From positions 1-29,820 of the IMG/VR virus record IMGVR_UViG_3300028762_000036: 29,820 nt of DNA; one strand, given 5' to 3'. Both the position numbers and the translations under genes were made by a program. This document shows positions 1 to 29,820 of the stretch, piece by piece. The DNA is from a virus. Numbering within the stretch: the first letter of the stretch is position 1; the number at the start of each line of letters is the position of its first letter. The notes beneath the pieces were generated by a model. The model searched no databases and was not told where the DNA came from. It saw only the letters and a program-made list of their open reading frames with translations.

Positions 1-432
1 TTGAGGCTCTTTCGGATAGTCCAACTCTTTCAGAAAGTCGATGATGTCGTCAAGACCGCGTGAAATCACGGCCTCATCGCTGAGTTGCTGGCGCGTCATT
101 TGCGGCAGATCAAGCCTGCACTTTGGTTTTGGATTAAGCAGCCACCAATCGGCACCTGCCTTCAGCAGTACATATCCTATTCCGCCCCAAGACTTCCATT
201 CTTTCAAAAAGGGAATCTGGCCAGGCCGGAACGCATCACGCAGTGGCAATGTTGAGTCACGCTTTGGCCACGCCTCAAGAGCCTTATACTCAATCCAGAA
301 CATAGCTCCATGTCTGTTGATGCAAGCTGAGTCTGCAGTGCTGCCTGACTGATTCTCAATCAGCTTCACCTTGATACGACCGTCCGATGCAGCCCTGAAT
401 TTGTCACGCGCCTTCGTTTCAAGTTGGTTCAC
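1..432 (-). CDS. PD-(D/E)XK / RecU-VRR-like nuclease, partial (C-terminus off window)
   Basis: This frame is open from a GTG at 432 to the window edge (144 codons seen). An in-frame TAG two codons upstream fixes the start, and AGGA lies 6 nt before the GTG. The segment around residues 47-54 reads MFWIEYKA, giving the E-x-K of a PD-(D/E)XK nuclease. It is followed by a Trp-Pro-Lys segment, an RPGQ-like segment (FRPGQIPFL) and GIGYVLLKAG. This pattern is known from phage Holliday-junction-resolvase-like/VRR-NUC-like proteins. The gene overlaps the polymerase stop codon by 14 bp, so it is the next gene of the replication operon and probably acts on branched or recombination DNA. Family membership is inferred from motifs; the exact substrate is unknown. 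Confidence 0.75.
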   Translation of the reverse strand, partial: MNQLETKARDKFRAASDGRIKVKLIENQSGSTADSACINRHGAMFWIEYKALEAWPKRDSTLPLRDAFRPGQIPFLKEWKSWGGIGYVLLKAGADWWLLNPKPKCRLDLPQMTRQQLSDEAVISRGLDDIIDFLKELDYPKEPQ

Positions 433-3238
433 AATCTATCCTTTTTATGTTCTTGATGATCATCATATCAATGCCGGCAATCTTCCACGCACGGACTAAA
501 AACCACGCACCGACAGGTGCTGTTTCTGCAATCGCCCTGCCCATCGCGGCATACTTGTCAGGGCGAATACGGAAGCGCATAGGAGAGTCAGTAGAGTCAT
601 CAACCATCATCAAGTCGATGAATTCGGTCTGGCCTTTCATCACCTTTCCGTCGCGCTTTTTGATCCTGATTGCCTCGTTTTCATCGGCCAGGATTTTCTT
701 GGTCAGCTTGCCAATAATGAGGCACTCATCCTTGTCATCGACTTCTTTCATGCCAACAATCGGATTGCCTGAAGTCACACCGCATAGTTTTGGACTTCTG
801 TAAAAATGACCCCAGCGCGTGTGGGCCTCTGCAAGATCGGCAAACTGCACCTCAGCATTGGCAAGCCGTTCCTTGTCTTTCTCTGTTAGCGTTCCGGCAG
901 CGCGCTTTTGGACATACGACAGAGCTTTTGCAGGGCCGTATCCCTTGGCATTCATAATGCCGCCGATGAGCCGCCCGTCAGCGACAAGCCAGTTCATGTC
1001 GGAATAGTCAGGGTCGATGGGCGTGTACTGGATGCCTTCTTTTGCTAGCTCGCGCAAAATCGCAATCGTTTGCTCATCGTCTTTGGCAGCGCGAAGGCAC
1101 GCCGCAGCGAATGGCAACTGGTGATATCGCTTCAGCCAGCACGTCCAATAGGTGACGATAGCGTAGCTGACGCTGTGCGATTTGTTAAATCCCCAAGAGC
1201 CAAATGTGACCATCTCTTGCCAGATCTTTTTGGCTTGATCCAGCGGAACGCCTTGCGATGTCGCGCCCGCAACAAAGTTCTCACCCATCTTGTTGAAATA
1301 CTCTTCACCCTTTCGGCCTGACATGGCCTTGCGAATGGCGGAAGTCTGCACCCAGTCAAACAACCCAATTTCCTTGACCACGTACATGATTTGCTCTTGG
1401 TACAGGAACACGCCGTAAGTGTCCTTTAGGTATTTTTCCAGCTGCGGCACATCGTACTTAACAGGCTCTTTGCCAGAGGCGCGGGCGATGTATTTTTGGG
1501 CCATACCGGAGGCCAACGGGCCTGGCCGTGCCAGCGCCGTCAAGTTGTCTATCTTGGAGAACTTATCCACTTCCACCGAGCGTGTAACGGATCGGACAGC
1601 ATCGCCTTCAAACTGAAAGATGCCAGATACCTTATCGTCATTCAAGATGTCAAGAACAGACTTGTCGTCCAGCTTCAGGCTGTACAACTCTTCTGCCGTC
1701 ACAACGCCGCTGTCCTCGATGATGCCAAGCGTTCGCAATCCGAGCGCGTCGATTTTGAGAAGGTTCAAATATTCTGAGTCAGGCTTGTCGATTTGCGCTA
1801 CACCTTCTTCATTCACCGTGCAGTAGTCAGATATCGGATCGTTACAAACGAGAATCCCTGCTGCGTGGACGCCGGTGTGGCTCGGATGAATCTCAAGATC
1901 GCCCATACACTCTGCGGCAATTGGAAACCGCTCTTTGAATGACTGCCCAGGCCCGGTGTTGTCAAAAGTGTCCTGCAGCCCTTTTCCATACCGGGCGTCA
2001 CCAGAGCTATACTCGATGAGTGCGTTGCGGACTTGGAAAGTCTCGTTGATCGGCAGGCCGAACTTCTTGCCCACCTGCGCCATCACTGACGCGGCTTTGA
2101 GCGTGTTGATGTTCCCCAATTTGGCGACGCACGCCGCGTTGTACTTTTCTTGCAGGTATTCAAAAACAAGGTGGCGCTTGGTGTCGGCAAAGTCAATATC
2201 GATATCTGGCAAGTCACTTCTGGAGATGTCGATGAATCGTTGGAAAAGCAAATCGTGCGGGATTGGATCAACCTCAGTAATTTCCATCAAGTAGCAGGCA
2301 AGTGACCCTGCCGACGATCCACGAGCAGGCCCGACAAGCATCTTGGTCTTGGCAAACCTCACAAGGTCGGCCACAACCAAAAAGTATGAATCGAAATCCT
2401 TCAGCTGAATCTGTTTAATCTCTTCCACAAGGCGATCTTCATACTCCTGCGTCCAGCTGGCGATGTGACCGCGATCTAGACGCGATCTTTGACCTTCACG
2501 GCACAAGGCCACAATGCCGCCTGCTAGGTTGATTAACGGCGCTTTCTTCAACTTGATGCCGGACAGTCGCGCTGCGATTTCGTGGGCATTCTTTACGCCT
2601 GAGTCAAACTCTTTACGGGTCATCACAAGCTTTAGGTGCTCCCATAACTCTGCCTCCGGCGCGATATGGCGCAGGCCGACTGAATCACGGACTTCCCAGG
2701 CATAAGCAAACGTCTGGTCTTCTTGGCGCGGCATGTCGTTGTAGCCTGTTACCGCAATCGGCTTGCCGTTCAAACGGTGACGTTTGACGCTATTGCTTGC
2801 GTACAGAAGGCTTGACGGGTTTATGTCGATGTAGTCGTAATCGCCAGCGCCAAGCTCGTTCCCTGCCGCGCCCGCAAATCTTATGACTCCAGGAAGAGTG
2901 CCAAATTGGTCAGGCGTAAGCCCCTTGTTTTGAACTGACTTTGAAGTGGCGTTGTAAAACTTGCCTGTGTCTTCTGCGAGAATCCAAGCGCACGGCTTCG
3001 TTTTCGATGGCCCACCGTCGCTGTCACGGCTTATGATTGGTATTTCCATGCCGAACAACGGCGCGATTTCCGCCTTGATAGAGGCTTGTTCAAAGCGAAC
3101 GTGACCCCAAGTAGCGGAATCGACAATACCGGCCACCTTACATTCAAGAGAGGCCAGCCTGGCCATTATTTCCGGCATCCGTCCGTAGGCGTTACGGAAT
3201 GAATAGCCTGTCCTGACGCGAAGTTGTGGGAAAGTCAT
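419..3238 (-). CDS. C-family DNA polymerase (DNA polymerase III alpha-like)
   Basis: 939-aa replicative polymerase. Catalytic motifs are clear: GPARGSSAGSLACYL, the double-Asp motif PDIDIDFAD (about residue 343) and the third-Asp region LLKIDALGLRTL (about residue 494). A helix-hairpin-helix (NAKGYGPAKAL) and an OB-like domain follow. The bacterial C-terminal tau-binding region appears absent (E. coli alpha is about 1160 aa). The N-terminal PHP domain looks degenerate: where metal-binding His residues are expected it reads LRVRTGYS and GIVDSATWG. The frame is open to 3292, but the ATG at 3238 overlaps the exonuclease stop (ATGA), so I chose it. Proofreading probably comes from the upstream DnaQ-like protein. 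No clamp or clamp loader is seen in this window. Confidence 0.95.
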   Translation of the reverse strand: MTFPQLRVRTGYSFRNAYGRMPEIMARLASLECKVAGIVDSATWGHVRFEQASIKAEIAPLFGMEIPIISRDSDGGPSKTKPCAWILAEDTGKFYNATSKSVQNKGLTPDQFGTLPGVIRFAGAAGNELGAGDYDYIDINPSSLLYASNSVKRHRLNGKPIAVTGYNDMPRQEDQTFAYAWEVRDSVGLRHIAPEAELWEHLKLVMTRKEFDSGVKNAHEIAARLSGIKLKKAPLINLAGGIVALCREGQRSRLDRGHIASWTQEYEDRLVEEIKQIQLKDFDSYFLVVADLVRFAKTKMLVGPARGSSAGSLACYLMEITEVDPIPHDLLFQRFIDISRSDLPDIDIDFADTKRHLVFEYLQEKYNAACVAKLGNINTLKAASVMAQVGKKFGLPINETFQVRNALIEYSSGDARYGKGLQDTFDNTGPGQSFKERFPIAAECMGDLEIHPSHTGVHAAGILVCNDPISDYCTVNEEGVAQIDKPDSEYLNLLKIDALGLRTLGIIEDSGVVTAEELYSLKLDDKSVLDILNDDKVSGIFQFEGDAVRSVTRSVEVDKFSKIDNLTALARPGPLASGMAQKYIARASGKEPVKYDVPQLEKYLKDTYGVFLYQEQIMYVVKEIGLFDWVQTSAIRKAMSGRKGEEYFNKMGENFVAGATSQGVPLDQAKKIWQEMVTFGSWGFNKSHSVSYAIVTYWTCWLKRYHQLPFAAACLRAAKDDEQTIAILRELAKEGIQYTPIDPDYSDMNWLVADGRLIGGIMNAKGYGPAKALSYVQKRAAGTLTEKDKERLANAEVQFADLAEAHTRWGHFYRSPKLCGVTSGNPIVGMKEVDDKDECLIIGKLTKKILADENEAIRIKKRDGKVMKGQTEFIDLMMVDDSTDSPMRFRIRPDKYAAMGRAIAETAPVGAWFLVRAWKIAGIDMMIIKNIKRIDCEPT

Positions 3239-3795
3239 TGCGCGACTCCCCAAACAGACTGGACTGATCCGTAAAGGTCGATTCTCTGGCAAACCGCGTG
3301 CAGCCTCATCACGTCATCAAGCGCTCTGTGCTTCTGCTCATATTCGCCGACATAGTGGCGATACAATTCGATCAACTTCATGCGACGACCGAACTGTGGC
3401 GCGGTTTGCTCAACGGTGCAAAACTGCAGGCTTGGCCAGCTGACATCCTTCAGCGAAAAGCCGCGCCGCGCCAAGTCGTATTGCAGCATTGATTTGTCGA
3501 AGCTCAGGTTGTGCGCCACGGCTGCATCGGCCTTGGCGAAGTATTCCCGTAGCTGCGGCAAGAAGGTTGTGAAGTCCGGCTTATCTTCCAAATCCTGATT
3601 TGTCAATCCGGTTATTTTGGTGATAATCTCTTCTATGGCGATGCCTGGGTTGCAGATGAACTCGATTTGATCGATAATCTCTTTGCCATCGGTGATGATG
3701 CCGGCAAATTCAATAATGCGCGGTTGTTTCGATATGTCAGAGCGAAAGTGAAACGGCAGTCCTGTGGTTTCCGTGTCGTATACGGCAAATAGCAT
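3235..3795 (-). CDS. DnaQ-like 3'-5' exonuclease (epsilon-like, DEDDh)
   Basis: 186-aa proofreading-type exonuclease. Exo I is at the N-terminus (YDTETTG, D7/E9), Exo II is HNLSFD, and Exo III is HRALDDV, whose His makes it a DEDDh enzyme. Its stop codon overlaps the polymerase ATG (ATGA), so the two are translationally coupled, which fits one holoenzyme assembled from separate polymerase and proofreading subunits. There is no obvious clamp-binding tail. The 82-bp gap upstream carries a 7-bp hairpin but no clear promoter, so expression probably comes from the long thyX operon. Confidence 0.93.
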   Translation of the reverse strand: MLFAVYDTETTGLPFHFRSDISKQPRIIEFAGIITDGKEIIDQIEFICNPGIAIEEIITKITGLTNQDLEDKPDFTTFLPQLREYFAKADAAVAHNLSFDKSMLQYDLARRGFSLKDVSWPSLQFCTVEQTAPQFGRRMKLIELYRHYVGEYEQKHRALDDVMRLHAVCQRIDLYGSVQSVWGVAQ

Positions 3796-3826
3796 GTGAC
3801 GTTCCTATTCTGAAAATTCTAGTGGC

Positions 3827-3847
3827 GGCAGACTTAGGCGGTCTGCC
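3827..3847 (-). terminator. hairpin in VOC-exonuclease intergenic gap
   Basis: GGCAGAC / GTCTGCC inverted repeat with a 7-nt loop, between the VOC gene and the exonuclease gene. No U-run follows, so it is more likely an attenuating or mRNA-processing hairpin than a strong intrinsic terminator. Confidence 0.3.
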
Positions 3848-3877
3848 AGCGCCGACTATCTCCCATCACGGAGACTG

Positions 3878-4489
3878 CTATTTTACCGTGCACTTGGCCT
3901 TGTGAATGGCCTTTACTTTCTTGACCTTCTTGGGCTGTTTCGGCCAGCAACTTTCATCGGCCTTTGGCTGCTCCGGTGCGACAGCATCTTGCCGCACGAT
4001 GAACTTCAGATCGACGCCTAGGATTTCGCGTGTGTCGAAAATCGCGTAGTGATACCGGCGCGTGTCCTTAATGGCTGGATTGGTATGGGCCAGTGTATCG
4101 ACTTCTTGCGCGATGCCAATGCCGTGGTACGAAAAATATTCGCGGAATTTGTCAAGCTCATTCTCGGTGCAGTGCATGCCGATATGACTAACCGTGTTCG
4201 GCGATTTTGCCATCCAATTGTGGCCGGTGGAGTAGTGCAGGATTTCAAGCTCAAGAGGCTTGATTGCCAGGTGATCCGGCCCGTACTGGCCATCCGTTTG
4301 TCCCTGATAGTTGAACTGCAGCAACGCGTGATTCTCGCCATGAACGCCGCGAACGACGCCAGTTGCGTGAACATCATCGAAAAACCACCGATCTAGGCCT
4401 AGATCGGCCAAGAGTTGGCGCGCACGGTTCGGATCGGTCGGGCAAAGTGCCAGTTGTTCGATTCGGAATTTTGGTGGTTGACGAAGCAT
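3878..4489 (-). CDS. VOC (glyoxalase/bleomycin-resistance) superfamily-like protein
   Basis: 203 aa. The first half (RIEQLALCPTDPNRARQLLADLGL) and the second half (SHIGMHCTENELDKFREYF...) look like the paired beta-alpha-beta-beta-beta modules of VOC proteins. Candidate metal ligands are His in HLAIKPLELEIL, SHIGMH and LAHTNP. The C-terminus is a Lys-rich tail (KKVKKVKAIHKAK). The start overlaps the preceding stop as TAATG. Sitting in a nucleotide-metabolism operon beside an SDR, it may act on a small molecule or a modified nucleotide, but no substrate can be deduced. Assignment rests on overall pattern only. Confidence 0.6.
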   Translation of the reverse strand: MLRQPPKFRIEQLALCPTDPNRARQLLADLGLDRWFFDDVHATGVVRGVHGENHALLQFNYQGQTDGQYGPDHLAIKPLELEILHYSTGHNWMAKSPNTVSHIGMHCTENELDKFREYFSYHGIGIAQEVDTLAHTNPAIKDTRRYHYAIFDTREILGVDLKFIVRQDAVAPEQPKADESCWPKQPKKVKKVKAIHKAKCTVK

Positions 4490-4851
4490 TATATTTCCTT
4501 TCGTTGGTTGTGTGAATACTCTTCCATTTGCGAATCGTGAAAATCACTATCGCCTTCAAAACGCTGGGAGCCGTCAGGCCGATACCAACAATACTTCAAC
4601 CCCATTCTATGGGGCCATATGCGGTGCGTCAAGTGCACATATCCGGCGCACAAGCAGCCTGCGACTCCAAGCTCATTCAAGTTGCGCCACTTGTCCACTC
4701 GGTAGTCGTTCCTGCCGCATCCGCATATCGGTGCCTTGTTGACAAAGTAGCCATTCTTGCGGTCAAACTTGAAATACTCGTCAGGGTGCTTCGGCAGAAC
4801 TCTACGGGCTTGGCACCGATAATTCCGGCACCTGACGCTAATCCTACTCAC
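4489..4851 (-). CDS. Cys-rich putative zinc-binding protein
   Basis: 120 aa, hypothetical. Cysteines occur at CRNYRC near the N-terminus, ICGCG in the middle and CLC further on, which suggests one or two zinc sites. The rest is rich in aromatic and basic residues (RIWPHRMGLKYCWYRP). It starts at GTG 4851, overlapping the SDR stop (GTGA), and its stop overlaps the VOC start (TAATG), so it is a fully embedded operon member. No family recognised. Confidence 0.75.
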   Translation of the reverse strand: MSRISVRCRNYRCQARRVLPKHPDEYFKFDRKNGYFVNKAPICGCGRNDYRVDKWRNLNELGVAGCLCAGYVHLTHRIWPHRMGLKYCWYRPDGSQRFEGDSDFHDSQMEEYSHNQRKEI

Positions 4852-5531
4852 TTGCCGACAGGCACGTCACATCCAGACATAAATTTTGCAGCGCCGGAAT
4901 TGATCAAATGCGCGATCATTTCGGCAACGGCTTCCGGTGGAGTCTCCAAGCCGTGCATTAACGCCTTTTTTTGGTACTCGGCAGCGTACTCAGGCGTCCA
5001 TCCGCGCACCTGGCAGACATTGGCTTCAATCGCCTTGGACATCTCGGTTCCGGCCAGCTTGTTCGGCGATACGCTGAAGACTGTGATGCCGTGCTTTGGC
5101 GTGAGTTCGTGAGCCATCTGGCGAGTGATCATCAAGGCCGCAGCCTTGGATGCGTTGTATGCCAGGCTTGACGTCATCGGAATGTGAGCGGCATTGGATA
5201 CGATGTTGATGATGATGCCTTTGGACTTTGTGAGTTGCGGCAAAAGCGCCTGGGTCATTCCGACGATAGCATAGGCATTCACTGCCATTACTTGATTGAA
5301 TTCCGCTTCGGTGACCTCGTGGAACCACTGATTGGAGTTTATCCCGGCGCAGTTGATCAGGACATCGACCTCAGCGACAGTCTCAAGCCAATGCATCAGG
5401 TGCGGCTTTGTCACATCATCACCAAGTTTTTTATCGACGCGCCACACCACGTGGTCAACACCAAGGGCGGATTCCAAAGCCGCGCCCAAGCCCGATGCCG
5501 CGCCAGTCACCACGATGTTGAGTTGTTTCAT
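4848..5531 (-). CDS. short-chain dehydrogenase/reductase (SDR)
   Basis: 227-aa classical SDR. The Rossmann dinucleotide motif TGAASGLG is at residues 9-16, NCAG at 60-63, the catalytic Ser region VSNAA near 112, and Y125-x3-K129 (YNASK) forms the active site. It should reduce or oxidise a carbonyl/hydroxyl substrate with NAD(P)(H). Start and stop both overlap neighbours (ATGA with the HAD gene, GTGA with the Cys-rich gene). SDRs are not standard phage genes; within an operon holding ThyX and a HAD phosphatase it could serve nucleotide or sugar modification, but the substrate is unknown. Confidence 0.92.
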   Translation of the reverse strand: MKQLNIVVTGAASGLGAALESALGVDHVVWRVDKKLGDDVTKPHLMHWLETVAEVDVLINCAGINSNQWFHEVTEAEFNQVMAVNAYAIVGMTQALLPQLTKSKGIIINIVSNAAHIPMTSSLAYNASKAAALMITRQMAHELTPKHGITVFSVSPNKLAGTEMSKAIEANVCQVRGWTPEYAAEYQKKALMHGLETPPEAVAEMIAHLINSGAAKFMSGCDVPVGK

Positions 5532-6454
5532 TTGTTGCCTTCAAAGTTGATTGAGTGGGTTCCAACTAGCACCTCGCACATCGCCGCGTATACGGCAAGA
5601 TCGTGAACCGAGTCTTGGTGCTGCAGGCCGCTGTTTGTGAAACGAGTCAGTTTGACTATTATAAGCTCAAACAAGTGATACATTTTGTGGTCTTCTGCCG
5701 TTTTCAGCTGCACGCCGTTCGGAAAGAGTACGGCCATGACTTGACCGACCTTCGATGCATTGTCCTTGTATACGGCGTTGCGTTCACGGAATGTCTTGCC
5801 GGCAGCTTCCAGTATATCTCCTGCGTTCTGGTTCTGATTCGGAAGCTCGCAGATCGCGTCCATGAGCAGCGCATCGGCGGCGTTCATAGGCCACTCACGC
5901 TCTGATGTCGGCTCACCGACGACCTTGCTTTTAGGGCCAGGCGGGTGCAAGCCGTTTACGTCCAGTACCATGGCGCTAGCGATGCCTTCAGAGATGTACA
6001 TGTCAACGACATCTTGCCTGTCGTCATACGCGTGGGTGATTTTCTGCGATGAGCGGAGTGAATGACGAATCCGTTGAAGGATGGCGGCCTTAAGAGTGAC
6101 GCTATCGATGCCTTCTTCACACTCCTGTCGCATGAACAGTAAGTACGATACAAATCCACAGCGCAGGAATTGCCGAATCAGCCAATCAGACGTTGCGCGC
6201 AGAACACGTTCTGGTCGTGCCGTGATGAAAAGAATTCCTTTCCCCTGTTTACTTGCGATCTGAAGCAACTCGACGGAATGAACAATTGCTCTGTCGTCGC
6301 CCAGATGGTCGTGATACTTTCCGTAACGGTCGTGGTGCCCCTCTGGATGGATCATGGCCAATCGCCAAGAATCGTCACTCAGGCACCCATCCAGATCAAA
6401 TATAACCAATTCGTCTGGAAATTGGCTAATCAGGCTATAGTTGTCTGCCATCAT
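5528..6454 (-). CDS. HAD-family phosphatase fused to DUF6378
   Basis: 308 aa with two domains. Residues about 14-155 form a HAD phosphatase resembling phage polynucleotide 3'-phosphatases: FDLDG (D20/D22), FITARPERVLRATSDWL (motif II Thr/Ser region, 77-92) and YDDR (D144/D145). Residues about 213-296 (ILEAAGKTFRERNAVYKDN... DSVHDLAVYAAM) match the DUF6378 pattern, usually a stand-alone small phage protein. A Pro/Lys-rich linker joins them. Start overlaps the 80-aa gene and stop overlaps the SDR (ATGA). The likely role is nucleotide or nucleic-acid end dephosphorylation; the meaning of DUF6378 is unknown. MMADN allows either of two adjacent ATGs. Confidence 0.85.
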   Translation of the reverse strand: MMADNYSLISQFPDELVIFDLDGCLSDDSWRLAMIHPEGHHDRYGKYHDHLGDDRAIVHSVELLQIASKQGKGILFITARPERVLRATSDWLIRQFLRCGFVSYLLFMRQECEEGIDSVTLKAAILQRIRHSLRSSQKITHAYDDRQDVVDMYISEGIASAMVLDVNGLHPPGPKSKVVGEPTSEREWPMNAADALLMDAICELPNQNQNAGDILEAAGKTFRERNAVYKDNASKVGQVMAVLFPNGVQLKTAEDHKMYHLFELIIVKLTRFTNSGLQHQDSVHDLAVYAAMCEVLVGTHSINFEGNK

Positions 6455-6693
6455 TCATCCGTCAAGTTGGGTTGCAGTTGATAGGTATCGGCCACGATCA
6501 AGGCCTGCTCCAGCATTGGTATTAATCTTTCACGGTCGTCGCTTGTCACTTTAAGCGATGTCTCAACATCACCGACGCGAAATTTTATTTCTGCGCTGTA
6601 CTTGATGTTGGTGTTGATTGTTTCTGGCGCTTCGTGACCGTTAGTTTCGTCAAGGCGGCGCTGCTCGACATTTATCGGACTTTGGGGATTCAC
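6451..6693 (-). CDS. hypothetical 80-aa protein
   Basis: Small acidic protein. The C-terminal half (about residues 28-75) alternates in a beta-beta-alpha way (IKYSAEIKFRVGDVETSLKV, then a helix RERLIPMLEQALIVADTY). The start is GTG at 6693, overlapping the endonuclease stop (GTGA), with a near-perfect GGGAGG Shine-Dalgarno 6 nt upstream inside the endonuclease gene. That strong site suggests it was expressed independently before the homing gene arrived. No family recognised. Confidence 0.75.
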   Translation of the reverse strand: MNPQSPINVEQRRLDETNGHEAPETINTNIKYSAEIKFRVGDVETSLKVTSDDRERLIPMLEQALIVADTYQLQPNLTDE

Positions 6694-7244
6694 ATCGACC
6701 TCCCATTGTTGGCTGATGGCTTGTCATAGTCGCCGTGAACAGCTGCGCAATTTGAATTGCGCCAAGCTATAGCAGCAGCAAGCCCTTCATCGCTGTGTGG
6801 AAATGATTTGGCCTTCTTCTTTCCAGCGATGGAATATGAAGCAAGCCAACAAGCGTACTTCCCATTTGAATGTTGCTTTATTCCTTTGATTCCAGACTTG
6901 CTATTGCCCATTGCTGATCGATTCGCATTATTCTGCGATTGAGTGGCAGGCCGTAGATTGTCAATCTTAAAATCCCATTCATCACCATTCTTGTGGTCGA
7001 TAAACTCTGGAGGCTCTTCTTCATAGTGCATCTTCCAGACGACTCTGTGAACGCCGTAAGGCTTCTTGTCAAGCATGACGCTGATGTATCCGCGTTTACA
7101 TATTGAACCTGCTGGCGCACCGATGATAACTGCGTGGGCTTTTGGATGAGGCTTCGACTTCCAGATCAGGGTGCCGTCAATAGGATCATACTCAAACACC
7201 TCAAGAAGGCGTTCAAGTGGTGGAAGAATTCCGGTCTTAGCCAT
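6690..7244 (-). CDS. HNH homing endonuclease with AP2 DNA-binding domain
   Basis: 184 aa. An HNH_3-type domain occupies about residues 60-108: VHRVVW (H66), IDHKNGD (D83/H84), DNLRPA (N96) and a closing NNAN. An AP2-like domain follows at 117-172 (SGIKGIKQHSNGKYACW...). This is the standard architecture of free-standing phage homing endonucleases, which cut DNA and copy themselves by recombination. It is wedged in the operon directly behind thyX, overlapping its stop by 8 nt. I chose ATG 7244 (GGGAAG upstream) over ATG 7256. No intron is apparent: thyX looks intact. Confidence 0.93.
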   Translation of the reverse strand: MAKTGILPPLERLLEVFEYDPIDGTLIWKSKPHPKAHAVIIGAPAGSICKRGYISVMLDKKPYGVHRVVWKMHYEEEPPEFIDHKNGDEWDFKIDNLRPATQSQNNANRSAMGNSKSGIKGIKQHSNGKYACWLASYSIAGKKKAKSFPHSDEGLAAAIAWRNSNCAAVHGDYDKPSANNGRSM

Positions 7245-7992
7245 TGGACTTCCCATCAGTCGCGACAGGATTGTTTTTGATCAAGTCTGACGCCCAGAAT
7301 ATTTTGCGCAGTTCCTCTTTTTGGTTCTGCAAATCCATCCACGGGCGGTAGAATGAGCAATTTTCTTTTCCGTGACGAGGAAATGCGCATTGCCCTGTGG
7401 CAACGCAGGCCACTTGCAACATCGGATCGGCCCAAGGGTGCATCTGGATCACAAGCTCGCGCATGGCACGGAACACGCGCTGATATTCGCCTGCAGTTCT
7501 TGTGCAAAGGCGCGTTTTCGCCGTATCACTCAACGTCCGCAGGTTGAATTTGGCCTTGATTTTTGTTTCCATGTTGGACGGAAGGATTGCGCGGGCGTCT
7601 TGAAGCTGGACGCCTGCCGCGAGTAGCTGTTGATAGTGCGCGTCAGCATCGGCCACGCCGTCCCAGAACAACTGTGCTTGGGACTCGGTCAAGCCTTCTG
7701 GAGCGACCACTCCGTTACCAGTCATATCCAAGGCCCGACTGGTTTCCTGCTGGTATGAGCCTGTGCGAGTCCGCACAAATTGATGGGTGAAATTTTTGCT
7801 GACGCCTTCAATTTCAAAGATGTAGTCAACAAACTCGAATGGTGACCGGATTGTATCCAGCATGTAATTCCAGTGATCCCACTTTTCCTGCTCGGTCATC
7901 GTCGCCGGGTCTTGCCCGCGCATACGGGTGGACTTTGTCCCTATTAGGAGTTCCCAGGCGTTTGGTGTGCTGCTGATTAGTTTGACTTTCAT
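7237..7992 (-). CDS. thyX: flavin-dependent thymidylate synthase ThyX
   Basis: 251 aa. It methylates dUMP to dTMP using methylene-THF, FAD and NADPH, supplying thymidylate for phage replication. The core reads FTHQFVRTRTGSYQQETSR, where the usual RHR-x7-S signature is RTR (residues 74-76) and the Ser is one position late (S85). A downstream NLRTLSD segment and a C-terminal helix bundle fit the family and its length. Start ATG 7992 has AAAGGAA upstream, and a strong promoter lies at 8023-8051. It is the first gene of a long overlapping operon reaching the left edge of the window. Confidence 0.93.
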   Translation of the reverse strand: MKVKLISSTPNAWELLIGTKSTRMRGQDPATMTEQEKWDHWNYMLDTIRSPFEFVDYIFEIEGVSKNFTHQFVRTRTGSYQQETSRALDMTGNGVVAPEGLTESQAQLFWDGVADADAHYQQLLAAGVQLQDARAILPSNMETKIKAKFNLRTLSDTAKTRLCTRTAGEYQRVFRAMRELVIQMHPWADPMLQVACVATGQCAFPRHGKENCSFYRPWMDLQNQKEELRKIFWASDLIKNNPVATDGKSNG

Positions 7993-8022
7993 TTCTATTC
8001 CTTTCTAGTTTGCTGAATGCGT

Positions 8023-8051
8023 ATTATGCTTGACGACTAATGGATAGTCAA
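8023..8051 (-). promoter_or_regulatory. sigma-70 promoter upstream of thyX
   Basis: TTGACT-N17-CATAAT on the minus strand (-35 at 8046-8051, -10 at 8023-8028). The -35 overlaps the stop codon of the GHKL ATPase gene. The thyX start is about 30 nt downstream of the -10. Confidence 0.75.
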
Positions 8052-9193
8052 CTGTGCCAACCTTCAGCCTCTTTGATGAGCGCTTTAAAAGCGACAATCG
8101 ATTTGCTACGCATCTCGCTTCGATTGTCCGTCAGGAATTGGCGCAGGCGCATGTGCGGTTCAACAACTGCCTTGCGCACGATTTCTGAATTATATCCACG
8201 GTGACTCTGTATTACTTTAGCATAAGTGGCATTGACGACTATGACATTTGTCATACCATGCTTAACAAGCTGCTCAAGTTCATCCTGTGACCGAGCAACT
8301 ACCGCACCAGGGTGCCTCTTGATGAAAGCCTGATAGCAAGCCTCTTTGACTAGCTCAGGGCAACTGTAGTTGGCGTACTCCAAATCCTTGGAGCCTTCCT
8401 CCATCAACTTTGCCACCGTAAGTGGCAAGCCGGTATCAAACCACATATCTTTGGTGAGCCACTGCAGGTCAAAACTTGACACCGTTTGGCGATCACGCTC
8501 AAGCGTCAAGAATTCCGGTTTGACGTTGTATCCATAATCCAGGCCGGTTTCAGACACAAACAATCCGTTGATGTAAAGTTTTCCTGGACGCTCAAGCAGA
8601 ATATCGCCTTGTCTTACTCGGTGGAATGCGCCGACATCGCCCTGCAGCTGCAGTGTATTGGCGCGCACCTTTTCGATTGTCTCAATTGGCAGGCCGCGCA
8701 CCATGAATGTGATCCCTTGCGGCTTCCACTCGTCATCCTTTTCTTCAGTGATCGTCAGCACATCTTCGTTGAAAACTTCTGACCGAGTGAAGGATGGAGT
8801 CCACGTGACACCAGAGTGATATATGACAGCATCGATACCCTCACGCGCCAAGACCAGCAAGGCTATCTTATAGCCTTCACCGAACGAGCCAATGGAATGG
8901 ACATCACCTGCCTTGCTGGTGCAACCTAGTAGTAGCGTGCGCGGTTCTAGGCTTGCTCCTGGACTATCGATACGGATTGTGGCCGTTGCGCCGTCAACTT
9001 CAGGATCATAGTCGGTGTCGTTCTCGTCAGGATGATAGTGGCCGTCATCATCATCTGGCGGATCAATGGTTATGGTTGTGTTCAAAACGCCATGGCCATA
9101 ATCCAAAGCATTTTGGATAATTTCGCGGATGGCTTCAACAGGAGTCCAGTCGCGCACGTAATCTCTCGTCAGAGGCAGTTCATATGTTTTCAT
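8048..9193 (-). CDS. GHKL (HATPase) family ATP-binding protein
   Basis: 381 aa. The Bergerat fold is clear: N box AIREIIQNALDYG (residues 21-33), G1-like DSPGAS (76-81) followed by LLLGCTSKAG, and G2 GSFGEGYKIALL (102-113). An acidic insertion (DPPDDDDGHYHPDENDTDYD) sits between N box and G1. The C-terminal half has no motif I recognise and does not resemble a histidine-kinase or MutL partner domain. Related stand-alone HATPases occur in large phages with unknown role. It follows the 54-aa gene after a 51-bp gap and is probably driven by the promoter at 9441-9469. Confidence 0.82.
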   Translation of the reverse strand: MKTYELPLTRDYVRDWTPVEAIREIIQNALDYGHGVLNTTITIDPPDDDDGHYHPDENDTDYDPEVDGATATIRIDSPGASLEPRTLLLGCTSKAGDVHSIGSFGEGYKIALLVLAREGIDAVIYHSGVTWTPSFTRSEVFNEDVLTITEEKDDEWKPQGITFMVRGLPIETIEKVRANTLQLQGDVGAFHRVRQGDILLERPGKLYINGLFVSETGLDYGYNVKPEFLTLERDRQTVSSFDLQWLTKDMWFDTGLPLTVAKLMEEGSKDLEYANYSCPELVKEACYQAFIKRHPGAVVARSQDELEQLVKHGMTNVIVVNATYAKVIQSHRGYNSEIVRKAVVEPHMRLRQFLTDNRSEMRSKSIVAFKALIKEAEGWHS

Positions 9194-9244
9194 TCTTTAC
9201 TTTCTGAGTTTAAACTCCACGATTCAAAACCGATGTAACTGACA

Positions 9245-9409
9245 TCACGAATCCTCCCAAATGACGACGCCTAATTCGATCATGGGTTGGTTCCACTTTT
9301 GCACCTTGCCGCAACACAGGCACTCACGGACTGATGGAGAGTGCTTCACGCCGCGATGTTTGTATTGCCACTTATGGACGCCGATGATGCACAATAGTCG
9401 TCTTTTCAT
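9245..9409 (-). CDS. small zinc-knuckle protein (54 aa)
   Basis: Short ORF starting at ATG 9409 with GAGG 5 nt upstream and the 9441-9469 promoter just before it. The N-terminus reads MKRRLLCIIGVHKW and is followed by CLCCGK, giving a Cys/His set (C7, H12, then CxxC) that resembles the many small phage proteins with one zinc knuckle. Basic N-terminus, no hydrophobic segment. Function unknown. Confidence 0.7.
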   Translation of the reverse strand: MKRRLLCIIGVHKWQYKHRGVKHSPSVRECLCCGKVQKWNQPMIELGVVIWEDS

Positions 9410-9440
9410 TTCAACCTCATATCCGTCAGTCTGTGTAGCA

Positions 9441-9469
9441 ACTATGAATCAATTGCAGTGACTAGTCAA
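9441..9469 (-). promoter_or_regulatory. sigma-70 promoter for the zinc-knuckle/GHKL operon
   Basis: TTGACT-N17-CATAGT on the minus strand (-35 at 9464-9469, -10 at 9441-9446). The -35 lies inside the left arm of the long palindrome at 9463-9508, which suggests control by a dimeric regulator or overlap with a terminator. Confidence 0.65.
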
Positions 9470-9508
9470 GCACTTTATTTCAATTATTAATTGTAAAGCG
9501 CTTGACTA
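9463..9508. promoter_or_regulatory. 46-bp imperfect palindrome between oxidoreductase and zinc-knuckle genes
   Basis: 15-bp arms (9463-9477 and 9494-9508, 14/15 complementary) around an AT-rich 16-nt centre that itself contains CAATTA-T-TAATTG. It begins 5 bp downstream of the oxidoreductase stop. Each arm carries CTTGACTA, so a -35-like hexamer points outward on both strands. It could be an operator, a terminator hairpin for the upstream gene, or both. Confidence 0.6.
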
Positions 9509-9513
9509 ATAAC

Positions 9514-10458
9514 TTATCGACCAGCCAACGCTAGATCGCGGCCATAGGTGCTTGCCGCCATTAGCTTTTCGACCATAGCTATATCCTTTACGACATCGTC
9601 AAGCAGGATGTTGCGCCAAGTGGCAAAACGACCGATTGAGAATACATTGAAATCCCGCGTCAGTTCATACAAGATGGCTTCGCGCTGTGCACGCGGGACT
9701 TCTACGATCTTGCCGTACTTCTGATCAACCGCGCCCAAGTCTTCCAAGTCGGCATAATCGATGCCAAAGGCAGCAGTCACCATGTCAATCTCCAGGTCTG
9801 CCCCCATACCCCACGAAAATTCAAACAGAGGTGCGCCAGTCATCGACTCTACTATGAGCAAGTCTCCGGTGATGCTGGCGCGGAATGCCCTTAGAGACTC
9901 TTCAGGAAAATATATCGTTTGATATGCCTGCGTCCCTTTTGGCAAACGATACCGTGCAACACGAATCGGACTTTTGGCAAACTCGAATTTGAGCTCATCC
10001 ATGCCGCACGCCTTCATCATAACCGGCAAGGGAATTGTACTGATCAATTTATTATCGTTGCTCAGTGTGACGCGATTGACTGGCGTTGACCAATCAATCC
10101 GGTGCGCGTGGCGGTCGCAGAGTTGATCGTAGAAGTTTTCCGGTGCGATGTAGCGTTTGACGGTTTCTAAATCCCAAATTGATCTGCCGTGGATAGTACC
10201 GGAAACCTTGCGCGAATACATATTTGCCATGGCAATAGAACAGCGGTGGTGCGCCTCTCCGTGGAAGCTGATTTCCTTGTGCACGGTCACTTCTTGGAAC
10301 GGAATCCCGGTCAACTCAGCAACGGCCTTATCCCGAAATCGTAATAGTGCCTTGTGCTGTTCAACTCTTGGGCCTGCTTCGTATATGTGAGCGTCTTTTA
10401 TACGGCAGGCGGCGATCAGTCCGGCAAGTCCTGCGCCGATGATGTGTTTATCTATCAT
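9514..10458 (-). CDS. FAD-dependent oxidoreductase, UDP-galactopyranose mutase-like
   Basis: 314 aa. The start is an FAD-binding Rossmann motif (HIIGAGLAGLIAA, GAGLAG at residues 8-13) followed by IYEAG at the end of the second strand. A later STIPLPVMM segment is like those in UDP-galactopyranose mutase/amine-oxidase-type flavoproteins. The frame is open to 10896, but only through the repeat region of the upstream gene; ATG 10458 with AAGGTG upstream fits the Rossmann N-terminus. It lies directly behind a terminator (10486-10511). A sugar-nucleotide or other redox role is possible; the precise reaction is uncertain. Confidence 0.75.
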   Translation of the reverse strand: MIDKHIIGAGLAGLIAACRIKDAHIYEAGPRVEQHKALLRFRDKAVAELTGIPFQEVTVHKEISFHGEAHHRCSIAMANMYSRKVSGTIHGRSIWDLETVKRYIAPENFYDQLCDRHAHRIDWSTPVNRVTLSNDNKLISTIPLPVMMKACGMDELKFEFAKSPIRVARYRLPKGTQAYQTIYFPEESLRAFRASITGDLLIVESMTGAPLFEFSWGMGADLEIDMVTAAFGIDYADLEDLGAVDQKYGKIVEVPRAQREAILYELTRDFNVFSIGRFATWRNILLDDVVKDIAMVEKLMAASTYGRDLALAGR

Positions 10459-10485
10459 GTCACCTTCATTCTCAGTTATTCTGTA

Positions 10486-10511
10486 AAAAGCCCATACGAA
10501 TATGGGCTTTT
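10486..10511 (-). terminator. rho-independent terminator with UUCG loop
   Basis: Perfect 11-bp stem (10486-10496 / 10501-10511) closing a 4-nt loop that reads TTCG on the minus strand, followed by a T-run. It lies 26 bp after the stop of the repeat protein and ends about 28 bp before the oxidoreductase start. Confidence 0.9.
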
Positions 10512-10537
10512 CAATACAATTACAAAGCGTGCGTAGA

Positions 10538-10978
10538 TCAGGCGGTCGTTGCTGCTGTCCAGGCGGTCGTTGCTGCTGTCGTTGCTGCTGTCGTTGTCGA
10601 GTCGTCGCCGCCGCCTGTCGTTGCTGTCGTTGCTGTCGTTGCTGTCGTTGCTGTCGTTGCTGTCGTTGCTGTCGTTGCTGCCACGACAGGCGGCGACGAC
10701 TCGACAACGGTTCGTGCTTGGTTGACCAGTGCGATAAGTGTCGTTTGCACGGCGGCGCTGATGTTGTTTTCGGTGTTGATGATTGCCGCTTCGATGCTGT
10801 CCAGGATCGGCAAGGCGGGGTGCGCCGCGTTGTCGGCCTGCTCCTTTGCAAATTCGGCTTGATCGGTGGCAAGTACGCCTTCGGCGTCTTGTGCACTGGC
10901 TTCGGCAGCGTTCACGGCGTTTTGGGCAGACTTGACGGCAGCGACGTCAGCGTCAATTTGAGATTGTTGCAGTTCCAT
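10538..10978 (-). CDS. Ala-rich helical protein with Thr-Thr-Ala repeat tail
   Basis: 146 aa. Residues about 1-60 are an Ala/Gln/Asp-rich amphipathic helix (MELQQSQIDADVAAVKSAQN...), likely coiled-coil. A middle helix (ILDSIEAAIINTENNISAAV) and SSPPVVA lead into a tail of (TTA)-type triplets split by GGGDDS. Start ATG 10978 has AAGGAA upstream; the frame extends further but without a better site. The tail is encoded by a 9-bp tandem repeat flanked by a long inverted repeat. A strong terminator follows, so it is likely a separately and abundantly expressed protein. It could be structural or surface-exposed; no family recognised. Confidence 0.7.
   Translation of the reverse strand: MELQQSQIDADVAAVKSAQNAVNAAEASAQDAEGVLATDQAEFAKEQADNAAHPALPILDSIEAAIINTENNISAAVQTTLIALVNQARTVVESSPPVVAATTATTATTATTATTATTATTGGGDDSTTTAATTAATTAWTAATTA
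10539..10580. repeat. two perfect 21-bp tandem copies
   Basis: Units at 10539-10559 and 10560-10580 are identical; they encode the last residues of the Thr/Ala repeat protein. They share the GTTGCTGTC-like core of the neighbouring 9-bp repeat. Confidence 0.9.
10593..10708. repeat. 9-bp tandem repeat inside a 24-27 bp inverted repeat
   Basis: Six perfect copies of GTTGCTGTC (10620-10673) plus a partial seventh. Flanking arms at 10593-10619 and 10685-10708 are complementary apart from a 3-bp insertion in the left arm. The arms encode GGGDDS and ESSPP. The structure could form a long hairpin presenting the repeat in the loop. Confidence 0.9.
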
Positions 10979-11075
10979 TTGGTTTTCCTTTACGGTAATA
11001 GTTGAGATACGGCCAAACTGGGGCAGCAAGGCCAGCAGATATTGTACTACCAAGCCTTGCTACTTACACCGGGAT

Positions 11076-12020
11076 TTACGCCGCCTTGTTGTCCGCCTTG
11101 CTGTCCGCCTTGTTGTCCGCCTTGCTGTCCGCCTTGCTGTCCGCCTTTTCACCTTCTTTCACTGCGGGCTTCGGTTCGTGGGTGACGAAGTCCAGGTGGC
11201 CCATCTCTTCCAACTTGCTCAAATACGAACGGATGTTCGTGCCGTACAGGATCGACTTACAAGCAGCCTGCAAGTGTTCAATGCTGACTTCCTTCCCATC
11301 GTGGTGGTGTTGCTTGATGTGTGCCAAAACCTTGCCGCGCACTGACAACTCTTGCGGGCTGCTGATGCCCGTTCCGGTGAAGCGGATGTGCGTCGCTTTT
11401 GCACGACGACCGTCAGCGGGCTTGTGAGCGGCTTTGCGGTCGGCAATTGCCTTGGCACGTGCTTCGGCTTCGGCTTTGCGTTTGGCCTTGACAGCGTCGG
11501 TGGCTTTCTTGGCTTCGTCGGCCTTGGCTTGCTTTTCGGTTTCGCGCTGCAGCTTGGCGGCAGCAGCGTCGGATTCTTTTTTGGCCTTGGCTTCGGCAGC
11601 TTCTTTTGCCTTCAGTTCGGCTTTGGCCTTGTTGGCTGCGTCGCGTTCGGCTTCTTTTGCCTTGGCGCCAGCGGCGCGTTGCTCTTCCGCCGCCTTCCGC
11701 TTGGCTTCGCGTTCGGCTTTGGTCTTCAACTTTTCCGCATTACGTTCCGCTTCCTTCTTGGCACTCTCGACTTCTTTCAACTTGTTGGCTTCTTCCCGCT
11801 TGGCATCTGCGGCCTTTTTGTCGGCAGCGCGCTTTTCTTCTGCTGCTTTCAATTCGGCTTCTTTGGCCTTTGCCTTTGCGGCCTTTTCGTCTGCGGCCTT
11901 TTCGTCTGCGGCCTTTTTGTCTGCGGCCTTTTTGTCTGCGACGATCTTCTTGTCAGCAACGGCCTTGTCGGCTGCTGCTTTTTCGGCCAACGTCTGTTGC
12001 TTGTGTGCGGGTGCGTTCAT
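11076..12020 (-). CDS. histone-H1-like Ala/Lys-rich protein with winged-helix-like domain
   Basis: 314 aa. Residues 1-200 are almost only Ala, Lys, Glu, Asp and Arg, with periodic KAAD/KAAE units that predict a very long charged helix (TolA-like in composition). Residues about 223-281 (VRGKVLAHIKQHHHDGKEVSIEHLQAACK... YLSKLEEMGHLDFV) look like a winged helix-turn-helix. The tail is KADS/KADN repeated five times. A winged helix with Lys/Ala-rich arms resembles H1-like nucleoid proteins, so DNA compaction or silencing is a reasonable inference; a structural role is an alternative. Start ATG 12020 has GGAGA, and a good promoter lies at 12080-12108. Confidence 0.75.
   Translation of the reverse strand: MNAPAHKQQTLAEKAAADKAVADKKIVADKKAADKKAADEKAADEKAAKAKAKEAELKAAEEKRAADKKAADAKREEANKLKEVESAKKEAERNAEKLKTKAEREAKRKAAEEQRAAGAKAKEAERDAANKAKAELKAKEAAEAKAKKESDAAAAKLQRETEKQAKADEAKKATDAVKAKRKAEAEARAKAIADRKAAHKPADGRRAKATHIRFTGTGISSPQELSVRGKVLAHIKQHHHDGKEVSIEHLQAACKSILYGTNIRSYLSKLEEMGHLDFVTHEPKPAVKEGEKADSKADSKADNKADSKADNKAA
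11082..11141. repeat. five 12-bp tandem units in the 3' end of the H1-like gene
   Basis: Unit CGCCTTGYTGTC, five copies in which only one position varies. They encode the KAD(S/N) tail on the minus strand. Confidence 0.85.
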
Positions 12021-12079
12021 GTTCGTTCTCCTAATCAGGTTTAATGGTAATCGGTATAAAGGGCAATGCTGTGAATAGA

Positions 12080-12108
12080 ATTATGCCTGGGATTGAATTT
12101 TAAGGCAA
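12080..12108 (-). promoter_or_regulatory. sigma-70 promoter for the H1-like gene
   Basis: TTGCCT-N17-CATAAT on the minus strand (-35 at 12103-12108, -10 at 12080-12085), extended as CAGGCATAATTC. The same CAGGCATAATTC occurs in the promoter at 25641-25669. Confidence 0.75.
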
Positions 12109-12128
12109 CCGTCGCCAGCAGTTAGTTT

Positions 12129-12175
12129 ATTTGCTGCCGGTGCCTGGTGGGTTTCTCATAGCAACGGCAGCAAAT
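12129..12175 (-). terminator. inverted repeat after the helicase gene
   Basis: 11-bp complementary arms (12129-12139 and 12165-12175) with a 25-nt loop just behind the helicase stop. An A-rich, not U-rich, sequence follows on the minus strand, so terminator function is uncertain. Confidence 0.4.
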
Positions 12176-12179
12176 TCAT

Positions 12180-13334
12180 CTATTCACTTCTAAGTATGGT
12201 CACTTGCTCGATAGCGCGGGTGATTGCAGTGTACATCATCTTGGAGTAGTCGCTGCCGCGCATCATCTCTTCAATGATCAGCACTTTATTCCACTCAGAC
12301 CCCTGCGACTTGTGAATTGTCAAGGCGTAGCCGTAATCAAACCCGCCGATACTTTTCATAGCTGCCGTTCGGACTTCATAGTCACGGTCAAACGAAAGAG
12401 GATTGAACTTCGCTGTGCGCCGTTTGCCGTCAGTCAACGACTTCAAGTCAACCACCATGGTGCAGTCGTCACTGTCGTCGCGCTCCTCTGAGCCAACCTC
12501 CCGATATCCAAAGACGATGCCTTGTTCCCCGTTCATAATTCCGTATCCGTGCTGGTTAAAAGTGCAGACAATCTTTTCACCAACTTGCGGCAAATCGCCT
12601 GAGAATCCAAGCAGAGAGCGCATACGCGTGTTTGTCCGGGTGCGCGTATTGTTGAATGAACAAATCACCTGCCCATCCTCTCCCGCGTGATCGATATAGT
12701 CTTGATTCGTCAGCGCCGCCCGTACCCGAACATCAGCATACTCCCGTAGAGGCAAGCGGCTGCCGTTACGAACGAACATAGACGCCCGAACGATATTTGA
12801 TTCGGCCTCCTGCCGCATTATGTCGGTCAGCAGAACGTCCACATTGGCTTCGGTATAAGCCGCTGCAGCTTTTACAGGCGGAATTTGCCCGATGTCGCCC
12901 AGAGCCAATACGGGGATTCCATGGCTGAGTAGTTGCTTGTTATCGTACTCGCCAATCATCGACACTTCGTCGCATACCACCAGCAACGGGGTTTCCTCTA
13001 GAACGCCTTTGCCGATGAATATCGGATCGCCTTCTTCATCCTCGCCACGGATATTGTAAATGAACTGGTGCATCGTCTTAGCAAGCTTGCAGCCCTTCTG
13101 GCGAAGTCGGCTAGCGGCCTTGCCGGTAGGCGCGATGAAGACGACGCGGTGCTCAGGCGCGCACAAAGCGGCAATGAACTTGGCCACCGTAGTCTTGCCG
13201 GTTCCGGCAAAGCCCGCCAGAAAGAACACTTGCTTGCGGTGCTTACGATCTTGCCATCCCTTATACCAGGCAACGGCCTCTGCAATGGCGTGCTTTTGTT
13301 GGCCGTTGAAATCGGCTTCGGTGATTTGAGTCAT
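12180..13334 (-). CDS. SF1B DNA helicase, RecD/Dda-like
   Basis: 384 aa. Walker A GFAGTGKTT (residues 41-49), a motif Ia-like IAPTGKAASRL, motif II CDEVSMI, motif III GDIGQIPPV, motif IV TDIMRQ, motif V LTIHKSQGSEWNKV and motif VI MYTAITRA are all present and in order. Length and motifs match phage Dda/RecD2-type 5'-3' helicases, which remodel forks and remove bound proteins. The start overlaps the preceding stop (ATGA), and the gene is third in a three-gene operon from the promoter at 13949-13977. Confidence 0.93.
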   Translation of the reverse strand: MTQITEADFNGQQKHAIAEAVAWYKGWQDRKHRKQVFFLAGFAGTGKTTVAKFIAALCAPEHRVVFIAPTGKAASRLRQKGCKLAKTMHQFIYNIRGEDEEGDPIFIGKGVLEETPLLVVCDEVSMIGEYDNKQLLSHGIPVLALGDIGQIPPVKAAAAYTEANVDVLLTDIMRQEAESNIVRASMFVRNGSRLPLREYADVRVRAALTNQDYIDHAGEDGQVICSFNNTRTRTNTRMRSLLGFSGDLPQVGEKIVCTFNQHGYGIMNGEQGIVFGYREVGSEERDDSDDCTMVVDLKSLTDGKRRTAKFNPLSFDRDYEVRTAAMKSIGGFDYGYALTIHKSQGSEWNKVLIIEEMMRGSDYSKMMYTAITRAIEQVTILRSE

Positions 13335-13681
13335 GACTTACCAAGCTTCGCATCTCGCACCGCTAGCGCAATATCGCCGTCCATTGCAGCGCGATAGTCG
13401 TTATACATCATGGCAGAATCGTTGCGCCTTTTGTCTTCCAGCACAGCTTTGGCAGCGCGGTATCCAGGAGTAGCGGCAAGGACTTTGTTGTGCGCCGCGA
13501 CCTGATCCTGGTACGCCTTGATGTCAACCAGCAGTTGCAAGCGCTCTTCATGAACCATCTGGTCTTCGGTCGGCACGTAGCCATAGAACCAGTTGAGAGC
13601 GTTGTTGACAAAGACCGCGATCTTCTTGACACGCGGCAGCTGGACGTTTTGATACGGCACGTTGCGGATAATCCTGCTCAT
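13331..13681 (-). CDS. hypothetical 116-aa helical protein
   Basis: Starts at ATG 13681, overlapping the stop of the 76-aa gene (ATGA), and its stop overlaps the helicase start (ATGA). Mostly helical and charged (MVHEERLQLLVDIKAYQDQVAAHNKVLAA), with NALNWFYGYVPTED in the N-terminal half. Tight coupling suggests a link to the helicase, but no family is recognised. Confidence 0.75.
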   Translation of the reverse strand: MSRIIRNVPYQNVQLPRVKKIAVFVNNALNWFYGYVPTEDQMVHEERLQLLVDIKAYQDQVAAHNKVLAATPGYRAAKAVLEDKRRNDSAMMYNDYRAAMDGDIALAVRDAKLGKS

Positions 13682-13908
13682 TTCGACCCTTTCGGCGAAG
13701 TTAGTTGGCACCGGGCAACGACTTGCACGGTGCCAGAGTCATACGCTTGCTGCCGAATCTCAGCAACAAGCTTGTTGGCCTTGATAGTGGCCTCTTTCGC
13801 GGCAGCGGTGCAAGCCGATTCGGTCGGGAAGTGCCCTAGTTGATGCACATCGGTATAAGTTCCGGTGTGCAGGGTGAGGACGTAGACCGTCAGAGTAAGA
13901 GTGAACAT
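13678..13908 (-). CDS. hypothetical 76-aa protein
   Basis: First gene of the helicase operon. The N-terminus forms beta-like alternation (MFTLTLTVYVLTLHTGTY) and then FPTESACTAAAKEATIKANKL, with two Cys residues (C33, C67) that could pair. ATG 13908 has AAAGGA upstream; the longer open frame lacks such a site. Resembles small phage proteins of the pattern Fps-x-aaC-x-aA, function unknown. Confidence 0.7.
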   Translation of the reverse strand: MFTLTLTVYVLTLHTGTYTDVHQLGHFPTESACTAAAKEATIKANKLVAEIRQQAYDSGTVQVVARCQLTSPKGSK

Positions 13909-13948
13909 AGTTGAATCCTTTCTATTCTTTCTATTGGTAATAGCGTGT

Positions 13949-13977
13949 ATGATAATTCGCAACACGCGCAAAGGCAA
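13949..13977 (-). promoter_or_regulatory. sigma-70 promoter for the helicase operon
   Basis: TTGCCT-N17-TATCAT on the minus strand (-35 at 13972-13977, -10 at 13949-13954), upstream of the 76-aa gene in the divergent region facing the primase gene. Confidence 0.65.
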
Positions 13978-14058
13978 ACTATTTTTGTGGCGATTGTGAA
14001 TTGTGAGTGCCCAAAATAATTCTCTTTAGGAACTAATAAAACCACAAACAAGGAGACT

Positions 14059-14064
14059 TATAAT
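14059..14064 (+). promoter_or_regulatory. -10-like TATAAT upstream of the primase gene
   Basis: Perfect TATAAT 36 nt before the primase ATG, but no matching -35 at 16-18 bp. Could be an activator-dependent promoter; AAGGAG lies just upstream of it rather than before the ATG. Confidence 0.4.
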
Positions 14065-14100
14065 AGCCTTCCGATTAATCCACACTTAGAAAGAAACAGA

Positions 14101-15180
14101 ATGGCGTCAAAAGAATTGCAAGCCGCTGAAGAATTCCTGAGAGAACTTGGCAGAGGCATATCGGATGAAGAAAGAGTTATGGCAGGGTACGCGTCAGAGG
14201 CTACAGTCCAGACAGACGCCACCGGCAAAAAGCAAAATTCTGGCTGGTGGCCCACCCCTTATAAAGAAGGCAAGTATATCAACGAGAATGCGAACTGCTA
14301 CGTTTGCATCTCCTCTTCAATCAAAACGCCCAACCCCAAAACGGGCGAACTGCGATACTGGCGCGGCGAATCAAGCTTCGGGAACGGCCTGGCACTAATG
14401 GTTGACGATATCGGTTCAGGGAAAGGCAGCAAGGGCGGGCTGACGATTGAGCACTTCAAAAACATCTGCGAGCCAACGGCCATCGTAGAGACTTCGCCAG
14501 ATAATTATCAAATATGGTACTTTCTGGACACGCCTGAGCCGTCGCTTATCCGCTTCAAATCGTTCCTGGGCTGCTTCGTGGCTCACGTGCTCCAGAAAGG
14601 CGGCGACAACACCATCAAGGATATAAGTCGCTACGGTCGCATGCCTTGCGGGATCAACAACAAACGACACAGCATGGACGGCCCGTATAAGTATCCTATT
14701 ACCGATGCCAGGGGCAAGGTCGCGCCCTATCGTGTCCAAATCCACAGCGCCGACTATTCCAGGCGCTACTCCATAGAGGCGATTGCCCGCACCTTCGGCT
14801 TCGAGATAGTCCTGCCCGTTCGCCGTGAAATGGCTTTTGACGAGACAGAATACAAATTCGACGCGGTGTGGTTGCGTATGGCAGAAAGCATCCTGAGCAA
14901 AGGCAAACTTGGCGAAGGCTCTGGCGGCGATGTCGTAATGAACATGAGCGGGAAGTTCAGAATTAAATGCCCATGGGGTCACGAGCACACCAATGGCGAC
15001 CCCTACGGCGCGTATTTCCGTGGCCCAATTCCCGGTGCTGAAGTGGAGTTTGTCTTTGGATGCGGGCACGATACCTGCCGCAAAAAAAGCCGTCGAACGT
15101 GGGCGGCATTCACTGACGAAATAGTCATCAACGCAATTACAACAGAGTTGGAGGATATCAACCGTCGTAACGCAAAGTAG
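14101..15180 (+). CDS. AEP-type (RepB-like) DNA primase with C-terminal zinc motif
   Basis: 359 aa. LALMVDDIGSG gives the hydrophobic-D-x-D-like first motif, IVETSPDNYQIWYFL the second, and ISRYGRMPCGINNKR the R-rich third motif of plasmid/phage RepB-type archaeo-eukaryotic primases. Near residues 290-325 CPWGHEH... FGCGHDTCRKK makes a probable zinc site. First gene of a plus-strand trio ending with a VirE-like helicase, a common primase-helicase pairing that starts DNA synthesis at an origin. The Shine-Dalgarno is weak (AGAAAG). Confidence 0.82.
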   Translation: MASKELQAAEEFLRELGRGISDEERVMAGYASEATVQTDATGKKQNSGWWPTPYKEGKYINENANCYVCISSSIKTPNPKTGELRYWRGESSFGNGLALMVDDIGSGKGSKGGLTIEHFKNICEPTAIVETSPDNYQIWYFLDTPEPSLIRFKSFLGCFVAHVLQKGGDNTIKDISRYGRMPCGINNKRHSMDGPYKYPITDARGKVAPYRVQIHSADYSRRYSIEAIARTFGFEIVLPVRREMAFDETEYKFDAVWLRMAESILSKGKLGEGSGGDVVMNMSGKFRIKCPWGHEHTNGDPYGAYFRGPIPGAEVEFVFGCGHDTCRKKSRRTWAAFTDEIVINAITTELEDINRRNAK

Positions 15181-15218
15181 CACCAACCTAGTCAATCAAA
15201 GTTAAACAAAGGATCGCA

Positions 15219-15668
15219 ATGAATTCTAAAGTCTTGTATCTCAACATCTGCCAAATTCTGGCAACCTCTGATAATGCCGTTCCGCCTTGGCCAAAAGATT
15301 ATGATCGGCCTATTGTGGTGCACGTAGGGCGATCAACCAATAACGACGCGATATCCAACATCACCGTGGAGTATGCCGGCGTTCGCGCAAAGTTCTTTTG
15401 CGGACTCCTATTCGACGGCACAGGCGACTACGGCGTTAGCGCCAGAGACTTCTTCATGCCGCGTGTGAAACTTTCCATCCAGCAAAAAGCGTTGTTGACT
15501 CTGTCGCTGCTTTATTTCCTCATCACAAACGGCAAAATCGACGCCACCACCGACTACTTCAGAGAAAAAATTTCCTCAGACATAAACGGAGGCGCGGGCA
15601 ACGTCCTGGAGCAGTTTGATTCTATTTACCACCGAAGCTGCCACCACGCCTTGATCTTGGGGCGATAA
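15219..15668 (+). CDS. hypothetical 149-aa protein in the primase-helicase operon
   Basis: Starts at ATG 15219 with AAAGGA upstream. No known motif; a hydrophobic stretch ALLTLSLLYFLI near residues 90-101 could be a core helix. C-terminus is QFDSIYHRSCHHALILGR. The next gene starts 1 bp after its stop, so it is cotranslated with the helicase and may be an accessory replication factor. Confidence 0.75.
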   Translation: MNSKVLYLNICQILATSDNAVPPWPKDYDRPIVVHVGRSTNNDAISNITVEYAGVRAKFFCGLLFDGTGDYGVSARDFFMPRVKLSIQQKALLTLSLLYFLITNGKIDATTDYFREKISSDINGGAGNVLEQFDSIYHRSCHHALILGR

Positions 15669-15669
15669 A

Positions 15670-17298
15670 ATGACAGAGAGTACAGGCAACGACAGCGGAA
15701 CGACTGGCAATACCTCTGAAGACGAAGTGTTTGACCCGTCAACTGCGGTAGACGGCGGCGACGGAGCCGAACTGGTTGCGGCAGACGCCGAAGCAAAAGG
15801 CGTCACCCTAAAGAAAGCAGAGTACAAAGCCAACATAGAAAATTATTTGGAGGATGTGAGGAAAGAGGCGGACATCATCGAACGCGGTCGGAAGTTGATG
15901 CAGGGCAATTTAGTTTCGTTTCCTGACACCAAGAAGACGGCTGACGGATACGTAGCGCTGAGTTCAGATACCAACCGCATATCGGCGTTTGAGGCTCTGT
16001 TCGGCGACGGCGACGGCAGGCCGCACATCGATACGTTCTGCGGGCGATTGGTGGACTGGAAAGGCGAAGTGGTTGACGATCAATACTCGATGGTTCCTCT
16101 GCTGAAGTCGATGCATCAAATGGGACTAAGGCTGCAGGCACTCGATTCGATACGCAAGTCTTTCCGTGATTGGGGTTTGCAAGTGAAAACCAACGACTTG
16201 GTGCGCAAGTTTTCGGACTCTGTCCCTGTATGGGACGGCGTGACTCGATTGGATGGTAAGCTGATCAGCCTTTTTGGCTGCTTTGATACGCCTCTTAATC
16301 GAAACTTCGGTAAGTATTTCTGGCTATCGCTTTACTGCCGCATAATGGAACCGGGCTGCATGGCTCCTATGGTATTGTCGTTGTTCGGCGCGCAAGACGT
16401 GGGCAAGTCGTATTTTTCCAAATTGATTTGTCGCGTGTTGGTTGACAATCCAAAGGCATCCCCGGTGCTGCTAGATATGGGAGCCAATAAGATCGACTTC
16501 CTGCGGGATATAACAGGCCACGCCATCATCGCCAATATCGGTGAAATGACCGGGTTTAGCCGAACGGATCTGAACGACATTAAAGCGTTCATAACGGCAA
16601 CGTCAGACGCGATGCACCAAAAGTTTGAAGGCCATTTCCAGCAGCAGCGCCAGTGGATCGCCGTCATGGACGGAAACAAGTACGAAGGCCTGCAGCGCGA
16701 CGATACGGGCAACAGGCGCTTCTACCCGATGTTCGTTGGCCAACTGGAGGATAAGCACGGACAGCCCGACTGGTCGGAAGACTTCAAGGCCGATTTCACC
16801 GGATTCGAGAACGATCTATGGCAGCTGATGGCTGAATGTCGCGTGTGGTTGGAAGAGAACGGCGGGATTGAAGGGTATAACTCCTACGTTGACGGGGTTT
16901 CGCGGCAGGTAAAGGAGTTCTCACAGTCTGAGATGAGCCGTGGGCGCGGCGCGGTTATGGACTACTCTTTGGATACTTATCTTATCCCGGCACTTTCCAG
17001 CCTTGGCAAGCTGAATGCTGAGATCATCGACGGTCGCAAAAATCGCGGGGTGTGGATAACGACCGCCGCGCTCAAAACCCGGATAAGGTATATGAGCAGA
17101 GGAGGCGACGTAAAGGAAAATCACCTGAAAACTAAGATGATTGCCCTTGATGCGACTCCAGATTTGATACGAAATGTGCGGGGATATTTGTTCAAAGACG
17201 TCATGTCCGAGGCTGAATATGCGAAGCGAATCGGGATCGCGGTGACTGATGCTGATGATAAAGTAATTCAGCAGTTCCAAGACGAAGGTGATTTTTAG
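15670..17298 (+). CDS. VirE/D5-like replicative helicase ATPase
   Basis: 542 aa. An acidic N-terminal stretch (about 50 residues) precedes the VirE-type core: VPVWDGVTRLDG, Walker A GAQDVGKS (about residue 240), IIANIGEMTGFSRTD (Walker B-like Glu), FITATSDAMHQKFE and DDTGNRRFYPM. This matches phage/plasmid virulence-associated-E proteins, a superfamily 3/AAA+-like group that unwinds DNA after priming. It replaces a DnaB-type helicase here. The C-terminal 120 residues are probably a DNA-binding domain. Stop is followed by the non-coding array region. Confidence 0.88.
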   Translation: MTESTGNDSGTTGNTSEDEVFDPSTAVDGGDGAELVAADAEAKGVTLKKAEYKANIENYLEDVRKEADIIERGRKLMQGNLVSFPDTKKTADGYVALSSDTNRISAFEALFGDGDGRPHIDTFCGRLVDWKGEVVDDQYSMVPLLKSMHQMGLRLQALDSIRKSFRDWGLQVKTNDLVRKFSDSVPVWDGVTRLDGKLISLFGCFDTPLNRNFGKYFWLSLYCRIMEPGCMAPMVLSLFGAQDVGKSYFSKLICRVLVDNPKASPVLLDMGANKIDFLRDITGHAIIANIGEMTGFSRTDLNDIKAFITATSDAMHQKFEGHFQQQRQWIAVMDGNKYEGLQRDDTGNRRFYPMFVGQLEDKHGQPDWSEDFKADFTGFENDLWQLMAECRVWLEENGGIEGYNSYVDGVSRQVKEFSQSEMSRGRGAVMDYSLDTYLIPALSSLGKLNAEIIDGRKNRGVWITTAALKTRIRYMSRGGDVKENHLKTKMIALDATPDLIRNVRGYLFKDVMSEAEYAKRIGIAVTDADDKVIQQFQDEGDF

Positions 17299-17491
17299 TC
17301 GTTTTATCGGTGACAAGGCGCTTCTGAACCGAATATTGTTTGGAAGTGTCCTTGAAAACGTGGCGGAAAGCCATTGCGTGCAAAAAATCTACAGGGGGGG
17401 TATCGATTTGCGACGGTTTATATTTTGTACGGTGGTCGAAATACCGTTTAAATGCATCGTTTAGTAATAGTTAGATAACAAAAAAAGGCGT

Positions 17492-17760
17492 AATTGCGGA
17501 GATTGCCGCAAGAACTTGCGGACTTAAAAAGCACTGCCGCAAGTTCTAAGTCCTTGATTTTGTTGGAGAAAAGCCACGAACTTGCGAACTTGCGGCTTCA
17601 AACTTCCTTTTCAACAATACCTACGATGGCGGGCGTTATATATTCTCATATAATTATATTCGCAAGTACGCAATTTAGACATAAATTTACCTTGCAAATC
17701 AAGGACTTGGAACTTGCGGCTGCGAACTTGCGGCCAATTTTCTTGGAAAATCCGCAATTT
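17492..17760. repeat. ACTTGCGG motif array 1
   Basis: About ten copies of CTTGCGG/CCGCAAG or one-mismatch forms, in both orientations. Full GAACTTGCGG occurs at 17512-17521, 17586-17595, 17710-17719 and 17724-17733, and its complement at 17537-17546. CCGCAAGAACTTGCGG (17506-17521) is a tight palindrome. GAACTTGC repeats head-to-tail at 17578-17593. A box at 17661-17683 ending in CGCAATTTAGACATA recurs in array 2. The array lies between the helicase gene and the small terminase gene. Confidence 0.9.
17536..17720. repeat. 25-bp imperfect inverted repeat with IHF-like sites
   Basis: Arms 17536-17560 and 17696-17720 are complementary at 24 of 25 positions, 135 bp apart. Each arm contains a match to the IHF consensus WATCAANNNNTTR (17547-17559 on the minus strand, 17697-17709 on the plus strand). 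AT-rich sequence and the shared box lie between. Confidence 0.75.
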
Positions 17761-17858
17761 CAATGTTAAAACACCAGTTTTAGTCTTGCCTTCGCGGCAA
17801 TCCATCTCACCTCACCAGATCGTTATGGGCGGCAATATCAACCAACCACGCAGCCAGG

Positions 17859-17887
17859 TAGACCACGGCCACGCAACCAGATATAAT
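17859..17887 (+). promoter_or_regulatory. possible promoter for the small terminase gene
   Basis: TAGACC-N17-TATAAT (-10 at 17882-17887), 33 nt before ATG 17921. Perfect -10, moderate -35. Confidence 0.5.
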
Positions 17888-17920
17888 CCCGACATCAACA
17901 CCACACACTGAGTGAATACT

Positions 17921-18376
17921 ATGCTAGGGCCGATAAAAGACGAATTTGCTGAAGACGAATTCATCAAGATGAACAAGTCATTTTATGACAAATATATTGA
18001 GTTGAGAGTTCACGGATATCCGGCCTATCAATCATTCGTGAACGTGTTCGGTGCTGAGCACTGGGGAGGCCCGCAGCAAGGCTACAACCGTATCGCGGCT
18101 ATCGAATCGACTCAGTACTATCAAACCAACTACGAAAAGGTGCTGGATTCGACTGAGGTATCAAAGTTGTGGTGCGCCAAAAAGGCCATCAGCGGCTTGT
18201 TGTCCATCTATCGTGACCCATTGAACAAATGCTCAACAAGACTTGCGGCAGAAAAGGAACTGAACATCTTGACTGGCGTGGTTGTTGTTGATGAAAACGG
18301 TAAGACGAAGGCCGGAAGATCGCTGGACGACTTCTATGCCGGGTTGAGCGCAGAAGGAACGCCCAAGGATGTGTGA
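17921..18376 (+). CDS. probable terminase small subunit
   Basis: 151 aa. The N-terminal part (YDKYIELRVHGYPAYQSFVNVFG) resembles the DNA-binding region of phage small terminases, and RDPLNKCSTRLAAEKELNILTGV is the helical oligomerisation-like part. It would recognise phage DNA and hand it to the large subunit. ATG 17921 has GAG 6-8 nt upstream; GTG 17912 is an alternative start. The large subunit lies 4.6 kb away, separated by a minus-strand operon, which is unusual. A terminator follows. Confidence 0.6.
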   Translation: MLGPIKDEFAEDEFIKMNKSFYDKYIELRVHGYPAYQSFVNVFGAEHWGGPQQGYNRIAAIESTQYYQTNYEKVLDSTEVSKLWCAKKAISGLLSIYRDPLNKCSTRLAAEKELNILTGVVVVDENGKTKAGRSLDDFYAGLSAEGTPKDV

Positions 18377-18407
18377 ATTTCCAACAGGTTGGTGTAAGGC
18401 TTGTGCA

Positions 18408-18441
18408 AAGGCCCGCTACTAATAGGACGGTAGCGGGCCTT
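18408..18441 (+). terminator. rho-independent terminator after small terminase
   Basis: 12-bp perfect GC-rich stem (18408-18419 / 18430-18441), 10-nt loop, then TGTTGTTTGT. Located 31 bp after the small terminase stop; on the minus strand it may also end the 88-aa gene's operon. Confidence 0.85.
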
Positions 18442-18476
18442 GTTGTTTGTGGCTTAGAACACTGCCAAATCGTCGA

Positions 18477-18743
18477 TCAGAGCGGCTTGCCGAAATTCCA
18501 AAGCAGATACGGTGGGTGGTTGCTAGAGAACGACCACAGACCGATACAGCCATCGGCACCAAGCAAGATTGCATTGACGGAACTGATTGCTTTATCGGCG
18601 ATCAGTACGTTACAAGCCACTAATCGCGCCTCTTTGAAGGTTGGACATTCCGCAAGACCTTCTGGCGTTCCGAAGCTCGCCAAATCCTTTACGTCAAACA
18701 GATCGCGCAACGGGTGTGTTGGCGGCGGGAGGGATAGGCTCAT
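18477..18743 (-). CDS. hypothetical 88-aa protein
   Basis: Starts at ATG 18743 with AAGGGGAG 6 nt upstream, overlapping the 43-aa gene's stop (ATGA). Pro-rich N-terminus (MSLSLPPPTHPLRDLFDVKD) and a mildly hydrophobic centre; two Cys. Last gene of the minus-strand operon, ending before the 18408-18441 hairpin. No family recognised. Confidence 0.7.
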   Translation of the reverse strand: MSLSLPPPTHPLRDLFDVKDLASFGTPEGLAECPTFKEARLVACNVLIADKAISSVNAILLGADGCIGLWSFSSNHPPYLLWNFGKPL

Positions 18744-18871
18744 TTTGTTCTCCCCTTAATATTGGCACAGCCAACGCAGTCGTAACAGCCATCTTTATCA
18801 TCCGCGCTGGCTTGAGATGCACCTGACATTCCTACATTTCCACGAACCGTCTTACTCGATTTGTATTTCAT
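18740..18871 (-). CDS. small Cys-motif protein (43 aa)
   Basis: ATG 18871 has GGAGAA upstream and overlaps the 84-aa frame's stop (ATGA); its own stop overlaps the next start (ATGA). The sequence ends in DGCYDCVGCANIKGRTK, with a compact CxxCxxC that could bind a metal. The two coupled junctions and the Shine-Dalgarno make it a credible gene despite its length. Confidence 0.65.
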   Translation of the reverse strand: MKYKSSKTVRGNVGMSGASQASADDKDGCYDCVGCANIKGRTK

Positions 18872-19122
18872 CTTAATTCTCCAGTTTGTTTGCTACCGAT
18901 GAATATCATTATACGCCAACTTTTGAACAAGTCAGCAACTATTTCACAAATGAGGTGGAATAAGTGACGATAAAACGAAGCAACCTGGACTCCAAGGAGC
19001 GCCTCTACATCCTTTTTGTATTTTGCCAGGCCACGGATGTAATCTATGTGAGTTACGCCGGGCGATCCTTCGCACTCAGCAGTAGCCGCCCGTATCGCAG
19101 CATCCCGTTCCGCAAGCGTCAT
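18868..19122 (-). CDS. hypothetical 84-aa protein
   Basis: N-terminal 50 residues (MTLAERDAAIRAATAECEGS... YIRGLAKYKKDVEALLG) look like a normal helical phage protein; the C-terminal part is hydrophobic (LFHLICEIVADLFKSWRIMIFI). Its start has no clear ribosome binding site. A promoter-like sequence (18908-18935) lies within the 3' end, so the C-terminal part may serve two purposes. Stop overlaps the 43-aa gene (ATGA). Confidence 0.55.
   Translation of the reverse strand: MTLAERDAAIRAATAECEGSPGVTHIDYIRGLAKYKKDVEALLGVQVASFYRHLFHLICEIVADLFKSWRIMIFIGSKQTGELR
18908..18935 (-). promoter_or_regulatory. internal promoter for the 43-aa and 88-aa genes
   Basis: CTGACT-N16-TATAAT on the minus strand (-35 at 18930-18935, -10 at 18908-18913), inside the 84-aa frame and about 37 nt before the 43-aa start. 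Confidence 0.5.
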
Positions 19123-19135
19123 TTTGTTTGTGGGG

Positions 19136-19354
19136 TCATTTCGTTATCCCTAGTAAAGTACGGATTTCTGCCTTAGCTTGATTCTTGCCGGCTTCCATAG
19201 CTATTTTCAGCAAATCGCCAGTCTTGTTGTTGATTTCCTCTCTAACCGTGAAGTCTAAGCATGGGATTGAATACTCAAGTTTAAAGCCGGTTACATCATG
19301 GGCATTTGCGCCGCCGTAGATTGGCGTCAGGCGCATCCAGGTTGTGCTGCTCAT
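19136..19354 (-). CDS. hypothetical 72-aa protein
   Basis: Starts at ATG 19354, overlapping the 88-aa gene's stop (ATGA). The N-terminal half is beta-rich (WMRLTPIYGGANAHDVTGF), the C-terminal half helical and basic (LLKIAMEAGKNQAKAEIRTL). No family recognised. Confidence 0.7.
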   Translation of the reverse strand: MSSTTWMRLTPIYGGANAHDVTGFKLEYSIPCLDFTVREEINNKTGDLLKIAMEAGKNQAKAEIRTLLGITK

Positions 19355-19617
19355 GGATATTTCTCCTCAATCACTGTCACAGGATAGGCACCGCGTGAAT
19401 GCGGCTCTGCAATTGCGATATAGCATCCTTCATCGCCGTCTGGGATTACTCGCCACCACGTGTGCACCGGGTCAGAAAAATAGTCATCAGGCAGTGCAAG
19501 CTCTTCCAGGTACGGCTTTACGGCGGCTTTGAAAGCATCAAAATTGTGATGCCCGCGAGAGGAAATCGAAACCTCATCGCCAACGTGTACATAAATGCTG
19601 AGAGGGTAGTTTTTCAT
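19351..19617 (-). CDS. hypothetical 88-aa protein (YPLSIYV...)
   Basis: ATG 19617 overlaps the 58-aa gene's stop (ATGA), with GAGAAG upstream; stop overlaps the next start (ATGA). Trp/aromatic-rich centre (DPVHTWWRVIPDGDEGCYIA) and beta-like alternation suggest a small compact fold. No family recognised. Confidence 0.72.
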   Translation of the reverse strand: MKNYPLSIYVHVGDEVSISSRGHHNFDAFKAAVKPYLEELALPDDYFSDPVHTWWRVIPDGDEGCYIAIAEPHSRGAYPVTVIEEKYP

Positions 19618-19790
19618 TTCTTCTCTCTAGTTGATCCAGTATTTCGTGCGCGTTCTATCATTGTCGGAATTTGAAAGGCAGGAACTTCGGCCAGTAAAAG
19701 CAATTCACGAAGCGCGTACATGTAGTTGAATCGATGGTTCGCTACTTTGCATAATTCTTCTGCCATGCGCTTTTCTAGTCCGTCTTTCAT
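19614..19790 (-). CDS. hypothetical 58-aa protein
   Basis: ATG 19790 with GGGAAG 5 nt upstream; stop overlaps the next start (ATGA). Helical: MKDGLEKRMAEELCKVANHR followed by YALRELLLLAEVPAFQIPTM. Function unknown. Confidence 0.7.
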   Translation of the reverse strand: MKDGLEKRMAEELCKVANHRFNYMYALRELLLLAEVPAFQIPTMIERARNTGSTREKK

Positions 19791-19864
19791 TTCACTTCCC
19801 TTTCTTTTGGCTTATCGATTTAAGCACAGGCTGCGAGCAAATGCGCCTTCTGGCTTCCGCTATA

Positions 19865-20221
19865 CTACTCTTCATCCACCAAGCCACGCAAGCTGACGTC
19901 AAATCCTGTTCCGGGCGATATGTGCGCCGTTGCCACTCCAAAACGGACTCCCGCAGCTTGGCGTTTTTTTGTTTGCAACTGATCGCGCTCTTCAGTGAGA
20001 GTGGCCGTCTGATCGACCAGCAACAGGACGGCACTGAATAACAAACAGACACCAAAGCCTATGACACAGTTGAGTCTGGATCGCCGTCTACTTGCCTTTG
20101 CCAAGCGTTCCGCACATTGCCGTTTGGCAGTTTCCTCTCTCAATTCAGCGGCTGCGGGAACGCAAATTGGGCACCCTGGCGTGCGATGAGTTCGGCAGGC
20201 CATCAAAAGTGTCGGCGTCAT
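19865..20221 (-). CDS. single-pass membrane protein with cytoplasmic Cys cluster
   Basis: 118 aa. N-terminal Cys/His cluster (CRTHRTPGCPIC), a basic segment KASRRRSR, then one transmembrane helix (CVIGFGVCLLFSAVLLLV, about residues 52-69), then a short coiled-coil-like stretch (TLTEERDQLQTKKRQ). The positive-inside rule places the N-terminus in the cytoplasm and the C-terminus in the periplasm. Start ATG 20221 overlaps the preceding gene's stop (ATGA). It might be a superinfection-exclusion or spanin-like protein; a lipoprotein is encoded two genes upstream. Neither is proved. Confidence 0.7.
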   Translation of the reverse strand: MTPTLLMACRTHRTPGCPICVPAAAELREETAKRQCAERLAKASRRRSRLNCVIGFGVCLLFSAVLLLVDQTATLTEERDQLQTKKRQAAGVRFGVATAHISPGTGFDVSLRGLVDEE

Positions 20222-20526
20222 CTCGAAATCCCTTCGCAATTAGCGACAAAGGCCCGCATCTTGGCTTCGTACCCGATCATCCGAGGTTGATGCATTTTAG
20301 TCACAGGCAAGTTGCCTTCTGCCGGTGCGAAGTTGAGCAATCGGTGACCTTTTGCGCGGGAGTTTGACGGCCATTCAACAAGCCCATCCGCTTCCATACG
20401 CCGAAGTTCGGCGACGACGTGATTGCGGTTGGCATATGTCGTGTGGCAGATGATTTTCAGCGCTAGCACCGGCGACTTGTGCTTGCTGAATGCCGCGATG
20501 ATCTGGGTTCTGAGGACTCTGCTCAT
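20218..20526 (-). CDS. winged-helix DNA-binding protein
   Basis: 102 aa. MSRVLRTQIIAAFSKHKSPVLALKII, then NRNHVVAELRRMEADGLVEW and a wing-like KGHRLLNF form a winged helix-turn-helix of the MarR/phage-replication-regulator sort. ATG 20526 has GGAG 6 nt upstream; ATG 20538 is too close to that site. Probably a transcription regulator of this small-gene operon or of early genes. Confidence 0.75.
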   Translation of the reverse strand: MSRVLRTQIIAAFSKHKSPVLALKIICHTTYANRNHVVAELRRMEADGLVEWPSNSRAKGHRLLNFAPAEGNLPVTKMHQPRMIGYEAKMRAFVANCEGISR

Positions 20527-20580
20527 TCCATGCTCCAACTTTGTTTGTGGTGGTTAAATTGTACTCTCAGAACCGTGGAC

Positions 20581-20832
20581 TCATTCTCGGAATTCTTTGA
20601 ACTTGCAAATCACGTCATACTCATATTCTACTCTAGCAACAGTGGCGTGCTTGATGCAGTTGTTCGAGTACGGATCGTCAACAGCGGTGCACTGTGACGC
20701 GACGTAGCTTCTTGCCACGCCGGTTCTTGTCGATGAGCACGACGATGAAGGCACGTCGCGCCTGGAATCGTGATGGCAAGCAGATAAGCAGACTAATGCT
20801 ATGACTAAGGCAATCTGTGCTTGTCGCGGCAT
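20581..20832 (-). CDS. small lipoprotein
   Basis: 83 aa. Signal peptide MPRQAQIALVIALVCLSAC with lipobox LSAC (C19 the lipidated residue) and a polar mature part of about 65 aa containing four further Cys, which could form disulfides in the periplasm. The start lies within the zinc-finger gene's 3' end. Candidates are an outer-membrane spanin subunit or a lipoprotein conferring superinfection immunity; Pro is scarce in the mature part, unlike typical Rz1. Confidence 0.75.
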   Translation of the reverse strand: MPRQAQIALVIALVCLSACHHDSRRDVPSSSCSSTRTGVARSYVASQCTAVDDPYSNNCIKHATVARVEYEYDVICKFKEFRE

Positions 20833-21047
20833 GGCGGGCAAATCCCTTCAAAAATGTTCGCGGCAACCCCGTAGAAGCGTTTGCGCTTGAAATAGTCAGC
20901 GCCCATCAGCCTTGGGCTTTCGTCGCCGCACATATCGCACGTTCCGGCGTGTCCAGGCGCGATCCGGCTTGCCTCTAGGCGGGCTGCTGCCAAGGCCATC
21001 CTGTCCAACGCATCTTGACGTTCTGTTGCTGCGTCGATGTCATCCAT
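20805..21047 (-). CDS. DksA/TraR-type zinc-finger protein
   Basis: 80 aa. N-terminal helix (MDDIDAATERQDALDRMALAAARLEASR) followed by CDMCG (C37, C40) and CPPC (about residues 70-73), the C4 zinc arrangement of TraR/DksA proteins that bind RNA polymerase through its secondary channel. The gap between Cys pairs (29 residues) is longer than in typical TraR. Start overlaps the preceding stop by 8 nt (ATGGATGA). Confidence 0.82.
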   Translation of the reverse strand: MDDIDAATERQDALDRMALAAARLEASRIAPGHAGTCDMCGDESPRLMGADYFKRKRFYGVAANIFEGICPPCRDKHRLP

Positions 21048-21417
21048 TTACGACAAGTCCTTGTGGTTCGGTTTCAATTGAGATGGTTCCGATCTGCTGA
21101 TCGGCCATCGCCAGTGCGCGACGAAAATCAAGCGTCAGGCCTGCCGCGATCTTTCTATCCTCTTCGTTGATCAGCGTGCCTGAAGCTTCAAGCACCTTAA
21201 GGCATAAGTCCAGATGTTGAAAGTCGGCTGAAAATTGGATTTGTTCTGAGCCAGCTTGATGCGCAGCCTTGCACCAGGCAAGGATAAACCCACCTTGCAG
21301 ACTTGCAGATTTGCAAGTCCGGTCATAGTGTCGGTACGACAAAACACTAAGAATTTCAGCCTGTTTCAAACTTAGTGGAATCCAGAAAACCGGCTTGGCA
21401 ATTATTGTGATATTCAT
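21040..21417 (-). CDS. hypothetical 125-aa protein
   Basis: ATG 21417 with GGAG 6-9 nt upstream. Helical, no motif recognised: SLKQAEILSVLSYRHYDRTC, GGFILAWCKAAHQAG and EEDRKIAAGLTLDFRRALAM. Its 3' end overlaps the zinc-finger gene by 8 nt. Confidence 0.72.
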   Translation of the reverse strand: MNITIIAKPVFWIPLSLKQAEILSVLSYRHYDRTCKSASLQGGFILAWCKAAHQAGSEQIQFSADFQHLDLCLKVLEASGTLINEEDRKIAAGLTLDFRRALAMADQQIGTISIETEPQGLVVNG

Positions 21418-21426
21418 CTTAAACTC

Positions 21427-21696
21427 CTAGTTTAGACTATAAGCCATCGGCGCGATGATCTCACGAATGCGCGCCAGATAGGCTTCGTTGAATTCGTCGG
21501 TTGACGAGAATTGACGCGGCAACCGCTCCAGCTTTACAACTAAGTGGTCACAGGTGATATGGGAGAATATAAGATCATCCTCCAAATCTCCCATATCGGC
21601 GACGGAATATGCTTGGATAAAGTCTTCAAGCATCTCTGGGCGCAACCGAATTTCAGGCAAATACACGACGATGTTTAATGTGTCTGCTGTGTCCAT
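21427..21696 (-). CDS. hypothetical 89-aa acidic protein
   Basis: ATG 21696 lies within the 59-aa gene's 3' end. Acidic, beta then alpha (NIVVYLPEIRLRPEMLEDF, then DEFNEAYLARIREIIAP). The longer upstream frame crosses the neighbour and lacks a ribosome site. Function unknown. Confidence 0.65.
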   Translation of the reverse strand: MDTADTLNIVVYLPEIRLRPEMLEDFIQAYSVADMGDLEDDLIFSHITCDHLVVKLERLPRQFSSTDEFNEAYLARIREIIAPMAYSLN

Positions 21697-21854
21697 GGTT
21701 CGTAATGTTCGTTGATGAGACGCCTTGCAACTTCCGAGTTGTCCAACCACTCTTGATAATCCCAAATCATAGGCAGCTTTCTGTCATTGGCTTGCTTGAA
21801 ATATCTCGCAAACGCCTCTTCAAGCAGCGCTTCCAGCTTCGGCGCATCGGTCAC
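21675..21854 (-). CDS. hypothetical 59-aa protein
   Basis: GTG 21854 with GAGGAG 5 nt upstream, immediately behind the 21877-21901 terminator. Helical and aromatic: LEALLEEAFARYFKQAN, IWDYQEWLDNSEVARRL. Function unknown. Confidence 0.65.
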   Translation of the reverse strand: MTDAPKLEALLEEAFARYFKQANDRKLPMIWDYQEWLDNSEVARRLINEHYEPWTQQTH

Positions 21855-21876
21855 GTTCACTCCTCAGTCGGAAATA

Positions 21877-21901
21877 AAGGTGCGACGTTTAATCGCACCT
21901 T
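21877..21901 (-). terminator. rho-independent terminator after the 278-aa gene
   Basis: 9-bp perfect stem (21877-21885 / 21893-21901), 7-nt loop, followed on the minus strand by TTTATTT. The next gene's Shine-Dalgarno begins within about 15 nt, as at 10486-10511. Confidence 0.85.
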
Positions 21902-21909
21902 CAGAGTTA

Positions 21910-22746
21910 TTAGATGATTTTGAACAAGTAGCTTACGCCGTTTTCTTCGTACACGGCAGACTTTGCAGCCTTCAGTACGCCACGGAAGCGGATGTGCTTG
22001 CTGTCAAGCAGGCGATAGTGACGGAATGCGTCACGAGCGGACTTGTGAGTTGTCGTCTTGTCGTTCACCGTCACACTTACGCCGTCGCGGGTCAACCGGG
22101 CGGCAGCGACATCAGCCTGCCCCCACGAAGCCGCTACGCCAGCAGCGTTGGACGCATGGCTGATCGCCTTCTTAGGCTTGACCGCTGCCACGCCGTAACC
22201 AGCAGGCAGCGCTTTGTAGGCGTCAAACCCGGCCTGCGTAAGCGACACGCAAGAGTCTTCCCCGGCAGCGCCGTTTCCAACCACCAAGCCAGCAGCTTCC
22301 ATCGCTTCAAACGTCCGTTGCTCTGCCGCAGTTTCGAGCGTTGTGCATGTCCATACCGGGCCGACTTCTTCAAGCGCTTTCGGTTCCGTGCCGTTCACTG
22401 TGGTAAAGTCGCCCAACGCGATCCTGCGCAGAATAGCGGCTTGGGCTTTTGTGACGGTAGGCTTATCGGCCTTCTTTGGCGCTGGTTTTCCGGCGGCGAT
22501 GGCCAGCTTGCTTTCGACGGAGCCGAACGTCATTTGGAAAGGCCACACAAACTTCTTTTCGCCTTCGACTTCTGCCGATTCTTCCTCCACTTCCGAATCA
22601 GAGATGATCAGAGCCGAACAGCGCTTGATGGCGGTTTGGCGGTCGGCGAACTTCTTGACTGGCTTTTCGGTGTTGATCGAGTTGTAGAATACGATCAGGT
22701 CTTTGGTTTCGGCGGATTCGATTTGAGCGACGGTGGTGAAGGTCAT
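21910..22746 (-). CDS. DNA-binding-like protein with ADRQ-type N-terminal motif
   Basis: 278 aa. The N-terminus (ETKDLIVFYNSI... KPVKKFADRQTAIKRC) matches a motif shared by phage and bacterial proteins that often carry DUF3489-type helix-turn-helix domains. A Lys/Pro linker follows, then a winged-helix-like region (ILRRIALGDFTTVNG... AAGLVVGN) and a second Ala-rich module with a basic HKSARDAFRHYRLLDSKHIR end. Strong promoter (22805-22833) and terminator bracket it, so it is probably abundant: a nucleoid-type or regulatory protein is plausible. Confidence 0.72.
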   Translation of the reverse strand: MTFTTVAQIESAETKDLIVFYNSINTEKPVKKFADRQTAIKRCSALIISDSEVEEESAEVEGEKKFVWPFQMTFGSVESKLAIAAGKPAPKKADKPTVTKAQAAILRRIALGDFTTVNGTEPKALEEVGPVWTCTTLETAAEQRTFEAMEAAGLVVGNGAAGEDSCVSLTQAGFDAYKALPAGYGVAAVKPKKAISHASNAAGVAASWGQADVAAARLTRDGVSVTVNDKTTTHKSARDAFRHYRLLDSKHIRFRGVLKAAKSAVYEENGVSYLFKII

Positions 22747-22804
22747 GATAAATTCTCTTTCTTTCTAGGGTTTTCGGTTTCCGTTATCGGCCACCAATGA
22801 ATCA

Positions 22805-22833
22805 ATTATGAACCTGTATTTTCTGCGAGTCAA
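22805..22833 (-). promoter_or_regulatory. sigma-70 promoter for the 278-aa gene and downstream operon
   Basis: TTGACT-N17-CATAAT on the minus strand (-35 at 22828-22833, -10 at 22805-22810), the same hexamers as the thyX promoter. Confidence 0.78.
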
Positions 22834-22899
22834 CAACTTTTTCATTTATTTTTGAAAATAATTGAATGATTTCGTAAGTGATTGATTAATAATGACGAT

Positions 22900-22928
22900 T
22901 TGCCTCAATGACTGGGCGCGGCTATAAT
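22900..22928 (+). promoter_or_regulatory. sigma-70 promoter for the large terminase
   Basis: TTGCCT-N17-TATAAT (-35 at 22900-22905, -10 at 22923-22928), 32 nt before the terminase ATG. Confidence 0.8.
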
Positions 22929-22960
22929 CGCACCACGAATAACCGCTAAAACAATCACAC

Positions 22961-24337
22961 ATGTACTCTCTGAATCCAGCATTACGCCCGTTTTGGGAGG
23001 CCAAGGCCCGATACAAAGCGCTGTTCGGCGGGCGCGCAAGCTCCAAGAGTCACGACGCTGCAGGGTTCGCAGTATTCCTGGCGGCGAACTTCAAGGTGCG
23101 AATAATGTGCGCCCGGCAATTTCAGAATCGCATCGATGAGTCTGTGTACACTCTCATCAAGGATAAGATATCAAACAGCGAATATGCGGGCGAATTCGGC
23201 ATAACCAACAAATCGATCATCCACAAGATAACGGGAAGTGAGTTCTTATTCTACGGTATTGCCCGTAATCTCAATGAAATAAAATCGATGGAGCATATTG
23301 ACATCCTCTGGTTGGAGGAGGCCAACTATTTGACAGAAGCGCAATGGGAGGTTATCGCGCCGACAATCCTACGCAACCAAGGGGCGCAAATATGGCTGAT
23401 ATGGAACCCGGATGAGTACATGGATTTTGCGTATCAGAATTTCGTCGTAAACCCGCCGAACAGCTGCATATCGCGCCAGATAAACTACACAGAAAACCCG
23501 TTCCTGACGTCTGACATGGTCGAGGTAATAGCGGAGGCTTACGTGCGGGATAAAAAGAGCGCTGAACACATTTATGGTGGCGTGCCTAAGATGGGAGGCG
23601 ACCGTAGCGTGATCAGCCTGTCGTATATTCTCGCAGCAATCGACGCGCACATTAAACTCGGCTGGGAGCCTGTTGGCAAAAAGCAGATTGGATTCGACGT
23701 GGCAGATGATGGCGACGATAAGTGCGCTACAGTATCGGCCTATGGCAACGTGATCGTGGACGGCGATGAGTGGGAAGGCCTGGAGGATGAGTTATTGAAG
23801 TCGTGCAATCGCGTGTACAACAAGGCTCTTGAATCGGGCGCGGCCATTGTGTGGGATTCGATTGGCGTTGGCGCGACGGCAGGTGCGAAGTTTGCCGAAT
23901 TAAATGAGGCCAAAGGGTTTAGTGTAGAATACGACGCTTTCAATGCAGGCGGTGAGATTGACGACAAGGACGGCATCTATATGAAGTTGCCGCACGTCGT
24001 CATCAGGAATAAGGATCACTTCAGCAATTTGAAGGCGCAAAAATGGGATGAGGTTGCATCTCGGTTCCGAAAGACGTATGAAGTCGTTGAACAGGGCGCA
24101 ACCCACCCGCACGATGAGTTGATTAGCCTGAACAGCGCCACGATACCGCCAAAGATTTTGGAGAAAATGAAGGTGGAGCTAGCGCAACCGCGTAAAGATA
24201 CAGATGGCAACGGGCGGTTCAAAGTTGAGTCGAAAATTGACATGAAAAAGCGCCATATCAATTCGCCAAATATTGCTGACGCTTTTATCATGGCACTTAT
24301 CAAACCAAAACGCAGCGCTGCAGGATTCTTTGACTGA
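22961..24337 (+). CDS. terL: terminase large subunit
   Basis: 458 aa, Terminase_3/PBSX type. Walker A-like GGRASSKS at residues 23-30, Walker B DILWLEEA near 114-121, and a C-terminal RNase H-like nuclease with acidic residues in GFDVADDGDD (about 245), IVWDSIG (about 297) and ADAFIM (about 440). It pumps DNA into the prohead and cuts concatemers. Start MYSLNPALRPFW is typical of the family, but no Shine-Dalgarno precedes it. Its stop abuts the stop of a convergent minus-strand gene (24338). Confidence 0.95.
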   Translation: MYSLNPALRPFWEAKARYKALFGGRASSKSHDAAGFAVFLAANFKVRIMCARQFQNRIDESVYTLIKDKISNSEYAGEFGITNKSIIHKITGSEFLFYGIARNLNEIKSMEHIDILWLEEANYLTEAQWEVIAPTILRNQGAQIWLIWNPDEYMDFAYQNFVVNPPNSCISRQINYTENPFLTSDMVEVIAEAYVRDKKSAEHIYGGVPKMGGDRSVISLSYILAAIDAHIKLGWEPVGKKQIGFDVADDGDDKCATVSAYGNVIVDGDEWEGLEDELLKSCNRVYNKALESGAAIVWDSIGVGATAGAKFAELNEAKGFSVEYDAFNAGGEIDDKDGIYMKLPHVVIRNKDHFSNLKAQKWDEVASRFRKTYEVVEQGATHPHDELISLNSATIPPKILEKMKVELAQPRKDTDGNGRFKVESKIDMKKRHINSPNIADAFIMALIKPKRSAAGFFD

Positions 24338-24463
24338 TTACTTCTCAGTCTTTTCCTTGTTGCGCAACTGACGCTTTGCCTCTTCAAGCTGTTCCCTAAG
24401 TTGGCGCGGCGTCGGGCGCTTCTTTTGGTCACACTTCGATGCGGGAGTATCGACAAACTTCAT
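24338..24463 (-). CDS. small basic helical protein (41 aa)
   Basis: ATG 24463 overlaps the upstream gene's stop (ATGA). Sequence is Lys/Arg/Glu-rich with one predicted helix (RQLREQLEEAKRQLRNKEK). The stop lies directly against the terminase stop. Coupling is the main support. Confidence 0.55.
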   Translation of the reverse strand: MKFVDTPASKCDQKKRPTPRQLREQLEEAKRQLRNKEKTEK

Positions 24464-24618
24464 GCCGGCCTCTTCAATTCTTCATTCATTTCACGTAAGC
24501 AGTGACGATCAAGCTTGCGGTGGAATGCCGCAATGGCGCAGTTGTCGTAACGTCGCCTTGTCTCTTTCTTGCCTGCGAAATAAGTGCGAAATTTGTTTTG
24601 CTTTTCGATTTTACTCAC
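24460..24618 (-). CDS. small basic protein (52 aa)
   Basis: GTG 24618 with GGAG 8 nt upstream (inside the DUF2786 gene's end) and an ATGA overlap downstream. Highly basic: NKFRTYFAGKKETRRRYD and FHRKLDRHCLREMNEE. Likely nucleic-acid-binding; unknown. Confidence 0.6.
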   Translation of the reverse strand: MSKIEKQNKFRTYFAGKKETRRRYDNCAIAAFHRKLDRHCLREMNEELKRPA

Positions 24619-24620
24619 GA

Positions 24621-25346
24621 TCAATTCTCCACTGACTTCACAATTTCGATTGTCGCGCCTTTAATAGCGCCGATGCGTCGGGCTTCGCCTTCCGCATCGT
24701 CTTGTGCAGATCGAAGTTTGACATTGCCATACTTGCAATTGCCAAACTTTTCGTCAACGGCGACCTTCTTGATAACCACCAGCGATGTTCCGTTGGCTGA
24801 CGTTATTGCGTCGCGCTCAACGGTCATTTCACGAAGCCTAGTGCCTATGGATTGGAAAGCGCCGATTTTGAACTGCCAGCCGATTCGCACGGAGTAGGCA
24901 GTCATCCCTATTCCGTTCATATACTCTTTGCAAAGCCGGTTGACAGCTTCGTTGAGTCTGTTGAACATTTGTATGGCCAACTCGACATCCGACTTGTAGC
25001 CCATGAACATTATACGCTTTCCGCGCTGCAGCAGGTCGGTTGCTTTCTTTTTATAGGTGACATCGCCAAATTCAAAACGCGATTGGCAGTCGTTATACTC
25101 TGCTACTTGGACGGCAAAAATGTTCATATATTGCGGAACTGCCGCGTAAAATCGCGTTGCCGGCCCCGTTGCAAAATCCTCCTCAATCCGGTTGCCGATG
25201 TCGAATTCATCAAGCTGATGCTTGTCCATGAGGTTGCGCGCACGCTCTGCAGCAATCGCAGCTTCGTTCGGGCTGGAGGCGTCTGCGGCCATACGCAAAA
25301 GCTTGGCGATGCGGTCTTTGATCTTGTCAAGGTCTTGGAAGTCCAT
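24621..25346 (-). CDS. DUF2786 domain protein
   Basis: 241 aa. The N-terminal IKDRIAKLLRMAADASSPNE followed by AAIAAERARNLMDKHQLDE is the DUF2786 signature. The rest contains KRIMFMGYKSDVELAIQMF, typical of the C-terminal domain seen in these proteins. Function unknown; DUF2786 proteins are common in phages. Second gene after the promoter at 25641-25669. Confidence 0.88.
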   Translation of the reverse strand: MDFQDLDKIKDRIAKLLRMAADASSPNEAAIAAERARNLMDKHQLDEFDIGNRIEEDFATGPATRFYAAVPQYMNIFAVQVAEYNDCQSRFEFGDVTYKKKATDLLQRGKRIMFMGYKSDVELAIQMFNRLNEAVNRLCKEYMNGIGMTAYSVRIGWQFKIGAFQSIGTRLREMTVERDAITSANGTSLVVIKKVAVDEKFGNCKYGNVKLRSAQDDAEGEARRIGAIKGATIEIVKSVEN

Positions 25347-25363
25347 TCTGTGCTTTCTGGTTG

Positions 25364-25603
25364 TTAGTTGAGTTTTTTAATCTTGAATTCAAGCTGATGA
25401 TCGACTGAGCGCCAAACAAACACGCCTGATACGTGTCCAAACCCTTCTTTCACGCTACTCGATTCTGCGAGAACGAACATCTGGCTGCGACTCCTGGCTA
25501 CGTCACCTGCCAACTTTTCGATAGACCTTCTGGCGGCGTTCCATTTCGAGCGGGTATCAACCAACTCGCCATTCAACGTAATCTCAAAAATTTCGCGCTT
25601 CAT
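25364..25603 (-). CDS. hypothetical 79-aa protein
   Basis: First gene of the 25.6-24.3 kb minus-strand operon. Beta-rich ends (REIFEITLNGELVDTRSKW and SGVFVWRSVDHQLEFKIKK) around a helix. Unknown. Promoter 38 nt upstream; the start has only a weak GAAAG. Confidence 0.68.
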   Translation of the reverse strand: MKREIFEITLNGELVDTRSKWNAARRSIEKLAGDVARSRSQMFVLAESSSVKEGFGHVSGVFVWRSVDHQLEFKIKKLN

Positions 25604-25640
25604 TCTAGGCTTTCTGTTGGGTGTTGGTTGCCATGAAAGA

Positions 25641-25669
25641 ATTATGCCTGAAATTTTGATCGAAGTAAA
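25641..25669 (-). promoter_or_regulatory. sigma-70 promoter for the DUF2786 operon
   Basis: TTTACT-N17-CATAAT on the minus strand (-35 at 25664-25669, -10 at 25641-25646), with CAGGCATAATTC as in the H1-like gene's promoter. Confidence 0.65.
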
Positions 25670-25732
25670 CTAATTCATAAATATTTTTTCTGATACAAAT
25701 TTGCACAATGAAATCAACACGTTATCCTTTCA

Positions 25733-25762
25733 TTGCCTAGTGATGGCCTGGCACCCTATAAT
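25733..25762 (+). promoter_or_regulatory. sigma-70 promoter for the portal operon
   Basis: TTGCCT-N18-TATAAT (-35 at 25733-25738, -10 at 25757-25762), 29 nt before the portal ATG. Confidence 0.72.
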
Positions 25763-25791
25763 ACGCCGGATAAACACCTGGAAGGGCGCAA

Positions 25792-28149
25792 ATGAAGCGA
25801 TTTCTGGCCAAGTTATTTGGCAAAAAGGACCAAAGCGTCGATGTACAAAAGGCGGCTTTAGCGGCTGCCATGAAAGATCGAAACGATGACCCGCTCGATG
25901 TGACGGCAAGAAGTAAAGGTTGGCGTACAGACGCGCCAAACCCGATCAAGGCCACCATTGACGACTTCCCGATCTATCAACCGCGCCAGTCCGCAACATT
26001 TGACTCTGCTGGAGTTATGGTGATGGACGCGGAAGACGCGCCGGTGATGTCGAAGTTGAATAGCCAATACGCGGTGCCAGACCAACTTCAAAACTGGTTC
26101 ATGTCGCAAAGTTTCATTGGCTATCAGGCTTGCTCAATCATCGCTCAACACTGGCTGGTTGACAAAGCCTGCTCCATGCCTGCTGAAGACGCGATCAGAA
26201 ATGGTTGGGAAATCAAGGCACTTGGTGAAGATAAAGCGTTGAGCAAGAACGACCTTGACGCACTACGGTCACGTGACGTTCCATTCAAAATCAAGCAAAA
26301 CTTGGTAGAGCTAGTTCGGTTCAAAAACATATTCGGCATCCGAATTGCCATGTTCAAAGTAGACAGCGACGATCCGCTGTACTATGAGAAACCATTCAAC
26401 ATCGACGGCGTTACGCCAAACTCATATAGAGGCATTAGCCAGATTGATCCATACTGGATGACTCCAATGATGACTGCTGAATCAGTAGCAGACCCATCTG
26501 GCATTCACTTCTATGACCCTGAATATTGGGTCATCAGCGGCAAGAAGTATCACAGATCGCATCTGATTATAGCCAGAGGCCCGCAGCCTGCTGACGTTCT
26601 GAAGCCAACGTATGTGTTTGGCGGCATACCTTTAACCCAGCGCATCTATGAGCGCGTCTACGCCGCAGAACGCACTGCTAACGAAGCGCCGCTGCTTTCT
26701 TTGAGTAAGCGAACGACCGCACTTCATGTTGACGTGGACAAAGCCCTTGCAAACCAGAGCAAGTTTGAAGAAAAGCTGATGTTCTGGGTGAAGTATCGAG
26801 ACAATCACGCGGTGAAAGTGTTGGGCAAAGATGAGACGATGGAGCAGTTCGATACCAGTCTATCGGACTTCGATTCTGTCATTATGAATCAGTTCCAATT
26901 GGTTGCCGCAATTGCAAAAGTTCCTGCGACAAAGCTGCTTGGCACGTCACCGAAGGGCTTCAATGCCACTGGCGAGTTTGAGACCATATCGTATCATGAA
27001 GAGTTGGAATCAATTCAGGAACACGATATGGCACCGATGATCGAACGCCACTATTTGATTCTAGGTCGTTCGCTTGGCATAACCACCAAGCTGACAGTTG
27101 TGTTTGAGCCTGTGGACTCGGTATCTGCGACGCAACAGGCCGATCTGAACGACAAGAAGGCGGATACACGCCAGAAGTATATCAACATGGGTGCGACATC
27201 AGCGGATGAGGTGCGTGACGTTCTCCGTGATGACAAAAATTCCGGCTTCAATCGCCTGTCCAGTGAAGAGGCAAACGAAGCGCCTGGGATGTCGCCAGAG
27301 AATCTTGCCAACTTCCAAAAGGCAGGCGCGGCGGAAGAAAAGGCCGGTGCTGCAGAGACTACGGCGACTGAAAAAGGTGGCCAGCAGCCTGCAGCAAAGC
27401 CGCCAGAAGACGACGCACCGAGCGCCCATGTAGGAGTGTCCGATCCAAGCCAACCGGAACCGCCTAAGCCTTCTAAGCCATCGGCACAGGAGCCACCAGA
27501 CAACGCAGCAATGTCAAGCCTTGTCAACAGCCTTTTCGAGCGCTTGACGGCGCTTGAGCAGCACTTGGTACCAGAAGGGCAAGATATCCAATACGATACA
27601 GCACCAGCGACTAACCGGACATCAAAGCCAAGTGTGACAGGACTGGCAGGGTCTGTGGCCGGTGCGATCTTGTCGCAGACCGATCCGACGAAGCATCCAA
27701 AAATGAAACTTGGCGGACTTTTACTTGGCATTGAAAATCCGCGTGGCACTATTCGGCAAGGCATGGATTTGGACGGAAACAATTGGTCGTCAAAAATGCC
27801 GCATCACTATGGATATATAAAAGGTGTTGCCGGTGCCGATGGTGATGAGTTGGACTGCTTTGTCGGGCCAAACCTGAAGTCTGATCAGGTATTCGTCATC
27901 AATCAAAACGATCCTAAGACTGGCGAATTTGACGAACACAAATGCATGCTTGGGTTTGACGCGCCGGAAGACGCCAAAGCCGCATATCAATCGTCGTATC
28001 AAGACGGCTGGCAGGGCTTTGGGGATATGATCCCGATGTCTATGGCCGACTTCAAGGCCTGGGTGAGTGATCCGAATGGGTGTACAATGCAGCTTCAAGC
28101 CGGTTCGGGTTCTGGTAACGAAGTGTTGGCGAAAGAGACTGGCAAATAA
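25792..28149 (+). CDS. portal protein (DUF1073) fused to inorganic-pyrophosphatase-like domain
   Basis: 785 aa; typical DUF1073 portals are about 450-500 aa. The first ~500 residues are portal-like (LQNWFMSQSFIGYQACSIIAQHWLVDKACSMPAEDAIRNGW..., SHLIIARG, VPATKLLGTSPKGFNATGE). A Pro/Ala/Glu-rich linker spans about 505-605. Residues about 635-755 (LLLGIENPRGTIRQGMDLDGNNW, HHYGYIKG, DGDELDCFVGP, EFDEHKCMLGF, YQSSYQDGWQGFG) match the InPase domain known from phage polyvalent proteins. Start ATG 25792 has GGAAGGG. The portal forms the DNA entry ring; the InPase part may hydrolyse pyrophosphate or a related compound. Some databases name DUF1073 after anti-CBASS Acb1; I see no HxT/S pair supporting that. 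Confidence 0.85.
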   Translation: MKRFLAKLFGKKDQSVDVQKAALAAAMKDRNDDPLDVTARSKGWRTDAPNPIKATIDDFPIYQPRQSATFDSAGVMVMDAEDAPVMSKLNSQYAVPDQLQNWFMSQSFIGYQACSIIAQHWLVDKACSMPAEDAIRNGWEIKALGEDKALSKNDLDALRSRDVPFKIKQNLVELVRFKNIFGIRIAMFKVDSDDPLYYEKPFNIDGVTPNSYRGISQIDPYWMTPMMTAESVADPSGIHFYDPEYWVISGKKYHRSHLIIARGPQPADVLKPTYVFGGIPLTQRIYERVYAAERTANEAPLLSLSKRTTALHVDVDKALANQSKFEEKLMFWVKYRDNHAVKVLGKDETMEQFDTSLSDFDSVIMNQFQLVAAIAKVPATKLLGTSPKGFNATGEFETISYHEELESIQEHDMAPMIERHYLILGRSLGITTKLTVVFEPVDSVSATQQADLNDKKADTRQKYINMGATSADEVRDVLRDDKNSGFNRLSSEEANEAPGMSPENLANFQKAGAAEEKAGAAETTATEKGGQQPAAKPPEDDAPSAHVGVSDPSQPEPPKPSKPSAQEPPDNAAMSSLVNSLFERLTALEQHLVPEGQDIQYDTAPATNRTSKPSVTGLAGSVAGAILSQTDPTKHPKMKLGGLLLGIENPRGTIRQGMDLDGNNWSSKMPHHYGYIKGVAGADGDELDCFVGPNLKSDQVFVINQNDPKTGEFDEHKCMLGFDAPEDAKAAYQSSYQDGWQGFGDMIPMSMADFKAWVSDPNGCTMQLQAGSGSGNEVLAKETGK

Positions 28150-28151
28150 CC

Positions 28152-28991
28152 GTGGCATTCAAAGCCTCCAAGAAGCGTGAAAAGAAGGCTCCAGAGCCGG
28201 TAGGCAAAGGCACGCCCCTCATTCCATCTGCTGCGATCCGGTCATGGTATCAGCAGCAGATGGATTCAATCATCGCGGCAATGGTGCGCGATTACAAAGA
28301 GCAAATAACAAAAGCACTTAATCACAAAGGCGTGAAGGAATTCTTTTCAACAGACGCTGCTGCCAATTCCGTCCTGAAACAGACGATGCAAAGTCTGAAC
28401 CAGAAATGGGATGACATATTCAAAGGTTTTGCGAAATCCACTTCTAAAAAATTTGTTGACGACTCTGATGTGCACGCGAAAGCGACCGTTCAATTCAGCC
28501 TGAGTACGGCAGGAGTGGAACAGCCGACTGTCGCCTATAACGAAGCCATTGCCAACACGTTAAATGCTGCGCAAGACTTCAACCACACGTTGATCACCGG
28601 CATTCACGCTGACGTTCATGAGAAGATTTACAACGCGGTGATGCTATCTCTTACGTCGCCAAACCCGGAAGAGCAAGGGCAGTCCGGCATTGAAGCCGCC
28701 CTCAAAGAGGCTGGCGGATTCGCTAAAAATCGTGCCAATCTTATTGCGCGTGACCAGACCAGCAAGCTATACAGCGCGTTGAGTGATGAGCGCATGGAGC
28801 AGAACGGCATTGACGAATTCGAGTGGATGCACTCATCAGCAGGGAAAGTTCCGCGCCAAACGCACATCGATAAAGACGGAAAGATTTTTAAGTTGAACGA
28901 TCCGCGTCTGTGGGAAGGCCCAAAGGCAGACCAGGGGCCGCCAGGATGGGCTATTCGCTGTCGCTGTAGGAAGCGTCCAATTATAAGATGA
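28152..28991 (+). CDS. phage head morphogenesis protein (Mu F / SPP1 gp7-like)
   Basis: 279 aa. The conserved C-terminal part is clear: ARDQTSKLYSALSDERM, FEWMHSSAGKVPRQTH, DGKIFKLNDP and finally GWAIRCRCRKRPI, where the Cys-Arg-Cys ending is diagnostic. It is a minor capsid protein that enters the prohead with the portal. GTG 28152 lies 2 bp after the portal stop. A basic N-terminus (KASKKREKK) precedes a helical region. Confidence 0.9.
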   Translation: MAFKASKKREKKAPEPVGKGTPLIPSAAIRSWYQQQMDSIIAAMVRDYKEQITKALNHKGVKEFFSTDAAANSVLKQTMQSLNQKWDDIFKGFAKSTSKKFVDDSDVHAKATVQFSLSTAGVEQPTVAYNEAIANTLNAAQDFNHTLITGIHADVHEKIYNAVMLSLTSPNPEEQGQSGIEAALKEAGGFAKNRANLIARDQTSKLYSALSDERMEQNGIDEFEWMHSSAGKVPRQTHIDKDGKIFKLNDPRLWEGPKADQGPPGWAIRCRCRKRPIIR

Positions 28992-29012
28992 TTTTGAGCT
29001 GAAAAGTCTGAT

Positions 29013-29041
29013 TTAACTCAAAAGATGGAGTATCATATAAC
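29013..29041 (+). promoter_or_regulatory. promoter for the GGS-linker protein gene
   Basis: TTAACT-N17-TATAAC (-35 at 29013-29018, -10 at 29036-29041), 37 nt before the ATG, which has AAGAGG upstream. Confidence 0.6.
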
Positions 29042-29078
29042 TAGATCGATTTGATCTTAACTTTTAAGAGGTATTGAA

Positions 29079-29519
29079 ATGGCAACTACAAAATTGGCTG
29101 GCGTTCGCGCCCTTGATGCTCTGAAGTTAACAATTGCGACGATTGACGCAGTTAAACACGACCCTAAGAACGGCCAGTTCACCGGCGGTTCTGGCGGTTC
29201 TGGCGGTTCTGGCGGTTCTGGCGGTTCTGGCGGTTCTGGCGGTTCTGGCGGTTCTGGCATACCAGCCAGACCCTCTGGCAAACGCGGCGACCCTATCGAG
29301 CCTGACAACCCCGCATATGCAGGCATGCCCCATGGCGGCACCGTCGGCCACATCGCAGCGAGAGCCGCATCAACAAAAGGTAAAGAGCAAGCGGCGTGGA
29401 AGGTAGCTCAAGAGGCGTCAAAGGCGTATGTAAAATCACCGACTAAGGAAAACCTACATGCAATGATAGAAGCTATGCCAGGACAGAGCGATTTCAAAAG
29501 AAAGCGCAAGACCAGCTAA
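29079..29519 (+). CDS. small protein with (GGS)8 linker
   Basis: 146 aa. N-terminal 30 residues (MATTKLAGVRALDALKLTIA) end in HDPKNGQFTGG, a segment common at linkers in phage head-associated proteins. Residues 36-59 are eight exact Gly-Gly-Ser repeats. Then a Pro/Gly part (NPAYAGMPHGGTVGH) and a basic helical C-terminus ending KRKRKTS. It follows the head genes with its own promoter and RBS, so it may be a head-associated or DNA-binding protein. No family recognised. Confidence 0.75.
   Translation: MATTKLAGVRALDALKLTIATIDAVKHDPKNGQFTGGSGGSGGSGGSGGSGGSGGSGGSGIPARPSGKRGDPIEPDNPAYAGMPHGGTVGHIAARAASTKGKEQAAWKVAQEASKAYVKSPTKENLHAMIEAMPGQSDFKRKRKTS
29184..29255 (+). repeat. eight perfect 9-bp repeats encoding GGS
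   Basis: GGCGGTTCT x8 without a single substitution, encoding the flexible linker of the 146-aa protein. Perfect identity at the DNA level suggests recent expansion by slippage. Confidence 0.97.
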
Positions 29520-29521
29520 CC

Positions 29522-29540
29522 GTCCGCTATCCTTGCGGAC
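29522..29540 (+). terminator. short hairpin behind the GGS-linker gene
   Basis: GTCCGC/GCGGAC with a 7-nt loop, 2 bp after the stop codon; followed by TTCCC only, so it would be a weak terminator. Confidence 0.35.
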
Positions 29541-29770
29541 TTCCCGAACTTGCGGCTTGTAATTTTACAGCCGCAAGTCTATTTCCCGATTGTAATCAAT
29601 AGCTTATCACTGAAATTGCGGAATTGCGGATTCTCCTGCAACTTTCAACCATATAGGTACGTATAAATCGTATATCTTTTAAATCTATAATATATCCGCA
29701 AGTTCGCAATTTAGACATACACTCTGAAATAAAAACAACAACTTAGGACTTGCGGTTATTCAACTTGCGG
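29532..29770. repeat. ACTTGCGG motif array 2
   Basis: About nine motif copies: CTTGCGG at 29532-29538, GAACTTGCGG at 29546-29555, its complement-type CCGCAAGT at 29571-29578, tandem AATTGCGG at 29614-29629, CCGCAAGTTC at 29696-29705, GGACTTGCGG at 29746-29755 and AACTTGCGG at 29762-29770. ACTTGCGGCT and its complement (29548-29578) form a 10-bp hairpin. The box at 29697-29719 matches array 1 at 22 of 23 positions, and an IHF-consensus match lies at 29594-29606. Confidence 0.88.
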
Positions 29771-29820
29771 CAATAACTAGGCAAAGAAAACGCAATCACG
29801 ATGACCAGGGTGACGGACAC

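Follow-up and report, generated by a model that had tools for sequence, protein, structure and literature searches.

InPase domains of polyvalent proteins were described by Iyer et al. 2017, who noted versions fused to a portal, with BcepF1.124 as an example, and proposed that the domain is injected and clears PPi or processes infection-induced nucleotides. The polyvalent-type InPase reportedly lacks the beta-hairpin of classical pyrophosphatases (PPases), and long polyvalent proteins are considered to be ejected together with the DNA (PMC5512222). Since the BcepF1 fusion and these same proposals were published in 2017, neither the portal–InPase fusion, which is common in the PB1-like group, nor the idea of its delivery is new. 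Our literature search turned up no experiments testing a phage InPase, and only Iyer et al. on a portal–pyrophosphatase fusion. The present analysis adds the count of one InPase per fusion-bearing contig, the lack of InPase in 16 contigs with related unextended portals, the occurrence of the fusion on two very distant portal lineages, and a case in which the two domains are split into adjacent genes.

The portals of phages E217 and Pa193 (both 765 aa) have been solved by cryo-EM as dodecamers whose C-terminal barrel points into the head. The Pa193 gp19 model spans residues 94–528, density for residues 529–765 not being discernible (PMC11042391), and in the E217 portal, too, no residues were modelled beyond 528. 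The E217 barrel is ordered only when the head is filled with DNA. The word pyrophosphatase is absent from the main text of both structure papers.

The portal–InPase gene and its neighbourhood

The window, by which we mean the whole stretch of 29,820 bases analysed here (an IMG/VR virus fragment), contains a single InPase match, and this lies within the portal gene of a PB1-like myophage, which loads and releases its DNA through the portal ring. The relevant features are as follows.

22961 to 24337, plus strand: terminase large subunit, upstream, in the head-packaging module (PF04466, E 3.4e-31)
24621 to 25346, minus strand: phrog_421 gene of unknown function, between the terminase and portal genes
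25792 to 28149, plus strand: portal–InPase gene, ATG start, stop at 28149, 785 aa
26122 to 27174, plus strand: portal domain PF06381 (DUF1073), residues 111–461, from Pfam and the solved homologs 8fvh, 9b41 and 8hds
27364 to 27690, plus strand: variable Pro/Ala-rich linker with a short helix and an RTSKPSV-like motif, residues 525–633, from the conservation profile
27691 to 28065, plus strand: InPase domain PF18823, residues 634–758, from Pfam, AlphaFold2 and PDB matches
27838 to 27855, plus strand: metal-site motif D683-x-D685-x-x-D688, from conservation in 36 relatives and hhalign to E. coli Ppa
27931 to 27942, plus strand: D714-E715-H716-K717 motif, from conservation in 36 relatives
28152 to 28991, plus strand: SPP1 gp7/Mu F-like minor head protein, 279 aa, directly downstream (PF04233, E 1.1e-11; phrog_324 head morphogenesis, E 8.4e-80)

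The initial annotation had described this gene as a DUF1073 portal fused to an InPase domain, and both the coordinates and the domains proved right in the ORF call and in Pfam. Residues 111–461 match PF06381 (Phage_portal_3, the DUF1073 family) with E 1.1e-88 and 297.8 bits against a cut-off of 33.8, over profile positions 1–356 of 357, and residues 634–758 match PF18823 with E 1.1e-49 and 168.2 bits against a cut-off of 26.8, over positions 10–134 of 135; both matches are far beyond chance. The three motifs named in that annotation are present as YGYIKG (673–678), DGDELDCFVGP (683–693) and EFDEHKCMLGF (712–722). PHROG 4660 resembles the protein over its full length (residues 5–764, E 0), and its name, 'minor head protein', omits the enzyme domain. 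PDB homologs of the portal domain are 8fvh (E217 gp19), 9b41 (Pa193 gp19) and 8hds (Pam3 portal), and the 765-aa chain of Pa193 gp19 matches residues 6–763, InPase region included.

BcepF1.124 (YP_001039808.1, Burkholderia phage BcepF1) shares both domains and their order, at 53.6% identity over 97% of the length, and the annotated BcepF1 record shows the same head operon as here. It differs by ordinary divergence and is somewhat longer, with 52 residues after the InPase match. Identity to the Pbunavirus group, which includes E217 gp19 and Pa193 gp19 (8fvh, 9b41), is about 53%. PF18823 also includes the InPase domains found in polyvalent proteins, DarB-like ones among them; they are about 40–50% identical and have the same conserved residues, but their parent proteins range from several hundred to about 4000 aa in length.

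Contigs from other IMG/VR samples (L002, L003 and L004) encode the same protein at 99–100% identity, and hundreds of phage records show this domain arrangement, which rules out a chimeric assembly as the source of the fusion. A megablast search with positions 20000–29820 found no near DNA relative among annotated phage genomes; the phage is therefore new at the DNA level, and the protein family is not.

Some further features of the window were noted. A small ORF after the MuF gene (29079–29519) contains a perfect 9-base array, GGCGGTTCT, repeated 8.3 times at 29184–29258 and coding for a Gly-Gly-Ser run; its protein starts MATTKLAGVRAL...KHDPKNGQF, and its PHROG matches are weak and via the repeat. 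Short in-frame tandem repeats (9, 12, 15 and 21 bases) also occur at 10539–10680, 11081–11147 and 11865–11940, inside neighbouring minus-strand ORFs (9514–10896 and 11076–12020), neither with a Pfam match. A replication module on the minus strand includes a ThyX-type thymidylate synthase and a DNA polymerase III alpha-like polymerase (7237–7992 and 419–3292).

Fold, active site and linker of the InPase domain

An AlphaFold2 model of residues 601–785, built with 31 relatives, has a mean pLDDT of 85.8, with values of about 90–98 across the InPase domain. In a Foldseek comparison with the PDB, soluble inorganic pyrophosphatases head the matches (best E 7.9e-4, for the Mycobacterium tuberculosis PPase), and nearly all of the best 50 structure matches listed are titled pyrophosphatase, in agreement with the sequence motifs. 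VIA-align gave a Z of up to 7.4 with soluble PPases (rmsd 3.5 A over 112 residues), a value of a size that can generally reflect a common arrangement. By the leading matches of both programs the predicted model has the pyrophosphatase OB-type fold; a structure unlike pyrophosphatases, which would have spoken against the initial annotation, was not predicted.

Among 36 diverse InPase domains there is no variation at E648, R655, Y673, G674, G684, D688, G692, E715 or K717, and only D or E occurs at D683, D685 and D714. The acidic metal-binding residues, whose loss would have spoken against the annotation, are thus kept, D683, D685, D688, D714 and E715 being acidic in 36 of 36 domains and E648 invariant. 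Profile comparison by hhalign aligned the domain with E. coli Ppa (family I soluble PPase, PF00719), for which the predicted fold is alike, over the YGYI...DGDxxD block, making D683, D685 and D688 equivalent to D65, D67 and D70 of the E. coli enzyme. From its spacing, the D714-E715-H716-K717 motif is the probable counterpart of the D102/K104 region. No conserved acid equivalent to D97 of E. coli PPase was found at 707 or 712 in the aligned fusions, and D714 may take its place.

The domain departs from classical family I enzymes in two respects. Its PF00719 score is 13 bits, below the cut-off of 23.5, and the E20- and Y55-type positions (E648 and Y673) are 25 residues apart, compared with 35 in E. 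coli Ppa, a difference of 10 residues that is consistent with hairpin loss. The hairpin bearing R43 and E31 of classical PPases is apparently missing, and given this and the low PF00719 score, PPi is perhaps not the substrate. The domain is pyrophosphatase-like and, since it retains the acidic and basic residues to be expected of a catalyst, most likely an active enzyme.

Conservation along the protein, measured as the mean top-residue fraction in 24 aligned PB1-like fusions, is mostly about 0.6–0.9 in the portal core, falls to about 0.23–0.25 at residues 521–580, rises to 0.41–0.46 at residues 581–640 and reaches 0.6–0.75 in the InPase core. The profile is in keeping with two functional domains and an unconstrained linker between them, and 'low-complexity linker' in the initial annotation is a fair description of the poorly conserved inter-domain stretch. 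Ahead of the InPase domain there is a short, better conserved helix-like segment (about 573–600) and the RTSKPSV-like motif. The catalytic-type residues are invariant or acid-conserved and the linker drifts, pointing to selection on the active site and not on mere bulk. No strictly conserved stretch that might represent a protease site precedes the InPase domain in the 24 aligned fusions; an R-[ST]-x-x-P motif is loosely kept there and does not constitute evidence of cleavage.

Distribution and evolution of the fusion

A tblastn search with the portal–InPase protein matched 1116 phage records, at least 346 of them with 80% or more of the query at one place, and the InPase part as sole query matched 471 records. 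The best matches to the whole protein are from phages of Xanthomonas, Pseudomonas (Pbunavirus), Burkholderia and relatives, at 53–57% identity over more than 90% of the length. Sorting of 213 sequences (loci plus the window) into non-identical proteins yielded 39 portal–InPase proteins, 63 portals whose ORF has no InPase, and 47 InPase proteins that lack a portal, mostly long polyvalent proteins. Five portal–InPase proteins (L085, L054, L055, L056 and L059) carry an extra 269–626 aa past the InPase domain, and the additional C-terminal part of L055 has a weak GNAT-like match.

Each of 17 fusion-bearing contigs (62–72 kb) has exactly one InPase, inside the portal ORF. A second InPase as a backup in the fusion phages can accordingly be set aside for these records, which are perhaps incomplete. 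None of 16 contigs (36–47 kb) with related unextended portals has an InPase anywhere, in a search in which controls gave no match; in the separate search of the fusion contigs the same query matched all 17.

In the portal tree, the fusion occurs in a supported clade of 27 that includes the window and in a second, very distant group, as would be expected of portable cargo. Supported branches of this tree require at least two changes of state; retrieval of both sets by similarity biases the sampling, and long branches meet near the root. The main polyvalent set forms a separate supported group of 41 in the InPase tree. In a divergent DUF1073 phage (L023), the portal stop overlaps the ATG of a stand-alone InPase gene (ATGA, L023:5944–5947), and another contig (L020) has a separate InPase within the head module. 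As the InPase of L023 is a separate gene, the portal tether is usual but neither universal nor essential in every phage.

Virion location and possible roles

The approximately 237 C-terminal residues of the E217 and Pa193 portals that lack density or a model correspond to the linker onward in the present protein. By analogy with these homologs, the InPase domain presumably hangs by a flexible tether beyond the barrel and within the head, and the dodecameric homologs likewise support the initial annotation of the protein as a virion component probably present in twelve copies. The function suggested in that annotation, a virion-delivered enzyme, restates the proposal of Iyer et al. and is borne out in part. 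Mass spectrometry of purified SCUT-S1 particles detected a minor head protein of 84.5 kDa by 44 peptides at 59% coverage (PMC6521218); from its name and mass, we infer that this protein, ORF20, is a homolog of the portal–InPase protein. A portal of 88.7 kDa was likewise found by mass spectrometry in vB_Eco4M-7 particles (PMC7048862). We considered and rejected the SCUT-S1 coverage as proof of InPase in virions, since it is only a little above the share that cryo-EM resolves (432 of 765 residues, 56%) and unresolved N-terminal residues could account for the excess. The SCUT-S1 data come from whole-lane digests, which are incapable of showing cleavage.

For the phage studied here, we infer a scheme in which each of the (probably) twelve portal subunits would carry an InPase on a flexible tether that starts past the barrel helix, inside the head. 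The domain would be a small metal-dependent phosphoanhydride hydrolase of the PF18823 family carried in the virion, would be cut from or otherwise freed of the portal, and would then enter the cell with the DNA, where early in infection it would hydrolyse PPi or a phosphoanhydride-containing nucleotide. Taken as a whole, we regard this reading as somewhat probable. The homologous portals and the conserved active site make a good case for an enzyme that is borne by the virion and potentially active; delivery into the cell, considered as a step by itself, is a tentative proposition that we rate a little short of an even prospect. The other large InPase set consists of long polyvalent proteins, DarB-like ones included. 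A candidate protease for release exists, since a DUF2213 gene of the BcepF1 operon bears the annotation 'head maturation protease' and another contig (L005) has a member of the DUF2213 family downstream; the part of the operon where this gene is expected lies beyond the end of the window. Against delivery, a covalently attached InPase would have to be cut off to avoid remaining with the empty head outside the cell, and we found neither a site nor a product of such cleavage.

The chief rival to delivery is late action in the producing cell, where portal–InPase expressed from the late operon would clear PPi or another phosphoanhydride during DNA synthesis and packaging, its presence in the virion being incidental. 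The location of the gene in the packaging and head module agrees with such a role, and the stand-alone InPase genes of L023, with its ATGA overlap, and of the L020 head module fit a cytoplasmic function. The hosts, however, have abundant PPase of their own, and a bulk PPase would be badly placed on a portal, an assembly protein of low copy number; we consider late action unlikely. Still less likely is that the InPase stays tethered and serves a structural or regulatory role in the head or portal vertex, such as binding DNA, metal or scaffold in assembly, with catalysis secondary. Covalent attachment in 17 of 17 fusion-bearing contigs speaks for such a role, and the ordering of the E217 barrel only in DNA-filled heads indicates that the inner portal face is functionally responsive. 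Nevertheless, the most conserved residues are of the catalytic type, whereas a purely structural role should keep surfaces, and the related portals of the 16 contigs without InPase show that assembly is independent of it.

That the domain is a relic or degenerate copy without function is highly improbable; the weak, sub-threshold match to classical PPases (PF00719) could be read in this way, but the active-site residues are invariant or acid-conserved across divergent phages and the InPase is retained in the fusion clade. A more specific version of the delivery reading, in which the InPase would be cut from the twelve subunits and pass down the tail with the DNA to destroy an antiphage-defence nucleotide signal or an alarmone, is in our view a long shot. 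If true, the portal itself would be the carrier of a counter-defence enzyme.

PB1-like phages such as E217 and Pa193 are studied for therapy, and their portals carry an apparently active InPase domain that is absent from the cryo-EM maps. The substrate of this InPase, and whether it leaves the portal, bear on the wider matter of enzyme carriage into cells by portals.
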